DNA from: Croceicoccus marinus
GTDB taxonomy: Bacteria; Pseudomonadota; Alphaproteobacteria; Sphingomonadales; Sphingomonadaceae
Assembly: GCF_001661675.2 (NCBI RefSeq)
Contig: NZ_CP019603.1
Coordinates: 697,622 to 761,621 of the forward strand
Direction of reading: 5' to 3'
DNA length: 64,000 nt
A model generated the notes under the pieces. It did no database searches and was not told the origin of the DNA. It saw only the letters and a program-made list of their open reading frames with translations. A program made the position numbers and the translations under genes. Every line of letters starts with the position of its first letter. The first letter of the stretch is position 1. Positions 1 to 64,000 of this stretch are shown in pieces.

Positions 1-192
1 CAGGCCCGGCGCGGTCACCATCGAGGGCACTTTCGTGGCCGCGTTGGGGTCGGTCGGTGCGAAATGGGCGATCATGGCCCCGACTGCGGGGAACATCGAA
101 ACGATGGCCAGGATGGGCAGGAAACCGGCCAAAATCACCGTTATTCCCTGCGGTATCCCCGCCTTGCGTCCGGCGACGCCGTGCATGTTCAT
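1..192 (-). CDS. MFS transporter, N-terminal part (runs off left edge)
   Basis: The reverse strand from 192 reads about 64 codons without a stop to the window edge. It starts MNMHGVAGRKAGIPQG and continues into a hydrophobic first helix (VILAGFLPILAIVSMFPAVG), as in major facilitator permeases. A GGGAGAG ribosome-binding site precedes the ATG. It is divergent from the MFS gene at 351, with about 160 bp between them for control of both. The substrate is unknown; the neighbouring ring-cleavage operon suggests uptake of an aromatic or glycoside, which is inference. The rest of the gene lies outside the window. Confidence 0.75.
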   Translation of the reverse strand, partial: MNMHGVAGRKAGIPQGITVILAGFLPILAIVSMFPAVGAMIAHFAPTDPNAATKVPSMVTAPGL

Positions 193-350
193 TCGCGCTC
201 TCCCATCCATTTTCGGTCTCCGCGGCACGGCCGCAATTGCGGAATGCCCTTCAGGGACGATTGACCCTTACCGATTCCACGCGATAATAGAAGGATCATT
301 TTATTTTTGTCGAGTGCGGGTTTGAAAACTGCTGTCGGCGTGGAGGGGCG

Positions 351-1811
351 ATGACGGATTTCAATACTGCGGCGGCCAGGGCCGGCGACCATTCCGCGGT
401 TTCGGAAAGGCGCAAGTTCGTCGCATTCCTGACGGTGCTGACCGCCGTGGTGCTTGAAGTGGCCGATTCCACCATCGTCAATACCGCGCTGCCCGCTATT
501 CGCGACGGGTTGTCCGCTTCGCCGGCGGCGATGCAGTGGATCGTCGCGGGCTATCTGCTGACGCTGGGATCGTTGCTGCTGCTGGGCGGAAGGCTGGGCG
601 ACGCGTTCGGCCATTCGCGCGTGTTCCTGATCGGGGTCAGCGCTTTCATCCTGGCATCCGTCCTGTGCGGCCTGGCGCAGAGCCCCGAGCAGCTGGTGTG
701 GGCACGCATGCTGCAGGGCGCGACCGGCGCGGTGATGGCGCCGCAGACCATGGCGATCGTGCAATTGCTCTACACCCCGCTCGAACGCGTATCGAAGCTG
801 GCCTATTTCGGCGTGATCGTTGGGCTGGCCGCGATCATCGGGCCGATCGTGGGCGGCGTCCTGATCGAACTCGACCTGTTCGGCCTTGGCTGGCGGCTGG
901 TGTTCCTGATCAACCTGCCGATCGGCGTGGCGGCGGTCCTGGTGGGCTGGTTCGCGCTGCCGCCGCGGCAGGCGGAAAAGGATCTGCGCATCGATCCGGT
1001 CGGTGCGGCGATCTTCGCCGCGGGCTTCGGCGGCCTGCTCTATGCATTGATCCAGGGTGCCGAGGTGGGCGTAAGCGTCCCGCTTGCCGGGCTGTTCGCG
1101 GTGTCGGGCGTCCTCATCCTGTTCGGCTGGTTCCGGGCGCGCAGGCGCAGGCTGGCCGGATCGCCCGCGATAATCGAGCCGCGCCTGTTCGACATCGGCA
1201 CTTTCAAATGGGGCGTATTGTCCTCCTTCTGCTTCTCCAGCGCGGGGATCGGCTTCTTGCTGGTGCTGGCGGTATCGCTGCAGCAGGGGCTGGGGCTAAG
1301 CCCGCTGCAGACCGCGCTGGTGCATATCCCGTTCGGGGCAGGGGTGATGCTCGGCGTCGGCTTCCTGGTGCCGCGCCTGCTGCCGCGGCTGGGCAAGGCG
1401 CTGCCTGTCGCGGGCGGCTTCGCGATGATCGCCGGGACCACGCTGGTCCTGCAGGCGATCAAGGGCGGCAACGGCGGTGACGTCTTCCTCTATGCGGCGC
1501 TGCTGCTGGCGGGGATCGGGATGGGCACGATGTCGGGCCCGCTCGGCCCGATCGTCGTGGCAGAGGTTGATCGGCAGAACGCCGGCACCGCCAGCGCCAC
1601 GTTTCGCACCGCGCAGCAGATCGGCGGGGCCTTGGGCATTGCGCTGATCGGCGGCGCCTATTTCTCGGTCGTGGGCGAGGAATCGGTGGCGCGGCTGAAA
1701 GGGCTGGCTCCGGCCAATGCCGTTATGGCGCTGGCGCTTGGCCTTGCGATCCTGTGTGTGTTGAGGTTGCCGCGCGACATTTTTGGCCAGGGCCGGAATG
1801 CGCGGGATTGA
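351..1811 (+). CDS. MFS efflux/uptake permease, DHA2 (EmrB/QacA) family
   Basis: The product is 486 aa, the usual length for 14-helix DHA2 drug:H+ antiporters of the inner membrane. An acidic loop motif (GGRLGDAFGHSR, about residue 80) matches MFS motif A, and GPIVGGVLIE (about residue 170) matches the antiporter motif C region. The ATG at 351 follows GGAGGGG. The tail ends in charged residues without a further domain. It stands just upstream of the catabolic operon, on the same strand but separated by about 160 bp with an inverted-repeat cluster, so it may be expressed separately. Export of toxic aromatic intermediates or uptake of the substrate are both possible; the sequence does not decide. 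Confidence 0.85.
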   Translation: MTDFNTAAARAGDHSAVSERRKFVAFLTVLTAVVLEVADSTIVNTALPAIRDGLSASPAAMQWIVAGYLLTLGSLLLLGGRLGDAFGHSRVFLIGVSAFILASVLCGLAQSPEQLVWARMLQGATGAVMAPQTMAIVQLLYTPLERVSKLAYFGVIVGLAAIIGPIVGGVLIELDLFGLGWRLVFLINLPIGVAAVLVGWFALPPRQAEKDLRIDPVGAAIFAAGFGGLLYALIQGAEVGVSVPLAGLFAVSGVLILFGWFRARRRRLAGSPAIIEPRLFDIGTFKWGVLSSFCFSSAGIGFLLVLAVSLQQGLGLSPLQTALVHIPFGAGVMLGVGFLVPRLLPRLGKALPVAGGFAMIAGTTLVLQAIKGGNGGDVFLYAALLLAGIGMGTMSGPLGPIVVAEVDRQNAGTASATFRTAQQIGGALGIALIGGAYFSVVGEESVARLKGLAPANAVMALALGLAILCVLRLPRDIFGQGRNARD

Positions 1812-1829
1812 CCTGCACGATGGAGCAAA

Positions 1830-1855
1830 TTAGAAGTCTTATTCTAAATATAGAA
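1830..1855. promoter_or_regulatory. Cluster of alternating TTAGAA/TTCTAA half-sites, candidate operator
   Basis: TTAGAA (1830-1835) and TTCTAA (1842-1847) form a perfect inverted repeat with a 6-bp spacer. TTCTA (1842-1846) and TAGAA (1851-1855) form a second one with a 4-bp spacer sharing the middle arm. The site is AT-rich in GC-rich surroundings, about 120 bp upstream of the dioxygenase start, and fits a dimeric regulator controlling the operon. No regulator gene is visible in the window, so its family is unknown. Confidence 0.45.
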
Positions 1856-1973
1856 CAGATCATGGAGAGGCATCGTTTCTGCTCAGGCTGAACCTGTCTT
1901 TCCGGGATCGACAGCAGGCGCAGGCGCGCGGTGATGCTCGCCGCGGACTTGCGCCCGATCAAAGGAATTGCCC

Positions 1974-2879
1974 ATGAACGCCCGTGTTACGGAAATCCGC
2001 TATGTCGGTTACGGCACCAGTGACTTCGACGCCGAGCGCGCCTTCTATGCCGACGACTGGGGTCTGGTCGAAGTTGCGGCGACCGACGACATGGCGTGGT
2101 TCAAGACCCACGGCCATGACGAGCATCACGTCGTCCGCCTCCATCGGCGCGAAGGCAATTGCGTCGAGGTGATCGCGCTGGCCGCCGACAGCCGCGAGGA
2201 TGTGGATGCGCTGCTGGGCAAGGTGCAGGACGCCGGCTGCAGGATTATCCACGATGCGCGCGAGCTTGACGCGCCCGGCGGCGGCTATGGCTTCCGCTTC
2301 TTCTCGCCCGACGGCCTGCCGTTCGAGATCAGCGCCGATGTGAAGCGCGCCGACAAGCGGGCGATGGAACGCTGGGAAGGCATGCCGGTCAAGATCAGCC
2401 ATATCGTGCTGCATTCGCCGGACCATCAGGCGGCGGTGAAGTTCTTCACCGACGTGCTGGGCTTCAAGGTGTCGGACTGGCTGGGCGATTTCATGTGCTT
2501 CATGCGCTGCAACAGCGCGCATCACCGCATCGCGCTGCTGCCGGGGCCGCCGTGCCTGAACCATGTCGCCTATGACATGCTGTCGGTCGACGACATGATG
2601 CGCGGCGCCGCGCGGCTGAAGAAGCGCGGCACCGACCTGCGCTGGGGTCCGGGCCGCCACACCGCGGGCAACAACACTTTCAGCTATTTCACGACGCCAT
2701 CGGGCTTCGCGGTGGAATATACCTCGGAACTCGAGGAAGTCGATTTCGAGACGCACGAGCACAAGGTCCACGAACCCGGTCCGCAGGTGATGGACCAGTG
2801 GGGCACCGGTGTCGGCGGCCCGCAGACCATGCCCAAGCCCGAGGCCGATCCCTGCCTGTTCACTCCGGCGGAGGTCTGA
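1974..2879 (+). CDS. Two-domain extradiol ring-cleavage dioxygenase (VOC family)
   Basis: The protein is 301 aa with two vicinal-oxygen-chelate modules (about 1-125 and 138-260), the architecture of type I extradiol dioxygenases such as BphC. The expected Fe(II) ligands are present in the second module: His143 (KISHIVLHS), His197 (LNHVAYDM) and Glu248 (FAVEYTSE). Such enzymes cleave catechols next to the hydroxyls using O2 in the cytoplasm. The ATG at 1974 is preferred over an upstream in-frame TTG at 1968 because AAAGGAA ends just before it. It is the first gene of an operon; the hydrolase starts 4 bp after its stop. The substrate is not predictable from sequence alone. Confidence 0.9.
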   Translation: MNARVTEIRYVGYGTSDFDAERAFYADDWGLVEVAATDDMAWFKTHGHDEHHVVRLHRREGNCVEVIALAADSREDVDALLGKVQDAGCRIIHDARELDAPGGGYGFRFFSPDGLPFEISADVKRADKRAMERWEGMPVKISHIVLHSPDHQAAVKFFTDVLGFKVSDWLGDFMCFMRCNSAHHRIALLPGPPCLNHVAYDMLSVDDMMRGAARLKKRGTDLRWGPGRHTAGNNTFSYFTTPSGFAVEYTSELEEVDFETHEHKVHEPGPQVMDQWGTGVGGPQTMPKPEADPCLFTPAEV

Positions 2880-2882
2880 TCC

Positions 2883-4040
2883 TTGGCGCTCTATTCCCCC
2901 TTCAAGAACTACATCTGGAACCTGTCGGTCGCGATCGCGATGGAAAGCGGCGGGCGCATCGGCGAGATCGTCGACATGTGCCAACCGATCCTGGATGCCG
3001 CCGACAACGGCGCGGACGCCGGCACGCCGCTGTTCATGAAGCAATGGGCGGCGATGGGCCGCAAGCTGCTGGACCTTGCGGCCGAGGACGAGGCGAAGGG
3101 CCGCGCCTTCTCCGCCTCGAACAAGCTGGAGCGTGCCTCGCTCTATCTGTTCACGGCAGAGCGGATGCAGGGTCACGGCCATCCGGGCCGGACCGAGACC
3201 TATGCCATGGCGCGCGAGGCGTTCGACCGCTCGACCGCGCTGGGCAGGATCGAGCGCGAGCGTGTCGAAGTGCCGCTGGAGGGCGGCACCATGCCCGCGC
3301 TGTGGACCCGCGCGCCCGGAGACGGTCCGCGGCCTGCCGTGGTGTTCTGCAACGGCCTCGATAGCTGCAAGGAACTGCTCTACTGGACCCGCCTGCCCGA
3401 ACAGCTTGCCCGGCGCGGCATATCGACCCTGTGCGTCGACCAGCCGGGATCGGGCGAAGCGCTGCGCCTGCAGGGCATGCCGGTGGATCCGCATAGCGAG
3501 AGCTGGGCGTCGAAGGCGGTCGACTGGCTGGAACAGCAGGCGGAAGTCGACGCGAAGCGCATCGGCATGACTGGCATTTCGCTGGGCGGCCATTTCGCGC
3601 CGCGCGCGGTCGCCTATGAACCGCGCTTCGCCAGCGGCGCGGTGTGGGGCGCCAACCACAACTGGCGCGAAGTGCAGGACAAGCGCATGCAGCGCGAGGG
3701 CGAGAACCCGGTCCCGCATTACTGGGCGCATGTGCACTGGGCGTTCGGCGCGACGGACCAGGAGGACTTCCTGGAAAAGTCGCGGGAGATGAACCTCAAT
3801 GGCCACATGGACCGGATCAAGGTGCCGTTCCTTGTCACTCATGGCGCTAACGACCGCCAGATCAGCCCGTCCTATGCCGACGACCTCTACGACCAGCTGG
3901 TCAATTCGCCGCGCCGCGAGAAAATCATCTTCACCGCGCGCGAAGGCGGGGTCGAGCATGTCGGCGCCGACAACATGGCCTATGGCCGCGACCTCATCGC
4001 TGACTGGTTCGCCGAGACGCTGGGCGGAATGACCGCATGA
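2883..4040 (+). CDS. Alpha/beta hydrolase, FrsA/DUF1100-like, probable meta-cleavage product hydrolase
   Basis: The 385-aa protein has an N-terminal helical extension (1-130) and an alpha/beta-hydrolase core. The catalytic triad is clear: Ser233 in GISLGGH, Asp324 in THGANDRQ and His359 in GGVEHVG. The layout resembles 2,6-dihydroxypseudooxynicotine hydrolase, a C-C bond hydrolase of this fold. Directly after an extradiol dioxygenase, hydrolysis of the ring-fission product is the likely job; that is inference. The start is a TTG with GGAGG 8 bp upstream. The stop overlaps the next start (ATGA), indicating translational coupling. Confidence 0.85.
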   Translation: MALYSPFKNYIWNLSVAIAMESGGRIGEIVDMCQPILDAADNGADAGTPLFMKQWAAMGRKLLDLAAEDEAKGRAFSASNKLERASLYLFTAERMQGHGHPGRTETYAMAREAFDRSTALGRIERERVEVPLEGGTMPALWTRAPGDGPRPAVVFCNGLDSCKELLYWTRLPEQLARRGISTLCVDQPGSGEALRLQGMPVDPHSESWASKAVDWLEQQAEVDAKRIGMTGISLGGHFAPRAVAYEPRFASGAVWGANHNWREVQDKRMQREGENPVPHYWAHVHWAFGATDQEDFLEKSREMNLNGHMDRIKVPFLVTHGANDRQISPSYADDLYDQLVNSPRREKIIFTAREGGVEHVGADNMAYGRDLIADWFAETLGGMTA

Positions 4041-4363
4041 GCAGCATTGCAGAGGTACTTGTCGCCACCGAAAACGCCGCCCGATATGCCGCGCAGCTGG
4101 GCAAGCACTGGGCGCATAATCTGGATGTCAGCGAAAACGGCGACACAAGGCAGATCGTGTTCCCCAAAGACGCTCGCGGCGCGGAGTGGCAGGGCGATGC
4201 GCTGGTGACGCTCGACCCGCGGGACGATGCGCTGCTGGTGCGCATAGAGGCGAGCGAAGAGGGGCAGCGCGACGGCCTCAAGGGCGCGCTGCAGACCCAT
4301 ATCGACCGTTTCGCCCACCGCGAGGGTCCGCTGACCTACGACTGGCAGGATCTGCCGGGATGA
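4037..4363 (+). CDS. DUF2218 domain protein
   Basis: This is a 108-aa protein with the pattern of DUF2218: ATENAARYAAQLGKHWAHN near the N terminus, an IVFPKDARGAEW strand region, and the closing THIDRFAHREGPLTYDWQ. It is probably cytoplasmic. Its biochemical role is unknown; DUF2218 members often sit beside iron or redox genes. It overlaps the hydrolase stop by 4 bp and its own stop overlaps the following start, so it is a translationally coupled operon member. Confidence 0.85.
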   Translation: MSSIAEVLVATENAARYAAQLGKHWAHNLDVSENGDTRQIVFPKDARGAEWQGDALVTLDPRDDALLVRIEASEEGQRDGLKGALQTHIDRFAHREGPLTYDWQDLPG

Positions 4364-4788
4364 AGCGGGGTTTGGGTTCCGGTACCCTGCTGCCTCGGGC
4401 TGCACTGGCCCAGCCTTCGGCGCTGGCGCTCATGCTGCTCGACCCGGTCGAATTCGACCGTGCGGCGACCACCGGGAAGCCATCGCGTGACCATTCCGCG
4501 CCCGGACAATGGTTCGTGATGGGCGGGGATCCGACCCCGTCGGCAGGCACCGAACTGCCGCGGGACGAGCGGACAGCCTTCATCGCGCCGATCCATCCCC
4601 GTATGGGGGCGCGCACCCTGAATGCCTGCGGCCCGGTCGAATTCCATCTCTACAATGACGGCGGGCATGGTTTCGGGTTTGGCCGCCGGGGCAGTGCTTT
4701 GGCAGGGTGGATCCACGATTTCACCAGCTGGCTGCAGGTGCAGCCGCAGCCGGGCGCGGGGGACGTCGTCAACTTCAAATGCCGCTAG
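4360..4788 (+). pseudogene. Remnant of an alpha/beta hydrolase (esterase C-terminal part)
   Basis: An open frame of 142 codons begins with ATG overlapping the DUF2218 stop. Its second half, VEFHLYNDGGHGFGFG then WIHDFTSWLQ, is what is expected around the catalytic His of BD-FAE/acetylxylan-esterase-type hydrolases. GGDPTPSAGTELPRDERT before it resembles the segment preceding the catalytic Asp in the same family. There is no nucleophile motif and no N-terminal half, and the expected Asp region (IAPIHPRMG) is altered. I read it as a decayed, internally deleted gene; a short functional protein cannot be excluded. Confidence 0.5.
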
Positions 4789-4843
4789 CCACGCGGCACC
4801 GCCCCGCCGGGGCCGGATCATTGCAATAAAAGGGACAGGATAG

Positions 4844-5413
4844 ATGGAAACTAAGGCAGTCAGGCGCGTCGTCACCGGTCACGACCGGGAGGGGCGCGCG
4901 ATCATCCAGGAGGACGGCGCGGTGCCGCGCGTCCAGCAGGTCGGCGGGGCGATCGGCCCGATGTTCCACGAGGTGTGGAATACCCGCGCCACCCCCGCGC
5001 CCATCAACGCCGCCAGCGGCGAGCCTGCCGAGGACGGCATCGTGCTGGCGCCACCGAGGAACGGAACCCGCATCCGCATCCTGGACATTCCGCCCGAAGG
5101 CGAGGGCATCCGCAACATGACGCCCGAGGAAGCCGCCGCCCATTTCGCCGAGATCGGCGCAGGCCACGCCTCGAACGCGGCGAAGGAAGGCGCGAAGCAC
5201 GCGCTGATGCACCGCACCGAGACCATCGATTATGGCATCGTGCTGGAAGGCGAGCTGGTGCTGATCATGGACGAGGGCGAGACCACCGTGCGCGCGGGCG
5301 ACATCATCGTGCAGCGCGGCACCAACCATGGCTGGGCCAATCGCAGCGACCGCAACTGCCGCATCTGCTTCGTGCTGATCGACGGGGAGTTCGACGCCGA
5401 ACTGAAAGGCTGA
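4844..5413 (+). CDS. Cupin-domain protein
   Basis: The 189-aa protein has a C-terminal single cupin (about 115-180). MHRTETIDYGIVLEGELVL gives cupin motif 1 with His123, Glu126 and Glu135, and VRAGDIIVQRGTNHGW gives motif 2 with His162. The second histidine of the classic HxH motif is replaced, as in a large cupin subgroup found beside ring-cleavage and FAH genes. The N-terminal part (RRVVTGHDREGRAIIQEDG) is typical of that subgroup. It could be a metal-dependent isomerase, decarboxylase or dioxygenase acting on ring-fission products; the sequence does not decide. An AGGGA site precedes the ATG. Confidence 0.85.
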   Translation: METKAVRRVVTGHDREGRAIIQEDGAVPRVQQVGGAIGPMFHEVWNTRATPAPINAASGEPAEDGIVLAPPRNGTRIRILDIPPEGEGIRNMTPEEAAAHFAEIGAGHASNAAKEGAKHALMHRTETIDYGIVLEGELVLIMDEGETTVRAGDIIVQRGTNHGWANRSDRNCRICFVLIDGEFDAELKG

Positions 5414-5540
5414 AGCCGATGGACCGGCGGCCCCTTCCCTGTCCCGGTGCGTTGATGACCGGGGCAGGCGCGGTGCCTGTCGTTCCGACCGCCTTCGCAT
5501 GCCGCCATGGCGCCAGCCCCAAAAAATTCCGGAGTATCCC

Positions 5541-6506
5541 ATGAAATTCGCCACGCTTCGCAACGACACGCCCGATGGGCAACTGATCATGCTGTCCTCC
5601 GACGGCACGCACGCATTGCCGGTGGGTAAGGCGGCGCCTTCGATGCTGGCGCTGGTTGAGCGCTGGGACGAGGCGCAGGACGCGCTGGCGCAGACTCGCC
5701 AACGGCTGGAAGCCGGCGAGGGCACACCGGTGCCGGAAGGCGGTCTTGCCGCGGCCATGCCGCGTTCGTGGCAATGGCTCGACGGATCGGTGTTTCCGAC
5801 GCACGGCGAACTGATGCAGATCGCGTTCCATTTGCCGCCGATCGAGACCGACCGCCCGCTGATGTACCAGGGCATGTCCGACCGCTTCTATGGCCCACGG
5901 GACGACATCCCGTTCCCCAGCGCCGAACACGGCATCGATTTCGAGGGCGAATACGGGATCATCACCGACCACGTGCCGATGGGCACCTCGGCGGAAGAAG
6001 CGATGGACCGCATCCGCCTGCTGGTGCAGGTCAACGACTGGTCGCTGCGCGCCATTGCCCCGATCGAGATGAAGACCGGCTTCGGCTGGGTGCAGGCCAA
6101 GCCCGCATGCTCGATGGCGCCGGTCGCGGTCACGCCCGACGAGCTGGGCGACGCATGGCGCGACGCGCGCATCTGCCTCGATCTCGAGGTTGAGCTGAAC
6201 GGCAAGCGTTTCGGCCATGCCAATGGCCGCGAGATGGCGTTCGGCTTTCACGAGCTTGTCGCCCATGCGGCGCTGACGCGCGACCTGGTGGCGGGCACGA
6301 TCATCGGGTCGGGCACCGTGTCCAGCCCCGATTACGCGTCTGTCGGGTCGAGCTGCATTTCCGAAGTCCGCGCGATCGAGATGATCGCCGATGGCGAGCC
6401 GAAGACGCCTTTCATGTCCGCGGGCGACCGCATCCGCATGACGGGCCGGGCCGCCGACGGCTCTGCCCCGTTCGGCACCATCGACCAGAAAGTCGTGCTG
6501 GCGTGA
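5541..6506 (+). CDS. Fumarylacetoacetate hydrolase (FAH) family protein
   Basis: The protein is 321 aa with a small N-terminal domain and a C-terminal FAH fold. The divalent-metal carboxylates are seen in HGIDFEGEYGIITD (Glu135, Glu137) and VNDWSLR (Asp166). FAH relatives hydrolyse, hydrate or decarboxylate 2-oxo/2,4-dioxo acids at the end of meta-cleavage pathways, which fits the operon. The ATG at 5541 is chosen because GGAG lies 6 bp upstream and the family starts MKFATL-like; an in-frame ATG at 5499 is upstream of that site. It follows the cupin gene by 127 bp and precedes the TIM-barrel gene by 81 bp on the same strand. Confidence 0.88.
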   Translation: MKFATLRNDTPDGQLIMLSSDGTHALPVGKAAPSMLALVERWDEAQDALAQTRQRLEAGEGTPVPEGGLAAAMPRSWQWLDGSVFPTHGELMQIAFHLPPIETDRPLMYQGMSDRFYGPRDDIPFPSAEHGIDFEGEYGIITDHVPMGTSAEEAMDRIRLLVQVNDWSLRAIAPIEMKTGFGWVQAKPACSMAPVAVTPDELGDAWRDARICLDLEVELNGKRFGHANGREMAFGFHELVAHAALTRDLVAGTIIGSGTVSSPDYASVGSSCISEVRAIEMIADGEPKTPFMSAGDRIRMTGRAADGSAPFGTIDQKVVLA

Positions 6507-6587
6507 CCGGCCCGGACCCGCGCCGGGCATTCATGCCCCTATCCCGCAATCCCGCCGATCGACCGGCATAACCAAGGAGCCCATCGA

Positions 6588-7595
6588 ATGGCATCCAAGA
6601 TCCGCAGGGGCGTCAGCCTCTATAGTTTCCAGGAGGAGATGTTCCTCGGCCAGATGAGCGTGGAGGACTGTGTGTCCTTCGCCGCGTCCATCGGTGCCAA
6701 GGGCATCGAGGTCCTGCCCGAACAGAACATGCCCAGCTTTCCGAACGTCACCGATGCCGAGATCGCGGGCTGGCACGAGATGCTGGAACGGCATGGCTGC
6801 CATTTCACCTGCTATGACATGTTCCTCGACACCAAGCTGCGTAACGACCGGCTGCTGACCGATGACGAGCAGGTCGAGAGCATCCGCCGCGACCTGACCT
6901 TGTGCAACCGCATGGGCATCCGCAACATGCGCGTGCTGATCTTCGTGCGGCCCGACATCCTGGAACGCTGCGTCCCTTATGCCGAGGAGCTGGACGTGCA
7001 CATGGGCGTCGAGGTCCATGCGCCGTGGTATCTGGACCACCCGTGGATCCTGCGCACGATCGAGGTCGCGGACCGGCTGAACACCAGGCACCTGGGTATC
7101 CTGCCCGATATGGGCATCTTCATGAAGCACTATGTGCCCGAGATGCGCGCCCGTTTCGAACGCGAGGGCGCGCGTCCGGAAATCACCCAGTTCATCGTCG
7201 ACCAGCACGAGGAAAAGGTGATGTGCGAATACACCATCTACGAGGTCGCGGTGAAGATGAAGGGCAACCCGACCGAGATTCGCATGGCCGAGACATTGCG
7301 CCACGCGCCCTTTGCCAATCCCAAGCGGATCGGGGATTTCGCGCCCTATTTCCGGCACATCCAGGCCAAATTCTATGGCATGACCGAGGATTGCCGTGAT
7401 CCGGCGCTGGCCTATGACGAGGTGATCCCGGAACTGGTGAAGGCAGGCTGGGAAGGCACGCTGTCCAGCGAATACGAAGGCAATCGCTGGGTACAGGACG
7501 TCGAGGACGTCGACAGCCGCGAACAGGTGCGCCGCCAGCACGAGATGTTCAAGCGCCTGCTGGGCGAAACCGCAAACGGGCAGGAGGACGCCTGA
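6588..7595 (+). CDS. Sugar isomerase/epimerase TIM barrel, C-glycoside deglycosidase alpha-subunit-like
   Basis: The 335-aa protein is a xylose-isomerase-like (AP endonuclease 2) TIM barrel. Candidate metal ligands are Glu142 (VEVHAPW), Asp174 (ILPDMG), His257 (YFRHIQ) and Glu295 (SSEYEG). AAGGAG precedes the ATG. Its stop overlaps the start of a DUF6379-type gene (TGATG). This exact pairing is the hallmark of C-glycoside deglycosidases (DgpB/DgpC, CarB/CarC), which cleave 3-oxo-C-glycosides after oxidation of the sugar. The usual oxidoreductase partner is not seen here but could lie beyond the left edge. Acting on a non-sugar ring-fission product is the alternative. Confidence 0.8.
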   Translation: MASKIRRGVSLYSFQEEMFLGQMSVEDCVSFAASIGAKGIEVLPEQNMPSFPNVTDAEIAGWHEMLERHGCHFTCYDMFLDTKLRNDRLLTDDEQVESIRRDLTLCNRMGIRNMRVLIFVRPDILERCVPYAEELDVHMGVEVHAPWYLDHPWILRTIEVADRLNTRHLGILPDMGIFMKHYVPEMRARFEREGARPEITQFIVDQHEEKVMCEYTIYEVAVKMKGNPTEIRMAETLRHAPFANPKRIGDFAPYFRHIQAKFYGMTEDCRDPALAYDEVIPELVKAGWEGTLSSEYEGNRWVQDVEDVDSREQVRRQHEMFKRLLGETANGQEDA

Positions 7596-7984
7596 TGTTC
7601 GACAAATACACCATCGATCCCGACAGCGTCACCGACATCGGCCCCGCGGACAGCCCGACCGGTTTCAGCTTCACCACCAAGCTGGGCTATTATCGCGGGC
7701 TGACCCTGTCGATGCTGGAGGAGCTGACCGTGGCCGTGGACGGCAAGGAACTCCCGCGCGAGGCGGTGAGCTTCGACGACGGCAATGGCCCGATCACGCT
7801 GGAGGAGATGGAGACCGCCTATGACCGGCGCTGGAACTTTGGTGCTCCGGCCACGCTGTCGGTCACCTATCCCGGCGGCTTTCCCAAGGGCGAGCACACT
7901 CTGTCGCTGAAGCAGAGCCTGCGCATCAGCTATATGCCGTTCCCGGCGGTGCGCTTCACCGAAAAGACCATCGTTAAGGGCTGA
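7595..7984 (+). CDS. DUF6379-type protein, C-glycoside deglycosidase beta-subunit-like
   Basis: The 129-aa, probably all-beta protein has the pattern I associate with the small subunit of C-glycoside deglycosidases: FSFTTKLGYYRGLTLSMLEE, then TVAVDGKELPREAVSF, RRWNFGAPATLSVTYPGG and GEHTLSLKQSLRISYMPF. In characterised enzymes this subunit packs on the TIM-barrel subunit and helps shape the active site. Its start overlaps the stop of the TIM-barrel gene, so equimolar synthesis is likely. It is the last operon gene; a strong hairpin lies 7 bp after the stop. I assign it from remembered family features, not a search. Confidence 0.75.
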   Translation: MFDKYTIDPDSVTDIGPADSPTGFSFTTKLGYYRGLTLSMLEELTVAVDGKELPREAVSFDDGNGPITLEEMETAYDRRWNFGAPATLSVTYPGGFPKGEHTLSLKQSLRISYMPFPAVRFTEKTIVKG

Positions 7985-7991
7985 CGACATG

Positions 7992-8019
7992 GCGGCCTGC
8001 CAATCGCTTGGCAGGCCGC
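7992..8019 (+). terminator. Perfect 12-bp hairpin ending the catabolic operon
   Basis: GCGGCCTGCCAA and TTGGCAGGCCGC pair perfectly around a TCGC loop, directly after the stop at 7984. There is no strong T-run, so termination may be assisted or the hairpin may protect the mRNA end. Confidence 0.7.
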
Positions 8020-8086
8020 GCTTGGCCGGTGTTTTATCGCCGGTGTATTATCGGAACCGCGATCGCAGCGACGCTGCCCCCGCGGT

Positions 8087-8308
8087 TCAGGTTCGGATGG
8101 CCAGTTCCGCGCGCTGCTGCGCAAGGTCGGCCATTTGCGCCTTACTCCACGCGCAGGCGGCCGCAGCCCCCAGCCCGTGCCGAAGGACGCTGATCCGCCC
8201 GGCGATCGAGGAAGCGCCGGCAGGCCCTGCCAGCAAGTCGTCATCGTTCGCAGCGGCAGCGCCGACCGGCGCGCCCTGGCGCAAGACATCGTCACGGTTC
8301 GGGTCCAT
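8087..8308 (-). CDS. Small hypothetical protein
   Basis: A 73-aa frame on the minus strand starts MDPNRDDVLRQGAPVG and ends AQMADLAQQRAELAIRT. An AGGAGA site sits 6 bp before the ATG at 8308, the main support for it being real. It is alanine-rich with a likely helix at the end. No family is recognised. It lies downstream of the IF-1 remnant on the same strand. Confidence 0.4.
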   Translation of the reverse strand: MDPNRDDVLRQGAPVGAAAANDDDLLAGPAGASSIAGRISVLRHGLGAAAACAWSKAQMADLAQQRAELAIRT

Positions 8309-8363
8309 CGCGCTTCTCCTGCAAGGCGGCGATGCTGGCGCATGCCGCCGGATTGATGTTGTT

Positions 8364-8513
8364 TCAGTCGACCATCGCAGCGACGAGGCGTCGCAGTTCG
8401 AGGATGGGTATGATGCCGGAGGCCGGGGCATTGCCCGCCGCCTGCGGCTGTCCCGCGCCAAAGCGGAGCGAGAGCGTGGGGCGCTGCTTGGCGCCTATAT
8501 CGATGCAATTCAT
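8364..8513 (-). CDS. Small hypothetical protein, doubtful
   Basis: A 49-codon frame begins MNCIDIGAKQRPTLSLRFG and ends ELRRLVAAMVD. No clear ribosome-binding site precedes the ATG; an upstream in-frame TTG at 8552 would add 13 residues. It lies between the IF-1 remnant and the small gene at 8087, all on the minus strand. No family is recognised and it may be spurious. Confidence 0.25.
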   Translation of the reverse strand: MNCIDIGAKQRPTLSLRFGAGQPQAAGNAPASGIIPILELRRLVAAMVD

Positions 8514-8556
8514 TGTCTGTCTATCCGGCGGATCATTCCGCCGCCTTTTCAAATAG

Positions 8557-8880
8557 TCAGCGCCCGTTCCCTTGCGGGCGGTTCACGCCGGGACCGTGCC
8601 CGGGAACCCGCTTGCGAGAGACGATCCGGCCTTTGGCCAGATCATGAGGCGCATTTCGGCTTGTACGCGGTCTTTTACGACCGATCGAATATGGAAGCGG
8701 CGGGTTTCGCCCGCTGTACGGGCGATCAGGCGGTCGCTCTTGTTCGAAAGTGCCGACGAAGCAGGCATCGGGCAGGATCTTTTCGATCAGCCCTTCCATC
8801 GAAATGAGTTCGTCCTTCGCCGGACCATATTCCTGGCGTACGGGAAATCGTCGCACCGGCGTATCCGGTACAAAGGCCAT
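8557..8880 (-). pseudogene. infA: Translation initiation factor IF-1 paralogue, frameshifted
   Basis: Three reading frames together give an IF-1-like OB-fold. Frame one, from 8880, reads ELISMEGLIEKILPDACFVG. After a shift near 8740-8746 a second frame reads DRLIARTAGETRRFHIRSVV and then KDRVQAEM. After a shift near 8644-8652 the first frame returns with APHDLAKGRIVSRKR. These match, in order, the EG..E.LPNA.F, H.AG.MR...IR...GDRV..E and YDL.KGRI..R segments of InfA. The two indels compensate, so the frame stays open but the middle third is scrambled. It has an extra N-terminal stretch of about 25 residues. Sequencing error is possible. Confidence 0.65.
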
Positions 8881-9123
8881 AGTGCATGATAGAGAAGCAT
8901 TGGCGGGTCGCCGCCAAACGACATTGGGCCCGGCAAATCATAGTCTGTCTGAAGCAACATCAGGCACGAAATATATAACACCGGGCAAAAAAATTACAAG
9001 AGGTTTGATTTGTGGTGATCTGCGGTTTGGGTTGATGTCGTATATTAGCCACAAGCGTTTAATTCCCGGTCGTGGTTTTCGCAGAGGTGAAAAAAGCGAT
9101 TTGCTTTTAATGATCGCAGGATT
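8881..9123. other. AT-richer intergenic stretch, no gene seen
   Basis: Between the IF-1 remnant and the IS3 debris there is no frame with a ribosome-binding site or recognisable product. The base composition is clearly lower in GC than its surroundings (for example 8960-9060), consistent with intergenic DNA next to an insertion. Confidence 0.5.
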
Positions 9124-10061
9124 GAGGTGGTCCTGCCTTCTTGGACAGTTTGGCGGCAGAGTTAAGCTAATCCCGGTTTTCGTTATGCTGCCTGCTGATC
9201 ATCAGATCATGGGGGGCATACCCCCCATGATCTGATTGTCCGATCCGCCGATAGGCCTCGACCGGGGTTCGTCCGGCGAGGCCTGAGTGCGGACGTTGGG
9301 TGTTGTAATAGGTGATCCACCGACCAAGACCAACCCGCAGCTCTGATCCGGTCTCGAAGGCTTGGAGGTAGACGCACTCGTACTTCAGAGATCGCCAAAG
9401 GCGCTCGATGAAGACGTTGTCCATCCACCGGCCCCGGCCATCCATGCTGATGCGGACTTCGGCATGGCGCAGCACGCTGGTGAAGGCTTGCGACGTGAAC
9501 TGGCAGCTTTGGTCCGTGTTGAAGATTTCCGGCTTGCCGAACCGAGCCAGCGCCTCCTTCAGCGCCGCGACACAGAAGCCAGCATCCATCGTGTTCGACA
9601 ACCGCCAAGGCCAGCACCTTGCGGGTCGCCCAGTCCATGACCGCCACCAGGTAGAGGAAGCCACGGCGCATGGGGATGTAGGTCACGTCGGCACACCGCA
9701 CGTGATTGGGCCGTTCGATCGCCAGCTTGCGCAGCAGATAGGGATAGACCCGGTGCTGCGGGTGTGGATCACTAGTCCGCGGTCGTTAACAGATCGGCGT
9801 CAGCCCCATCTTCGCCATCAGCCGCCGCACACGCCGTCGACCGACCTCGTGACCCGCACGCCGCAAGTGTCGCGCCATCTGGCGGCTGCCATACCACGGG
9901 CATTCCATGAACGCCTTATCTGAAGCAGGCGACATTGTGCCGAGATCGACAAACGGTGATGAGCAGGTTCGATCATCGAACGCCTCCGCGCCACGCTCAT
10001 CGACCGGAGGCTTTCCCTAAAAAAATCGCGTTCCACGACCAGTTGACCGATTTTGACGTGC
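9124..10061 (-). mobile_element. IS3-family element, truncated and decayed
   Basis: The left end TGAGGTGGTCCTGCC-TTCTTGGACAG (from about 9123) looks like an IS3-type terminus, and a similar end recurs at 27411-27440. The transposase within is frameshifted. The right side is cut at 10061 by the next IS3 element, so orfA is almost entirely missing. Confidence 0.6.
9167..10060 (-). pseudogene. IS3-family transposase (orfB), frameshifted
   Basis: Pieces of an IS3 integrase appear in different frames. KIGQLVVERDFF and MIEPAHHRLSISAQCRLLQI are the N-terminal start of orfB. MRCADVTYIPMRRGFLYLVA begins the DDE core. FGKPEIFNTDQSCQFTS carries the second Asp, FIERLWRSLKYE the Glu, and YYNTQRPHSGLAG the C-terminal signature. 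At least two frame changes (around 9610-9640 and around 9800) make it nonfunctional. Confidence 0.8.
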
Positions 10062-10098
10062 TGGACTTGTAACGGTTTTGTGCCGGTCACCCATCTCA

Positions 10099-10985
10099 CT
10101 ATGCCACCTTGGCTTCGAATGCGAGCGGGCTAATGCCATCCAGATATGAATGGCGTCTGCGGGTGTTGTAGAACCCGTTGATGTATTGGAAGATGGCGGC
10201 TTCTGTTTGGCGCCGTGTTGGTCAGTTCTGCCGCCAGATCAGCTCTGCCTTCAGCGATTTGAAGAACGTCTCGACGGCGGAATTGTCGTAGCAGTTGCCT
10301 TTGCCGCTCACCGATGGTCGCAGGCCATAGGCCTGCAGTTTCTTCTGATAGTCATACGCGCAATATTGGCTACCGCGATCGGAAGGGAAAAGACATCCTG
10401 GCGGCGGATTGCGGAGGCGTACGGCCATGTTCAGTGCCCGGATCGCTAGGACCTTCTTCATCCGATCGCTGACTGCCCAGCCCACGACACGGCGGCTGTG
10501 CAGATCGAGAATGACGGCAAGATAGAGCCAACCTTCCTGCGTCCAGACATAGGTAATGTGTCCTACGGCTGCGCCTCCGTTCAGCTTCGCTTCCTCCAGC
10601 CCATTTCTGGTTGGGCGCATCGGCAACGAAATCGCCATCAAGCCAGTTCGCGGCGACACCCAGACGATGATGGCTATTGGTCGTGACCTTGTGCTTGCGG
10701 GTACGAACCGGCTTAATGGGATTGATCCGCATCAGCCTTCCTACTCGGCGCTCGCCGACATCGAGGCTGGCCTCCTTTAGTTCCATCGTCATCCGGGGGC
10801 GGCCATAGCTGACAAGTCTCAGGCTGTACTGCTCGCGAATATGCGCCAGCACCTTCATGTCCGTTCGTTCCCGGCAACTGATCGGGGGCGCGCGCCAAGA
10901 GCGATAGCCGCGCTCGCTGACCTGCAAGACACCTCAATTCCACTGGCCAACGGTGCCGCCAGCTGTGCACGAAAGCGAACCTCAC
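10099..10985 (-). pseudogene. IS3-family orfB transposase, disrupted
   Basis: The DDE integrase is recognisable: RERTDMKVLAHIREQYSLRL, then WLDGDFVADAPNQKWAG, HITYVWTQEGWLYLAVILDL, SDRGSQYCAYDYQKKL and CYDNSAVETFFKSLKAELIW. A frame change with extra bases separates NQKWAG from HITYVWT near 10590-10610. A second shift lies near the N terminus (around 10930). A TGA at 10219-10221 truncates it before the C-terminal YINGFYNTRRRHSYLDG. All three defects argue that it cannot be made intact. Confidence 0.85.
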
Positions 10986-11254
10986 GGCTTTTGGCTTGCG
11001 AAGAATTGCGTAGCCTTTTTTGGGACCTCCCTCTCCTCCCGCAGCACACGGTTCTCCAGACGAAGTCGTTCATTCTCCCGCTCTAGATCGGTATCGGGGC
11101 TGGCAGGCAAGCCATCCTGTCGATACAAACTCACCCAGCGCGTCAATGTCGACAAACCGATGCCCAGATCGGCTGCCACGCGCTTGCGCGGCAAACCGCT
11201 GGTCAATGCAATCCGCACCGCCTCGCGCTGAAATTCTTCTGAATGTTTGATCAT
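10982..11254 (-). CDS. IS3-family orfA (helix-turn-helix transposase subunit)
   Basis: The 90-aa protein starts MIKHSEEFQREAVRIALTSG and has the IS3/IS911 OrfA helix-turn-helix (KRVAADLGIGLSTLTRWV) followed by a leucine-zipper-like segment (ERENERLRLENRVLREEREV). In IS3 elements OrfA is fused to OrfB by programmed -1 frameshifting. Here OrfB is broken, so this OrfA would be made alone and could only act as a repressor. Confidence 0.8.
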   Translation of the reverse strand: MIKHSEEFQREAVRIALTSGLPRKRVAADLGIGLSTLTRWVSLYRQDGLPASPDTDLERENERLRLENRVLREEREVPKKATQFFASQKP

Positions 11255-11319
11255 CTCTTCGGTCTCCTTGAATGAGCAATATGCTCTCAAGTGACCGGCA
11301 CAAAACCGTTACAAGTCCA

Positions 11320-11622
11320 AGCCGCTCCTGGAACGGCCCAAGCCGAGGCAGCGGTTGAACCGTGCGGCGATAATCGAATGCGCCTTCTGGTGCCCGGATC
11401 GCCTTGCGCACCACCTTGCGGGATAACCGCAGATCGCGCGCAATCGCCTTGATCGCCTTCCCGCTCGCGTGTTCCCGCCTAATCCGAACGACCGTCTCCA
11501 CCATCGACATCCCGATCTCACCACCTGTAAAACCAGGTGGTCAACTACACCATAAGAATAAGGGGTTTCCTTTAGACGCCGATCACCCCGCTAACAGGGT
11601 CCCTTTTGCACGCCGATCCACA
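11320..11622 (-). mobile_element. istA: IS21-family end with truncated istA
   Basis: From 11510 the minus strand reads MSMVETVVRIRREHASGKAI, the same N terminus as the IS21 istA at 42278, and stops matching at 11320 where the IS3 element begins. The outer end, with GGTCCCTTTTGCACGCCGAT repeats ending CCACA at 11622, matches the terminus of the larger IS21 at 42390. Only about the first 65 codons of istA remain. Confidence 0.85.
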
Positions 11623-11768
11623 GACATATCCTGCAATTAGCGCCGCAGGGTTCATGGCTAAGGATGTTTCCCCCTATCCCTACAACCATGGCCTCCACAC
11701 TGAGGTTCGGCCCGTCCACCATCCCGGTGAGCGGGCCGTTCTCGTTTTGAGGAAAACTTGGAAAAGGC
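11623..11768. other. Unassigned DNA between IS21 and IS66 ends
   Basis: These 146 bp separate two IS ends. No gene, repeat or RNA is recognised; it is probably a fragment of older DNA. Confidence 0.3.
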
Positions 11769-11820
11769 GTATCCGTCCGGTGAAGGCCGCAGCGTGATGC
11801 CGACTTGAGTGTAGGTCGGG

Positions 11821-12039
11821 TTACGCGGCGATCGCGTTCCGGTGGGGCGTCCAGTTCCAGGGCAGGAGCTCGTCGAGCCGTGTGGCAGGATGATCGGCGA
11901 TGCGCGCGAGGACATCAGCAAGCCATGCCTGCGGATCGACGTCGCCCAGCTTCGCGGTCTGGATCAGGGTGTAGATGATGGCGGCGCGCTGGCCGCCACG
12001 ATCGGATCCGCAGAACAGCCATGCCTTGCGGCCAAGCGG
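11821..12039 (-). pseudogene. tnpC: IS66 tnpC, C-terminal piece
   Basis: LGRKAWLFCGSDRGGQ through DELLPWNW forms the last 73 codons of the IS66 transposase. It joins exactly to the piece at 14621-16048 when the recombinase element is removed, as in the uninterrupted copy at 55713. Confidence 0.85.
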
Positions 12040-12524
12040 CATCGCCCGTTCATTCTGCCCATGTCGGCGAAGAGCGGGAAGTTCACTATCCTTGGCATCC
12101 CTATTTCGGGCGGAAAGTCAGCGTACGGCGGGTAGAGGAGCGAGCGACGGGGCGCTTTCTCAAGGTCGAAGGCCCATCTGGCATCGTCGTTTCGATGCCT
12201 GGTTGGATGGTTGATCCGGTCGCCTGCTCCAAGATGAGAATCGGCCCGCCCCAAGTTGATGTTGCAGCGCTTTCCGATTTGAAGAGGCTGGTCACCGCGG
12301 TCGCTGCTTCACCAAACTCCCAACGCGATGATGGAGTCGCATTGGAGGAAGTCGATGAACAAGCACGACACGCCCGCACCGGCCTCGGGCAGACAGATGA
12401 GCCTGATCTTCGAGCCCCGGAGGGTGGACGGGATGAGCGAGGCGGAACGGACGAAGGCCGTAATCACGCTTGCTCAAATCCTGATGCAAGCCGCTGGCCT
12501 CGTCGTCGAGGAGCTCGGCGATGA
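12021..12524 (+). CDS. DUF5372-like protein of a serine-recombinase element (start uncertain)
   Basis: The frame carries REVHYPWHPYFGRKVSVRRV, then FLKVEGPSGIVVSMPGWMVD and VDVAALSDLKRLV. This is the pattern of DUF5372 proteins that precede serine recombinases in alphaproteobacteria. No ATG, GTG or TTG lies between the element boundary (12040) and this region. The only start in frame, ATG 12021, is in antisense IS66 sequence, so the true N terminus may have been lost or replaced. The C-terminal 55 residues overlap the next small gene in another frame. Function is unknown; a role in the recombination system is inferred from context only. Confidence 0.55.
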   Translation: MPCGQAASPVHSAHVGEEREVHYPWHPYFGRKVSVRRVEERATGRFLKVEGPSGIVVSMPGWMVDPVACSKMRIGPPQVDVAALSDLKRLVTAVAASPNSQRDDGVALEEVDEQARHARTGLGQTDEPDLRAPEGGRDERGGTDEGRNHACSNPDASRWPRRRGARR

Positions 12525-12534
12525 CCGGCACTGA
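12355..12534 (+). CDS. Small protein preceding the serine recombinase
   Basis: A 59-aa frame starts MNKHDTPAPASGRQMSLIFE and ends LMQAAGLVVEELGDDRH. A GGAGGAAG site is present upstream. Its end overlaps the recombinase start by 14 bp, indicating coupling. Such short proteins commonly sit between DUF5372 and recombinase genes. The predicted helix EAERTKAVITLAQILMQAAG could mediate contact with the recombinase; this is inference. Confidence 0.6.
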   Translation: MNKHDTPAPASGRQMSLIFEPRRVDGMSEAERTKAVITLAQILMQAAGLVVEELGDDRH

Positions 12535-14593
12535 TTTAATCCCGGCGCAACTGCTGAAGCGCAAGGCCGTCGTCTACGTGCGACAATCGACACAATCCCA
12601 GGTCATGACCAACCTGGAAAGCCAGCGGCGGCAATACGACCTCGTCGACAGCGCACGTCAGCACGGTTTCACCGATATCGAAGTCATCGACGATGATCTC
12701 GGACGATCCGCGAGCGGAACCGTTGCGCGGCCCGGCTTTGATCGCCTGGTCGCATCATTGTGCGCGGGCAAGGTGGGTGCCGTGCTGTGCCTCGATGCGT
12801 CAAGGCTCGCGCGAAATGGTCGCGACTGGCACCATCTGCTGGAACTGTGCGGGCTCGTTGAAGCCCGTGTCATCGATCATGATGGCGTGTACAATCCTTG
12901 CCAGCCCAACGACCGCCTACTCCTGGGAATGAAGGGCAGCATCAGCGAGTTCGAGCTCGGCGTTCTCAGGACGCGAATGCTCGATGCCGCGAGGTCGAAG
13001 GCGCGCCGCGGCGAATTGCGGTTGTCTGTCCCGTTCGGCTACATCTGGCACCGCGAAGCGGGCCTGGGACTCGATCCCGACTTACGCCTTCAGGAGGTAA
13101 TCCGGCTCATCTTTGCGCGCTTCCGAGAGCTGGGCAGTGCGCGTCAGGTGCTGTTGTCTATGAAGGCCGATGGAATCCACTTCCCGCGGCCTTCGGACGA
13201 AGGCCGCATGACCAGCTTCACATGGTTACCTATCCGCTATCGCAACGTCATCGCCGTCCTCAAAAACCCCTTCTATGCAGGTGTTTACGTCTACGGGAAA
13301 AGCGAAAAGCGGACTACCATTGTCGATGGGCGAGCGCGGCGAAGCTACGGGCATGGCAAGCCGGTCGGAACCTGGGAGGTGTTCATCAAGGAGCACCACG
13401 AGGGCTACGTCAGCTGGGAAGAATACGAGCGCAACCAGAAGCAGCTGGCCCTCAACAACTATGGCCGCGCTGGCGGCGTAAAGTCAGGCCGAGGCGGCAA
13501 GGCACTGCTGTCAGGGATCATGACGTGCGGACGGTGCGGGCGGCGACTGAGCGTTGCTTACACCGGTAACCCGCAAAGTCGGCCAGTCTACCGCTGTGAC
13601 AAGCCGAACCTGATGATGGGCTTACCTCGATGCATGACCTTTGGCGGTCTACGAGTGGATGCAGCAGTTGCGCGCGAACTGCTGCGCGCGGTAGAACCCT
13701 TGGCGATCGAAGCCGCGTTCGAGGCGGAGCGGATGAACCGGGAACGACAAGAAGAGCAGCGCCAGATCCTCGACCTGGAACTCCAGCAGGCGCGCTACGA
13801 GGCCAGCCTAGCCGAGCGCCGCTACGCAGCTTGTGATCCCGATAATCGCCTGATAGCGGCGCAGCTGGAGAAAAACTGGGAAATCGCGCTCCGTCGCGTG
13901 CGGGACTTGAAGGCTCGCCAGCCTGCGGAAGGGCCCTCGACCATCGAGGCCGATCCAAATGCCTTCGCCAATCTGGCGGAAAACCTGTCGGCGGCCTGGA
14001 ACGCTCCGGATGTGACGATGCGCGCTCGCCAGCAAATGCTACGTACAATGATCGCCGACATCGTCGTCGATGTCGATGATGCCGTGCGTGACGTCGTGCT
14101 CACGATCCATTGGCGGGGCGGCCAGCACTCGGAACTGCGGGTTCGCAAGCCGAAAGCCGGCGAGCACGGTTGTGCAACAGCGGAGGATGCGCTGGAGGTG
14201 ATGCGCAGCATGGCGGGCCGTTGGTCCGACGAGCATATCGCCGCGACGCTGAATCGGATGGGCTTGCCCACCGGCCAAGGCAAAACCTGGACGGCGCACC
14301 GGGTCTACTCTGTTCGGCGCGTGCGAGGGATCGATGCCTATCGGTCTGCGGTGAAAGACGGCGAATGGCTCACCATGACTGAGGCGGCCAAAGCGCTTGG
14401 CACCTCAAGCCATACGATAAGACTTCTCATCAAAACCGGCGTGCTTCCGGCAGTGCAGGTCGTACCGCGCGCACCGCATCAAATCCGCTCCGCCGATTTG
14501 ATGTCGGAAGCGGTAAAATCTGCGATGGCCCGAAAGGGTCGCCCGTGTCGCGTTGTTGACGCGGACATGCTTCCAATGTTTACAGATACTTGA
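12521..14593 (+). CDS. Large serine recombinase
   Basis: This 690-aa protein has a resolvase catalytic domain (about 15-160) with the nucleophile in VVYVRQSTQSQ and arginines in ESQRRQYDL and ASRLARNGRD. A recombinase domain (about 180-300) follows, then a zinc ribbon (CGRCGRRLS... YRCDKP, about 335-370), a coiled-coil (EERQEEQRQILDLELQQARY-like, about 405-450), and a C-terminal MerR-like helix-turn-helix (WLTMTEAAKALGTSSHTIRL). It catalyses site-specific integration and excision through a Ser-DNA link. It is the last gene of the element, and its stop lies 27 bp from the right junction. Confidence 0.92.
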   Translation: MTGTDLIPAQLLKRKAVVYVRQSTQSQVMTNLESQRRQYDLVDSARQHGFTDIEVIDDDLGRSASGTVARPGFDRLVASLCAGKVGAVLCLDASRLARNGRDWHHLLELCGLVEARVIDHDGVYNPCQPNDRLLLGMKGSISEFELGVLRTRMLDAARSKARRGELRLSVPFGYIWHREAGLGLDPDLRLQEVIRLIFARFRELGSARQVLLSMKADGIHFPRPSDEGRMTSFTWLPIRYRNVIAVLKNPFYAGVYVYGKSEKRTTIVDGRARRSYGHGKPVGTWEVFIKEHHEGYVSWEEYERNQKQLALNNYGRAGGVKSGRGGKALLSGIMTCGRCGRRLSVAYTGNPQSRPVYRCDKPNLMMGLPRCMTFGGLRVDAAVARELLRAVEPLAIEAAFEAERMNRERQEEQRQILDLELQQARYEASLAERRYAACDPDNRLIAAQLEKNWEIALRRVRDLKARQPAEGPSTIEADPNAFANLAENLSAAWNAPDVTMRARQQMLRTMIADIVVDVDDAVRDVVLTIHWRGGQHSELRVRKPKAGEHGCATAEDALEVMRSMAGRWSDEHIAATLNRMGLPTGQGKTWTAHRVYSVRRVRGIDAYRSAVKDGEWLTMTEAAKALGTSSHTIRLLIKTGVLPAVQVVPRAPHQIRSADLMSEAVKSAMARKGRPCRVVDADMLPMFTDT

Positions 14594-14620
14594 ATACGGA
14601 GTGCATAATGAAACACGCTT

Positions 14621-16048
14621 CGGGATGCAGCGCAGCGCGCGCTCGGCGGCGTTGTTGGTGAGGCAGATGCGGCCATCGTCGAGGAAGCGGGTGAACGCAT
14701 CCCAGCGCTTCAGCATGTAGAAGCAGGCCTTGGTGAGGTCATGACCGCGCGATAGCTTAGCGACCTGCGCAGTAAGCCAGGTGTGGAGCTCGGCCATCAG
14801 CGGCGCGCTGAGTTCCTGACGGACTGCGAGCCGCTCGGCAGGACTCTTGCCGTTGATGCCGCGCTCGATGTCGAACAGGGCGTCGAGACGCTGCACGGCT
14901 TCGAGCGCGATCGGATAGATCATGCTGCTGCGCTGGCCGCGGCTCTTCTTGCGGGCTGAGCTCAGGACATCGGCGAGCTCGAAGAACTTGCGCCTCGCAT
15001 GAGCAAAGCAGCCCGCTTCCAGCACGGGACCGGGGGCGCGGTCCCCGCGATAGAGATCGTTGTAGCCACTATAGGCATCGGCCTGCAGGATGCCGGACCA
15101 TGCCGCGAGATGGGCTTGCGGGTGCTCGCCGCGCCGATCGCGCGAATAGTGGAACAGGGCAGCTGGAGGATCGGTGCCTGCAAAGGGACGATCATCGCGT
15201 ACGTAAACCCATAATCGCGCCGTATCGGTCTTGCCCTTCGCCATGACCGGCACGGTGGTATCGTCACCGTGGATCCGGGTTGCAGCCAGAACATGCGTCT
15301 CGATGAGCTTGTAGATCGGCATCAGCGCATGGGCAGCTGCCCCGACCTGATCGGCAAGAGTCGAGAGGCTGAGCGGCACGCCTTCGCGGGCAAACCGCTC
15401 GGCCTGGCGGTTGAGGGGCTGGTGCTGTCCATACTTCTCGAACAGGAGCATCGCGAGGAAGCTGGGTCCGGCCCATCCGCGGGGCACCACATGGAAGGGC
15501 GCGGGGGCCTGCGCAATCTTCTCGCAGTCGCGGCACGAGAACTTCTCGCGCACCGTCTGGATCACCTTCCACGAGCGCGGGATGACCTCGAGCGTCTCGG
15601 TGACGTCTTCGCCGAGCTTCGAGAGCCGATCCCCACCGCAGGCCGGGCAGGAACAGGGCGCAGGCACCACGACGCGCTCGCGCGGCAGATGCTCGGGGAA
15701 CGGCTTCCTTGTCGGGCGCTTGCGCTCGAGGGCGGTGACCGTGGCGGTCTTGGCCGCCGCTCCCTCGGCGATCAGGTCGTCTTCGGCGGCATCAGCCTCG
15801 AGCTCTTCGAGCTGCAGCTCCATCTGGTCGAGCAGACGGCGGCTGCGTTCGGCGCTGGGGCCATACTGCTCGCGCTTGAGCTTGGCGATCTGCAGCTTGA
15901 GGTGAGCGATCAGCGCCTCGATAGCGCTCTGGTGGGCCATGGCGTTGGCAAGCCTGGCCTCTGCCTCATCGGCCTTGCGGGCCATCGCCACCACCAGCGC
16001 CTTGAGCGCTTCGACATCGTCCGGAAGGGGCGAAATGGCGGCTTCCAT
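14621..16048 (-). pseudogene. tnpC: IS66 tnpC, N-terminal piece
   Basis: The frame begins MEAAISPLPDDVEALKALVV, includes a coiled coil, a zinc-finger (CSCPACGG, CRDCEK) and the DDE core (RIHGDDTTVPVMAKG, GILQADAYSGY), and reaches AERALRCIP before entering the inserted element. It is therefore cut about 73 codons short of the end. Confidence 0.88.
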
Positions 16049-16108
16049 AGACCGGAGTGAATCATCATCCACCCTCTGCTGCAAGGGCAAAACACCGCCT
16101 CGCGCCGA

Positions 16109-16450
16109 TTATCCGGCGCTCTGCGGCCGCCATGTATACTGCGGGCTGCGCCAGTCGATCCCCTCCAGCAGGCAGGCCAGCTGCGAGGGGGTCAGCGACA
16201 CCGTTCCCTCAGTCGCTGAGGGCCATACGAACCGGCCCTTCTCTAGCCGCTTGGCGTAGAGCGACATGCCGATCCCGTCGTGCCAGATGATCTTGATCAG
16301 CGAGCCTGCGCGGCCACGGAACACGAACAGATCGCCGCCGTGCGGATTACGCTTGAGACCCTGCTGCACCAGCAGCGCCAGGCCCTGCATGCCCTTGCGC
16401 ATATCCGTGTGGCCGAGCGCGATCCACACCCGCGCGCCCGAAGGGATCAT
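16109..16450 (-). CDS. tnpB: IS66 Orf2 (TnpB)
   Basis: The 113-aa protein starts MIPSGARVWIALGHTDMRKG and contains GDLFVFRGRAGSLIKIIWHD and the conserved LLEGIDW near the end. TnpB is an accessory protein needed for IS66 transposition. The start overlaps the tnpA stop (ATGA). Confidence 0.92.
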   Translation of the reverse strand: MIPSGARVWIALGHTDMRKGMQGLALLVQQGLKRNPHGGDLFVFRGRAGSLIKIIWHDGIGMSLYAKRLEKGRFVWPSATEGTVSLTPSQLACLLEGIDWRSPQYTWRPQSAG

Positions 16451-16824
16451 CGCAGCCCCTTCAGCGCCGCAGCGACCAGGGCCGGCGGTGCCGCCGCGAA
16501 AATGCTCAGCCGCTTGCCGCGCGGCAGGTCGATGATCATCGCGGGGTGCTCGGCAGCGCCGGCCGCCATCACATCTTCGTCGATCACCGCTTCGGCGAAC
16601 ACCGGCGTCGGAAGTGCCTCGGGCAGCTCTGCTTCCCGCTCCACGCCTGCATCGAGCAACTTGCGCCGCCAGGTGTAGATCAGCGCCGAAGAAATATCGT
16701 GCCGTCGGCACACCTGGGCGACGCACGCGCCCGGCGCGAAAGCCTCGGACAGGATCTGCAGCCGCTCCTCATCGCTCCACCGCCGCCGCCGCTCCGGCCC
16801 CGAAAACACCGTCACCTGACCCAT
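16447..16824 (-). CDS. tnpA: IS66 Orf1 (TnpA), helix-turn-helix
   Basis: The 125-aa protein begins MGQVTVFSGPERRRRWSDEE and has an HTH (GACVAQVCRRHDISSALIYTW), typical of the IS66 accessory DNA-binding protein. It is first in the tnpA-tnpB-tnpC transcript. The tnpC target is broken in this copy. Confidence 0.92.
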   Translation of the reverse strand: MGQVTVFSGPERRRRWSDEERLQILSEAFAPGACVAQVCRRHDISSALIYTWRRKLLDAGVEREAELPEALPTPVFAEAVIDEDVMAAGAAEHPAMIIDLPRGKRLSIFAAAPPALVAAALKGLR

Positions 16825-16909
16825 CGACCACTCCTAAGCACGCTCACAAGAGCACGCTTAAGAGCGCTCGATACCTATCCACGCAAGGCGGCCCTCGCCG
16901 GAGGGGTAC

Positions 16910-17120
16910 TGCGGAGACGTACCGGGTCGAAGCGCTGCACGCGCCATTCGGCTTCAAGGATCGGCTAAAGAGCCGCGGCTACAGGTGGGATCCGGCGAAG
17001 AAGGTCTGGTGGACCGAGCTTGGCTATCCCGCTTTCCTCGATGAGCGCGACTGGTTTGCCGAGCTTGGCCTGCCGTCCTTTGTCGCGACGCCGATCGACG
17101 CGACGCAGCGCCATCTCTGA
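16910..17120 (+). pseudogene. C-terminal fragment of a 3'-5' exonuclease-type protein
   Basis: Directly after the IS66 end the plus strand is open for 69 codons: YRVEALHAPFGFKDRLKSRG, then YRWDPAKKVWWTE and RDWFAELGLPSFVA. This resembles the C-terminal accessory domain found on DnaQ-type exonucleases of plasmids and islands (..FEAKDLLKARGYRW..K.WW). The catalytic part is missing, removed at the IS66 boundary. Confidence 0.5.
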
Positions 17121-17150
17121 GCACCAAGACTGACCGCCCCCCAATATCCC

Positions 17151-17179
17151 GAGAGGGCCCGCCGCGCGCGGGCCTTCTC
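17151..17179 (+). terminator. Hairpin after the exonuclease fragment
   Basis: GAGAGGGCCCGC and GCGGGCCTTCTC pair (one G-T wobble) around CGCGC, 30 bp after the stop at 17120. No T-run follows. Confidence 0.5.
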
Positions 17180-17203
17180 GTATCTGCTTGAGGCATTTCC
17201 AAT

Positions 17204-18034
17204 ATGATCATCCTCGACCGCCAGCATCCCATCCGCAATCCCGATTGTCCCGCGATTCCGCAAAGAATGGACAAGACCATCGTCGTCGCCGACTTCGAGT
17301 TCCGCAGAGACCTTGAGAAGCACAGAGCCTATGTCAGACGCGATGGCACTTCCGCGCATTCGGAACCGCGCTGGGCCTTCGACGAGATTGTCTGCGGCTC
17401 CTACGTCGTGATCCGCTTCCCGGCAGGCGATGTGAAGAAACCGGAGGTCGGACGATTCCATACGCTGTGCCAGCCCGACATGGACGAGATCGATATCGTT
17501 GATCATTTTTTCCGGCGGGTGCTCGAGCGGGAAGTGGACGGCGATGGAGAGCCGGCAAGGCTTGCGTCGTGGGCAGGCCATTACAAGGATGACAAGGTAT
17601 TGCGCCGGGTCGCGATGAGCTGGGGCGTGACCTTGCCCCGTCAGCTTTGCAATACCGATGCCCGCTGCCCCCTGCGGCTCGATATGTGCGAGGAATTCTT
17701 TTCCCGGGCGATTGGCGGTCTTCACTTGTCCGAGTTTGCGCAGGGCCAGGATCTGCCCGGCAAAGCCATACCGGCGATCGAACTGCAGAAGCACATCGTG
17801 GCGGGAAACTGGAAGGTGGTCGAGGAGCAATGTGCGGGTGACGTGCTGCTGACTGCGATCCTCGCTGCGCGCTGGCTCGCGGCGTGCGGGGAGATCGGAC
17901 AGACCGGCAAGGCGTGCACGCGCGCGCTCGTCGACCGCTTCTGCGAGCGCGCGCCCACCGATTACACGCGGATGTGGGCGCGCTGGCGCAAGGAGAACCT
18001 TGGCCGCGAGATCCTGACATGCCGCGGTGGGTGA
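17204..18034 (+). CDS. Predicted DEDD-type 3'-5' exonuclease, PolB-like
   Basis: The 276-aa protein has the order of motifs of predicted PolB-like exonucleases. DKTIVVADFEF gives the first Asp-Glu pair. LASWAGHYKDDKVLRRVAMS sits in the middle, and FAQGQDLPGKA precedes VEEQCAGDVLLTAILAARWL, where the last Asp is kept but the usual Tyr four residues before it is changed. Loss of that residue could alter activity. It is likely soluble. The ATG at 17204 has only a weak GAGG 9 bp upstream; Met22 (MDKTIVVADF) is an alternative start. It may act in repair or defence, given the adjoining HNH and HipA genes. Confidence 0.6.
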   Translation: MIILDRQHPIRNPDCPAIPQRMDKTIVVADFEFRRDLEKHRAYVRRDGTSAHSEPRWAFDEIVCGSYVVIRFPAGDVKKPEVGRFHTLCQPDMDEIDIVDHFFRRVLEREVDGDGEPARLASWAGHYKDDKVLRRVAMSWGVTLPRQLCNTDARCPLRLDMCEEFFSRAIGGLHLSEFAQGQDLPGKAIPAIELQKHIVAGNWKVVEEQCAGDVLLTAILAARWLAACGEIGQTGKACTRALVDRFCERAPTDYTRMWARWRKENLGREILTCRGG

Positions 18035-18169
18035 ACCTCGAGGCTGCCATGCTGGTAAGCATGGTCGCCGCCGCGGCGCGATCGATACAGGCGTTAAGGG
18101 GAAGGTGGCCCCGCTCACGCCGCTGTTCTGGCCCCGGCTTCTTCTCTCGCTATAACTTTAGGACATACC

Positions 18170-18562
18170 ATGCCAACGACCAAGCGCCGGGCGGCGCAGC
18201 GCCGCGCGCTGCGCTGGGCGCAGGCCGATATTTGCGCGGGATGCGGCGCATTCCTGCCAAGCGGCAAGCGCCTGCCGCGCCATCATCCCGATACCCCGAC
18301 CTTCGACCACGTGATCGCACGCAGCGATGGGGGAGGGCGCACGCTCTCGAACGGCCTGCTCAAGCACCAGCGCTGCAATCAGCAGCGTGGAAACAAGCCG
18401 CCGACAGGATGCGACCTGCTGTGGCGCGATCTCGTGCAGGCCCGGCTCTCGATGCGGCCCCGGAGCTTCAAGCCGACCTTCCGCAGCGGGGTGCCCAATC
18501 CGCATAGCGGCGAAAGCGCCGAGGGGCGGAGCCTCATGACTATTACAGAGAAAACAACATGA
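18170..18562 (+). CDS. HNH endonuclease domain protein
   Basis: The 130-aa protein has a zinc knuckle start (CAGCGAFLPSG) and the core TPTFDHVIARSDGGGRTLSN followed by LLKHQRCNQQRG, giving the DH...N...H..CN pattern of HNH nucleases. Its stop overlaps the HipA start (ATGA), so the two are probably translated together, an unusual partnership for HipA. The nuclease could restrict foreign DNA or serve homing; its N terminus is basic (TKRRAAQRRALRW). Confidence 0.8.
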   Translation: MPTTKRRAAQRRALRWAQADICAGCGAFLPSGKRLPRHHPDTPTFDHVIARSDGGGRTLSNGLLKHQRCNQQRGNKPPTGCDLLWRDLVQARLSMRPRSFKPTFRSGVPNPHSGESAEGRSLMTITEKTT

Positions 18563-19818
18563 ATATTCAGATCCTGGACCGCCTCGCGGTCCTGTGGGGC
18601 GAACGCCTCGCCGGTGAACTCGCGCTCGATCGTAATGGCGCCATGCAATTTGCCTATGCCGAAAGCTGGCTTCGCGATCCGCAAGCGCTGCCAATCTCCT
18701 ACTCGCTGCCCTTGCAAGCAGAACCGTTCGAAGGCCGTGCCTGCAATCCGTTCTTCGAGAACCTGCTGCCCGAGGAATGGCAGCGCGAGGCCGCAGCCCG
18801 CGCGCTGGGTATCTCGTCGGGCAATCCGTTCCGATTGCTGAAGGCACTGGGCGGTGACACGGCGGGGGCACTGACGCTCTGGCCCGCCGATCAGCCCGTG
18901 CCCTTCGGTCCGAGTGCAAACGCCCCAGTCCCTCTGGATAATGCCGAATTTGTCGATCTGTTCGACCGCATGGCGCGAACCCCCATGCTGGCAGGGGAGG
19001 GGACCCGCTACAGCCTGGCCGGCGCGCAGAGCAAGCTGCCGGTCGTGCTGGCTCATAACCGTATCGCACTGGCATCACCGGGGCAGGCGACCACCCATAT
19101 CATCAAGCCCGAACCTGAGAGGTTCCCGGGACTGGCGGCGAACGAGGCGTTCTGTCTGACCTTGGCGAAAAGCATCGGCCTAAACGCAGCAGAAGCCGAA
19201 TGGCGTTCGATCGGCGGCAGGGCTTTCCTGCTCGTGTCGCGCTATGACCGGATCACCGAAAGCGGAACGACACGGCGCTTGCACCAGGAAGACTTCGCGC
19301 AGGCGTTGGGTGTTCTTTCCTCGAAGAAATATGCAAGCGATGGCGGGCCGGTGTTCCGGGATTGCTTCGATCTCGTCAGGCGCGCCGCGACAGATCCCGA
19401 GACGGAAATTCTCAAGCTGATCGATGCTGCGCTCTTCAATCTCGTCACTGGCAATGCCGATGCGCATGCCAAGAACTTCAGCCTGTTGCGTAAAGCGAAC
19501 GGAGAGGTGGCACTCGCGCCGCTCTACGATCTGGTATCGACCATTGTTTGGCCTGAGCTGTCGAACAGGTTCGCGATGAAGTACGGGCGGGCGAGGGCGC
19601 TCGAAGACATGTCGACCGGCAGCTTCGAGCGCTTCGCTGCCGATGCGGGTGTGGACTTCCAGATAGTCCGGGAACGCGGTGCTTCGCTTTGCGAGCGTAT
19701 CATGCGCAGCGTCGAAGCGGGTTTGGAGACGCCAGGTCTGACCGATCGATCGGCTGTTTCGGCTCTGGCTGTCCTCATCCACGATCGCGCCGGGCGAGTA
19801 TCGCTGAAACTCGTGTGA
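18559..19818 (+). CDS. hipA: HipA-family serine/threonine kinase (type II toxin-like)
   Basis: The 419-aa protein contains the HipA N-terminal subdomain (about 1-110) and kinase core: SLAGAQSKL (152-160, phosphate loop), Lys183 (IIKPEP), the catalytic segment GNADAHAKN with Asp301 and Asn306, and Asp324 in APLYDLVS for metal binding. In E. coli HipA phosphorylates glutamyl-tRNA synthetase and induces dormancy; HipB neutralises it. No HipB-like HTH gene is found next to it. The overlapping upstream gene is an HNH nuclease, and a 58-aa ORF follows. The antitoxin may be absent, replaced or unrecognised. Confidence 0.88.
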   Translation: MNIQILDRLAVLWGERLAGELALDRNGAMQFAYAESWLRDPQALPISYSLPLQAEPFEGRACNPFFENLLPEEWQREAAARALGISSGNPFRLLKALGGDTAGALTLWPADQPVPFGPSANAPVPLDNAEFVDLFDRMARTPMLAGEGTRYSLAGAQSKLPVVLAHNRIALASPGQATTHIIKPEPERFPGLAANEAFCLTLAKSIGLNAAEAEWRSIGGRAFLLVSRYDRITESGTTRRLHQEDFAQALGVLSSKKYASDGGPVFRDCFDLVRRAATDPETEILKLIDAALFNLVTGNADAHAKNFSLLRKANGEVALAPLYDLVSTIVWPELSNRFAMKYGRARALEDMSTGSFERFAADAGVDFQIVRERGASLCERIMRSVEAGLETPGLTDRSAVSALAVLIHDRAGRVSLKLV

Positions 19819-19877
19819 CAACAGATTTGCGGAAAGAGGCCGGTTGTTTCTTTCCGTGGACCGGGCGATCGCGTAAA

Positions 19878-20054
19878 ATGGCGGCCATGTCGCGGTACAC
19901 GATCCATAAGAGCGGTAGCGTAACTTCGGGCCTGGGGCACCGGGCGCAGTCTGAAACCGCGCGTATCCGGAAATATGGCCGGATCCGGGGTCTCGACGAG
20001 ACCGGCCTGCTTGATCGCATCAAATCCATCTTCAGCCGGAATACCATGCGGTGA
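19878..20054 (+). CDS. Small hypothetical protein after HipA
   Basis: A 58-aa basic protein starts MAAMSRYTIHKSGSVTSGLG and continues ETARIRKYGRIRGLDETGLL and DRIKSIFSRN. It is on the same strand, 60 bp after hipA. No family is recognised. Being small and basic it could be a DNA-binding partner, but no HTH is evident. Confidence 0.4.
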   Translation: MAAMSRYTIHKSGSVTSGLGHRAQSETARIRKYGRIRGLDETGLLDRIKSIFSRNTMR

Positions 20055-20088
20055 AGCCATGGGCATTTTGACAGGGGTCTGAGCTCTA

Positions 20089-20640
20089 TTGCCGCTTCCA
20101 CAGAACTATATCGAAGCGCTTGGCAGGCTTGGCGCTGCGTTCGCCGCATATGAATCGGCGACAGGACATGCCGCCATTCTTGTCGGAGGGGCGGCGGCCG
20201 CCATTCACACCGATGGCGAATTCATGTCGGCAGATTTCGATGTGGTGGCAGGCGCTGATCAGGCGTTCGCGGAAGCGATGTCGGCTTCTGGCTTCGTTGC
20301 AGATGACAAAGCCGTCCATGGGATGGGCTGGTATCATCCTGCATATCCGGCCTTTGCGGTCGAACAAGTGTCCGGCGGCTTCTTCGATGGGCGAGGGGAG
20401 CGGGACCGGTGTCTGCGGCTAATTCTCCAAGACGGCGCATCGATCGTACTTCCGGCTGTCGAGGACATGATTGCGGACCGTCTCGGTCAGCATGAAATCG
20501 CGAAAGGCGATACAGCAATGCTCGAGCAGGCCCGGGCCCTGTTCACGCTCGCGCAGGATCTGGACGCTACCTATCTCCGGCGCCGCATCAGCGAAGAAGG
20601 TGGAAATCCCGCACATTTAGGGATATCTGAAGATCCATGA
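20089..20640 (+). CDS. Nucleotidyltransferase-fold protein (AbiEii/DUF6036-like)
   Basis: The 183-aa protein has the minimal nucleotidyltransferase signature ILVGGAAAAIHT (Gly33-Gly34), then MSADFDVV with Asp49 and Asp51, and a later VLPAVEDMIADRLGQHEI. This pattern occurs in AbiEii-type toxins and related uncharacterised enzymes. The start is a TTG at 20089 with a GGGG-type site upstream. The stop overlaps the start of a 65-aa gene (ATGA), so a two-gene toxin-antitoxin-like module is plausible but unproven. Confidence 0.6.
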   Translation: MPLPQNYIEALGRLGAAFAAYESATGHAAILVGGAAAAIHTDGEFMSADFDVVAGADQAFAEAMSASGFVADDKAVHGMGWYHPAYPAFAVEQVSGGFFDGRGERDRCLRLILQDGASIVLPAVEDMIADRLGQHEIAKGDTAMLEQARALFTLAQDLDATYLRRRISEEGGNPAHLGISEDP

Positions 20641-20834
20641 AGTCGATCCAACTCGGTTCCTACCTGGCGTCGGTCAGGGCGCGCAAGGCGGCACTTCGTT
20701 TCGATGAGAGCTCGGCGGCCGTGGACGCACGCCGCAACAAGGGCGGCCAACGTTCGCCCGCCAAGCGCGAACTTCTGGCCAATACGGCGGAGCGCGCCGA
20801 GGCGACCGGGACTCCCAAAGTGATCAGCTACTGA
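20637..20834 (+). CDS. Small protein coupled to the nucleotidyltransferase
   Basis: A 65-aa basic protein (MKSIQLGSYLASVRARKAAL... ending ATGTPKVISY) overlaps the preceding stop by 4 bp. No family is recognised. By position it could be the partner of the nucleotidyltransferase. Confidence 0.5.
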   Translation: MKSIQLGSYLASVRARKAALRFDESSAAVDARRNKGGQRSPAKRELLANTAERAEATGTPKVISY

Positions 20835-20849
20835 TCTCCGGTTGATGCA

Positions 20850-20966
20850 TCAGGGCGTAGATATGATCTGTGCATGCGCGCAGTACAAAGGCAGCGGGTT
20901 GCCGGATTGCTCTCCTGCCTTCAGTGCTTCCAAAAGGCGAACTTTGATTTCGTCCTTTTCGGGCAT
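20850..20966 (-). CDS. Very small ORF, ParD-tail-like
   Basis: A 38-aa frame begins MPEKDEIKVRLLEALKAGEQ and continues SGNPLPLYCAHAQ. AAGGGGG precedes the ATG by 5 bp. The segment EALKAGEQSGNPLP recalls the C-terminal part of ParD antitoxins, but the DNA-binding part is missing. It lies in the 334-bp space between two plus-strand genes; otherwise that space shows nothing. Confidence 0.3.
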   Translation of the reverse strand: MPEKDEIKVRLLEALKAGEQSGNPLPLYCAHAQIISTP

Positions 20967-21168
20967 GGTTTCCCCCTTTCCAGCTCTGATGACATAAAAA
21001 CCATCTTCGTTTGACGACCGTCAGTAGGCCAACCTCAGGCAAGCGGCAGGCTGAGACTCCGACCAAAAGCAACAGCACAAGCCCGCTATGACCGAAACTG
21101 TCGCAGGCCTGTAGGAAAACGAAGCATCACTGCAGACGGTCGGATTCGCGACCAGTAGGAGATGCTTC

Positions 21169-21660
21169 GTGATGCTGCCCTTGATGCTCGCTTCGTTTCT
21201 CATGTTCGTCTTGCTCAGGCTTGCGGTCAAAGCCGTGCAGGCAAATGGAATTGGCAAGTCGCTGCAGGGCTCCTGCGGATCTGCTCGCCAGATACCAGCA
21301 GGAGGTCATGAGGTCGAAGACGCATTTGGGCGCGCGCTCGCTTGCTGTCCGGAGGATGCCACGCCCTTGCTCGAAGCGCGCTCGCCTTGTGCGTTGCTGC
21401 TGGCTCGCGCCGCTTCGGGCGATCTCGATGCGATGACGGATCAGATCGTCGAGCATTTGCGTAGCCACATTCCAGCACTGGTGGCAGCGCACTGCGCCGT
21501 TATCGAAAGAGCTCCACCCGAACTTCGGCGACTGGCGATGGCCGACCTGGTCGAGGATCTGCGCGGCATGGCAGCAATCGCGCAGGGCCGGCTCGACTTC
21601 CTCGCTGCAAGGCGCAGCGAAATGCGCAGGAGCTCCATGCCTTGTGTGGCCGCGGCCTGA
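21169..21660 (+). CDS. Hypothetical protein with N-terminal membrane helix
   Basis: The 163-aa frame begins with GTG after TAGGAG and starts MMLPLMLASFLMFVLLRLAV, a membrane anchor or signal. The rest is helical and Ala/Arg-rich (DAMTDQIVEHLRSHIPALVA, RRLAMADLVEDLRGMAA). The stop overlaps the start of the DUF2779 gene (TGATG), so it is probably expressed with it. No family is recognised. Confidence 0.5.
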   Translation: MMLPLMLASFLMFVLLRLAVKAVQANGIGKSLQGSCGSARQIPAGGHEVEDAFGRALACCPEDATPLLEARSPCALLLARAASGDLDAMTDQIVEHLRSHIPALVAAHCAVIERAPPELRRLAMADLVEDLRGMAAIAQGRLDFLAARRSEMRRSSMPCVAAA

Positions 21661-23120
21661 TGGCGGGGCTCTCCAAATCCCGCATTGCGGCCTTCGAGCA
21701 ATGCCCGCGCCGGCTCTGGCTTCAGGTCTACCGCCGCGAGCTTGCTGATTGGGGCGAGGGGACCGAAGCGCTGTTCGCCATCGGCAACGAAGTGGGCGAG
21801 GCGGCTTGCGCGCTGCACCCGAATGGCGTCATGATCGAGGCCGAGCCGGATCTGGCTGCAGCGCTGGAAACCACCGCACGCCTGATCGCAGAGGACCATC
21901 CCGGCCCGCTGTTCGAGGCGACCTTCATGCACCGCGGCGTGCTCGTCAGGGTCGATGTGATGGAGCGGCTGCCGGATGGTGGCTGGCATGTCGCGGAAGT
22001 GAAGAGCTCGACCGCGCCCAAGGACTACCACGTGAGCGACCTGGCGACGCAGGTCTGGGTACTGCAGGGCTGCGGTATCGATGTCCGCTCGGCCGCGATC
22101 CGCCACGTGGACAACCGGTTCGTGCTGCAGGTTCCCGGCGAACTGGACGGGCTCTTGCGCGATGCGGACATGCTGGGGAAGCTGGGCGGGATCATTGCGG
22201 ACCGCGATGATGTGGTTCGCGCTGCGCAGGCGGTGCTGGCGAGGGAGGAGCCGCAGACTGCGCCGGGCGATCATTGCAGCAGCCCGCATGATTGTGAATT
22301 CGCCGCTCACTGCCGCAGGGGAGAGCCGCTGCCACCGGAATGGCCGGTGACGGTGCTGCCGCGCGGGGCAGGGGCCGCATGGCAAGCGCGCGGCTATGAC
22401 GATCTGTTCGATGTCCCGGCAGACCGTTTGTCAGGTGTGAACGCCATCGTCCACGCGGCAACGGTCAGCGGCACACCCCACCATGACCGCGGCGGTGCCG
22501 CGGCCGAGATGATGCAATGGGGCTGGCCGCGGGCGTGGCTGGATTTCGAGACCATTGCCTTTGCCGTCCCCCGCTGGGTCGGCACGCGTCCCTATCAGCA
22601 GATCCCGTTCCAGTTCTCGCTCCGCCTCGAACAGGAAGACGGCACGATGACCCATGCCGAATTCTTGTCCACCGATGGGACCGATCCGCGGCGTGCGTGC
22701 GCCGAAGCGCTCATCGAGCAGATCCCGGCAGGCGCCGCCATCATCGCCTACCACGCTCCGTTTGAACGCAGCGTTCTGCGCTATCTTGCCGGTTGTTTTC
22801 CGGACTTGTCCGCTGAATTGCAGGACATGGCCGAGCGCTGCGCCGACCTTCTGCCGATTACCCGCAGGCACTGGTACCACCGCGACCAGCGTGGAAGCTG
22901 GTCGATCAAGAAGGTGCTCCCGACGATGGCTGACCTTAACTATGCCTCTCTTGAAGTGAAGGACGGCGGCGATGCGCAGGGTGTCTATCTCGAAGCGATC
23001 GACCCTGCCACCGATCCGGACCGCCGCCTGCTGCTGCGCGAAGCCTTGCTGGCCTATTGCGAGCGCGACACTTGGGCGATGGTGCTGGTGGCGCGCAGAC
23101 TTCTCGTTGAGAGCGTGTGA
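21660..23120 (+). CDS. DUF2779 protein: Cas4/RecB-like nuclease fused to RNase H-like domain
   Basis: The 486-aa protein starts MAGLSKSRIAAFEQCPRRLW, the entry motif of Cas4/AddB-type nucleases. A PD-(D/E)XK site is visible as Asp99 (VRVDVM) and Glu113-Val-Lys115 (VAEVKSS). Four cysteines (Cys15, and Cys206, Cys212, Cys218 in HCSSPHDCEFAAHC) could bind an Fe-S cluster as in Cas4. The second half (from about 290) has AWLDFETIAF, YHAPFERSVL and AYCERDTWAM, fitting a DEDD exonuclease/RNase H fold. The start overlaps the previous stop. Known DUF2779 proteins are uncharacterised; DNA end processing in defence or repair is a reasonable inference. Confidence 0.8.
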   Translation: MAGLSKSRIAAFEQCPRRLWLQVYRRELADWGEGTEALFAIGNEVGEAACALHPNGVMIEAEPDLAAALETTARLIAEDHPGPLFEATFMHRGVLVRVDVMERLPDGGWHVAEVKSSTAPKDYHVSDLATQVWVLQGCGIDVRSAAIRHVDNRFVLQVPGELDGLLRDADMLGKLGGIIADRDDVVRAAQAVLAREEPQTAPGDHCSSPHDCEFAAHCRRGEPLPPEWPVTVLPRGAGAAWQARGYDDLFDVPADRLSGVNAIVHAATVSGTPHHDRGGAAAEMMQWGWPRAWLDFETIAFAVPRWVGTRPYQQIPFQFSLRLEQEDGTMTHAEFLSTDGTDPRRACAEALIEQIPAGAAIIAYHAPFERSVLRYLAGCFPDLSAELQDMAERCADLLPITRRHWYHRDQRGSWSIKKVLPTMADLNYASLEVKDGGDAQGVYLEAIDPATDPDRRLLLREALLAYCERDTWAMVLVARRLLVESV

Positions 23121-23357
23121 GCGAGACGGAGCTATCTGCCGCAAGCAGTTGCTGAAGCCTGCGCAACTGTCACGCTTCAACGGTTTTGCCGCGACCATTT
23201 ATCTCAGCTCGTTAACCAATAGAATAGAAAATCGGGCGATAGCTTCGCCCACTGCTTTATGGATGACGTGATGCCAATTTATCTTGCCAAGAACATTTTC
23301 TCATTGAGGTATGTAGACCCAAAAATGGGTTTGCCTGAATTTTGCAATCTTCAAGCT

Positions 23358-24654
23358 GGACACCCGCAACAACTCTGATTTTGGCCGCGTGATTGGGCGG
23401 CTTGAGGTGCGTAGCGTGAGGAGTGCCATTTCATGACGGCGCTGGGCCTTCTGAGGTTGTATTTTCGTCGCTGGTCAGCCCATTTCCTGCATTCAGGCGC
23501 ACCTATCCTGTGGCTGCCCGCCGCTCGTGGAAGATCAGGCGGTCGAAATTGTAGACCAGGTTGGCCAGCGTAAGTTTGGCCTGCGCCCTGGCGAGCCCAA
23601 TGGTCCGGATGAATAGACCATAGCGATTCTTCTGGTGCGCAAAGACGTGCTCCACCTTGGCCCGCACGGCCGATTTCGCGGCATTGGCGCGCGCGATGCG
23701 CTCGGGCATCGGTTTGCCCTTGGGCTTTCTGCGATGGATGCGGCTCGTGAGCATGTTGCGCGCCAGCCATGTCTCGTTCTTCTGGCTGCGATAGGCGCTG
23801 TCGGCCCAGACGTCGCTGGCGGTGTTGCTGGTGTCGATCACGCAGCGCAACTGACGCCCGTCGCTATGCGCCGCCGATGTCACCGCTGCCCTGCGAATAA
23901 AGCCGAAGCGGCGGTCGATGCTGATATGGGATTTGTAACCGAACACCGGCGTGGCGATCTGCGGCAGCGGTGTCCCATCCGGGCGATATCGGATCTTGCC
24001 GCCGATCTTCACCGTCCAGCGCGCGTCGACATCCTTCTGGTGCGCCTTGTTTGGCTTGCCGCGCCAGATCTGCTTCGCCGACTTGCCCGCCTTGATGGCG
24101 GCCTTCTCGTCCTCGGTGTTGCGCTGCTTGGGCGCGGGCACCAGCGTGGCATCCACGATCTGGCCGCCCATGGCGAGATAACCTGCCTCGTGCAGTTGCC
24201 GCTCGAACGCCTGCATCAATGCCTCGAGCGTCCCGCTCCCGGTTAGCCGGTTGCGATAGTGACGGATGGTGTTCTCGTCGGGCATCGCGCCACCCAGATC
24301 GAAGCCGAAAAAGCGCATCCAGCTCAAGCGATCGCGGATCATGAACTCCATGCGCGCATCCGACAGATTATGCTGTGCCTGAACCACCAGCACCTTGAAC
24401 ATCGCGACCGGATCGAACGGCGGCCGACCGCCTTTTGCGCCGTTGCTATACCCTAGGCCGCGGGTCAGTAGCGGCCGGAAACGCTCGAAATCCACCGTGC
24501 CCGCCAAAACCTCGAGCGGATCGCCGTCCTTGCTCAGCCGGTCTAGGTGCTCCGCCAGCGAAAACAGGCTGCGTGGCTGCATCGATGCTCTCCTTACAAT
24601 GCACCGAATGAATCACAGCAGCGGTCTCAAAGCGAGAGGTTATTACGGGTGTCC
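23358..24654 (-). mobile_element. IS5-family element, copy A (1,297 bp)
   Basis: The ends GGACACCCG and CGGGTGTCC are inverted, flanked by AGCT on both sides (23354-23357 and 24655-24658), a 4-bp target duplication. The sequence is the same as copy B at 42878-44174 in every stretch I compared, so it transposed recently. Confidence 0.9.
23503..24582 (-). CDS. IS5-family transposase
   Basis: The 359-aa DDE transposase starts MQPRSLFSLAEHLDRLSKDG. Motifs include the first catalytic region IVDATLVPAPKQRN, then DVWADSAYRSQKNE and AVRAKVEHVFAHQKNRYGLF. It is intact and the same as the protein at 43023-44102. It is in opposite orientation to the GIY-YIG gene it interrupts. Confidence 0.93.
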   Translation of the reverse strand: MQPRSLFSLAEHLDRLSKDGDPLEVLAGTVDFERFRPLLTRGLGYSNGAKGGRPPFDPVAMFKVLVVQAQHNLSDARMEFMIRDRLSWMRFFGFDLGGAMPDENTIRHYRNRLTGSGTLEALMQAFERQLHEAGYLAMGGQIVDATLVPAPKQRNTEDEKAAIKAGKSAKQIWRGKPNKAHQKDVDARWTVKIGGKIRYRPDGTPLPQIATPVFGYKSHISIDRRFGFIRRAAVTSAAHSDGRQLRCVIDTSNTASDVWADSAYRSQKNETWLARNMLTSRIHRRKPKGKPMPERIARANAAKSAVRAKVEHVFAHQKNRYGLFIRTIGLARAQAKLTLANLVYNFDRLIFHERRAATG

Positions 24655-25777
24655 AGCTTTGCCGCTGCCCGAATGGCGCGGGGATCAAAAACAATTCAAT
24701 GGCCCTGGTTTATACGGAGTATTTCTCGACAAACGGCTCTTTTACATCGGCCTCTATGCCGGTAAAGAAAAAGAACCGTTCGCTGGAAGCGTTTTGGAAC
24801 GTTGGCGGAAGCATATTACATATCACATACTACGGTCGCCCGAGATCCGTTTCGCACCGAGTATATTGCGGAAAATTCTAGAAACGCTCAACGGTGCCGG
24901 ATCAGACGCGTTGGCCGATTGTCTTCCAGCGAAACGCGACGTCGCGGCACTCCCAGTGGAGCACGCCCTCATAAACGCTCCTGGCAGTTGCACGCTTAAC
25001 AAGGTTCGCTTTGCCGATCAGAATCCAGATTTGCTTCACCAAGACAAGGAAGCATTGCTCGAACGATTTTCGTTTGTCTACGTGCAATGGCCCCGCGAGG
25101 ATTTGGTGCGGATTTGTACTAGTGCAGCTAAGCCAAGCATGTGGGTAAAGTCGCATTGGCTCGCCAGCATGGAGCGAGAGCTGATCCGCGAGCTTAGACC
25201 GATCTGCAACTCCCAGACATCGCCTGGCACAGAGCGGAGCGATGTTGGGCCAGAGGAATTCGAGGTGATGGTGCAAACGAAAATGGAATCCAAGTTTGAG
25301 GCGTGTCGAGATTCTGTTCCCGCTCCCGCTTCGGCGGCCGACATGGAGGCGCTCGCCGAAGATGAGGAGAGTTTGACCGATCCCAACTCGAGTTTGTTCA
25401 TCGAGGGGGCAGCCGATGTTGATCGTCCGAAGGTTGAAACATTGCTGGAAGACCTCGAACTGGCTTGCCCAAGCGCTTGGGAGATCTATTCCACCAACAC
25501 CCCCGATATTCGCATTCAAACAAAGAAGCCTATCGGAAGAACAAGAGTGCTCCTTACCCTTCGCAGTAATTTTTGGGGAGACACCGAAGCTGATATAGAA
25601 ATGTGCAACCTTCTAGGCTTTGAAGCAAAGGTCGGGAATGCACCGCGACTATCCAACAGCTTCCGCTTTGATCCAGAGCGACATGGGCCAGCCGACTTGT
25701 TTGTCCTGGCCGGGGTAACGCTGCAACGTATCTTTTCGCGACAGAGCGAGTGATAGAAAACGATTAATCGTACCTCA

Positions 25778-26676
25778 GAGTCTGATTCAAAACTAACCGA
25801 TGTGATTTCATAGCCTTGTGATGCGGCGCGTGAGGAGCTGGATCGATGCGATGAACAGCCACGCGGTTGCCGAGGCGATGGTCTGCTCGAAGTCCTTTGC
25901 GAGACGCCGGTTTCGGTTGAGCCATGCCAAAGTGCGCTCGACAGCCCAGCGGCGTGGGAGAACCACAAAGCCCTTTGCTTTGTCGGACCGTTTGACGATT
26001 TCGATGGTCCACTTACCAACCCTGCGCAACGCCTGACGGAGCTTGTCGCCAGCATATCCGCCATCGGCGAAGACATGCCGTAGCCACGGGAAGCGATGGA
26101 TGATTTCGGCGAGCACCAGCGGTGCGCCATCACGATCCTGGATGTCGGCGGTGTGGATTACCGCATGAACGAGATTTCCATCGGTGTCGGTGAGGATGTG
26201 GCGCTTGCGTCCCTTGATCTTCTTGCCTGCGTCATAGCCCCGTGGGCCGCCACTTTCCGTGGTTTTGACGCTCTGGCTGTCGATCACTCCGGCGCTTGGC
26301 GACGCCTCGCGGCCTACAGCTTCGCGCCCGATCAGCAACAGGACATGATTGAGCGACAGCCACAGCCTGTTATCACGCCACAGGTAGAACCAGCGCCGCA
26401 CCGTCGAGACTGGCGGAAAGCAGGGCGGTAGCATCCGCCATGGCAGTCCGCCCCGCAGCAGATACAGGATCGCTTCGACAATCCGCCGCAGCGGCCACTT
26501 GCGAGGGCGGCCAACATGAGAAGGTGGCGGGAAGAACGGCTCCAGCACCGCCCATTCGGCATCGGTCAAATCACTTGGCAATGCCAGTTCCGCGCGGGCA
26601 TACAGTGCGCGAGTGGTGTCGGTCCACATCGTTGATTTCCTTTGGTTCGTTGCAAAACCGCTGAATCAACGACTTG
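25778..26676 (-). mobile_element. IS5-family element (IS427-like), boundaries approximate
   Basis: Imperfect inverted ends surround the transposase: GAGTCTGATTCA on the left and the inverse of TGAATCAACGACTT on the right. About 0.9 kb, the size of IS427-group elements. A target duplication was not identified. It sits between the GIY-YIG-like gene and a hypothetical gene. Confidence 0.65.
25808..26629 (-). CDS. IS5-family (IS427-like) transposase, single frame
   Basis: The 273-aa protein has the DUF4096/DDE pattern: SDLTDAEWAVLEPFFPPP at the start, then GVIDSQSVKTTESGGPRGYD (first Asp), VFADGGYAGDKL (second) and RWAVERTLAWLNRNRRLAKD (Glu). Many members of this group need a frameshift between two ORFs; here the gene is continuous and seems intact. 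Confidence 0.92.
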   Translation of the reverse strand: MWTDTTRALYARAELALPSDLTDAEWAVLEPFFPPPSHVGRPRKWPLRRIVEAILYLLRGGLPWRMLPPCFPPVSTVRRWFYLWRDNRLWLSLNHVLLLIGREAVGREASPSAGVIDSQSVKTTESGGPRGYDAGKKIKGRKRHILTDTDGNLVHAVIHTADIQDRDGAPLVLAEIIHRFPWLRHVFADGGYAGDKLRQALRRVGKWTIEIVKRSDKAKGFVVLPRRWAVERTLAWLNRNRRLAKDFEQTIASATAWLFIASIQLLTRRITRL

Positions 26677-26770
26677 GGTAAGCGTCAAGCTAACCAGCTG
26701 ATACCACTCAACTTAATTTCGGATCAGGCTCTCAGGCCAGGCATGGAAATGGGCGTGTGGTCAAACTCTT

Positions 26771-26798
26771 CCATGACGAGCTGAACCGTTCGTCATGG
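26771..26798. promoter_or_regulatory. Perfect 9-bp inverted repeat, candidate operator
   Basis: CCATGACGA (26771-26779) and TCGTCATGG (26790-26798) are separated by 10 bp and lie about 75 bp upstream of the gene at 26873. The size and symmetry fit a dimeric repressor site; it could also be a hairpin ending a lost upstream transcript. Confidence 0.35.
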
Positions 26799-26872
26799 GC
26801 AGTATCGATTCGTCCGTTTTTGTCATGTACCGTGCGTAGGTTGACCTTATCGTAGGGAGAGGAGGCCGACAG

Positions 26873-27331
26873 TTGCGTATGGATGAACACGTATTGATAT
26901 ACGAAACCTGGGGGATGAGACCGCATAGTACGACGCCTTGGTTCGCGCTTTATCTTCCCGATCATGTCATCTCCATCGATACCGATGACTCGTTGAAGGA
27001 CAAGGCGCTGGCCGAGCGGATCGGGTGCACAAAGCGCCCGAACCGGCGGGTGGGCGATGTCAAAATGGACGCCGCTAAGAGCCTTATTCTAAAAGAGACG
27101 ACGGTAGGGCGTTGGATCAAATCCGCTGCGGCGGGGAAGGGAAGCCGATTGCGGTCATTTACCACAATCAATTCTGGACTTATTTTCGGGTTAGAAGTGT
27201 CCTTCGAGGATCAGGAATGTGCCACCACTTTCCGCAAGCTTTTCATGCCAGTGCTGGCGGAGATGGGCGTTTCGCAAGCTCTAGCGGATGTGAGATGGCG
27301 GTGGTTGCGACCTTCGGGTGGACGCGCTTGA
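26873..27331 (+). CDS. Hypothetical protein
   Basis: The 152-aa frame starts at TTG 26873 with AGGAGG 7 bp upstream; ATG 26879 (MDEHVLIYETWGMRPH) is two codons in. It reads FALYLPDHVISIDTDDSLKD, GRWIKSAAAGKGSRLRS and TTFRKLFMPVLAEMG. It is mixed alpha/beta, soluble, and has no recognised family. It is preceded by the inverted repeat at 26771 and follows the IS427-like element. Confidence 0.5.
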   Translation: MRMDEHVLIYETWGMRPHSTTPWFALYLPDHVISIDTDDSLKDKALAERIGCTKRPNRRVGDVKMDAAKSLILKETTVGRWIKSAAAGKGSRLRSFTTINSGLIFGLEVSFEDQECATTFRKLFMPVLAEMGVSQALADVRWRWLRPSGGRA

Positions 27332-27855
27332 AGGCAGTGTCATTGGCTATTTCAATGCCATTAATCTGGGGGTTTAGATTTCCTGCCACCGGTCGGGCAC
27401 CACTGCTGCGTGAGGTGGGCCCGCCTTCCTGGACAGGTTAGTGGTGAAGGATTTGCAAGTTTGCGCTGGATCATCTGACCGGGATTTTACCGCTGGTTTT
27501 TCGAGCGAAACCGGAAGGACGCACCGCAGCAAAGGGCGCTAGCGGACGTCCGCTGGCTCTGGGAGGTCATTGCGGAACAGCGTTTCCCTGCGACGTGAAA
27601 GCCCATCGGCGGTGTCTGGGCTGTTTTTTCGGCCAGTCCATCGTCGCTTTGAGGATTTCACCGACACCCGCAGGCTAGCGCGATCGTCCGAGCTGCTAAT
27701 AGCGACTTGCAAGGTTCAGACCGCCGAAAAGCAGACTCTGCCCATCCAAGGTCATGTTTCAATTGCAAAACTGTTGCTGGCCGAGCGGATCGCCGCCTTC
27801 GGAACAATGAAGGCGGCGAGCTGTCAGATCCATTTTTGGTCCCGGGCGTGGATGA
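27332..27855. other. No intact gene; contains an IS3-type end
   Basis: TGAGGTGGGCCCGCC-TTCCTGGACAG at 27411-27435 resembles the end of the IS3 debris at 9123. The rest shows only short frames without ribosome-binding sites or recognisable products. It is probably decayed transposon and flanking DNA. Confidence 0.45.
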
Positions 27856-28635
27856 TCAAAGCGCGAGAATGGGTGGTGATGACTTCTCGGCTTGCGAAAG
27901 CTCAGATCTGATTTGCTCTGCAACCAGTGCAATGGATGCATTGCTGTTCAGGCTGTGCGAACCTCCCGTCAGGTGGGGGATGACTGCAATAGGCACAGTC
28001 CCGCCAGTCGAAATATGGAACCGCTTCGAGTGGCCGTTCACCTCGACGTGACGCGCTGCAGGCATCTGTGAAGTGCCGGTGATGGCAAGGAAATCCGAGA
28101 TATGGGTCAGGCCGCAGCCGATCACGAGGCTTGGACGGCATCGATGGATCCAGGCCTGCAATACCCGAAAGCGATTTTCCCGCATCCAGGTGCGATATTC
28201 CTCTTTGCTTGCAAAACCGGTATTCTGAGCCGTCGCGGTATCCCAGGTGCCAACCTTGTTGAACGGTTCGGGAAACAGATTGGCCTTGAAATAGCCATTT
28301 GAGCCTTGCTCAAAGGGGCGGGCAGCCAAGGCGAACTCACGGTAGTCCTCCGGCCTCCCGCCATTCAGTGCGCTCAGGAGCTTGAAGGCCTTCTGGTTGA
28401 AAGGCCAGGTTAGCTGAAGCTCGACCGAATAGGCTTCTTGCTGCGTTTCATACGTGGCATCGCCCTTTTGATCGGCAGCCTCGTCGGCGAGCGACCAACC
28501 GGGCTCGATGCCCAGCAGCCATACTGAGGGCTTGTCGGGCGTGCCCGGGTCTCCACCTTCGCAGGTGCGGAGAAAAGAGGATTCATCTTCGACGAGACTG
28601 CGGAACGAACGTGCGGATTGAGAAAGTTCTGTCAC
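27856..28635 (-). CDS. Hypothetical protein, possibly uracil-DNA-glycosylase-like fold
   Basis: The frame is open from a TTG at 28701 (281 aa). A GTG at 28635 (VTELSQSARSF) is a tidier start and gives 259 aa. Features include PSVWLLGIEPGWSLADE, ELQLTWPFNQKAFKLLSALN, PSLVIGCGLTHISDFLAI and a C-terminal AVIPHLTGGSHSLNSNASI. The arrangement of an early GIEPG loop, a central PSLVIGCG strand and a late His-containing loop recalls the UDG superfamily, but I cannot confirm it. It is divergent from the membrane protein at 28945. Confidence 0.5.
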   Translation of the reverse strand: MTELSQSARSFRSLVEDESSFLRTCEGGDPGTPDKPSVWLLGIEPGWSLADEAADQKGDATYETQQEAYSVELQLTWPFNQKAFKLLSALNGGRPEDYREFALAARPFEQGSNGYFKANLFPEPFNKVGTWDTATAQNTGFASKEEYRTWMRENRFRVLQAWIHRCRPSLVIGCGLTHISDFLAITGTSQMPAARHVEVNGHSKRFHISTGGTVPIAVIPHLTGGSHSLNSNASIALVAEQIRSELSQAEKSSPPILAL

Positions 28636-28944
28636 TTTGCTGCCTTCAATTTGTTCTGTGTCACCAACATGGAGGGTCCATGGCGGGAGCCGCCGATCCA
28701 AGGGCCGGCAGCGGTACAGGCTCGACCTCGGTCTAAGCGCCGACCATTAACGATAAGCAAATCGATAGCCCCATGCTCTCGATACCTAAATCGGTGAATG
28801 AAGGTGCTGCGCCACGTGCAGATCTGGACGCACGTTTGCAGACCCGAACTAACAACGAGCTCAGATCATGTGGGCTACGACCACTTCTGCCGCAGCGCGG
28901 CGCCAATATTCCGGCTAAAGATCAATTGGAAATGGGCAGGGCGT

Positions 28945-29619
28945 ATGGCAGCGATTTTCGGCTTTTTGGTGGTTGTTGTGCTGGCGGTGATCTCGATCGT
29001 TGTCATTGTCGCCATCGCGCTCGTTCTCGTCCGCATCGCGGTTGCCCTGCTGCTGGCGATGGCCGCTGGCGCCCTTTTCGCCGCTATTTCGTCGATCTGG
29101 ATCGAAGACGCTTGGCCGGTGGTGTTTGTCGGATCCAGTATCCTGCTGTCGTTTCCTACGCTCGCCTGGATGTTCCGCGACAGCAACCCACAAGCCGACC
29201 ATGCCGGCAGCAAGGCCACGCCACAGGTGGTTCGACCGCTGGAGCCTTCAGGCGATGTCAAACTGACAGCGGCTTGGGAGCGGGCAAGCGAACTGGCGCC
29301 CGAGTTCCGATCGCGTCTTATGGCGGCCCGTGAGACTTGCGCGCAGCTTCTGAACCGGTGCGAGGCCACCTCGCTCGACATGGATCTGATCGAAGGCGCG
29401 CAGATGATCCGCAGCCATGTGCCGGAGGTCGTCACGCAGAATGAGGAAGCAATCGCCGATGCGCCGAGCGCCGATCAGAAGGCCGCGCGTCTCGCCCTAG
29501 TCGAGGATCTGGAGACGATCGCGCTTATGGCTCGCACCAGGCTGACGCGCAGGCAGGAAGCGAACAGGGACGGGCTATCCACATTGCGAGCGCACCTTTC
29601 TGCGCGCAGCAAGGAGTAA
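28945..29619 (+). CDS. Membrane protein with cytosolic helical domain, unknown function
   Basis: The 224-aa product from ATG 28945 begins MAAIFGFLVVVVLAVISIVV and continues with two or three more hydrophobic helices up to about residue 85. A helical soluble domain follows (WERASELAPEFRSRLMAARE, DLETIALMARTRLTRRQEAN). An open frame extends upstream to 28798 but lacks a ribosome-binding site and looks noncoding. No family is recognised. It is convergent with the minus-strand operon ending at 29642, only 22 bp away. Confidence 0.6.
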   Translation: MAAIFGFLVVVVLAVISIVVIVAIALVLVRIAVALLLAMAAGALFAAISSIWIEDAWPVVFVGSSILLSFPTLAWMFRDSNPQADHAGSKATPQVVRPLEPSGDVKLTAAWERASELAPEFRSRLMAARETCAQLLNRCEATSLDMDLIEGAQMIRSHVPEVVTQNEEAIADAPSADQKAARLALVEDLETIALMARTRLTRRQEANRDGLSTLRAHLSARSKE

Positions 29620-29641
29620 GTAGGGCAAAGCGAGAAACTTA

Positions 29642-30718
29642 CTAAGCATAAGGGCTCTGTGCCTGAACGCCGCTCGCAGCGTTCTCGCCTGGCATTGCGG
29701 CCATCGCTTCTCCTTCTAGGATCAGCAATGGCTCGTCGGTTTCCGATCGGACCCGTTCCAGAAACTCGCGCCCATGGATGCCGAGAGCCTGTATGCGGGA
29801 GATAGTCGCCGACCGCGTAGAGGCAACTGCCTCGCGGTCCCGGAGCTCTCCGGCTTTCTTCGTGGCAAAGGGCAGCACCTTCTCTGCTTCGTAAGCGAAG
29901 TTGGAGGAATTCGGCGTAACGCCTCGCAGCGCAAGGTCCTTGAACGAGATCTCGGCGGCGCCAACTCCCTGAAGGAGCGCGTTCAATTCGCCTGAAAACT
30001 GGTCAGAGATCGTGCGCGCCAGATCGAGATCCCCGATGGCGATCCGGCAGGAGATCCGGGTTGCTCCGGCGAGCGTTAATGCGTCGATCAATGGTTCGAG
30101 CGCCGCGATGTCGACATTCAGGCCACGGATCGTCGATTGCTGGACCTTTGCCGCAAATTCGTTCTGCAGGGTGTGCAGCCTGTCAGAGGCGTGGCGCCAT
30201 TCCTTCTCGGGATCCCCAGCCTGCCATCCGCCCTCGGCCAATTCACAGGCCGTTCGCAGATCATTGAAGTCGCGCTGGAGCCTTTCAGCGCGTAAGCCCT
30301 CGATGCTCTGCGCGATCCTGTCCATCTTCGCGCCCAAGCCGTCGATCTGCTGCGCCATCTTGTCCATGCGTTCGGCGAGCAGCTTGTGACTGATGATGGA
30401 AAAGCCGAGACCAGCTCCGCTGATAGCCAGATTGGCCAGCTGAAGGTTTTCAATCACACCGAGGACCTGGCGGATCTTCGCCAGCTGGAAATTCGTCGCA
30501 GCATGACCCGCCACGCTTGTGGCCAGCGATATGGGGTTCGCGTTTGTCAGACCCATTGCGCCGATCTGCTGTCCGATCACGCTCATGCCAGGCGCCTCGA
30601 CGAGGTGAGCGACAATCCCCGGCGTTCCCTTGCGGAAGAGCAGCATGCCGACGCGGTAGATGCTTGGGTCAGCAGCCAGATGCGCAGGAGCACCAGCCAG
30701 GATCAAGGGGTCGATCAC
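29642..30718 (-). CDS. Unknown protein: hydrophobic segment plus coiled coil
   Basis: The 358-aa protein has a glycine-rich hydrophobic stretch (LANLAISGAGLGFSIISHKL, about 95-115). A coiled coil follows directly, with 7-residue periodicity: ERMDKMAQQIDGLGAKMDRI, then AQSIEGLRAERLQRDF. The C-terminal half is helical and acidic (DALTLAGATRISCRIAIGDL, KDLALRGVTPNSSNF). The order membrane insertion then coiled coil is seen in pore-forming and membrane-acting effectors, but no family is recognised. The start overlaps the stop of the upstream gene (ATGA). It is the last gene of a three-gene minus-strand operon. Confidence 0.65.
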   Translation of the reverse strand: MIDPLILAGAPAHLAADPSIYRVGMLLFRKGTPGIVAHLVEAPGMSVIGQQIGAMGLTNANPISLATSVAGHAATNFQLAKIRQVLGVIENLQLANLAISGAGLGFSIISHKLLAERMDKMAQQIDGLGAKMDRIAQSIEGLRAERLQRDFNDLRTACELAEGGWQAGDPEKEWRHASDRLHTLQNEFAAKVQQSTIRGLNVDIAALEPLIDALTLAGATRISCRIAIGDLDLARTISDQFSGELNALLQGVGAAEISFKDLALRGVTPNSSNFAYEAEKVLPFATKKAGELRDREAVASTRSATISRIQALGIHGREFLERVRSETDEPLLILEGEAMAAMPGENAASGVQAQSPYA

Positions 30719-31515
30719 TGCAGGGTCTCCATGGCCTTACTGGCGGCTTCGTCGAGCGCTTGATGGATCTGGAGCAGGACTGACGGTCCCGCATTTTGTG
30801 TAGGCGGCAGCGACGTCGAGAGGATGGCTTGCTCGACGTGGCTCTCCACACGCTTCCGTATTGACTTGCTCCGGTAATCGCGCAGCTGACTGGTCTTGAC
30901 AACGCCCGTCGCGACAGCGCCGCCGGCAAGCGCGAGCCCGCCCAGCAGGATGGGCACGCTGACCGTCGAAGTGGCAACCAGCCCGAAAGCAGTCGCGCCG
31001 GTGACGACTGCCATGCTGGGAAGGGCGGCGCCAAGCGCCAATCCGCCGGCAAGAGGTGCGATACCCGATAAAACTTCGGTCGCGTCCTCGAACGTATTGA
31101 TGTGGGCACCGACCTGCGCGACGGTAGCGTTCACACTCAGCTGGTGCTCGCCGATCTGGCGAAGATCATCCTGCGCATCCGCGATCAGTCTCTCGATTGC
31201 CGAGCCGATACTATCCACCAGCAGTGGATCGACTTCCTTCTCGATAAAGGCCGAGGGGGACACTGCGGCATCATACCAGCCAATATCCTCCACTCGCTCG
31301 TTGATGGATGGCTTCAGGTCTTGCCAGCATCTTGCGAGCGTCAGGGTCGCGGCCAGCTTGTGCCGATCGCGCCATTCCAAGATATTCCTGCGGGCGAGGG
31401 GGGCTTCTGCAGCCATGTATTTTGCTAAGGGTTCCACGCGCCGATCTATGCAGGCCAATCGCAATTCGCCAAGTCTTAGCGGCGTGGTTATTTCGGCTAG
31501 TCCTGATAACCGCAA
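30715..31515 (-). CDS. Unknown protein with glycine-rich transmembrane hairpin
   Basis: The 266-aa protein has a helical N-terminal half (LARRNILEWRDRHKLAATLT). A long hydrophobic region about 148-205 (VLSGIAPLAGGLALGAALPS, then FGLVATSTVSVPILLGGLAL) looks like a membrane hairpin, followed by a basic segment (TSQLRDYRSKSIRKRVESHV). It starts with TTG at 31515, just 5 bp after the DUF7662-like stop, and its own stop overlaps the next start. Glycine-zipper hairpins are typical of proteins that insert into or remodel membranes. Function is unknown. Confidence 0.65.
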   Translation of the reverse strand: MRLSGLAEITTPLRLGELRLACIDRRVEPLAKYMAAEAPLARRNILEWRDRHKLAATLTLARCWQDLKPSINERVEDIGWYDAAVSPSAFIEKEVDPLLVDSIGSAIERLIADAQDDLRQIGEHQLSVNATVAQVGAHINTFEDATEVLSGIAPLAGGLALGAALPSMAVVTGATAFGLVATSTVSVPILLGGLALAGGAVATGVVKTSQLRDYRSKSIRKRVESHVEQAILSTSLPPTQNAGPSVLLQIHQALDEAASKAMETLQ

Positions 31516-31520
31516 TTTGT

Positions 31521-31775
31521 TCAGAACTTCCGTTTGAAGCGCACGCGCCGCGAGCCTGCCACTAGGAAGGTTTCATATGGTGTATTTTTCATGGAGCTTC
31601 GAACAGGGCCTGTGCCGTCCACCACGTTAGCCCAATATTGCGGACGCAGTGCGCTGTCTGGAAGCTTGCTGCCGATGATGGTCTCGATCTTGAGAAACGT
31701 GAGTTCGAACTCGGCAAGAGATTGCTCGCGGCAATAGTCCGCAAGCGGTGTGAACTTGGACAATCCTGCCTCCAT
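31521..31775 (-). CDS. DUF7662-like small protein, first gene of a membrane-protein operon
   Basis: The 84-aa protein reads PLADYCREQSLAEFELTFLK, IETIIGSKLPDSALRPQYW and YETFLVAGSRRVRFKRKF. This pattern (LxxYLxxQ...LTFxEIExIIGxxLPxSA...WW...VRF.R) matches DUF7662 domains, often found as short DNA-binding-like modules with nucleases. The ATG at 31775 has AGGA upstream. It leads a minus-strand operon with the two membrane/coiled-coil genes and is divergent from the helicase gene at 32000. A regulatory or immunity role is inference. Confidence 0.65.
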   Translation of the reverse strand: MEAGLSKFTPLADYCREQSLAEFELTFLKIETIIGSKLPDSALRPQYWANVVDGTGPVRSSMKNTPYETFLVAGSRRVRFKRKF

Positions 31776-31999
31776 TGTTCCTCATTTGGCCGAGACTATG
31801 AAGGCGGATCGCCGTCTGCAAGATCGCGCAAGGTGTCGAGGCCGCTATTTGACAACCTGATCACATTGCATGGTAGACGAAAATCTCTTGAGCTTAAGGA
31901 AAGCACAGGCAAATCTGTATTATTGCCAGCGAAGCAAGGGGTATAGCGGCTCGCGATAGTAAATGCGCGGTGCCAGTCGCTGGCGGTAAGGGGTTCGGA

Positions 32000-34900
32000 T
32001 TGAACATTGCAGCGACCTTGACTGGGCCGGCAATCGAGCTTCTCCGCCGCTGCGTGTCGTTCGACATCGAGGTCGATCCCAAGACCGCCAAGATCTTTGC
32101 TTTCGCCGCCGTCCGCTATGGCGATGGCGCGGCGATCCGGGCAGGAAAGGGCGGATTGGCGCGAACGCTGGACGAGATGGAATCCGGCCTGTCGCAAAGC
32201 GATCACTGTATCGGCCACAATATATTGCACCATGATCTGCCGCATCTGGCAGCTGTCAGGCCAAACCTCGGGCGGATCGTTCACGCGCCGATCGATACGC
32301 TCTGGCTTAACCCGCTGGCGTTTCCTCGCAACCCCTATCATCATCTTGTGAAACATCACCTCGATGGGCGATTGCAGGCGGGACATCTGAATGACCCGGC
32401 GAAGGATGCCGAGCTCGTTTTTCGTGTGCTCGAGGACCAGCTGCAGGCTTTCCGCAAGATGGCGGCCGAGACGCCCGATGCGATGGCGGCCTATCATTTC
32501 CTGGTGACCTTGCCCGAACGCTCGGCCGGGTTCGATGCCGTGTTTCGCGCGAGCCGCCAGTCGACTATCCCGACGCAACGCGAAGCCGAGCTTGCTATTC
32601 GCCGCATGCTCGAAGGCAATGCCTGCAACAGGCAGGTCGTTGAGCTGCTGAATGAGATTGCCAGTCCGCGCAAAGCCTGGCCCACGGCCTACGCGCTATC
32701 CTGGGTTACTGTTGCAGGCGGCAATTCGGTCATGCCCCCATGGGTTCGCAAGCAATTCCCCGAGGCGGCCGATATCGTCAGGGATCTACGCGACAGCGAT
32801 TGCCGAGGCCCCGATTGCGCATGGTGCCGCACCATGAACAACCCGCGGGCCTCGCTGCAGCGCTGGTTCGGCTATGATAGTTTCCGCCCGAAACCCGCTG
32901 ATAAGGATGGCCGCCCCCTTCAGGAGCGCATCGTCGAGGAAGCGATGCACGGCCAAAGCCTGCTGGGCATCCTGCCGACCGGCACGGGCAAGTCGGTCTG
33001 CTATCAGATCCCGGCCCTCGCAAATTTCGAGAAGATCGGCTCGCTGACCGTCGTGATCTCACCGCTGGTCGCGCTGATGGGCGACCAGGTTCACGGCATG
33101 ACCGAGAAAGGCATTTCGTCGGCCGTCACCATCAATGGCATGCTATCGATGCCCGAGCGGCAGGACGCTCTCGACAAGGTACGCATGGGCGATGCCAGCA
33201 TCCTCATCATCTCGCCTGAACAGCTGCGCAGCGTATCGGTGCGCGATGTCCTCAAGACGCGGGAAGTCGGACTCTGGGCCCTGGACGAGGCACATTGCGT
33301 CTCGAAATGGGGGCACGATTTCCGGCCGGACTATCGCTATGTCGGTCGCTTCATCAAGGAGTTCTCGGGCGACCGCGATCCATCGCCGATCCTGTGCCTG
33401 ACCGCCACCGCCAAACCCGAAGTGGTCCGCGATATTTGCGGGCATTTCCATGAGCGGGTGGGGAGCGAATTGCTGCTGCTCGATGGCGGCGCCGTTCGGA
33501 CCAATCTGACGTTCGAGGTGCGGCAGACCGGCCGAAGCACCAAGCTCAGCGATATATTGAACGTTATCGAGGCCAAGTTGCCCGCCGAGGGAGCGTCCGG
33601 GGCGGTGATCTATTGCTCGTCGCGCCGCCAGACCGAGCTCGTCGCCGAGTTCCTGCAGAAGCAGGGCATGGCGGCGGATTTCTTTCATGCCGGCCTTACT
33701 CCTGAAAAGAAGAAGGAAGTACAGGAGCGCTTTCGCGTGGGCGCGCTGCGCATCATCGCGGCGACCAATGCCTTCGGCATGGGGATCGACAAGCCCGATA
33801 TCCGTCTCGTCGTGCATGGCGATATTCCGGGATCGCTCGAGAACTATCTGCAGGAGGCGGGGCGCGCCGGTCGTGACCGCGAGCACGCCGATTGCGTCCT
33901 GCTGTTCGCTGACGACGATGTTGAGCGGCAATTCACGCTTTCGGCCCGCTCCCGTCTTGCGCGGCACGAGATCGGCGCAATCCTCAAGGCGCTGCGCCGC
34001 CTCGATGACAAGACCACCAGGCATGGCGACGTCGTCGCGACGTCCGGCGAGATCGTACGTGCCGAGCAGGATTACGATTTCGAGCGCGACAAGCTCACCG
34101 ACGATACCCGGGTCAAGACGGCAGTCGCGTGGCTTGAAGAAGGCAAGCTGCTTGCGCGTGAAGAGAACCGCGTCCGTATCTTTCCGGCTTCGCTCACCGT
34201 TCCGACCCTGAAACACGCTGAGGATATTCTCGCCAAGGCTGCGATCACTGGCGCGCGGCGCAAGCAACTCGTCTCCATCGTTCGCCATCTCATGAGCGCC
34301 TCGCCCGATGAAGGGATCTCGACCGATGAGCTGGCAGGGGTGAGCGGTCTTAGCCCACGCGCGCTGCCCAAGGCGCTCCATGACCTGGAAGTGCTGGGGA
34401 TCGCGCGAGACGATACGGCGATCACCGTCTTCATTCATGCGGGTGTCGAAGGGCAATCGAGCGAACGCTTGCGGCAGGCGGCGAGTCTTGAGGCTGCGCT
34501 CATCGATGTCATGCGCGAGGCCGAACCCGATGCCGAAGGGGAGGGGGCCTTTCCGCTCCAGCTGTCGCAGATCTGCCAGAAGCTGCGCGACGAGGGGCAT
34601 GAAAAGGCGCGGCCCGATATCATCGACAAGATGCTGCGCGGCCTGGCTCAGGATGGTCGCGACGAGGACGGGGGAAGGGGCAATCTCTATGTTCGCAAGC
34701 AATCACGCGATACGCTTTACGTAAAGCTGCAGCGATCCTGGGATACGCTGGCGCGCACGGCTTCGATCCGCCGGGATGGCGCTGAGAACCTGCTCAAGCA
34801 TTTCGTCGGCAAGCTTCCCAAGGGCAAGCGCGGCAAGGATCTGCAGGTTGAAACGACCATCGGCGCGCTGACGGCAGTAATCACCTCCGATGTATTTCTG

Positions 34901-36979
34901 CGCACCGAGGTGAAGGCTCCCACCAAGCTGCTGAACCGTGCCATGCTCTGGATGCACGAGCAGGAGATCATGACACTGGGCAAGGGGCTGACGGTGTTCC
35001 GCCAGGCGATGACCATTCACCTGAGGCCCGGCAATGACAAGTTCACGCGTCAGAACTTCATGCCACTTGAGGATCACTACAGTGAGCAGACGATCCAGAC
35101 CCACGTGATGGCGGCCTATGCGCGCAAGGGGCTGATCTCGATCAAGCATGCGCAGCATCTGTCGGAAGACTATTTCACGCTCGACCAGGACACGTTTCTC
35201 GATCTCTGGCTGCCGGGCGAACGTATCGCAATCCGCCGCCAGACCACTCCTGCATCCTGGCAAGCCATTGTCGAGGATCTCGGCAATCCCGTGCAGCAAA
35301 AGATTGTCAGCGACGATCGCGAGCAGACCAATGTTCTCGTGCTGGCCGGGCCCGGCTCGGGCAAGACACGCACGCTGGTCCATCGCATTGCCTATCTGAT
35401 CCGCGTGAGGCGCGAGAACCCGAACGGCATCCTCGTGCTGAGCTACAATCGCCATGCCGTAACCGAGATCCGTGCGCGCTTGCGCCAGCTGATCGGTGAT
35501 GATGCCAAGGGCGTTACGGTCTCGACCTGCCATGCTCTGGCGATGCGATTGGTAGGCGCAAGCTTCGTGGGTGCGCCGGCCGATAATCACGCTTTCGATG
35601 AAGTGATTAACGAAGCTGTCCGGCAATTGCAGGGGGAAGGGCTAAGCAAGAGCGAGGCCGAGGCCCAGCGCGATGCGCTGATCCAGGGCTATCGCTGGAT
35701 CCTGGTCGATGAATATCAGGACATCGGACCAGAAGCTTATTCGCTGATCGGCGCCGTCGCGGGACGGTCGCAGGATGACCCTGACATGAAGCTGAGCCTG
35801 TTTGCCGTCGGTGACGATGACCAGAACATCTATGCCTTCGACGGTGCCTCGGTGGAATATATCCGGCGCTTCGAGCAGGACTACCGGGCAAAGCCCGAAT
35901 TCCTGACCGAGAATTACCGTTCGACCCGCCACATCATCGATGCCGCCAATTCCGTGATTGCGCCTGCGACCGAACGCATGAAACTGGGGCACGACATCAC
36001 CATCAACCGTGTCCGCGTGAAGGAAGCGGCGGGCGGGGCGATGGCGCGGCTAGATCCGGTGGGGCAGGGGCGGGTGCAGGTTTTGTCCAGCCCGGGGACT
36101 TGGGCCGACAGGGCCTGTGCGGCGGTAGATGAGCTCATTCGTCTCTCCAACCTCGATCCCGATTGGGATTGGTCGAAGACAGCCATCATCGCGCGGAGCT
36201 GGAAACTGCTCGAACCGGTGCGCAGCTATGCCGAATCCAAAGACATCCCGGTCGAACTGGCCAACGAGCACCTGCCCAGCATCTGGCGCCTGCGCGAGAC
36301 GCAGCTTTTCATCGAGCATTGCAAAGCAGACACCGCATCGGTTCTGGGCGTTGAGGCCATGCGCCGGCATCTCGAGCGTCAGCCCGCGAACCGCTGGACC
36401 GGACTGCTTAGCGAAGGGCTAGATGCTCTCGTGCGAGAGATCGGTGAAAGCGAGATGGCCGTTCCCGATCTTGTCGAATGGATCGCCGAATGGTGCCGCG
36501 ATACGCGCGGTGACCAGCGAGGGTTGCTGCTGCTCACCGCCCATCGCGCCAAGGGCCTGGAATTCGATGACGTCGTTATTCTCGATGGCGACTGGACCAG
36601 CACCTCGCGCGGGGAGGATAGCGATGCGCCGCGTCGATTATTCTATGTCGCCATGACGCGTGCGCGGCGAAGCCTTGCGGTGATGGCCAACGGGCAGCAT
36701 CCCTATGTCAGCTCTTCATTGGAGGCGGTGTTGAGCCGCGACGTGGAGCCTGCCTTGCGGCAAGAGGCGGGAGATAGCTTGCGCTATCAGCTGCCCGACA
36801 TGGAGCTTGTCGATCTGTCTTATGCGGGTCGACTGATGGACCGGAATCCAGCGCTGCAAGCGATCGCGAAGGCCAAGGTTGGCGATCCCATCCAGCTCGT
36901 TCCTGAGGGGCAGGGCTGGTTCATCAAAGACATCACTGGCCAAACGATCGGCCGGATGCGGAAATTACCGGCCGCCTGA
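32000..36979 (+). CDS. Giant fusion: DEDDh exonuclease-like + RecQ helicase + UvrD-type helicase
   Basis: About 1,659 aa from TTG 32000 (AAGGGG 6 bp upstream; a GTG at 31970 lacks a site). The N terminus (about 15-180) has exonuclease motifs CVSFDIEVDP and HCIGHNILHHDLPHL. The RecQ part (about 310-800) has LPTGTGKSVCYQIPA, LDEAHCVSKWGHDFRPDY and QEAGRAGRDRE. The UvrD/Rep part (about 1,100-1,620) has LAGPGSGKTRTLVHRIAY, LVDEYQDIG, TAHRAKGLEFDDVV and YVAMTRARRS. Two helicases in one chain suggest unwinding plus degradation of unusual DNA. The C terminus appears cut by a frameshift (see 36958). Confidence 0.85.
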   Translation: MNIAATLTGPAIELLRRCVSFDIEVDPKTAKIFAFAAVRYGDGAAIRAGKGGLARTLDEMESGLSQSDHCIGHNILHHDLPHLAAVRPNLGRIVHAPIDTLWLNPLAFPRNPYHHLVKHHLDGRLQAGHLNDPAKDAELVFRVLEDQLQAFRKMAAETPDAMAAYHFLVTLPERSAGFDAVFRASRQSTIPTQREAELAIRRMLEGNACNRQVVELLNEIASPRKAWPTAYALSWVTVAGGNSVMPPWVRKQFPEAADIVRDLRDSDCRGPDCAWCRTMNNPRASLQRWFGYDSFRPKPADKDGRPLQERIVEEAMHGQSLLGILPTGTGKSVCYQIPALANFEKIGSLTVVISPLVALMGDQVHGMTEKGISSAVTINGMLSMPERQDALDKVRMGDASILIISPEQLRSVSVRDVLKTREVGLWALDEAHCVSKWGHDFRPDYRYVGRFIKEFSGDRDPSPILCLTATAKPEVVRDICGHFHERVGSELLLLDGGAVRTNLTFEVRQTGRSTKLSDILNVIEAKLPAEGASGAVIYCSSRRQTELVAEFLQKQGMAADFFHAGLTPEKKKEVQERFRVGALRIIAATNAFGMGIDKPDIRLVVHGDIPGSLENYLQEAGRAGRDREHADCVLLFADDDVERQFTLSARSRLARHEIGAILKALRRLDDKTTRHGDVVATSGEIVRAEQDYDFERDKLTDDTRVKTAVAWLEEGKLLAREENRVRIFPASLTVPTLKHAEDILAKAAITGARRKQLVSIVRHLMSASPDEGISTDELAGVSGLSPRALPKALHDLEVLGIARDDTAITVFIHAGVEGQSSERLRQAASLEAALIDVMREAEPDAEGEGAFPLQLSQICQKLRDEGHEKARPDIIDKMLRGLAQDGRDEDGGRGNLYVRKQSRDTLYVKLQRSWDTLARTASIRRDGAENLLKHFVGKLPKGKRGKDLQVETTIGALTAVITSDVFLRTEVKAPTKLLNRAMLWMHEQEIMTLGKGLTVFRQAMTIHLRPGNDKFTRQNFMPLEDHYSEQTIQTHVMAAYARKGLISIKHAQHLSEDYFTLDQDTFLDLWLPGERIAIRRQTTPASWQAIVEDLGNPVQQKIVSDDREQTNVLVLAGPGSGKTRTLVHRIAYLIRVRRENPNGILVLSYNRHAVTEIRARLRQLIGDDAKGVTVSTCHALAMRLVGASFVGAPADNHAFDEVINEAVRQLQGEGLSKSEAEAQRDALIQGYRWILVDEYQDIGPEAYSLIGAVAGRSQDDPDMKLSLFAVGDDDQNIYAFDGASVEYIRRFEQDYRAKPEFLTENYRSTRHIIDAANSVIAPATERMKLGHDITINRVRVKEAAGGAMARLDPVGQGRVQVLSSPGTWADRACAAVDELIRLSNLDPDWDWSKTAIIARSWKLLEPVRSYAESKDIPVELANEHLPSIWRLRETQLFIEHCKADTASVLGVEAMRRHLERQPANRWTGLLSEGLDALVREIGESEMAVPDLVEWIAEWCRDTRGDQRGLLLLTAHRAKGLEFDDVVILDGDWTSTSRGEDSDAPRRLFYVAMTRARRSLAVMANGQHPYVSSSLEAVLSRDVEPALRQEAGDSLRYQLPDMELVDLSYAGRLMDRNPALQAIAKAKVGDPIQLVPEGQGWFIKDITGQTIGRMRKLPAA

Positions 36980-37136
36980 TGGCTACCATGTGGAGAGCAT
37001 CAAGATTGGTGCGATCGTGCGATGGCGGAAGTCCGACAATGCCGAGGAGTTTCGGGAATACATCAGGCGGGATGAGTGGGAGACGGTGTTGCCTGATATC
37101 GTCTTTGCGCAAGCTGGAGGCCCAACTCCCAATTGA
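36958..37136 (+). pseudogene. Frameshifted C-terminal tail of the RecQ-UvrD fusion
   Basis: The helicase frame ends GRMRKLPAA-stop, but the next frame reads RPPDGYHVESIKIGAIVRWR, then EEFREYIRRDEWETVLPDIV. That is the expected end of this helicase family (..E..R......WEVVLPE.V). A one-base indel near 36958-36966 would restore it. About 50 residues are lost. If real, the truncated enzyme may still be active, since all helicase motifs lie upstream. A separate 48-aa protein from GTG 36990 is the alternative. Confidence 0.6.
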
Positions 37137-37212
37137 GAGATCGGAGCGACAGCGCCGTCCCTAATTAGCCTATAAGAAGAATTTGGTAGCACTCCGCCCT
37201 TACCAGAGAACC

Positions 37213-38244
37213 ATGTCCTCCTCCGATCGACCAAACCTGGCTGCGAAATACTTCGTCGACGACCTGACCGGCGCGCGGCAGCCAGGAAGCCGTCTGCACG
37301 GCATCCTCGAGAAATTTGACGCAGGGCTAGCTGTCAGCAGGCTGGCAAGGGATTATCTAGAAACGAGCGGGCTGAACTGCCTTCTGGCATTGATCGAGGG
37401 CCAGGAAAATTTCGAAAGCTTCAAAATCTTGGCTGCCGTAGAGCGCAAGGATCGTGTGGCGGCGGCGCAACTTGCCGCCACCGAGGAAGCAGCAGTGGCC
37501 GGAAGGCAAAAGGCCCAACTTGCTGCGGCCAGCGCTGCATTTTTCGATGATCCGGCGTATCAGCGCAGACAAGCAACCAAAGATCTACGTCGAAGGTTCG
37601 ACGTGGGACATATCGAGCGTGAGCATTACCCGAAGGTCATGCGGGCGTTGCACGCCTTGGCCAAAGGCCAGAGACTGCCCCTAGAGGAAGTCGCTTGGCT
37701 TCAGACGGAAGCTGAAGACTGTTGGACCCCTGCAGTAGCAGCCGCATGGCACCTGACTGAGGCGGAATATCTGAGCGGAGAATATCGCAGCACCGCGGAT
37801 CCGTGGGGCGCAATCAACGCCAGCAGTCATTGGCGAAAAGGTGGCCGTCCGGAAGCCGCCGTTGCGCTGACAGAAGACGCTCTGGCCGCGAACACCCGTT
37901 CATCGCCAAAGGTGCGTTCGGCTCTATTAACCACCCGTGGCGCAGCCTTGCGAGCCATCAACCGCCATACAGAGGCCCGTGTTTCTGGCGAACAGGCGCA
38001 CATGCTGGCACCAGAAGATTACCGGCCGTGCACGCTTCTCGGAGCCATTCACATAGAGCAGGGCGAACTGACCGAGGGTCACGCATGGTTTGTCAAAGCC
38101 GAGCAGCGCGGGGCTGCCAAGGCAATGATCGATAACAATATCAAAGCGTTGCTCTCCCGCATGCCCGAGGAAAGGAGACGTCGCCTGCAATCTTGCCTGC
38201 TTGAGCGCGATCCCGAGCGCTTCGCTTGGCTTCGGTCGCGATGA
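37213..38244 (+). CDS. TPR-like repeat protein following the helicase fusion
   Basis: The 343-aa protein starts MSSSDRPNLAAKYFVDDLTG. It is helical and resembles tetratricopeptide repeats in its C-terminal half (WGAINASSHWRKGGRPEAAV, LLTTRGAALRAINRHTEARV, TLLGAIHIEQGELTEGHAWF). The middle is Ala/Glu-rich and probably coiled. It lies about 75-230 bp after the helicase on the same strand. It could be a scaffold or regulator of the helicase; no enzyme motif is seen. Confidence 0.65.
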   Translation: MSSSDRPNLAAKYFVDDLTGARQPGSRLHGILEKFDAGLAVSRLARDYLETSGLNCLLALIEGQENFESFKILAAVERKDRVAAAQLAATEEAAVAGRQKAQLAAASAAFFDDPAYQRRQATKDLRRRFDVGHIEREHYPKVMRALHALAKGQRLPLEEVAWLQTEAEDCWTPAVAAAWHLTEAEYLSGEYRSTADPWGAINASSHWRKGGRPEAAVALTEDALAANTRSSPKVRSALLTTRGAALRAINRHTEARVSGEQAHMLAPEDYRPCTLLGAIHIEQGELTEGHAWFVKAEQRGAAKAMIDNNIKALLSRMPEERRRRLQSCLLERDPERFAWLRSR

Positions 38245-38551
38245 ACGCCAGCGCGTGGGTCTGGTCAAGCGAGATGAATTCTCATCGTTATAGTCTGATG
38301 CAAATGCCAACAACGGTGTCGACCGAACGCTGACGATAGCCGCAGCGCATTTTGGCTCTGTTGCAAACTTTTCAGTCCGGGACACGAACCGATGGGAATG
38401 CCGACGTTCAGGCGAAGGACTGGGTGGACCCGCAACGCCGACATAGCAGGCATAGCGTCAGTCGAAACGGCTTCCTTATACTTGCCGTATATTCACGAAG
38501 TCAGGTCGCGACCTCAATCCCGTAGAATCGCTGCCAGCGAAGCTCTTGATT
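38245..38551. other. Gene-free stretch with IS6-like end sequence
   Basis: GGCTCTGTTGCAAACTTTT near 38352-38371 resembles the inverted end of IS6-family elements (GGCTCTGTTGCAAA). No IS6 transposase is present. The rest is unrecognised and ends at the IS21 border. Confidence 0.4.
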
Positions 38552-38717
38552 TGTCAATCGGCGTTCAATCGGGACCCCCTATCGGCGCGCAAAAGGGACC
38601 CCGTTAGCGTTGCATAGATCGATCGACGTTGGGCGCGGGTTTCGCGCTGCTGGCGGCGTAGGAAGGGCGTAGCCCGACCGGAGGCGTCAGCAGCGCGAAG
38701 GCGTTTTTCTGATCGGG

Positions 38718-39446
38718 TCAGCTGCGGTTTTTGAAGCGCCAGCTGTCGTTGCCGGTCTCGACGATGTCGCAATGGTGGGTGATGCGGTCGAGCAGCGCGG
38801 TGGTCATCTTCGGCTCGCCGAACACGGTGGGCCACTCGCCGAAGGCGAGGTTGGTGGTGATGATGACAGAGGTCTGTTCGTAGAGCTTGCTGATCAGGTG
38901 GAACAAGAGCTGCCCGCCGGATCGGGCGAACGGCAGATAGCCCAGTTCATCCAGCACCACGAGATCGAGTCTGCCGAGCTGGGCAGCGATGGTGCCGGCC
39001 TTTCCGATGCGGGCTTCCTCCTCGAGCCGGGTGACGAGGTCGACGGTGTTGAAGTAGCGCCCACGGGCACCGGCACGCACGACGCTGGCGGTGATCGCGA
39101 TAGCCAGGTGGGTCTTGCCCGTCCCTGTGCCGCCGATGAGCACGATATTGCGCCGCCCTGGCAGGAACGAGCCGGCGTGCAGCGAACGAACGAGTCCTTC
39201 GTTGATCGGGCTGCCCTCGAAGACGAAGGCATCGAGGTCCTTGATTACAGGCAGCTTGGCCGCGGTCATGCGGTAGCGGATCGAGGCGGCATGACGATGC
39301 GCGGCTTCGGCACGCAGCAGGTCGGTCAGGATCTCGTGGGTCGTGCGCTTGCGCTGCAGCCCGGTGGTAACCGCCTCGTCGAAGGCCCCTGCCATGCCCT
39401 TGAGGCCGAGAGCGCGCATCGCCTCGATCATCTCATGCCGCTGCAT
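38718..39446 (-). CDS. istB: IS21 helper ATPase IstB
   Basis: The protein of 242 aa starts [20 protein letters not shown]. It has a Walker A ([15 protein letters not shown]), Walker B ([14 protein letters not shown]) and [13 protein letters not shown] sensor region of AAA+ IstB/DnaC-like ATPases. It assembles on target DNA and stimulates IstA. The start overlaps the end of istA by 14 bp. It looks intact although istA is interrupted. Confidence 0.92.
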
Positions 39447-40117
39447 GGAGGTCTCGCACCGTATCGTAGCGCGCGCAGTCCGCGATCGGCGGGTGACTGA
39501 GCTTGAGATCAACGACCACGTCCAGGGGGCACTCGGGTGGCGGGTCCCGGTATCGGGCCAGGATGTTGAGGATTACCTCGTCGCTGACGGCACCGCTATC
39601 AAGCGCCTCCCGGATCGCGGCCTCGACCGCTTCCAGGCCATCGGGCATTACGGCTGCCAGCACGCGCACGAAGCGACGATCGGCTTCGTCACCGCCGCCC
39701 AGCTTGCGCCGCAATCGCGCCAATGCCGGTGGCAGGTCCCAGCCCTGGAAGGGCGCCCCGTTCCGCAAGGCACCAGGCTTGTTGGCCAGAACGGGCAGGT
39801 AGTGCCAGGGATCATAGATCGTCCGGTCGCGGCCGAAGTGCCGGGCATGCTCGGCGATTACATCGTCGCCCAGGCGAACAATGATGCGGTCGGCATAGGC
39901 CCGGACCTGGACAGCCCGCCGCGCCGCCTTGGCCATGACCGAGTAGCGGTTGCGGTCGAAGCTGATCAGGCAGGTGCCGGTCACGGCATGGGCGGTCTCG
40001 TGGAAGCCGTCGAAGGGTGCCAACATCGGCTGCAAGGCAGGCCGTTCGAGGTCCAGCGCCTCGGCCACGGACAGCTCCTTCTGCTCGGGATGCGCGTGCG
40101 TTGCGGCCCAGCGAAGA
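39433..40117 (-). pseudogene. istA: IS21 istA, C-terminal piece
   Basis: From the IS256 border the frame runs LRWAATHAHPEQKELSVAEA to [14 protein letters not shown]. It joins to the N-terminal piece at 41440 exactly at the 9-bp duplication, so IS256 is the only visible lesion. Confidence 0.85.
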
Positions 40118-41439
40118 GGGACTGTCAGGAATTCCGTGTGTGGGCGGGCATAATGGGTAAGAAGGAGTCCCACTATGTCCCGACGCAAAGAACCTGCGAT
40201 CCCCAATGAGCTGCTGGACCAGCTTTTGGCTGGCGGTGCTGCCAGTGCCGCTTTCGAACAAGGCGGCTTGCTGGATTCTCTGAAGAAGGCGCTGACCGAG
40301 CGCGCCTTGAATGCGGAGATGGATCACCATCTGACCAGCGACGAAGAAGCCGGGAACACGCGCAATGGCTATGGCCGCAAGAGCGTGACCACCGATGCCG
40401 GCAAGCTGGAGATCGATGTCCCGCGCGATCGTCAGTCGAGCTTCGAGCCGCAACTGATCGCGAAGTACCAGCGCCGTTTCCCCGGCTTCGATGACAAGAT
40501 CATATCGATGTACGCGCGCGGCATGAGCACCCGGGAGATCACCGGGCATCTGCACGATCTGTATGGCATTGACGTGTCGCCGGACCTGATCAGCACCGTG
40601 ACCGACGCCGTGCTCGACGAAGTCGCCAGCTGGCAGCAACGGCCGCTCGATCCGGTTTACCCGCTCGTTTTCTTTGATGCGATCCGGGTCAAGATCCGCG
40701 ATGAAGGCATGGTCCGCAACAAGGCGATCCACATCGCGTTGGGCGTCCGCGCTGATGGCGCCAAGGAGGTGCTGGGCCTGTGGCTCGAGCAGAACGAAGG
40801 CGCCAAGTTCTGGCTGCGGGTGATGAACGAGCTCAAGAACCGCGGGACCGAGGATATCCTGCTTGCCGTGGTCGATGGGCTCAAGGGCTTCCCCGAGGCC
40901 ATCACCGCCGTGTTTCCCGAAGCCGTGGTCCAGACATGCATCGTCCATTTGCTGCGCAATTCCATGGACTTCGTGTCCTGGAAGGACCGCAAGGGGCTGG
41001 CGACGGCGCTCAAGGAAATCTACCGCGCCCCCAGCGCCGAGGCCGCCGAACAGGCGCTCACCTCGTTCGAGGCTGGTCCCTGGGGCAAGCGTTATCCCGC
41101 CATCGGCCAGAGCTGGCGACGTGCCTGGGCCGAGGTCATCCCGTTTTTTGCGTTCCCTGATGAGGTTCGCCGGATCGTTTACACCACGAATTCCATCGAG
41201 GCCCTCAACTCGAAGCTCCGCAGAGCCGTCAGGGCGAGAGGCCACTTCCCGAGCGACGAGGCCGCCACCAAACTGCTTTATCTGATCTTGAACCGATCGG
41301 AGAAAGAGTGGAAAATGCCGCCGCGTGAGTGGACCATGGCAAAGGCCCAGTTCGCCGTGATATTCGGTGAGCGCTTCATCAAAGCCATGGCGGCGTAATG
41401 TTCAACCGCCCGTCCATACACGGAATTCCTGACAGTCCC
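40118..41439 (+). mobile_element. IS256-family element with 9-bp target duplication
   Basis: The ends GGGACTGTCAGGAATTCCGT and the inverse of ACGGAATTCCTGACAGTCCC match. CAGCGAAGA occurs directly outside both ends (40109-40117 and 41440-41448). Length is 1,322 bp. It is inserted in istA. Confidence 0.92.
40175..41398 (+). CDS. IS256-family transposase
   Basis: The 407-aa mutator-type transposase starts MSRRKEPAIPNELLDQLLAG. It has the DDE residues in YPLVFFDAIRVKIRDEG, LLAVVDGLKGFPEAI and IVYTTNSIEALNSKLRRAVR, with the VQTCIVHLLRNSM signature before the last. GAAGGAG precedes the ATG. It appears intact and may be active. Confidence 0.95.
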   Translation: MSRRKEPAIPNELLDQLLAGGAASAAFEQGGLLDSLKKALTERALNAEMDHHLTSDEEAGNTRNGYGRKSVTTDAGKLEIDVPRDRQSSFEPQLIAKYQRRFPGFDDKIISMYARGMSTREITGHLHDLYGIDVSPDLISTVTDAVLDEVASWQQRPLDPVYPLVFFDAIRVKIRDEGMVRNKAIHIALGVRADGAKEVLGLWLEQNEGAKFWLRVMNELKNRGTEDILLAVVDGLKGFPEAITAVFPEAVVQTCIVHLLRNSMDFVSWKDRKGLATALKEIYRAPSAEAAEQALTSFEAGPWGKRYPAIGQSWRRAWAEVIPFFAFPDEVRRIVYTTNSIEALNSKLRRAVRARGHFPSDEAATKLLYLILNRSEKEWKMPPREWTMAKAQFAVIFGERFIKAMAA

Positions 41440-42278
41440 CAGCGAAGACACTCAGCCTCCAGCCATCCGTTGAGCTCTTCGATGCTGGCAAAGCGCAGGC
41501 GGGGCTGGAAGAAGCGTCCCCGGATGGTCTGGACCTGGTTCTCGACCTGCCCCTTCTCCCATCCCGCCGCCGGCGAGCAAGCGGTCGGCTCGACCATGTA
41601 ATGATCGGCCATAACCAGGAACCGGCGGTTGAACACGCGCTCCTTGCCAGCGAACACGGCGGTGACCGCGGTCTTCATGTTATCGTAGATGCCGCGCAGG
41701 GGAACGCCGCCAAAGAACGCAAACCCGCGAGCATGGGCATCAAACACCATCTCCTGCGTCTCGCGCGGATAGGCCCGGACGTAGACTGCCCGTGACGCGC
41801 ACAGCCGCATATGCGCCACCTTCACTCGCATCGGCTTACCCGCGATCTCCACATCCTCGTGGCTCCAGTCGAACTGGTAGGCCTCGCCGGGCTTGAACAT
41901 GAGCGGGATGAACGCGGGCACCCCATCACCCGCATCCTTGCGCCTCGCTTCCGTCCAGCGCCGGGCGTAGCGCCGGACCGCATCATAGGAGCCCTCGAAC
42001 CCCTCACGGCACAGCAGATCATGGATCCGCGTCATCCGCAGCCGATCGCGCCGGTGCCGGGCCTCATTCTCCGTCAGCAGCGTATCGAGCCGCTCCTGGA
42101 ACGGCCCAAGCCGGGGCAGCGGTTGAACCTTGCGGCGATAATCGAATGCGCCTTCTGGTGCCCGGATCGCCTTGCGCACCACCTTGCGGGATAACCGCAG
42201 ATCGCGCGCAATCGCCTTGATCGCCTTCCCGCTCGCGTGTTCCCGCCTAATCCGAACGACCGTCTCCACCACCAACAT
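41440..42278 (-). pseudogene. istA: IS21 istA, N-terminal piece
   Basis: The frame starts MLVVETVVRIRREHASGKAI with an HTH (IARDLRLSRKVVRKAIRAP) and contains part of the DDE core (EAYQFDWSHEDVEIAGKPMR). It is broken at ECLRW by the IS256 insertion. The same N terminus survives as a fragment at 11510. Confidence 0.88.
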
Positions 42279-42390
42279 CCCGATCTCACCACCTGGAAAA
42301 CCAGGCGGTCAACTACACCATCAGAATGAAGGGTCCCTTTTAGACGCCGATCACCCCGCTAACGGGGTCCCTTTTGCACGCCGATCCACA

Positions 42391-42877
42391 GTCTGATGAA
42401 CGAAACCGGCCTCGCGCACAAAATTCCTGACAGACCCAAGCTTCACGATGTTGTCGGGCTCTATGTCTCGCCGCCTGCCCACGCCATCGTGCTTTCGGTC
42501 GACGAAAAGAGCCAGATCCAGGCGCTCGACCGCACCCAACCCGGGCTACCGCTGAAGCGCGGCCGTGGGGCAACCATGACGCACGACTACAAGCGCAACG
42601 GGACCACGACACTGTTCGCCGCGCTCAATGTCCTCGATGGCTCGGTGATCGGCCGCAACATGCAGCGGCACCGGCATCAGGAGTTCATCCGGTTCTTGAA
42701 CGCCATCGAAGCCGAGATGCCCGCCGACAAGGCCATCCACGTCATCCTCGACAATTACGCAACCCACAAGCAGCCCAAAGTCCGTGAATGGTTGGCCAGG
42801 CATCCGCGATGGACCTTTCACTTCGTCCCGACGTCCTGCTCATGGCTCAATGCCGTCGAAGGCTTCTTTGCAAAGCT
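42391..42877 (+). pseudogene. IS630-family transposase, central piece
   Basis: The plus strand reads [20 protein letters not shown] and [20 protein letters not shown], then [39 protein letters not shown] and [15 protein letters not shown]. These carry the first and second Asp and the final Glu of the IS630 DDE domain. The 5' part is missing at the IS21 border; the 3' side is interrupted by IS5 copy B. Confidence 0.9.
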
Positions 42878-44174
42878 GGACACCCGCAACAACTCTGATT
42901 TTGGCCGCGTGATTGGGCGGCTTGAGGTGCGTAGCGTGAGGAGTGCCATTTCATGACGGCGCTGGGCCTTCTGAGGTTGTATTTTCGTCGCTGGTCAGCC
43001 CATTTCCTGCATTCAGGCGCACCTATCCTGTGGCTGCCCGCCGCTCGTGGAAGATCAGGCGGTCGAAATTGTAGACCAGGTTGGCCAGCGTAAGTTTGGC
43101 CTGCGCCCTGGCGAGCCCAATGGTCCGGATGAATAGACCATAGCGATTCTTCTGGTGCGCAAAGACGTGCTCCACCTTGGCCCGCACGGCCGATTTCGCG
43201 GCATTGGCGCGCGCGATGCGCTCGGGCATCGGTTTGCCCTTGGGCTTTCTGCGATGGATGCGGCTCGTGAGCATGTTGCGCGCCAGCCATGTCTCGTTCT
43301 TCTGGCTGCGATAGGCGCTGTCGGCCCAGACGTCGCTGGCGGTGTTGCTGGTGTCGATCACGCAGCGCAACTGACGCCCGTCGCTATGCGCCGCCGATGT
43401 CACCGCTGCCCTGCGAATAAAGCCGAAGCGGCGGTCGATGCTGATATGGGATTTGTAACCGAACACCGGCGTGGCGATCTGCGGCAGCGGTGTCCCATCC
43501 GGGCGATATCGGATCTTGCCGCCGATCTTCACCGTCCAGCGCGCGTCGACATCCTTCTGGTGCGCCTTGTTTGGCTTGCCGCGCCAGATCTGCTTCGCCG
43601 ACTTGCCCGCCTTGATGGCGGCCTTCTCGTCCTCGGTGTTGCGCTGCTTGGGCGCGGGCACCAGCGTGGCATCCACGATCTGGCCGCCCATGGCGAGATA
43701 ACCTGCCTCGTGCAGTTGCCGCTCGAACGCCTGCATCAATGCCTCGAGCGTCCCGCTCCCGGTTAGCCGGTTGCGATAGTGACGGATGGTGTTCTCGTCG
43801 GGCATCGCGCCACCCAGATCGAAGCCGAAAAAGCGCATCCAGCTCAAGCGATCGCGGATCATGAACTCCATGCGCGCATCCGACAGATTATGCTGTGCCT
43901 GAACCACCAGCACCTTGAACATCGCGACCGGATCGAACGGCGGCCGACCGCCTTTTGCGCCGTTGCTATACCCTAGGCCGCGGGTCAGTAGCGGCCGGAA
44001 ACGCTCGAAATCCACCGTGCCCGCCAAAACCTCGAGCGGATCGCCGTCCTTGCTCAGCCGGTCTAGGTGCTCCGCCAGCGAAAACAGGCTGCGTGGCTGC
44101 ATCGATGCTCTCCTTACAATGCACCGAATGAATCACAGCAGCGGTCTCAAAGCGAGAGGTTATTACGGGTGTCC
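42878..44174 (-). mobile_element. IS5-family element, copy B (1,297 bp)
   Basis: It matches copy A, with AGCT on both flanks (42874-42877 and 44175-44178). It is inserted in the IS630 transposase at GFFAKL. Same orientation as copy A, so the two form direct repeats 19.5 kb apart. Confidence 0.92.
43023..44102 (-). CDS. IS5-family transposase
   Basis: A 359-aa DDE protein, the same sequence as that encoded at 23503-24582, intact from MQPRSLFSLAEHL to HERRAATG. Confidence 0.93.
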   Translation of the reverse strand: MQPRSLFSLAEHLDRLSKDGDPLEVLAGTVDFERFRPLLTRGLGYSNGAKGGRPPFDPVAMFKVLVVQAQHNLSDARMEFMIRDRLSWMRFFGFDLGGAMPDENTIRHYRNRLTGSGTLEALMQAFERQLHEAGYLAMGGQIVDATLVPAPKQRNTEDEKAAIKAGKSAKQIWRGKPNKAHQKDVDARWTVKIGGKIRYRPDGTPLPQIATPVFGYKSHISIDRRFGFIRRAAVTSAAHSDGRQLRCVIDTSNTASDVWADSAYRSQKNETWLARNMLTSRIHRRKPKGKPMPERIARANAAKSAVRAKVEHVFAHQKNRYGLFIRTIGLARAQAKLTLANLVYNFDRLIFHERRAATG

Positions 44175-44244
44175 AGCTCACCCGGCGGCGCCTGAAAAAC
44201 GGCGTCTTCCACTCCGTTGTCGATCTCCAGGCCGCCATCAACCG
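44175..44244 (+). pseudogene. IS630 transposase, short piece between IS5 and composite element
   Basis: After IS5 copy B the IS630 frame resumes as TRRRLKNGVFHSVVDLQAAI and NR, then stops at the composite element border (44245). The rest of the gene is found 8.9 kb away at 53127. Confidence 0.85.
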
Positions 44245-45735
44245 TAAGACCGTATGTCCGTCTCGGTGTTTGAGTTGGCTCGCCCTACACTGTACTTCCG
44301 AGGGTTGCTCGGGGTGGCCGAGCCGATCCTCATCACAGGAGGACGAGCCATGGATCAGCATACAGATGTTTTCGTCGGGATCGACGTGGCAAAGTCGCGC
44401 AACGCTATTGCGATTGCCGACAGCGAGCGTGGCGGTGAGGTCAGGTATTTCGGTGAAGTGGACGCCGCGCCCGATGCGATGCGGCGGGCGGTGCAGCGGA
44501 TTACCGCGAAGCACGGGCGAGCGCATTTCTGCTATGAGGCCGGACCCACCGGTTACGGCCTCTTCCGTCTCATCACCGGCATGGGGCATTCTTGCGACGT
44601 CGTTGCACCCTCGTTGATCCCAAGGAGACCTGGCGACCGGGTAAAGACCAACCGGCGCGATGCGGTAGGGCTGGCCAAGCTTTTGCGGGCCGGAGAGCTG
44701 ACGCCGGTCTGGGTTCCTGACGAGGGGCATGAAGCGATGCGCGACCTTGTCCGCGCGCGATCGGCCGCGGTCCAAGCGCAACGCGTTCATCGCCAACAGG
44801 TCAGCGCCTTCATGCTGAAGCATGGCCGGATCTATCCGCGCAAGAAGAGCTGGTCGATGCGGTATCTGCGGTGGCTTCAGGAACAGCGCTTTGAACATCC
44901 TGCCCACCAGATTGCGTTGCAGGAACTCGTCGATGCTGTGCGGATATCGAAGGAGCGGATCGACCGCATTGAGGCTGCGATCGTTGAGTTCCTGCCAAGC
45001 TGGTCATTGGCGCCCGTCGTCCGGGCTCTTCAAGCATTACGCGGTGTCGATCTGATCGTCGCAGTGACGTTCGCCACCGAAGTTGGTGACGTGCGACGCT
45101 TCGACAGCCCTGGGCAGCTCATGGGATATCTCGGCCTGGTGCCAAGCGAACGGTCCACCGGCGACACGATCCGGCGCGGCGGCATTACCAAGGCTGGCAA
45201 CAGCCGCGTTCGACATATGCTGGTCGAGAGCGCGTGGACCTACCGTCACCCGCCTCGAGTGGGTGCAAAGAAGCTATATCTCCTCGAACAGACCACACCG
45301 AAGGTCCGCGAGATCGCGTGGAAGGCGCAGAGCCGCCTGACCGGGCGGTATCGCGCGCTCAGCGCGAACGGCAAGAAGACGACCGTGGTATGCACGGCGG
45401 TCGCCCGCGAACTGGCTGGCTTCATGTGGGCAGTGGCTCGGGAGGTGCAAACAGCCTGAGGCTGCTCAAGACTCCCGCGCACAGGCGGGGGTGGGGCCAC
45501 GGCAGGGGAACATCCGTCATGCGCTTTGTGGCCGGCATCGCCGACGCCCGTTGTAAGATCGGATCAGCCCCGGACGCATAATCGGGAATGCGGTAACCAA
45601 CCCGCGTATCAGAGCTTGATCACCGACGTCTCTCAGGCCCCACCTCCACCTGTGTGCGGATGCACACGCACCGTTCTTTGCCGAACGGATGATGCCACGC
45701 GCCCTGAGTGTTGACAGCGGACATCAGAGCGCTGT
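44245..45735 (+). repeat. Left arm of 1,491-bp inverted repeat
   Basis: This arm contains the IS110 transposase gene and about 270 bp beyond it, ending with the 27-bp end of the inner IS66-type element (45709-45735). It is inverse to 51636-53126 and appears identical wherever I compared it. Confidence 0.85.
44350..45459 (+). CDS. IS110-family transposase (DEDD), left copy
   Basis: The 369-aa protein starts MDQHTDVFVGIDVAKSRNAI after GGAGG. It has the RuvC-like DEDD domain (FVGIDVAK, YEAGPTGYGLF, TNRRDAVGLAKLL) and the C-terminal Transposase_20 domain with its serine region (RRFDSPGQLMGYLGLVPSER). IS110 enzymes use a bridge RNA encoded next to the gene; the noncoding arms here are candidates for it. 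Confidence 0.93.
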   Translation: MDQHTDVFVGIDVAKSRNAIAIADSERGGEVRYFGEVDAAPDAMRRAVQRITAKHGRAHFCYEAGPTGYGLFRLITGMGHSCDVVAPSLIPRRPGDRVKTNRRDAVGLAKLLRAGELTPVWVPDEGHEAMRDLVRARSAAVQAQRVHRQQVSAFMLKHGRIYPRKKSWSMRYLRWLQEQRFEHPAHQIALQELVDAVRISKERIDRIEAAIVEFLPSWSLAPVVRALQALRGVDLIVAVTFATEVGDVRRFDSPGQLMGYLGLVPSERSTGDTIRRGGITKAGNSRVRHMLVESAWTYRHPPRVGAKKLYLLEQTTPKVREIAWKAQSRLTGRYRALSANGKKTTVVCTAVARELAGFMWAVAREVQTA

Positions 45736-45810
45736 CGCGTTTCCACCTTGCGCAGATAATCTGAAGCGTCGAGTTTCCGCGCCCTAATCTGCGGGAGGGG
45801 CGTTGGTGCT

Positions 45811-46266
45811 ATGACGATGTCATGTGACGATACTGGCACTAACGGTGTTCAGCGGTTTGAGGTGTTCACCGGCGCGGGCAAGCGTCGGGACTGGCCGCCG
45901 GAGGTGAAGGCCTCGATTGTCGCCGAGAGCTATTCGGGGATGCAGTCGGTGAGCGCGGTCGCGCGCCGTCATGGCCTGGTTCCTTCGCAACTCTTCACCT
46001 GGCGTCGCCAGTTGCGTGCGCAGATGGAAGAACACGGTCTCATAGTTCCTGAGACTGCAAAGCCGGAGCAGACCTTCGTTCCGGCGGTGATCGATGCGAT
46101 GCCCGATCCCGATCCGGCACCAAGGCACAAGCCGACACGACGGCGACGCCGCGGCAAGGCCAGTACGGTGGAACTGGAAGTGGACGGGATCACGGTGAAG
46201 ATCGGGTGCGGAGCGGATGCGGGCACGATTTCGGCAGTGATCACTGCGCTGCGAGAGACGCGATGA
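45811..46266 (+). CDS. tnpA: IS66-type TnpA
   Basis: The 151-aa protein has an HTH (YSGMQSVSAVARRHGLVPSQ) with the LFTWRRQLR continuation of IS66/IS3-type accessory proteins, and a C-terminal STVELEVDGITVKIG. A GGGAGGGG site precedes the ATG. It differs in sequence from TnpA of the other three IS66 copies. Confidence 0.9.
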   Translation: MTMSCDDTGTNGVQRFEVFTGAGKRRDWPPEVKASIVAESYSGMQSVSAVARRHGLVPSQLFTWRRQLRAQMEEHGLIVPETAKPEQTFVPAVIDAMPDPDPAPRHKPTRRRRRGKASTVELEVDGITVKIGCGADAGTISAVITALRETR

Positions 46267-46619
46267 TCGGGCCCGGTACTGGCGCAAAGGTGATGGTCGC
46301 AACGCGCCCGGTAGATTTTCGCAAGGGACCGGACTCGCTCGCGGCACTGGTGGCCGCCGAGTATGGCGGCAAGCCCTATTCCGGCGTGATCTATGTGTTC
46401 CGGGCCAAGCGCGCCGACCGGATCAAGATGATCTGGTGGGATGGCACGGGCCTGTGTTTGATGGCCAAGAAGATGGAGACGGGCGGCTTCAAGTGGCCCG
46501 GCATCCGCGATGGTGTAATGCGCCTTACAGCGGCACAACTGGGCGCTTTGCTGGAGGGACTGGACTGGCGGCGTGTCCACGGCGGACGTCGTCCGAAGGC
46601 GCCGCAGATTGCCGCTTGA
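46263..46619 (+). CDS. tnpB: IS66-type TnpB
   Basis: The 118-aa protein starts MIGPGTGAKVMVATRPVDFR and contains VIYVFRAKRADRIKMIWWDG and ALLEGLDWRRVHG, the IS66 Orf2 signature. It overlaps tnpA by ATGA. Confidence 0.92.
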   Translation: MIGPGTGAKVMVATRPVDFRKGPDSLAALVAAEYGGKPYSGVIYVFRAKRADRIKMIWWDGTGLCLMAKKMETGGFKWPGIRDGVMRLTAAQLGALLEGLDWRRVHGGRRPKAPQIAA

Positions 46620-46650
46620 CGGGATACCGCACCACTGATTCAGTGTCTCC

Positions 46651-47987
46651 ATGCTGATAGAAGCGGACCTGCCCGAAGACGTCGAAGCGCTGCGAGCGCT
46701 CGTGCTCGAACAGGCCCGTGAGCTCGATACGCTCAAGACATTCCGCGATGAGGTCGAGCGCCTGCGCGCGATCATCGAAGCGATGCAGCGTCACCGGTTC
46801 GGTCGCCGTTCCGAGCAACTCGATCCCGACCAGTTCGAGCTTGCCCTTGAGGAAGTCGAAGCAGCCCTGGCCGCAGCCGAACACGCGCAGGAGCAGGCGA
46901 GCAAGCAGAAGGCCGAGCGCCCGCGCAAGACCAACCGTGGTTCGCTTCCGACGCATCTGGAACGGATCGAGCAGGTTGTCGATGTTGAGAGCCATGACTG
47001 CCCCTGCTGCGGCGGTGCTCTCCACCAGATTGGCGAAGATGTCTCCGAACGCCTCGACGTGGTTCCGGCAACCTTCCGCGTGCTGGTCACGCGTCGTCCC
47101 CGCTACGGTTGCCGATCGTGCGAGAGCGCCATCGTCCAGGCTCCAGCACCGGCCCGCATCGTCGAGGGCGGCATCCCGACCGAAACGCTGATCGCGCAGG
47201 TGCTGGTCTCCAAGTACGCCGATCACCTGCCGCTTTACCGGCAGGCACAGATCTATGCCCGGCAGGGCGTTCAGCTTGACCGTTCGACGCTTGCCGACTG
47301 GGTTGGCCGGGCGGCCTGGTATCTGCGACCCTTGCGCGATCATGTCCTCGAAGAAATGCGACGATCTGGGCGCTTGTTCGCCGACGAGACCACGGCACCG
47401 GTGCTCGATCCAGGACGAGGCAGAACCAAGACCGGTCAGCTATGGGCCTATGCCCGCGATGATCGACCCTGGGGCGGCAGCGATCCCCCGATGGTCGCCT
47501 ACGTCTATGCCGCCGATCGCAAGGCCGAACGGCCCGAAGCGCATCTCGAGGGTTTTGCAGGCATTCTGCAGGTCGATGGCTATGGCGGCTACGCTGCTCT
47601 TGCCCGCCGTCGCGGCGACGTGACCCTCGCGTTCTGCTGGGCGCATGTGCGACGCAAATTCTACGAACTGGCAGACAGCTCGCCGGTCGCATCAGATGTG
47701 CTGCGCCGCATCGCCGAACTCTATGCCATCGAAGACGAAGTGCGGGGATCGTCGGCGCGGCAACGCCAGACCGTCCGCAATGCACGGAGCAGGCCCATCG
47801 TGGACGATCTCCACCAGTATCTCGACACCCGTGGCCGGCAGGTCAGCACCAAGAGCAGGCTCGGTGAAGCGATCCGCTATGCGCTCACCCGGTGGGATGG
47901 CCTCCTCCGGTTCCTTGATGATGGCCGCATCGATCTCGACAACAACACCGTCGAGCGCTCCATCCGCCCGCTCGCCCTCAATCGCAA
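46651..47987 (+). pseudogene. tnpC: IS66-type tnpC, N-terminal piece
   Basis: The frame starts MLIEADLPEDVEALRALVLE and has the zinc finger (CPCCGG), the DDE core (RLFADETTAPVLDPGRGRTK, GILQVDGYGGYAALA) and NNTVERSIRPLALNR. There it enters the RIT end and goes astray. Confidence 0.9.
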
Positions 47988-48070
47988 TTATGCGAAGCGC
48001 CGGATTATGCGCAGGTGCCGACGGCGGGTCCAGTTGTTGCACCAGAGCCGCCGCCATGAACTTCACATAA

Positions 48071-49078
48071 TCACAACGACTGCAGGAAGCTCATCAGATT
48101 GTCGGAGGCTCGGAAGCGGCCCGGCGCGGCAGCACTTGGTTGCAGCTTCATCAGAGCCTGTTCCTTCATCGCGAGATCGGCTTCGACGTACATATGGGTC
48201 GTTGCCGTATCCTCGTGACCGAGCCACAGGGCGATGACGGTGATGTCGACGCCCGATTGAAGCAGGTGCATCGCCGTTGTGTGTCGAACCGTATGGGGTG
48301 TGACCGGGCGGTCAAGGAGCCCTGGATTCTTGCGACCTGCAGTCGCAACGGCAAGGTTCAAGCGCTGGGTGACGTTCGAGCGGGTCATGCGGCCGCCGCT
48401 TCGGTTCGGAAACAAGATACTATCCCCCGAGGGATCACCGATCTGGCGGCGCCAGGACCTGATCAGCGCGGCAGTCTGGCGCCAGAGCGGCACGCTGCGT
48501 TCTTTGCGGCCCTTGCCACGCAGATGCGCGGCGGGCTGTCCTTCAAGGACAACGTCCCGGCACCGCATGCCGATCATCTCGGAAACGCGAGCGCCCGTGT
48601 TGTACATCATGCTGAACAAGGCGCGGTCGCGTTGTCCGGCCCAGCTGAGCCGGTCAGGTGCTTCGAGAATGGCGCTGATCTCGGGCCGTGACAAAAACCC
48701 GACCATTGATCGATCGAACCGCTTGAGCGGGATCGCCAGCGCCCGTTCGATCGTCGCCAGCGACGCAAGGTCGTGATGCGATGCATATTTAAGGAACGTC
48801 CTGATCGCGGCGAGACGCGCGTTGCGGCTTCGAACGCTGTTGCCTCGATCCTTCTCGAGATGGTCCAGGAAAGCGAGCAACAACGGCGCGTCGAGATCGG
48901 GCAAAGTGATGGCGCTGGGCGTTCGATGGAGTGCAGCCGCCGCGTAGTTGAGGAGCAGGCGCAAGGTATCCCGGTATGCCGCCACGGTCTGAGCGCTGAC
49001 CGCACGCTGCTCGCCTAGGTGATCCAGAAAGAAGCGCTGGACGAGCGTCGGCAATGTCGGGGGAGTAAGCTCAGCCAT
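48071..49078 (-). CDS. RIT tyrosine recombinase, third gene
   Basis: The 335-aa protein starts MAELTPPTLPTLVQRFFLDH (GGAGG 6 bp upstream). It has a SAM-like N-terminal core-binding domain and the catalytic residues Arg in NTGARVSEMIG, His-x-x-Arg in PHTVRHTTAMHLLQ, His in WLGHEDTATT and Tyr in HMYVEADL. The start overlaps the previous gene's end by 8 bp. Confidence 0.92.
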   Translation of the reverse strand: MAELTPPTLPTLVQRFFLDHLGEQRAVSAQTVAAYRDTLRLLLNYAAAALHRTPSAITLPDLDAPLLLAFLDHLEKDRGNSVRSRNARLAAIRTFLKYASHHDLASLATIERALAIPLKRFDRSMVGFLSRPEISAILEAPDRLSWAGQRDRALFSMMYNTGARVSEMIGMRCRDVVLEGQPAAHLRGKGRKERSVPLWRQTAALIRSWRRQIGDPSGDSILFPNRSGGRMTRSNVTQRLNLAVATAGRKNPGLLDRPVTPHTVRHTTAMHLLQSGVDITVIALWLGHEDTATTHMYVEADLAMKEQALMKLQPSAAAPGRFRASDNLMSFLQSL

Positions 49079-50027
49079 GATCTGCCTCCCCGAAAGCGAA
49101 ATCTTCAAAGCGGTTGCCTGCGGTGGCCATCAAATCCGGGATGCCAGTCAAATACCAATAGGTGTCCGATACCTTTGCATGGCCAACGTAAGTCGAGAGC
49201 GCCGCGATCGCATTGTCGATATCGGCACCTTCGGCTTGCCACCGTTGGATGCGTCTGCAGATGAACGTGTGCCTGAGGTCATGGATACGAACGTCGCGAT
49301 AGGCGCCCCGGGCAACGATGCCCGCTTCGTTGCGCAACTTCTGGAAGGTCCAATGTACTGCGCGCTTTTTTAGCGACCGTGATGGGGTCGAGACGAAAAA
49401 TGCGTCCTCAGCCACGCGCGGTAGAAAACGATCCCGCATACCAAGATAATCGGCGAGCGCGACGGCGACGGTGGCGTGGAAAGGCACATGCCGCGATTTG
49501 TTGAACTTCGTCATCCGGACCGTCAGACATCGACTTCCGAGGTCCACATCGGCGCAGCGCAGCTTGATAGCTTCGGAAACACGCAGGCCGGTTGCGGCGA
49601 TCAGTCCGTAGAAGGCTTCGAACGCAGCAGGTCGCAGGCCGCCTTCTGGATCGAGGCGGCGTGCCGCTGCAAGCAACGCCGAGATCTCGTCCTCGGTGTA
49701 GATATGGGGCGTGGCCCGGCGATGGGATCTGCCGAATATCTGGGCCTGCGGGAACTCAGTGGCCGGATCTTCCCGCAGAAGGTACGCGGCGAAAGGCCTA
49801 AGTGTGTCGAGCCGGCGAGCCCACGCCCGCGGCTCACGGCTCCGAGCATGCCCCTTTGCCCACTCGATCGCGAGGTCCGTTGTCAGGGAGCCTCGGTGGC
49901 CAGAGCCATCGAAGAATCTGGCGAAGGAATGAAGCTGGCTGGCGTTCGGCCCTGCGGCACGAAATCCCAGCGATGTACGTTCAACAAGATAGGCCTCTAC
50001 CTGCGCTGTCATGGTGGTCGTCATCAT
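49071..50027 (-). CDS. RIT tyrosine recombinase, second gene
   Basis: The 318-aa protein from ATG 50027 has catalytic Arg in ATGLRVSEAIKL, HDLRHTFICRRIQRW, the later His in YVGHAKVSDTYW and Tyr in the same segment. A TTG at 50045 would add six residues. GGGAGGG precedes the ATG. It overlaps both neighbours. Confidence 0.9.
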   Translation of the reverse strand: MMTTTMTAQVEAYLVERTSLGFRAAGPNASQLHSFARFFDGSGHRGSLTTDLAIEWAKGHARSREPRAWARRLDTLRPFAAYLLREDPATEFPQAQIFGRSHRRATPHIYTEDEISALLAAARRLDPEGGLRPAAFEAFYGLIAATGLRVSEAIKLRCADVDLGSRCLTVRMTKFNKSRHVPFHATVAVALADYLGMRDRFLPRVAEDAFFVSTPSRSLKKRAVHWTFQKLRNEAGIVARGAYRDVRIHDLRHTFICRRIQRWQAEGADIDNAIAALSTYVGHAKVSDTYWYLTGIPDLMATAGNRFEDFAFGEADHG

Positions 50028-51268
50028 CACGCCCTCCCTGGCCAAGGCATGGCCACGGCCGACAGCCGGTGGAGATCGATCTTGGTGTAGATCTTCGACG
50101 TGTCGAGGCTGCGATGGCGCAGGATATCGGCGATGTGCTTCATGGGCGTGCCGTCGCCGAGCAGGCGGCTCGCGATGCTGTGACGAAGGACGTGCGGATC
50201 AGTTCGATTTAATCCGCATCGGGCGAAAGCTGCAATCACCGCATGCTTGGCGACGCCCGCCCTGATCGGGACGTCATACGGCGCTACATGGCGAACGAAG
50301 ATCGCACGGTTACTGGTCTTCGGCCGCTCATGGCGCAAATAGTCTGCGATGGCGTCGCCGGTGGCCAGCGGCAATGGAAGGCTGTCGGTGAAATGCGTCT
50401 TGGTCCTCGCTATACGAATGATCCCGTTGCGCCAGTCGACGTCGTCGAGGCGAAGTTTTACGACCTCCGAACATCGGAGCCCGAGATCGGTGACGCATCT
50501 GACCATCGCGTAGGCGCGCCGCCGTGAGGGCAGATCATCGTCGAATGACGCGAGAACCGCGTCAATCTGGGTTGGCGACAACACGTCGGGCAACTCCGCC
50601 AGGCGCCAATGCGCGGCCCGAGGAATCGTCTGCAAGAGCCGACCGACATCATCGCCCAACATCTTGCGAAACTTGAAATAACAACCGACTGTGCCGCCAG
50701 CGACACGCACGGCGCCAGCACTCCAACAACGGCCTGCACCGAGGACAAAACGCCGGACGACTGCCGGGTCGAGCTTCTCAGGATCAATCTCGCCATCGCC
50801 GAACCGCTCGACGAGCAGCCGGCGAATGATATGGATCCGCTGCCGCCGCGTTGTGTCCGCCAGACCACTGACATCGCGCATGTAACGATCGAATGCAGCC
50901 AGTTCACCGTCGAGCCGGCCCCTCTGTTCGATCGCCGGAATCCGCCTTTGGGTACGAAGCACATGCAGAAGGTGCCGGATAGCGACGCGCAACTCGTGGC
51001 GCAGCTTGCGAACCGGGTAAGGGCAATCGCAAGATGGTACATGGGTATCCAGGAACCGTCGTTGCGCCGCCTCATCGATCACCGCGATGTCCAAGCCTTC
51101 CTCGGTCGCCCACTTCCCGAAATGCGCGACGCAAGCAAAATACACTCGCACTGTGTTCGGATGATATCGGCCCGCTCGAAGATAGGAGACATACTCCTCC
51201 TCCACGGACGCAAAGACACTGTTCGCCAGCCAGCGACGCGGTCCCGGCTGCAATAAATCAGACTGCAT
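50027..51268 (-). CDS. RIT tyrosine recombinase, first gene
   Basis: The 413-aa protein starts MQSDLLQPGPRRWLANSVFA and is the longest of the trio. Catalytic residues are Arg in DLGLRCSEVVKL, PHVLRHSIASRLLGDG, His in ILRHRSLDTSK and Tyr in KIYTKIDLH. AGGAA lies 6 bp before the ATG. The three genes are read in one direction with overlapping ends, the defining feature of RIT elements. Confidence 0.92.
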   Translation of the reverse strand: MQSDLLQPGPRRWLANSVFASVEEEYVSYLRAGRYHPNTVRVYFACVAHFGKWATEEGLDIAVIDEAAQRRFLDTHVPSCDCPYPVRKLRHELRVAIRHLLHVLRTQRRIPAIEQRGRLDGELAAFDRYMRDVSGLADTTRRQRIHIIRRLLVERFGDGEIDPEKLDPAVVRRFVLGAGRCWSAGAVRVAGGTVGCYFKFRKMLGDDVGRLLQTIPRAAHWRLAELPDVLSPTQIDAVLASFDDDLPSRRRAYAMVRCVTDLGLRCSEVVKLRLDDVDWRNGIIRIARTKTHFTDSLPLPLATGDAIADYLRHERPKTSNRAIFVRHVAPYDVPIRAGVAKHAVIAAFARCGLNRTDPHVLRHSIASRLLGDGTPMKHIADILRHRSLDTSKIYTKIDLHRLSAVAMPWPGRA

Positions 51269-51438
51269 GAAAGGTTCCTCTCCAGATGGTGGGTGGAGAG
51301 GAAGGCGTATTATGTGCAGCTGAAGTTAGTCATGCTGCAACATATGCGGCGAAAAATGGTGGACGGGGCACTACCCGCCGTCGGCACCTGCGCATAATCC
51401 CGCGCTTCGCATAATTGCGATTATGGAAAGGTATGCAT

Positions 51439-51633
51439 AATCGCAAAAACGCCCTGTTCGCCGGTTCCGACGAAGGCGGCGACAACTGGGCGGTGATCGC
51501 CACGCTCATTGAAAACTGCAAACTGAACGGTATCGATCCGAACGCCTGGTTGACCGCCACTCTCTCGAGCCTCGCCAACGGTCACCCGGCCAACCGCGTC
51601 GGCGAACTCATGCCCTGGGGCGACGTGGGCTGA
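51439..51633 (+). pseudogene. tnpC: IS66-type tnpC, C-terminal piece
   Basis: RKNALFAGSDEGGDNWAVIA through ANRVGELMPWGDVG is the last 65 codons of the tnpC interrupted by the RIT element. Confidence 0.88.
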
Positions 51634-51635
51634 AA

Positions 51636-53126
51636 ACAGCGCTCTGATGTCCGCTGTCAACACTCAGGGCGCGTGGCATCATCCGTTCGGCAAAGAACGG
51701 TGCGTGTGCATCCGCACACAGGTGGAGGTGGGGCCTGAGAGACGTCGGTGATCAAGCTCTGATACGCGGGTTGGTTACCGCATTCCCGATTATGCGTCCG
51801 GGGCTGATCCGATCTTACAACGGGCGTCGGCGATGCCGGCCACAAAGCGCATGACGGATGTTCCCCTGCCGTGGCCCCACCCCCGCCTGTGCGCGGGAGT
51901 CTTGAGCAGCCTCAGGCTGTTTGCACCTCCCGAGCCACTGCCCACATGAAGCCAGCCAGTTCGCGGGCGACCGCCGTGCATACCACGGTCGTCTTCTTGC
52001 CGTTCGCGCTGAGCGCGCGATACCGCCCGGTCAGGCGGCTCTGCGCCTTCCACGCGATCTCGCGGACCTTCGGTGTGGTCTGTTCGAGGAGATATAGCTT
52101 CTTTGCACCCACTCGAGGCGGGTGACGGTAGGTCCACGCGCTCTCGACCAGCATATGTCGAACGCGGCTGTTGCCAGCCTTGGTAATGCCGCCGCGCCGG
52201 ATCGTGTCGCCGGTGGACCGTTCGCTTGGCACCAGGCCGAGATATCCCATGAGCTGCCCAGGGCTGTCGAAGCGTCGCACGTCACCAACTTCGGTGGCGA
52301 ACGTCACTGCGACGATCAGATCGACACCGCGTAATGCTTGAAGAGCCCGGACGACGGGCGCCAATGACCAGCTTGGCAGGAACTCAACGATCGCAGCCTC
52401 AATGCGGTCGATCCGCTCCTTCGATATCCGCACAGCATCGACGAGTTCCTGCAACGCAATCTGGTGGGCAGGATGTTCAAAGCGCTGTTCCTGAAGCCAC
52501 CGCAGATACCGCATCGACCAGCTCTTCTTGCGCGGATAGATCCGGCCATGCTTCAGCATGAAGGCGCTGACCTGTTGGCGATGAACGCGTTGCGCTTGGA
52601 CCGCGGCCGATCGCGCGCGGACAAGGTCGCGCATCGCTTCATGCCCCTCGTCAGGAACCCAGACCGGCGTCAGCTCTCCGGCCCGCAAAAGCTTGGCCAG
52701 CCCTACCGCATCGCGCCGGTTGGTCTTTACCCGGTCGCCAGGTCTCCTTGGGATCAACGAGGGTGCAACGACGTCGCAAGAATGCCCCATGCCGGTGATG
52801 AGACGGAAGAGGCCGTAACCGGTGGGTCCGGCCTCATAGCAGAAATGCGCTCGCCCGTGCTTCGCGGTAATCCGCTGCACCGCCCGCCGCATCGCATCGG
52901 GCGCGGCGTCCACTTCACCGAAATACCTGACCTCACCGCCACGCTCGCTGTCGGCAATCGCAATAGCGTTGCGCGACTTTGCCACGTCGATCCCGACGAA
53001 AACATCTGTATGCTGATCCATGGCTCGTCCTCCTGTGATGAGGATCGGCTCGGCCACCCCGAGCAACCCTCGGAAGTACAGTGTAGGGCGAGCCAACTCA
53101 AACACCGAGACGGACATACGGTCTTA
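51636..53126 (-). repeat. Right arm of 1,491-bp inverted repeat
   Basis: Inverse copy of 44245-45735, carrying the second IS110 transposase. Confidence 0.85.
51912..53021 (-). CDS. IS110-family transposase (DEDD), right copy
   Basis: The 369-aa protein is the same as that at 44350-45459, in opposite orientation. Both copies have intact DEDD and serine regions, so either could act. Confidence 0.93.
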   Translation of the reverse strand: MDQHTDVFVGIDVAKSRNAIAIADSERGGEVRYFGEVDAAPDAMRRAVQRITAKHGRAHFCYEAGPTGYGLFRLITGMGHSCDVVAPSLIPRRPGDRVKTNRRDAVGLAKLLRAGELTPVWVPDEGHEAMRDLVRARSAAVQAQRVHRQQVSAFMLKHGRIYPRKKSWSMRYLRWLQEQRFEHPAHQIALQELVDAVRISKERIDRIEAAIVEFLPSWSLAPVVRALQALRGVDLIVAVTFATEVGDVRRFDSPGQLMGYLGLVPSERSTGDTIRRGGITKAGNSRVRHMLVESAWTYRHPPRVGAKKLYLLEQTTPKVREIAWKAQSRLTGRYRALSANGKKTTVVCTAVARELAGFMWAVAREVQTA

Positions 53127-53248
53127 CCATCAACCGCTTCTTAAAGGAGCACAACGAGGAGCCACGCCCCTTCGTCTGGAAGGCCGACTCTGAACAAATC
53201 ATCGCCGCCGTCAGGCGTGGGCACCAAACGTTGGAATCAATCCACTAG
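53127..53248 (+). pseudogene. IS630 transposase, C-terminal piece
   Basis: INRFLKEHNEEPRPFVWKAD and SEQIIAAVRRGHQTLESIH complete the IS630 transposase whose earlier parts are at 42391-42877 and 44175-44244. All three pieces join in frame. Confidence 0.85.
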
Positions 53249-53775
53249 CCGACAAAGGTGCCCTGCCATCCTATGCACACGCAGCCGTGGAGATAATGAT
53301 CCGCCAGATCATGGGCGTCAGTGGTGAGATTGCGGCGCTCGACCGGCAACTCATCGCCTGGCACGCCGAGAGCGAGGCCAGTCGCAGGCTCGCTGCGATC
53401 CCCGGCCTCGGCGCGATCACAGCAACGGCCATCGCCGCCACGGTGACCGATCCCGAACAGTTCCGCTCCGGTAGGCAGTTCGCCGCATGGCTCGGCTTGA
53501 CACCGCAGCAACATTCCACTGGCGGCAAGACGAGGCTTGGCGGCATCTCTAAGCAGGGAGACCGATACCTGCGCCGACTGCTCGTTGTCGGAGCCACTGC
53601 CGTCATGCGGCACATCAAGGACAAGCCAACGCCCATGGCCGACTGGATCAGAAAGCTTTCGGAGAAAAAGCCGTTCAGGCTCGTCTCCGTCGCGCTCGCC
53701 AACAAGCTGGCGCGGATCGCACGGGTCGTGCTGACCCGGAAGGAAGCCTATCGGCCCTACCATCTGGTGGCCTGA
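53249..53775 (+). pseudogene. IS110/IS1111-type transposase, C-terminal fragment
   Basis: GALPSYAHAAVEIMIRQIMG, ASRRLAAIPGLGAITATAIA and GRQFAAWLGLTPQQHSTGGK with KTRLGGISKQGDRYLRRLLV form the Transposase_20 domain of an IS110-family enzyme unlike the one in the composite. The N-terminal DEDD domain is missing. Confidence 0.88.
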
Positions 53776-54077
53776 CAGAATCTTGAACACCCAAATTGGC
53801 AGTGGCAGTCGATGATGAGTAACGATCGAGCCAAAGGTGAGACTAACCCGTCTGATTCAATGCACTTCAAAAGCGCGCCAGACTGATCAGGGACCTCACC
53901 GGCGGATTTCCATCAGGGCCAGCGGAATCACAGCGTCGCACAAACAGGCCGGACATATGAAAGCAACCGATCAAAATCATCCCGACAAAAAGCCCTTGCC
54001 ATAGGGGGCGTCCACATATGAATCAGAACGCCGCCGCAAAGGGAATCCCCGCCGAGTCAGTTCGTGTTGAAACCGCT
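53776..54077. other. No gene seen
   Basis: These 302 bp between the IS110 fragment and the acyltransferase stop have no supported frame. Part is probably the old IS110 end. Confidence 0.4.
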
Positions 54078-55142
54078 CTAAGCCAGTTTCATTTTGCGCC
54101 ACTGATACGAGCGGATTGACTTTCTGGCAGGCTTTTCAAGATAGTAGTAGGAGATCGTGGATAGAAATAGCGTTCCTCCTGTTCCGAACATCAGCCAAGC
54201 AATGAAGTTATCATCAAGATTGAACGCACTAAGAGCATATTTGAGAGGAAGAAGCACTAACATATGCGTTAAGTATATTGAATAAGATATGTCACCCAAC
54301 CAGACAAACGGACGCAAGGAAAGGACGCGGGAAAATAGGCCAACCTCCCGGCTAAAGCCAAAAATTACTATCGCTATGAGTGGAAGTGCAAACCATCCGT
54401 CGCTAGTGCTGAATTGGGGAACAGCAAACCATGCTAGAAGGATGGCCAGACCACACAAGTCGATAAAAGCGCCCGATAGCATCCAAGGCGTGTCTCTCCA
54501 GATGCGCCAGATGGACCAGCCCAGAGAAAAGCCTAATATTCCTCGTCCAACCGCGAACCACCCGCGAGTAAATTTCTCTCCGCTCGTCATGTCTATCAGA
54601 ATGCCGAACGCTCCGTACATGCAGAACAAGCCTATCGCGATCGGCAGGATGCTCGAGCGACGATTGAGTAGTGCGATGACCGGGAACAACGAGAAATAAA
54701 TCCACCATTCAATTGAGATTGACCAAGAAGGCGAATTCCAAACCTGACCTTCAAATCCCGGGAGGGCGCTGAGCAGTAATATCTCTTCCACCGCTTCCTG
54801 AGGGTCACGGAAGTGTTGAGGCACTTCGATTGAGAATATTAGCTGGCCGGTCCAAGCTAGACACAGAAGTCCAAGTGCGGATGCGATATGGAGCGGGTAA
54901 ATTCTTGCGAAGCGCGCCTTTGCAAATTCTGCCCAATCGAGCGGCTTCCCGAGGTATGAATGGGACATCACGAAGCCCGAAAGCACGAAGAAAACGTCCA
55001 CGGCCATGTGGCCCTGAAAGAAGGGGGGAACTCCACTGCGAAGTTTGGACATAATGTCGATATGTGCCACCATCACTGCGATCGCGGCGAACCCCCGCAG
55101 ACCGTCCATGCTGGGAAAATACTGACGCTGTCCTCGTATCAA
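54078..55142 (-). CDS. Membrane acyltransferase (acyltransferase 3, OafA/YrhL-like)
   Basis: The 354-aa protein starts at TTG 55142 with GGGGG 7 bp upstream (LIRGQRQYFPSMDGLRGF); ATG 55109 is the alternative. It has the acyltransferase-3 entry motif SMDGLRGFAAIAVMVAHIDI, the FFVLSGFVMSHSY motif, WSISIEWWIYFSLFPVIALL and LSYSIYLTHML-like WLGDISYSIYLTHMLVLLPL near the end. About ten transmembrane helices are expected. Such enzymes O-acylate lipopolysaccharide, exopolysaccharide or other surface glycans. The gene is lower in GC than its neighbours, hinting at transfer. Confidence 0.88.
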   Translation of the reverse strand: MIRGQRQYFPSMDGLRGFAAIAVMVAHIDIMSKLRSGVPPFFQGHMAVDVFFVLSGFVMSHSYLGKPLDWAEFAKARFARIYPLHIASALGLLCLAWTGQLIFSIEVPQHFRDPQEAVEEILLLSALPGFEGQVWNSPSWSISIEWWIYFSLFPVIALLNRRSSILPIAIGLFCMYGAFGILIDMTSGEKFTRGWFAVGRGILGFSLGWSIWRIWRDTPWMLSGAFIDLCGLAILLAWFAVPQFSTSDGWFALPLIAIVIFGFSREVGLFSRVLSLRPFVWLGDISYSIYLTHMLVLLPLKYALSAFNLDDNFIAWLMFGTGGTLFLSTISYYYLEKPARKSIRSYQWRKMKLA

Positions 55143-55554
55143 GCTGCACCCCCAATAGCATGGCGAATCTGTTTGTATCTGCGTTGTGTAGCGAAGGAGC
55201 AGTAGAACTTGACGCTGGACTGTCAAAGCGTTCCGGCGTGCGGGCCGCGAGAGTGAGGCGATCAGAAGAGGCCTTCCCTCCAATGTTTGTATCGAACCGA
55301 TCGGTATTCTCTTCAACATTCCCGCCATGACCGCTTTGCTATCAAATTTTGAATGTCGGCTTGGCGACCGGTGAATGTCGGCTCCTGGCAAGAGCTGCCG
55401 TTCGGCAATATGTTGTGGAACGGCAGCAAAGTCCCAAAAGCGGCCGTCGCTAAGCAATGTGACCTACGGGAAAGTCTGGGCTGACAGGAGAGAGCGCAGA
55501 TCTGCGCCATTCCCGGTCGGGCCAGTCTAAACCTAAGAGCCAGAGGCCGTTGAG
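55143..55554. other. No supported gene
   Basis: Open frames here lack good starts. TTTGAATGTCGGCTTGGCGA and GTGAATGTCGGCTCCTGG-type repeats (about 55345-55390) look like decayed noncoding repeat sequence. The stretch includes the promoter region of the acyltransferase. Confidence 0.35.
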
Positions 55555-55712
55555 ATGGCGATAGATATGACCAAAGTCATTTGCCAACCTTGGATGCAGC
55601 TTGTTTACTGCTCTGACTTTCCGCCATGCCAACAGCATCGACCGAAATGGTTAGAAAAACGTATCCGTCCGGTGAAGGCCGCAGCGTGATGCCGACCGGA
55701 GTGTAGGTCGGG

Positions 55713-57356
55713 TTACGCGGCGATCGCGTTCGGACGGGGCGCCCAGTTCCAGGGCAGGAGTTCGTCGAGCCGGGTGGCAGGATGATCGGCGATGCGCGCG
55801 AGGACATCGGCAAGCCATGCCTGCGGATCGACGTCGCCCAGCTTCGCGGTCTGGATCAGGGTGTAGATGATGGCGGCGCGTTGCCCGCCACGATCGGATC
55901 CGCAGAACAGCCATGCCTTGCGGCCAAGCGGGATGCAGCGCAGCGCGCGCTCGGCGGCGTTGTTGGTGAGGCAGATGCGGCCATCGTCGAGGAAGCGGGT
56001 GAACGCATCCCAGCGCTTCAGCATGTAGAAGCAGGCCTTGGTGAGGTCATGACCGCGCGATAGCTTGGCGACCTGCGCGGTAAGCCAGGTGTGGAGCTCG
56101 GCCATCAGCGGCGCGCTGAGTTCCTGACGGACTGCGAGCCGCTCGGCAGGACTCTTGCCGTTGATGCCGCGCTCGATGTCGAACAGGGCGTCGAGACGCT
56201 GCACGGCTTCGAGCGCGATCGGATAGATCATGCTGCTGCGCTGGCCGCGGCTCTTCTTGCGGGCTGAGCTCAGGACATCGGCGAGCTCGAAGAACTTGCG
56301 CCTCGCATGAGCAAAGCAGCCCGCTTCCAGCACGGGACCGGGGGCGCGGTCCCCGCGATAGAGATCGTTGTAGCCACTATAGGCATCGGCCTGCAGGATG
56401 CCGGACCATGCCGCGAGATGGGCTTGCGGGTGCTCGCCGCGCCGATCGCGCGAATAGTGGAACAGGGCAGCTGGAGGATCGGTGCCTGCAAAGGGACGAT
56501 CATCGCGTACGTAAACCCATAATCGCGCCGTATCGGTCTTGCCCTTCGCCATGACCGGCACGGTGGTATCGTCACCGTGGATCCGGGTTGCAGCCAGAAC
56601 ATGCGCCTCGATGAGCTTGTAGATCGGCATCAGCGCATGGGCAGCTGCCCCGACCTGATCGGCAAGAGTCGAGAGGCTGAGCGGCACGCCTTCGCGGGCA
56701 AACCGCTCGGCCTGGCGGTTGAGGGGCTGGTGCTGTCCATACTTCTCGAACAGGAGCATCGCGAGGAAGCTGGGTCCGGCCCATCCGCGGGGCACCACAT
56801 GGAAGGGCGCGGGGGCCTGCGCAATCTTCTCGCAGTCGCGGCACGAGAACTTCTCGCGCACCGTCTGGATCACCTTCCACGAGCGCGGGATGACCTCGAG
56901 CGTCTCGGTGACGTCTTCGCCGAGCTTCGAGAGCCGATCCCCACCGCAGGCCGGGCAGGAACAGGGCGCAGGCACCACGACGCGCTCGCGCGGCAGATGC
57001 TCGGGGAACGGCTTCCTTGTCGGGCGCTTGCGCTCGAAGGCGGTGACCGTGGCGGTCTTGGCCGCCGCTCCCTCGGCGATCAGGTCGTCTTCGGCGGCAT
57101 CAGCCTCGAGCTCTTCGAGCTGCAGCTCCATCTGGTCGAGCAGACGGCGGCTGCGTTCGGCGCTGGGGCCATACTGCTCGCGCTTGAGCTTGGCGATCTG
57201 CAGCTTGAGGTGAGCGATCAGCGCCTCGATAGCGCTCTGGTGGGCCATGGCGTTGGCAAGCCTGGCCTCTGCCTCATCGGCCTTGCGGGCCATCGCCACC
57301 ACCAGCGCCTTGAGCGCTTCGACATCGTCCGGAAGGGGCGAAATGGCGGCTTCCAT
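55713..57356 (-). CDS. tnpC: IS66 transposase TnpC
   Basis: The 547-aa protein starts MEAAISPLPDDVEALKALVV and has an N-terminal coiled coil, a zinc finger (CSCPACGG, CRDCEK), the DDE core (IHGDDTTVPVMAKG; GILQADAYSGY; NNAAERALRCIPLGRKAW) and ends LPWNWAPRPNAIAA. It is uninterrupted, unlike copy 1. A TTG at 57398 is an alternative start. Confidence 0.93.
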   Translation of the reverse strand: MEAAISPLPDDVEALKALVVAMARKADEAEARLANAMAHQSAIEALIAHLKLQIAKLKREQYGPSAERSRRLLDQMELQLEELEADAAEDDLIAEGAAAKTATVTAFERKRPTRKPFPEHLPRERVVVPAPCSCPACGGDRLSKLGEDVTETLEVIPRSWKVIQTVREKFSCRDCEKIAQAPAPFHVVPRGWAGPSFLAMLLFEKYGQHQPLNRQAERFAREGVPLSLSTLADQVGAAAHALMPIYKLIEAHVLAATRIHGDDTTVPVMAKGKTDTARLWVYVRDDRPFAGTDPPAALFHYSRDRRGEHPQAHLAAWSGILQADAYSGYNDLYRGDRAPGPVLEAGCFAHARRKFFELADVLSSARKKSRGQRSSMIYPIALEAVQRLDALFDIERGINGKSPAERLAVRQELSAPLMAELHTWLTAQVAKLSRGHDLTKACFYMLKRWDAFTRFLDDGRICLTNNAAERALRCIPLGRKAWLFCGSDRGGQRAAIIYTLIQTAKLGDVDPQAWLADVLARIADHPATRLDELLPWNWAPRPNAIAA

Positions 57357-57416
57357 AGACCGGAGTGAATCATCATCCACCCTCTGCTGCAAGGGCAAAA
57401 CACCGCCTCGCGCCGA

Positions 57417-57758
57417 TTATCCGGCGCTCTGCGGCCGCCATGTATACTGCGGGCTGCGCCAGTCGATCCCCTCCAGCAGGCAGGCCAGCTGCGAGGGGGT
57501 CAGCGACACCGTTCCCTCAGTCGCTGAGGGCCATACGAACCGGCCCTTCTCTAGCCGCTTGGCGTAGAGCGACATGCCGATCCCGTCGTGCCAGATGATC
57601 TTGATCAGCGAGCCTGCGCGGCCACGGAACACGAACAGATCGCCGCCGTGCGGATTACGCTTGAGACCCTGCTGCACCAGCAGCGCCAGGCCCTGCATGC
57701 CCTTGCGCATATCCGTGTGGCCGAGCGCGATCCACACCCGCGCGCCCGAAGGGATCAT
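57417..57758 (-). CDS. tnpB: IS66 TnpB
   Basis: 113 aa, same as in copy 1, with GDLFVFRGRAGSLIKIIW and LLEGIDW. Confidence 0.92.
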   Translation of the reverse strand: MIPSGARVWIALGHTDMRKGMQGLALLVQQGLKRNPHGGDLFVFRGRAGSLIKIIWHDGIGMSLYAKRLEKGRFVWPSATEGTVSLTPSQLACLLEGIDWRSPQYTWRPQSAG

Positions 57759-58132
57759 CGCAGCCCCTTCAGCGCCGCAGCGACCAGGGCCGGCGGTGCC
57801 GCCGCGAAAATGCTCAGCCGCTTGCCGCGCGGCAGGTCGATGATCATCGCGGGGTGCTCGGCAGCGCCGGCCGCCATCACATCTTCGTCGATCACCGCTT
57901 CGGCGAACACCGGCGTCGGAAGTGCCTCGGGCAGCTCTGCTTCCCGCTCCACGCCTGCATCGAGCAACTTGCGCCGCCAGGTGTAGATCAGCGCCGAAGA
58001 AATATCGTGCCGTCGGCACACCTGGGCGACGCACGCGCCCGGCGCGAAAGCCTCGGACAGGATCTGCAGTCGCTCCTCATCGCTCCACCGCCGCCGCCGC
58101 TCCGGCCCCGAAAACACCGTCACCTGACCCAT
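57755..58132 (-). CDS. tnpA: IS66 TnpA
   Basis: 125 aa, same as in copy 1, with the HTH ACVAQVCRRHDISSALIYTW. First gene of the element. Confidence 0.92.
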   Translation of the reverse strand: MGQVTVFSGPERRRRWSDEERLQILSEAFAPGACVAQVCRRHDISSALIYTWRRKLLDAGVEREAELPEALPTPVFAEAVIDEDVMAAGAAEHPAMIIDLPRGKRLSIFAAAPPALVAAALKGLR

Positions 58133-58486
58133 CGACCACTCCTAAGCACGCTCACAAGAGCACGCTTAAGAGCGCTCGATACCTATCCACGCAAGGCGGC
58201 CCTCGCCGGAGGGGTACAGAAAAACGATATCAGGATGCGTATGGAGGTACGGGAGCGGTCAACAGAATCTACTTAGCGTGGCGCGGCTACGATGCGCGGG
58301 TGACCTGCGGTGCATGCGGGAAAGCAACGCACTGGAATGCGGTCGAACTGGCGATGATGTTGCAGCGCCGCAGGAAGCCACTGCACTTGGAGGCAGTGGA
58401 GCCGCTGATGAAGTGCAAGGCATGCAGTAAGCGGCGGGCTATGGTCCAGCCGACGGAGCAAATCTGATCAGGCTGGCTACGGAGTG

Positions 58487-58897
58487 CTATCGTTCAGATA
58501 AAATCAGCCGACCTGCATCATTTCCGGCTGCCGGATCGTCCGAACTGATTGGGCCAGACAAGCCTTCTGGGCCGGTTGAGGTGCCGCTGCCTGATGTGCT
58601 GCCACCACCGATGGGTTTAGATCCGGCCTGCGAGGTGCTCGCTTGCGTAGTGCCACCACTGGATGATCCATTGCCCCCGTGACCCGAGCCTAACGCGCCT
58701 GCAATCCCATTGTTGGACGCTTCGAATGTCGTGCTTAGCCTTTCGCTCCACAGCGAACCAGCACTTAGCAGCGCCGCTGCGATGATGGCGATTAACATCG
58801 CGTATTCCGTTGAGCTGGCACCGGAAGCATCGCTCAAGAGCCTAGGGATTACATTACGGTGCGATTTCCGAAGCATGGACCGACACTGAGGCGACAT
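58487..58897 (-). CDS. Flp/type IVb pilin-like protein with Ser/Gly-rich tail
   Basis: The 136-aa protein has a pilin-like segment LLSDASGASSTEYAMLIAII followed by AAALLSAGSLWSERLSTTFE. The G-A-x-x-x-E-Y pattern is that of Flp pilins, cleaved after the Gly by a prepilin peptidase. Its C-terminal 75 residues are Gly/Ser/Thr-rich (SSSGGTTQASTSQAGSKPIG), unusual for short Flp pilins. ATG 58897 is used; ATG 58876 (MLRKSHRNV) is an alternative. No tad assembly genes are in view. Confidence 0.7.
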   Translation of the reverse strand: MSPQCRSMLRKSHRNVIPRLLSDASGASSTEYAMLIAIIAAALLSAGSLWSERLSTTFEASNNGIAGALGSGHGGNGSSSGGTTQASTSQAGSKPIGGGSTSGSGTSTGPEGLSGPISSDDPAAGNDAGRLILSER

Positions 58898-58949
58898 CCT
58901 TAATTTCTGGTTAAAGCTGCTTGTCGATGCCCTGCCTTATATAGGATCG

Positions 58950-59444
58950 TCACTCGCTTGCAATCTGCCTCACCAAGCCGGCGATCACCACAAGGGCAGT
59001 ACAGATCAAAATGAACAAAATTACGGCCGCCCCGTACCAGATCTTGTCCGAGGCTTGAGGCTTAGTCTGATCTAGAAACTCATCGATGACACCCGGACGC
59101 TCGTCGTTGCGCAAGGGTGCCTGCTCAATAGGCGACAAGAGGGCAGCTGCGCTGACCACCGATTTTGGGATGGGTCGGGAAAATTTGCAGCCGTGTGATC
59201 CGCCTTCAGACCAGACCACTTCGGCGAGCAAGTTTTCGGACATGGGCAGCTTGACTTCAAACTGATCGCCGGCGGTCAGATCTGCAGCAGTCTCTAAGCG
59301 CAATCCGTGTTCTGAAAGATCGCGGACGACTGCCGGAACACCACCGGTTTCCGCTAGCGCATGGATTTCAAGTCTCACTGCCTTCCTAGGCTTTGCGCGC
59401 CAGCCTCGAAAAGAATGATCAGTGAAAAGTTGCGCGTCGATCAT
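58950..59444 (-). CDS. PilZ-domain protein with C-terminal membrane helix
   Basis: The 164-aa protein starts MIDAQLFTDHSFRGWRAKPR with GGAGG 6 bp upstream. The PilZ motifs are RKAVR (for the RxxxR loop) and VRDLSEHGLRLE (D/NxSxxG), giving a probable c-di-GMP site, followed by beta strands (GDQFEVKLPMSENLLAEVVW). The C terminus (YGAAVILFILICTALVVIAG) is one transmembrane helix. An open frame continues upstream into IS debris but the ribosome-binding site fixes the start. It may tune pilus or surface functions with the nearby pilin. Confidence 0.82.
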   Translation of the reverse strand: MIDAQLFTDHSFRGWRAKPRKAVRLEIHALAETGGVPAVVRDLSEHGLRLETAADLTAGDQFEVKLPMSENLLAEVVWSEGGSHGCKFSRPIPKSVVSAAALLSPIEQAPLRNDERPGVIDEFLDQTKPQASDKIWYGAAVILFILICTALVVIAGLVRQIASE

Positions 59445-59509
59445 GGTTGGCCTCCAAAGGGCAAACTCTATGATTCTGATGAAGAAAATGTGAAAGCCAA
59501 GGTGGCTCA

Positions 59510-59625
59510 CTAGATACCGATCGTGCGCGATCCGGGAAAGCGGAACGGGCGGCCTGTCTCGCGGCAGATCGTGGCGTAGACAGCACGGGTCTGGCCCATG
59601 TTCATGGCGTTGTCCGTCTTGTACG
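59510..59625 (-). pseudogene. Short fragment of an SDR (PRISE-like) oxidoreductase
   Basis: LPYKTDNAMNMGQTRAVYAT followed by ICRETGRPFRFPGS and a stop a few codons later resembles an internal segment of SDR-family PRISE-type reductases (..N..AVYA.ICRE.GLPFRFPG). It is joined directly to IS630 debris, so it is a relic. Confidence 0.5.
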
Positions 59626-59822
59626 GCAATATTGTCGAGAATCACGTGGACCGTATCGTCCGCCGGTACCTCGCGTTCGATGCGATGGAGGAGACGGATG
59701 AACTCCTGCTGGCGGTGGCGCTGCATCTTATGCCCGATGATGGTGCCATCGATAACGTTGAGCGCGGAAAACAGCGTCGTTGTGCCGTGCCGCACGTCAC
59801 ACGAGAATTGGGAATCCCCCAA
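59626..59822 (-). pseudogene. IS630-family transposase fragment
   Basis: HGTTTLFSALNVIDGTIIGH with MQRHRQQEFIRLLHRIERE and VHVILDNI is the central part of an IS630 transposase, related to but different from that at 42391. Both ends are missing. Confidence 0.75.
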
Positions 59823-59978
59823 ACGGACTCTTTTGACCTGATCAATCCGCTAGCAACAAGTTGGAATCTTCATCTGGAGCGATGAGCAAAAAAACATGCG
59901 GCGTTCTACGACAACAGGCCGCACGTACTCGCGGATGAATCAAAGTTTGTACCTTGTCTGTTGAGCTCCGGTCTGTTG

Positions 59979-60356
59979 TTAAGCGAGCGACGCGCGGCCC
60001 GTCGCAACATGTTGTATATGAGCTAGCAATTCGGCTCGGCTGAAAGGCTTGGTTACATACATGTCGGCGCCGGCGAGCAGACAGTTCCGCTCATCATATT
60101 CATCGGTCAGCACGGTGACAGCAATTATCGGAATCGCACTGAGTTCGGGACAGCGACGCAAAAGTGCGATCAATTTTAGTCCGTCGATATGAGGCAGGTG
60201 GAGGTCGATGATCGCAACGTCGGGCAGATGCTGCAGCATTGCGAGTTCGGCCTTTCGCGGATCGAGCACGCCGATCGCTTGATGGCCGGCCTGTTCAATC
60301 CAGGCGGCGAACAACTTCTGGTGGAGCGGCTCGTCCTCGACTACCACTACACGCAA
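59979..60356 (-). CDS. Single-domain response regulator (CheY-like receiver)
   Basis: The 125-aa protein is a lone receiver domain: acidic pocket in VVVEDEPLHQKL, phospho-acceptor Asp in VAIIDLHLPHIDG (about residue 51), Thr in IAVTVLTDEY and Lys in YVTKPFSRAELL. There is no output domain. The start is TTG 60356 with GAGAGGA upstream. A cognate kinase is not in the window. It could act in a phosphorelay or on motility/pili, given the neighbouring pilin and PilZ genes. Confidence 0.85.
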   Translation of the reverse strand: MRVVVVEDEPLHQKLFAAWIEQAGHQAIGVLDPRKAELAMLQHLPDVAIIDLHLPHIDGLKLIALLRRCPELSAIPIIAVTVLTDEYDERNCLLAGADMYVTKPFSRAELLAHIQHVATGRASLA

Positions 60357-60611
60357 TTTGCCGATCCTCTCACCATTTTCATTTTGATCAGCAAAGGGTT
60401 ACATCGCCAGCCACGTCAAGCGGATTGAGACAAGCGCTTCTCACCCGGTGCGGTTAACAGAGTTTATCATATTTACCGACGCAGTTTTCTGAGCGGGTCC
60501 AATAATGGCGGGTTTCGGAATAACCGGACTTTTCCAAACGCGGCGCGGATCGGCAGATCGTATCCATCCGGTGAAGGCCGCGGTGTGACGCCGGCCGAGG
60601 CGTAGCCGAAG

Positions 60612-62276
60612 TTACGCGGCGATTGCGTCGGGGAGCGGCGCCCAGTTCCATGGCAGAAGCTCGTCGAGCCTGGTGGCGGGGTGATCGGCAATGCGGGCGA
60701 GGACATCGGCGAGCCAGGCCTGCGGATCGACGTCATTGAGCTTGGCGGTCTGGATCAGCGTGTAGATGATGGCGGCGCGTTGCCCGCCGCGGTCGGACCC
60801 GCAGAACAGCCATGCCTTGCGGCCGAGCGGGATGCAGCGCAACGCGCGTTCGGCAGCATTGTTGGTGAGGCAGATCCTGCCGTCGTCAAGGAAGCGGGTG
60901 AACGCGTCCCAGCGCTTCAGCATGTAGAGGCAGGCCTTGGTCAGATCATGGCCGCGCGACAGCTTGGCCACCTGCGCGGTGAGCCAGGTGTGGAGCTCGG
61001 ACATCAGCGGTGCGCTGAGTTCCTGGCGAACGGCAATCCGCTCGGCCGGAGCCGTGCCATTGATGCCCCGCTCGATATCGAACAGGGCGTCGAGGCGCTG
61101 CACGGCTTCCAGCGCGATCGGATAGGTCATGCTGCTGCGCTGGCCACGGCTCTTCTTGCGGGCTGAGCTTACGACATCGGCCAGCTCGAAGAACTTGCGG
61201 CGCGCATGGGCAAAGCATCCAGCTTCCAGCACGGGACCGGGATCACGGCCTTCGCGATAGAGCTCGTTGTAGCCGCCATAGGCATCGGCCTGCAGGATAC
61301 CGGACCATGCCGCGAGATGGGTCTGCGGGTGCTCGCCGCGCCGATCGCGCGAGTAATGGAACAGGGCAGCTGGTGGATCAGATCCGGCGAACGGGCGATC
61401 ATCGCGAACGTAAACCCATAATCGAGCCGTATCGGTCTTGCCCCTGGCCATGACCGGCACGGTGGTATCGTCACCATGGATGCGGTCCGAAGCAAGGACG
61501 TGCGCTTCAATCAGCTTGTAGAGCGGCATCAGCGCATGGGCAGCCGCGCCGACCTGATCGGCGAGGGTCGAGACGCTGAGCGGCACGCCTTCGCGGGCAA
61601 AGCGCTCGGCCTGCCGGTTGAGCGGTTGGTGCTGCCCATACTTCTCGAACAATAGCATCGCCAGGAAGCTTGGTCCGGCCCATCCGCGCGGGACGACATG
61701 GAACGGCGCAGGGGCCTGCGCGATCTTCTCGCAGTCCCGGCACGAGAACTTCTCGCGCACCGTCTGGATCACCTTCCACGAGCGCGGGATCACCTCGAGC
61801 GTCTCGGTGACGTCTTCGCCGAGCTTGGAGAGCCGATCCCCGCCGCAGGCCGGGCAGGAACATGGGGCGGGCACCACGACGCGCTCGCGCGGCAGATGAT
61901 CGGGAAACGGCTTCCTTGCCGGGCGCTTGCGCTCGAGGGCGGTGACGGTGGTGGTCCTGGCTGCCGCTTCCTCGGCGATCAGATCGTCCTCAGCGGCATC
62001 AGCCTCGAGATCTTCGAGCTGCAGCTCCATCTGATCCAGCAGGCGGCGGCTGCGCTCGGCGCTGGCGCCATACTGCTCGCGCCTGAGCTTGGCGATCTGC
62101 AGCTTGAGGTGGGCGATCACCGCTTCGATGGCGCTCTCGCGGGCATGGGCGTTGGCCAGTTCGGCTGCGACAGTGGCGGCGTGCTGCTCGGCCTCCTCGG
62201 CTCTGCGGGCCATCGTCGCCACCAGCGCCTTGAGCGCTTCGACATCGTCCGGAACGGGCGAGATGGCGGCTTCCAT
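60612..62276 (-). CDS. tnpC: IS66 transposase TnpC
   Basis: The 554-aa protein starts MEAAISPVPDDVEALKALVA, with an extra seven-residue stretch in the N-terminal coiled coil (HAATVAAELANAHARESAIE) compared with copy 2. Zinc finger and DDE regions are conserved (RIHGDDTTVPVMARG, GILQADAYGGYNELY). Intact. Confidence 0.93.
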   Translation of the reverse strand: MEAAISPVPDDVEALKALVATMARRAEEAEQHAATVAAELANAHARESAIEAVIAHLKLQIAKLRREQYGASAERSRRLLDQMELQLEDLEADAAEDDLIAEEAAARTTTVTALERKRPARKPFPDHLPRERVVVPAPCSCPACGGDRLSKLGEDVTETLEVIPRSWKVIQTVREKFSCRDCEKIAQAPAPFHVVPRGWAGPSFLAMLLFEKYGQHQPLNRQAERFAREGVPLSVSTLADQVGAAAHALMPLYKLIEAHVLASDRIHGDDTTVPVMARGKTDTARLWVYVRDDRPFAGSDPPAALFHYSRDRRGEHPQTHLAAWSGILQADAYGGYNELYREGRDPGPVLEAGCFAHARRKFFELADVVSSARKKSRGQRSSMTYPIALEAVQRLDALFDIERGINGTAPAERIAVRQELSAPLMSELHTWLTAQVAKLSRGHDLTKACLYMLKRWDAFTRFLDDGRICLTNNAAERALRCIPLGRKAWLFCGSDRGGQRAAIIYTLIQTAKLNDVDPQAWLADVLARIADHPATRLDELLPWNWAPLPDAIAA

Positions 62277-62336
62277 GACGCAGAGTGAATCACGTGGGAT
62301 GCCCTGCTGCAAGAGCAAAATGCCACCTTCTGACGA

Positions 62337-62678
62337 TTATCCTGCGCTCTGCGGCCGCCACGTATACTGCGGGTTGCGCCAGTCGATCCCCTCCAGCAGG
62401 CAGGCCAGCTGGGACGGGGTCAAGGATACCGTTCCGTCCTTCGCCGAGGGCCATACAAACCGGCCCTTCTCGAGCCGCTTGGCATAGAGCGACATGCCGA
62501 TCCCGTCGTGCCAGATGATCTTGATCAGCGATCCCGCGCGGCCGCGAAACACGAACAGATCGCCGCTATGAGGATTACGCTTGAGACCCTGCTGCACCAG
62601 CAGGGCCAGGCCCTGCATGCCCTTCCGCATGTCCGTGTGGCCCAGCGCGATCCACACCCGCGCGCTCGGAGGGATCAT
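62337..62678 (-). CDS. tnpB: IS66 TnpB
   Basis: The 113-aa protein starts MIPPSARVWIALGHTDMRKG; it overlaps tnpA by ATGA. Confidence 0.92.
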   Translation of the reverse strand: MIPPSARVWIALGHTDMRKGMQGLALLVQQGLKRNPHSGDLFVFRGRAGSLIKIIWHDGIGMSLYAKRLEKGRFVWPSAKDGTVSLTPSQLACLLEGIDWRNPQYTWRPQSAG

Positions 62679-63049
62679 CGCAGAGCCTTCAATGCGGCAG
62701 CAACCAGCGCCGGTGATGCCGCAGGATAAATGCTCAGCCGCTTGCCGCGCGGCAGATCAATGATCATCACGGGGTGCTCGACCGTGCTGGTCGCCGCTGC
62801 GTCCTCATCCACCACCGCTTCGGCAAACACCGGCGCCGGCAACGCCTCGGATAAGCTGCTTGCCCGTTCGCCTGCCTCGCGCAGCTTGCGCCGCCAGGTG
62901 TAGATCAGCGCCGAAGAAATATCGTGACGTCGGCACACCTCGGCAACGCAGGCGCCCGGCGCGAAAGCATCGGAAAGTATCCGCAGCCGCTCTTCCTCGC
63001 TCCAACGTCGGCGCCGCTCTGGCCCCGAAAACACCGTCACCTGACCCAT
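62675..63049 (-). CDS. tnpA: IS66 TnpA
   Basis: The 124-aa protein starts MGQVTVFSGPERRRRWSEEE with HTH ACVAEVCRRHDISSALIYTW. It differs from copies 1 and 2 in the linker. Confidence 0.92.
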   Translation of the reverse strand: MGQVTVFSGPERRRRWSEEERLRILSDAFAPGACVAEVCRRHDISSALIYTWRRKLREAGERASSLSEALPAPVFAEAVVDEDAAATSTVEHPVMIIDLPRGKRLSIYPAASPALVAAALKALR

Positions 63050-63298
63050 CGACCACTCCATAAGCGCGCTCACAAGAGCACGCTAAAGAGCGCTCAATAC
63101 CTACCCAGACAAGGCGGTCCCCGCCGGATGGATACGGCAGATCTGTCCCCGAGTGGTTAATCGCTACGCCGCGACAGCCTGATGAACAGACGGCAAGTTC
63201 TAGCGAGCCGCTTCGGCCGGCCGAACGGCGGCTTTGTCGGCGACTGGAGACAACGCTGGGCATGTGGACTAACTGCTCAAAGTAGTCTGTGTCGCATG

Positions 63299-64000
63299 TC
63301 ATGCCGCAAAATTGGATCTGCAGCGCTGGAGTTCATCCCGCAATGTCTGCACCAATCTGGCGGCCGGCATGGCGCGGGTTAGCGGTGCGCCTTGCCCGGC
63401 CCATTGAGCACCAAAGCCATGCTCGCATTTTGCCTTTGCTGCCGTGTGGAGAGCTTTGCCGGCATCATAGGCTATCGGATAATCCGGCGGCACGCGTCCT
63501 CCCAATTCATCGGCCAACGCCGTGAAGCGGTTCGCGAGCGCTCGTGCTGGACGACCGGAAATGAGCGATGTGAGTATGGTGTGATACGCCCCTGGACCAC
63601 GCAGCGCCGCTCGATACGCATCATCCGCAGCTGACTCCGGGCAAGCTATGAACGCAGTGCCGAGTTGCGCCGCGACCGCGCCGAGATCGAGCGCGGCAGC
63701 GATACCGGCACCATCCATAATTCCACCGGCGGCTATGACGGGCAAGCCGAGCTCTCGAACCAGCAATCGGGTCAGTGCGAGGGTCGACAACGCATCATCT
63801 GGCGCAGCGGGATCGAATACGCCACGATGACCGCCAGCCTCGATGCCCTGCGCGACGATCGCATCGATACCGGCGGACCTGATAGCGCGAGCCTCGTCAA
63901 GGCTGGTCGCGGTCGCCATCAGATAGATGCCTCGCCCACGCAACGCCGATAACGTGTCAGCGGAGGGCAGCCCGAAGTGGAAGCTGACGACCGGTGGTGC
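63299..64000 (-). CDS. Nitronate monooxygenase (2-nitropropane dioxygenase family), C-terminal part
   Basis: The frame enters from the right edge (PPVVSFHFGLPSADTLSALR) and runs 233 codons to a TGA at 63299. Motifs are the FMN-barrel VAQGIEAGGHRGVFD, LPVIAAGGIMDGAGIAAALD with LGAVAAQLGTAF, and a C-terminal AQWAGQGAPLTRAMPAARLV. These FMN enzymes oxidise alkyl nitronates to carbonyl compounds and nitrite, detoxifying propionate-3-nitronate. About the first 100 residues lie outside the window. No partner gene is visible. Confidence 0.88.
   Translation of the reverse strand, partial: APPVVSFHFGLPSADTLSALRGRGIYLMATATSLDEARAIRSAGIDAIVAQGIEAGGHRGVFDPAAPDDALSTLALTRLLVRELGLPVIAAGGIMDGAGIAAALDLGAVAAQLGTAFIACPESAADDAYRAALRGPGAYHTILTSLISGRPARALANRFTALADELGGRVPPDYPIAYDAGKALHTAAKAKCEHGFGAQWAGQGAPLTRAMPAARLVQTLRDELQRCRSNFAA

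Follow-up and report, generated by a model that had tools for sequence, protein, structure and literature searches.

The operon described here probably belongs to a composite gene unit that degrades an aromatic C-glycoside. We assign this reading, with a C-glycosyl flavonoid as the most likely substrate, a probability of roughly 0.7; xanthones or other phenolic C-glycosides are possible substrates. It lies in a stretch of 64,000 nucleotides from Croceicoccus marinus, here called the window, in which the genes for an extradiol dioxygenase, a probable C-C hydrolase, a DUF2218 protein, a cupin, and a fumarylacetoacetate-hydrolase (FAH) family protein are followed on the same strand by a C-glycoside deglycosidase (CGD)-type α/β pair that closes the operon (Table 1). 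C-glycosyl flavonoids come from plants and withstand ordinary glycosidases, and to our knowledge research on the CGDs of soil bacteria has so far dealt with single steps. Sugar removal and aromatic ring opening are usually studied apart, while here they seem to form one bacterial production line.

Table 1. Features of the operon and its upstream region, in window coordinates.
Feature	Position	Strand	Basis and remarks
Promoter-like site (candidate)	261-288		Promoter scan only
MFS transporter (DHA2-like)	351-1811	+	PF07690, 145 bits; TIGR00711 below cut-off; first in the co-directional run
Type I extradiol dioxygenase (glyoxalase fold)	1968-2879	+	PF00903; start at 1968 (TTG) or 1974 (ATG)
α/β hydrolase, probably cleaving a C-C bond in the ring-fission product	2883-4040	+	PDB matches
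DUF2218 protein	4037-4363	+	PF09981, 81 bits; 4-base overlap with the hydrolase gene
Esterase gene (gene X), apparent C-terminal remnant	4636-4764	+	tblastn, 48% over 44 aa, E 3e-4
Cupin protein	4844-5413	+	PF07883, 42 bits
FAH family protein	5499-6506	+	PF01557, 111 bits; PF18288, 67 bits; start at 5499 or 5541
CGD-type α-subunit (TIM barrel), 335 aa	6588-7595	+	PF01261; PDB matches
CGD-type β-subunit (DUF6379/CGDB), 129 aa	7595-7984	+	PF19906; PDB matches

The α/β pair

The last two genes of the operon are confirmed, at the level of sequence, as encoding a CGD-type α/β pair. A preliminary description of this DNA had placed such a pair at the end of a ring-cleavage operon, and this is upheld by the gene order and by the matches to PF01261, PF19906, and 8qvc. 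In the profile searches, the α-subunit scored 48.8 bits against PF01261 (cut-off 31.1) and the β-subunit 123 bits against PF19906, CGDB (cut-off 27.6), and their best solved matches are 8qvc_A (E 7.8e-107) and 8qvc_B (E 8e-20), respectively. The α-subunit also matches 9m3b, 9m3a, 7bvr, 7xrf, 8qrz, 7dnm, and 7bvs. All eight PDB matches of the β-subunit are CGDB-type chains or a β-α fusion, and eight of the nine matches of the α-subunit are the partners of those chains or the fusion, the ninth being a weak match to 8z1i (Art22). From 679 homologs of the α-subunit, the best 120 were taken, and five of those were used.

The overlap of one base between the two genes, also part of the preliminary description, is exact, as base 7595 is common to both open reading frames (TGATG). 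The β-subunit gene starts on the last base of the α-subunit gene in 40 of 63 relatives and lies at most 120 bases away in a further 8, while a single esterase gene (gene X) is inserted between the two in 14; in the relative at locus L021, the β-subunit was missed by the gene caller, yet found by tblastn. Since the arrangement recurs across the 63 relatives, the junction is not due to chance.

The predicted metal site of the α-subunit

Glu142, Asp174, His257, and Glu295 had been put forward as metal ligands, and all but His257 stand. His257 is conserved but lies outside the ligand column, which corresponds to residue 259. The predicted ligands E142, D174, K261, and E295 (Glu147, Asp179, Lys271, and Glu305 in AgCGD2) are kept in 64 of 64 orthologs, as are the catalytic residues H144 and E297 (His149 and Glu307 in AgCGD2). 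The column of the metal ligand His269 in AgCGD2 is occupied by Gln259, again in all 64. The loss of metal ligands, which the preliminary description had named as a reason to abandon its reading, is thus seen at one position, with Gln for His, and the others are kept. Because of Gln259, we call the pair CGD-type with an altered site rather than a canonical CGD.

Taken by itself, a Gln at a metal-ligand position counts against reading the pair as a CGD. Mutation of the ligand His to Ala strongly lowered the activity of two CGDs (PMC8563793). The solved fusion 8qrz also has a Gln at this position, and the tree requires the change from His to Gln a second time, in the branch that contains 8qrz. 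Residue 257 is a Phe in that branch, so that neither of the two positions is a His. The comparison of Gln and His was based on the 63 loci, on plasmid records, and on solved chains; a phylum-wide CGDB search gave 3 of 398 genomes above the cut-off and therefore does not allow the two residues to be mapped widely. The uniform replacement of the ligand His could suggest that the pair has decayed or does not act as a catalyst. This is hardly probable at all, given that the remaining ligands and the catalytic residues do not vary among the 63 relatives, which are 73-96% identical to their counterpart in the window, and that the tree calls for the same change again in the 8qrz branch. The Gln variant of the predicted metal site probably still binds a metal through Glu142, Asp174, Lys261, and Glu295, and it offers a test of how far the metal site of CGDs can change.

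The ring-cleavage genes

The dioxygenase falls below the cut-offs of the HpaD- and BphC-type NCBIfam models and matches the solved structures 3b59 (E 1e-154) and 1han (E 3e-17). Its residues H145, H199, and E250, which we take to be the iron ligands (His-His-Glu) of type I extradiol enzymes, are invariant in all 25 aligned rows, Deinococcus included. The best PDB match of the hydrolase is 2jbw (E 7.5e-17), which is a 2,6-dihydroxypseudooxynicotine hydrolase; 8qd7 follows at 8e-17, and S233, D324, and H359 are invariant in 26 of 26 rows. The DUF2218 gene is also located 3' of the hydrolase gene in genome G065 (L121) and was not found in the congener G532, where the cupin gene is kept beside the α/β pair. 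The FAH protein matches 3lzk (E 6e-76). In the isoflavone system, the cupins IfcD1/D2 are assigned to late steps of A-ring breakdown (PMC11069340).

Candidate sugar oxidase and FAD hydroxylase outside the window

The preliminary description stated that the window contains no sugar oxidase, which is correct, yet a candidate is located only 1.2 kb to its left. The search on this side for GMC or Gfo/Idh genes, as had been advised, was productive: GMC, TIM-barrel, and Gfo genes are found 1.2-6 kb left of the window. The candidate oxidase consists of a GMC protein with a Gluconate_2-dh3 small subunit (C2:694103-696433). These genes share a run with another CGD pair, whose α-subunit is 43% identical to the one in the window, and a service to the window pair is therefore an assumption. 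The GMC protein resembles the large subunits of fructose/glucose dehydrogenases and is dehydrogenase-like rather than pyranose-oxidase-like. A C-glycoside oxidase of the pyranose-oxidase type was also considered and rejected, as all matches in this genome to the Deinococcus GMC protein are partial and confined to the C-terminal part.

A group A FAD hydroxylase was not found in the window operon. An ortholog (71%) is encoded at C2:337115 on the same replicon, next to a second set of dioxygenase and hydrolase genes. Its distance of about 360 kb from the window operon counts against the proposed route.

The proposed route

We suggest that the GMC/Gluconate_2-dh3 dehydrogenase oxidizes C3 of the C-linked sugar, after which the α/β complex, with a metal in the α barrel, would eliminate the aglycone from the 3-oxo-C-glycoside, as its homologs indicate. 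The loss of the sugar would free an A-ring carbon for hydroxylation by the distant group A FAD hydroxylase. By analogy with the ifc and fde pathways, the extradiol dioxygenase would then open the ring, the DHPON-hydrolase-like enzyme would cut a C-C bond of the fission product, and the cupin and FAH proteins would finish it. Hydration and reduction of the sugar product may fall to the TIM-barrel and Gfo/Idh/MocA proteins encoded beside the oxidase. A role of CGDs in the “uptake of sugar as a carbon source” is proposed in the discussion of PMC8563793, while the operon suggests that in many sphingomonads the removal of the sugar is a gate to aromatic breakdown.

Recurrence in related loci and genomes

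The dioxygenase and the hydrolase are both encoded within 10 kb of the pair in 20 of the 63 related loci. At least one ring gene is present in 34 loci, and in nine a ring-cleavage gene is in one run with the pair. The flanks covered at the other 29 loci contain no ring gene, which counts against coupling. LigA and LigB, from an unrelated ring-cleavage operon on the same replicon, were found at 0 of the 63. A GMC gene of the local type is present in 14/63 and an FAD hydroxylase gene within 10 kb of the pair in 33/63. These counts are based on gene families, defined as single-linkage groups at 40% identity over our own gene calls, in which false joins are possible and some genes are missed. Accordingly, tblastn found an FAD-monooxygenase-like gene in L055 and a Gluconate_2-dh3 gene in L039 that the family counts did not give. 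The tblastn count for the dioxygenase (21/63) agrees with the family count, and the numbers for the hydrolase are 23 by tblastn versus 22 by families. The whole route is encoded in one co-directional run in Novosphingobium sp. P6W, and its parts are spread over about 15 kb on both strands in PP1Y, so that the fate of C-glycosyl flavonoids in soil becomes testable in sequenced strains such as these.

The preliminary description had also considered the use of the pair on a ring-fission product. The pair would then serve within the ring-cleavage route itself, as an isomerase or a C-C lyase. In the window and in Ideonella it closes the ring-cleavage operon at the 3' end, and this position, together with the altered ligand set of the α-subunit, would fit such a role, which we nevertheless consider very unlikely. 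The dioxygenase/hydrolase module occurs without CGDB in five of nine order-level genomes and in all five genomes examined outside the class, where no CGDB match was found; in RAC03, a close ortholog of the pair is located among sugar genes, with no annotated ring gene within 14 kb; and the His and Glu that are catalytic in CGDs do not vary. Since the ring module also occurs without a CGD, the pair most likely acts upstream of ring cleavage, freeing a ring position blocked by the C-linked sugar.

In the order-level set, CGDB was present in 4 of 147 genomes, all of which also contain the dioxygenase and the hydrolase, and two of which carry other CGD types only. Among the five CGDB genomes in the genus set, the dioxygenase gene is tightly linked to the pair in two and on another contig in two. 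It was not found in the fifth, G535, whose contig breaks off within the cupin gene that lies upstream of the pair. Because of this exception, the generalization that every genome with CGDB also has the dioxygenase was abandoned.

Outside the sphingomonads, Ideonella contains an α-subunit that is 80% identical, likewise at the end of a ring-cleavage operon, in which the hydrolase comes from another lineage, outside the sphingomonad group. Branch support and identity levels suggest that the pair was transferred to Ideonella; a clade of sphingomonad-only α-subunits was not rejected in the AU test (p 0.096). Deinococcus aetherius encodes the α- and β-subunits, GMC, VOC, cyclase, FAH, hydrolase, and FAD oxidoreductases in one run, and its hydrolase also falls outside the sphingomonad group. 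The α-subunit and the hydrolase are about equally distant from those in the window (52% and 55%), and the Deinococcus cluster could therefore share descent with the sphingomonad one, which is why an initial count of three independent assemblies was reduced to two.

The removal of the sugar and the cleavage of the ring from one operon, as first proposed in the preliminary description, is supported by the homology to solved enzymes, the conserved catalytic residues, the adjoining candidate oxidase, the recurrence of dioxygenase and hydrolase at 20 of the 63 loci, and the Ideonella and Deinococcus clusters. In a broader and more tentative formulation, whose odds we put just short of even, one gene unit couples C-glycoside cleavage to meta-cleavage of the A-ring because the C-linked sugar blocks the carbon to be hydroxylated. 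Independent assembly of this unit would have occurred at least twice, in sphingomonads and in Ideonella, with Deinococcus as a possible third case. The sphingomonad version would use a CGD lineage with Gln in place of the ligand His, and such a metal site would have arisen separately in another branch of the CGDs as well.

Comparison with known systems

A C-glucosyl flavonoid/xanthonoid deglycosylation cluster in Deinococcus aerius was reportedly described by Furlanetto et al. in 2024 (J Mol Biol 436:168547). The closest solved α- and β-subunits, 8qvc and 8umc, presumably represent this enzyme, and 8qvc is nearly identical to a protein of the related D. aetherius. Like the window and its neighborhood, D. 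aetherius combines the pair with GMC and ring-cleavage genes. However, its α-subunit keeps the ligand His, its GMC protein and the local one share 24% identity over 314 of 514 residues, and the identity between its VOC protein and the window dioxygenase is only 23%. DgpBC, CarBC, PurBC, and AgCGD2 are similar to the window pair in that they consist of two subunits encoded by adjacent genes, with the catalytic His and Glu and four of five metal ligands in common, but differ in having His where the window pair has Gln (PMC8563793, PMC12724307). No ring-cleavage genes are annotated within 5-8 kb on each side of three more distant CGD loci on plasmids of Pantoea, Niallia, and Enterococcus.

The Agrobacterium O-glycoside pathway GlycDH-AtOGE-AtHYD-Gfo (PMC10628242) is built on the same logic, with oxidation followed by elimination, hydration, and reduction, and has Gfo and TIM-barrel partner genes, but AtOGE works without a β-subunit, acts on O-glycosides, and keeps a His at strand 7 of the metal site. 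With this logic known for an O-glucoside, and with the CGD-type PuCGE cleaving both 3-keto O- and C-glucosides according to the abstract of PMC10628242, the pair might cleave 3-oxo-O-glycosides by β-elimination, followed by ring cleavage of the aglycone. We regard this as unlikely, as GH1, GH3, and GH43 genes, which recur at the related loci, could already remove O-linked sugars, oxidized O-glycosides fall apart without an enzyme (PMC12724307, discussion), the closest solved relative, 8qvc, is nearly the D. aetherius protein, and a C-glucosyl deglycosylation cluster has been published for D. aerius.

For the opening of the A-ring, close parallels are the fde (naringenin) and ifc (isoflavone) meta-cleavage clusters. 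IfcA is reported to be inactive on isoflavone glycosides, where a sugar at C7 or C8 may be the block, and to accept isoflavones only, not flavones (PMC11069340). The inactivity on glycosides supports the proposed route, and the restriction to isoflavones counts against it. By their description in the paper, both clusters contain the same protein types as found here, an FAD hydroxylase, a glyoxalase-type dioxygenase, a DHPON-hydrolase-like enzyme, and a cupin, with the difference that the hydroxylase is part of the cluster and is absent from the window operon. The sections of the paper covered here mention no CGD or sugar oxidase in these clusters, whereas in the window these protein types are joined to a deglycosidase pair.

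A deglycosidase-type gene pair at the end of a ring-cleavage operon

The preliminary description placed a C-glycoside deglycosidase (CGD)-type pair beside ring-cleavage genes, and this is borne out by the CGDB and PF01261 matches, the solved structure 8qvc and the upstream gene content. The α and β ORFs overlap by a single base (junction TGATG), and CGDB is a curated Pfam family (PF19906) named "C-glycoside deglycosidase beta subunit". In comparisons with solved structures, all eight rows for the β-subunit were CGDB-type chains or a β-α fusion (best 8qvc_B, E 8e-20), and eight of nine rows for the α-subunit were partners of such chains or the same fusion (top match 8qvc_A, E 7.8e-107), the ninth being weak.

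Coordinates of the features (window positions unless prefixed; C2, contig NZ_CP019603.1; L-numbers, loci)
Feature	Position	Strand	Remark
α ORF	6588-7595	+	xylose-isomerase-like TIM barrel, PF01261
β ORF	7595-7984	+	Pfam CGDB, 123 bits vs cut-off 27.6
Promoter-like site	261-288		consensus match only
Terminator-like site	8014-8027		consensus match only
44-residue stretch	4636-4764		before cupin gene
Transposase- and recombinase-like ORFs	9167-16090		right of operon
Second CGD pair	C2:688032-689446
Third CGD pair	C2:540903-542226 (L006:10904-12227)
FAD hydroxylase	C2:337115		71% identical to that of L009
Extra dioxygenase and hydrolase	C2:335026-338230 (L075:9027-12231)		adjoin FAD hydroxylase
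FAD hydroxylase cluster	C2:266072-271371 (L076:6073-11372)		without CGD pair
LigAB-type operon	C2:672252-674580 (L004:12253-14581)		~23 kb left of window
Second pair of L009	L009:7097-8544		directly before FAD hydroxylase-dioxygenase-hydrolase

Upstream of the pair, on the same strand, are genes for an MFS transporter, a type I extradiol dioxygenase, an alpha/beta hydrolase, a DUF2218 protein, a cupin and an FAH protein. The dioxygenase has 3b59 as its top solved match (E 1e-154), followed by the biphenyl-diol dioxygenase 1han, and its H145, H199 and E250 are unchanged in 25/25 aligned rows. The C-C hydrolase 2jbw is the top solved match of the hydrolase (E 7.5e-17), with the "yellowish-green 1-like" 8qd7 equally near (8e-17); S233, D324 and H359 are unchanged in 26/26 rows. 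The run is flanked by a promoter-like and a terminator-like site, the latter of a kind not enriched over shuffled sequence (7 observed vs a mean of 5.4). The 44-residue stretch resembles the C-terminus of an esterase located between α and β in 14 of 63 relatives. The ORFs to the right resemble, by eye, IS3-type and IS66-type transposases and a large serine recombinase, and the operon looks as if it borders a mobile-element zone.

An altered metal site

According to Mori et al. (PMC8563793), the metal ligands of AgCGD2 are Glu147, Asp179, His269, Lys271 and Glu305, and its catalytic residues His149 and Glu307. The equivalents in the window α-subunit are E142, D174, Q259, K261 and E295, and H144 and E297, as placed through alignment to 8qvc and shared motifs rather than to AgCGD2 itself. 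Q259 is present in 64/64 window-type sequences. His257 had been proposed as a ligand, which does not hold: the ligand column is residue 259, and 257 varies among the clades with glutamine. In a tree of 84 α-subunits (quick method, SH-aLRT support only, with a program warning that some long branches meet), this column contains 69 Gln and 15 His and must have changed twice: in the window clade, and in a clade that unites the solved fusion 8qrz with the third local pair, an Arthrobacter protein and two Sphingomonas proteins. At 257 the second clade has Phe, so the His that the window clade conserves at this position seems unneeded as compensation. Judged by sequence, the window pair is a real CGD-type pair with a predicted alteration of the metal site.

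Recurrence of the gene neighborhood

One scan of genome contigs gave 63 distinct loci (73-96% identical), in which our own gene calls placed an FAD hydroxylase in 33, a hydrolase in 22, a dioxygenase in 21, a PF04199 cyclase in 20 and FAH in 12. At least one ring gene was present in 34/63, and dioxygenase and hydrolase together in 20/63. In nine loci, the pair and a ring gene belong to one run on the same strand, with gaps below 500 bases; the run includes dioxygenase or hydrolase in six (L015, L016, L023, L029, L033, L035) and only the FAD hydroxylase in three (L030, L043, L050). Gene order varies among the loci: L023 and L029 have α-β-FAD hydroxylase-dioxygenase-hydrolase-cyclase in one run. 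Sugar-side genes (Gfo, TIM-barrel partner, two GMC types, Gluconate_2-dh3) occur in 31/63 loci. Neither ring nor sugar-side genes were called in 14 loci (eight full-length, over 20.9 kb, and six shorter), a tally that by tblastn undercounts at least two of them. LigA/LigB, which belong to another, unrelated ring-cleavage operon on this replicon, were found in 0/63. In L009, a second, divergent CGD pair precedes hydroxylase-dioxygenase-hydrolase; its α-subunit has a 28% match to that of L005. Some strains hold several CGD lineages, perhaps for C6 and C8 sugars.

In the congener G532 (3.35 Mb, single contig), MFS-dioxygenase-hydrolase-cupin-α-β form one run; GH3-Gfo-TIM barrel-Gluconate_2-dh3-GMC-dioxygenase-hydrolase-cupin (two pieces)-FAH lie at another site. 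Ring genes lie near the pair in three of four plasmid records with an α-subunit of at least 60% identity. On pP6W1 of Novosphingobium sp. P6W, one plus-strand run contains a TonB receptor, glycosyl hydrolases, α, β, GH43, Gfo, a sugar isomerase family protein, MFS, GMC, LysR, an FAD oxidoreductase, VOC, hydrolase, cyclase and FAH. In PP1Y, the parts are spread over about 15 kb of Mpl, on both strands. The ring genes of Sphingobium sp. TomTYG65 are about 6-11 kb from the pair. In RAC03, sugar genes are present, and no ring gene is annotated up to 14 kb away. CGD loci of Pantoea, Niallia and Enterococcus have no annotated ring genes within 5-8 kb on each side.

Other pairs and a candidate oxidase in the same genome

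The genome totals 4.1 Mb in three contigs, with the window at the end of C2, and contains three CGDB copies. The α-subunit of the second pair is 43% identical to that of the window; downstream of this pair, in the same orientation, come GH3, Gfo/Idh/MocA, a TIM-barrel protein and Gluconate_2-dh3 plus GMC. The preliminary description noted that the usual sugar oxidase is absent from the window. This GMC, ending 1.2 kb to the left of the window, is a candidate, although it sits in the run of the other pair. It is closer to fructose/glucose dehydrogenase large subunits than to pyranose oxidases, and 14/63 relatives have such a GMC no more than 10 kb from their window-type pair; a search of this genome for full-length relatives of the Deinococcus GMC found none. 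The third pair has an FAD monooxygenase, an MFS and a TonB receptor as neighbors; it has Gln at the ligand-His column and Phe at 257, and is nearest to 8qrz.

The window operon is without an FAD hydroxylase. The type accompanying the pair in relatives is encoded elsewhere on C2, adjoined by an extra dioxygenase and hydrolase, each 90% identical to those of the window. The other FAD hydroxylase cluster contains families f26 and f28 and an MFS; in several of the loci from L045 to L064, these adjoin CGD pairs. The LigAB-type operon, on the same replicon, could handle the second aromatic ring of a flavonoid.

Ring-cleavage modules with and without the pair

Of 147 genomes of the order, 4 have CGDB, 10 the dioxygenase (E <= 1e-60), 13 the hydrolase and 9 both ring genes. 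All four CGDB genomes have both ring genes, a co-occurrence with a chance of about 7e-6 (hand calculation ignoring genome kinship), and five of the nine genomes with both lack CGDB. Of the four, only the window's genome and G144 contain the window-type pair. The CGD genes of G065 and G025 are of different types and, at about 40-50 kb from the dioxygenase, are unlinked to it. In the genus set (n=14), five genomes have CGDB and four of these the dioxygenase. It is close to the pair in G532 and the window's genome, and on a separate contig in G530 and G534. None was found in G535, where the contig stops within the cupin gene that precedes the pair.

In the phylum set (398 genomes), 11 have the hydrolase (E <= 1e-40), including all three with CGDB over the cut-off. 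Six hydrolase genomes are outside the family, and the five outside the class were examined: all five show, within 3 kb, a dioxygenase-like match (29-36%, covering about half of the query), four an FAD hydroxylase, two cyclase and FAH, and one a cupin, and none has a CGDB match. This make-up matches that of ifc and fde as described in PMC11069340. The pair might instead work on a ring-fission product, inside the ring-cleavage route, a reading disfavored by ring modules that exist without CGD. Their existence argues that the CGD pair would act upstream, feeding the ring module.

Probable independent assembly in Ideonella, and a possible one in Deinococcus

In Ideonella (L015, L016), as in the window, the pair ends the operon, here hydrolase-dioxygenase-FAD hydroxylase-cyclase-FAH-160 aa. 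Identity to the window is 80% for α, 53% for the hydrolase and 34% over 125 residues for the dioxygenase; the cyclase is 75% identical to that of L009, with that of a CGD-free genome (L118) nearly as close (73%). In the hydrolase tree, Ideonella clusters with five CGD-free genomes (100/100), and a grouping with sphingomonads is rejected (AU test, p 0.012). In the α tree, Ideonella is nested inside the sphingomonads (99/93), and a sphingomonad-only clade is not rejected (AU test, p 0.096). Most simply, a ring-cleavage operon already resident in Ideonella would have gained the pair by transfer. In Deinococcus aetherius, from another phylum, a single run carries α (52%), β, GMC, VOC, cyclase, FAH, hydrolase and two FAD oxidoreductases, with identities to the window of 55% for the hydrolase, 33% over half its length for FAH and 23% for VOC, and a separate assembly is possible.

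Proposed pathway and comparison with known systems

From gene content, homology, residue conservation and recurrence, which were observed directly, we infer a pathway in which a GMC enzyme would oxidize C3 of the sugar and the CGD-type pair would perform the elimination. The sugar product would be hydrated and then reduced, as known in Agrobacterium (PMC10628242), and the freed ring would be hydroxylated and meta-cleaved. In PMC11069340, IfcA is inactive on isoflavone glycosides, and its authors suggest that a C7 or C8 sugar may block it; such blocking would give a reason for joining deglycosidase and ring-cleavage modules. IfcA is inactive on flavones too, so the hydroxylase here would need a different specificity.

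A CGD-type pair with a putatively altered metal site is recurrently joined to what appears to be a flavonoid-type A-ring meta-cleavage module. We give a probability of about 0.7 to the operon belonging to a composite catabolic unit for an aromatic C-glycoside, most likely a C-glycosyl flavonoid, with the oxidase nearby, a confidence slightly lowered by the other CGD types in two of the four CGDB genomes of the order and by the position of the oxidase in another pair's run. Furlanetto et al. 2024 reportedly describe a C-glucosyl deglycosylation cluster in D. aerius, and the coupling to ring cleavage may already be visible there. Among the literature matches listed, no paper joins CGD to ring cleavage, C-glycoside and extradiol meeting only in a betalain review, and a term search of the available part of PMC12724307 gave no mention of a dioxygenase or gene cluster.
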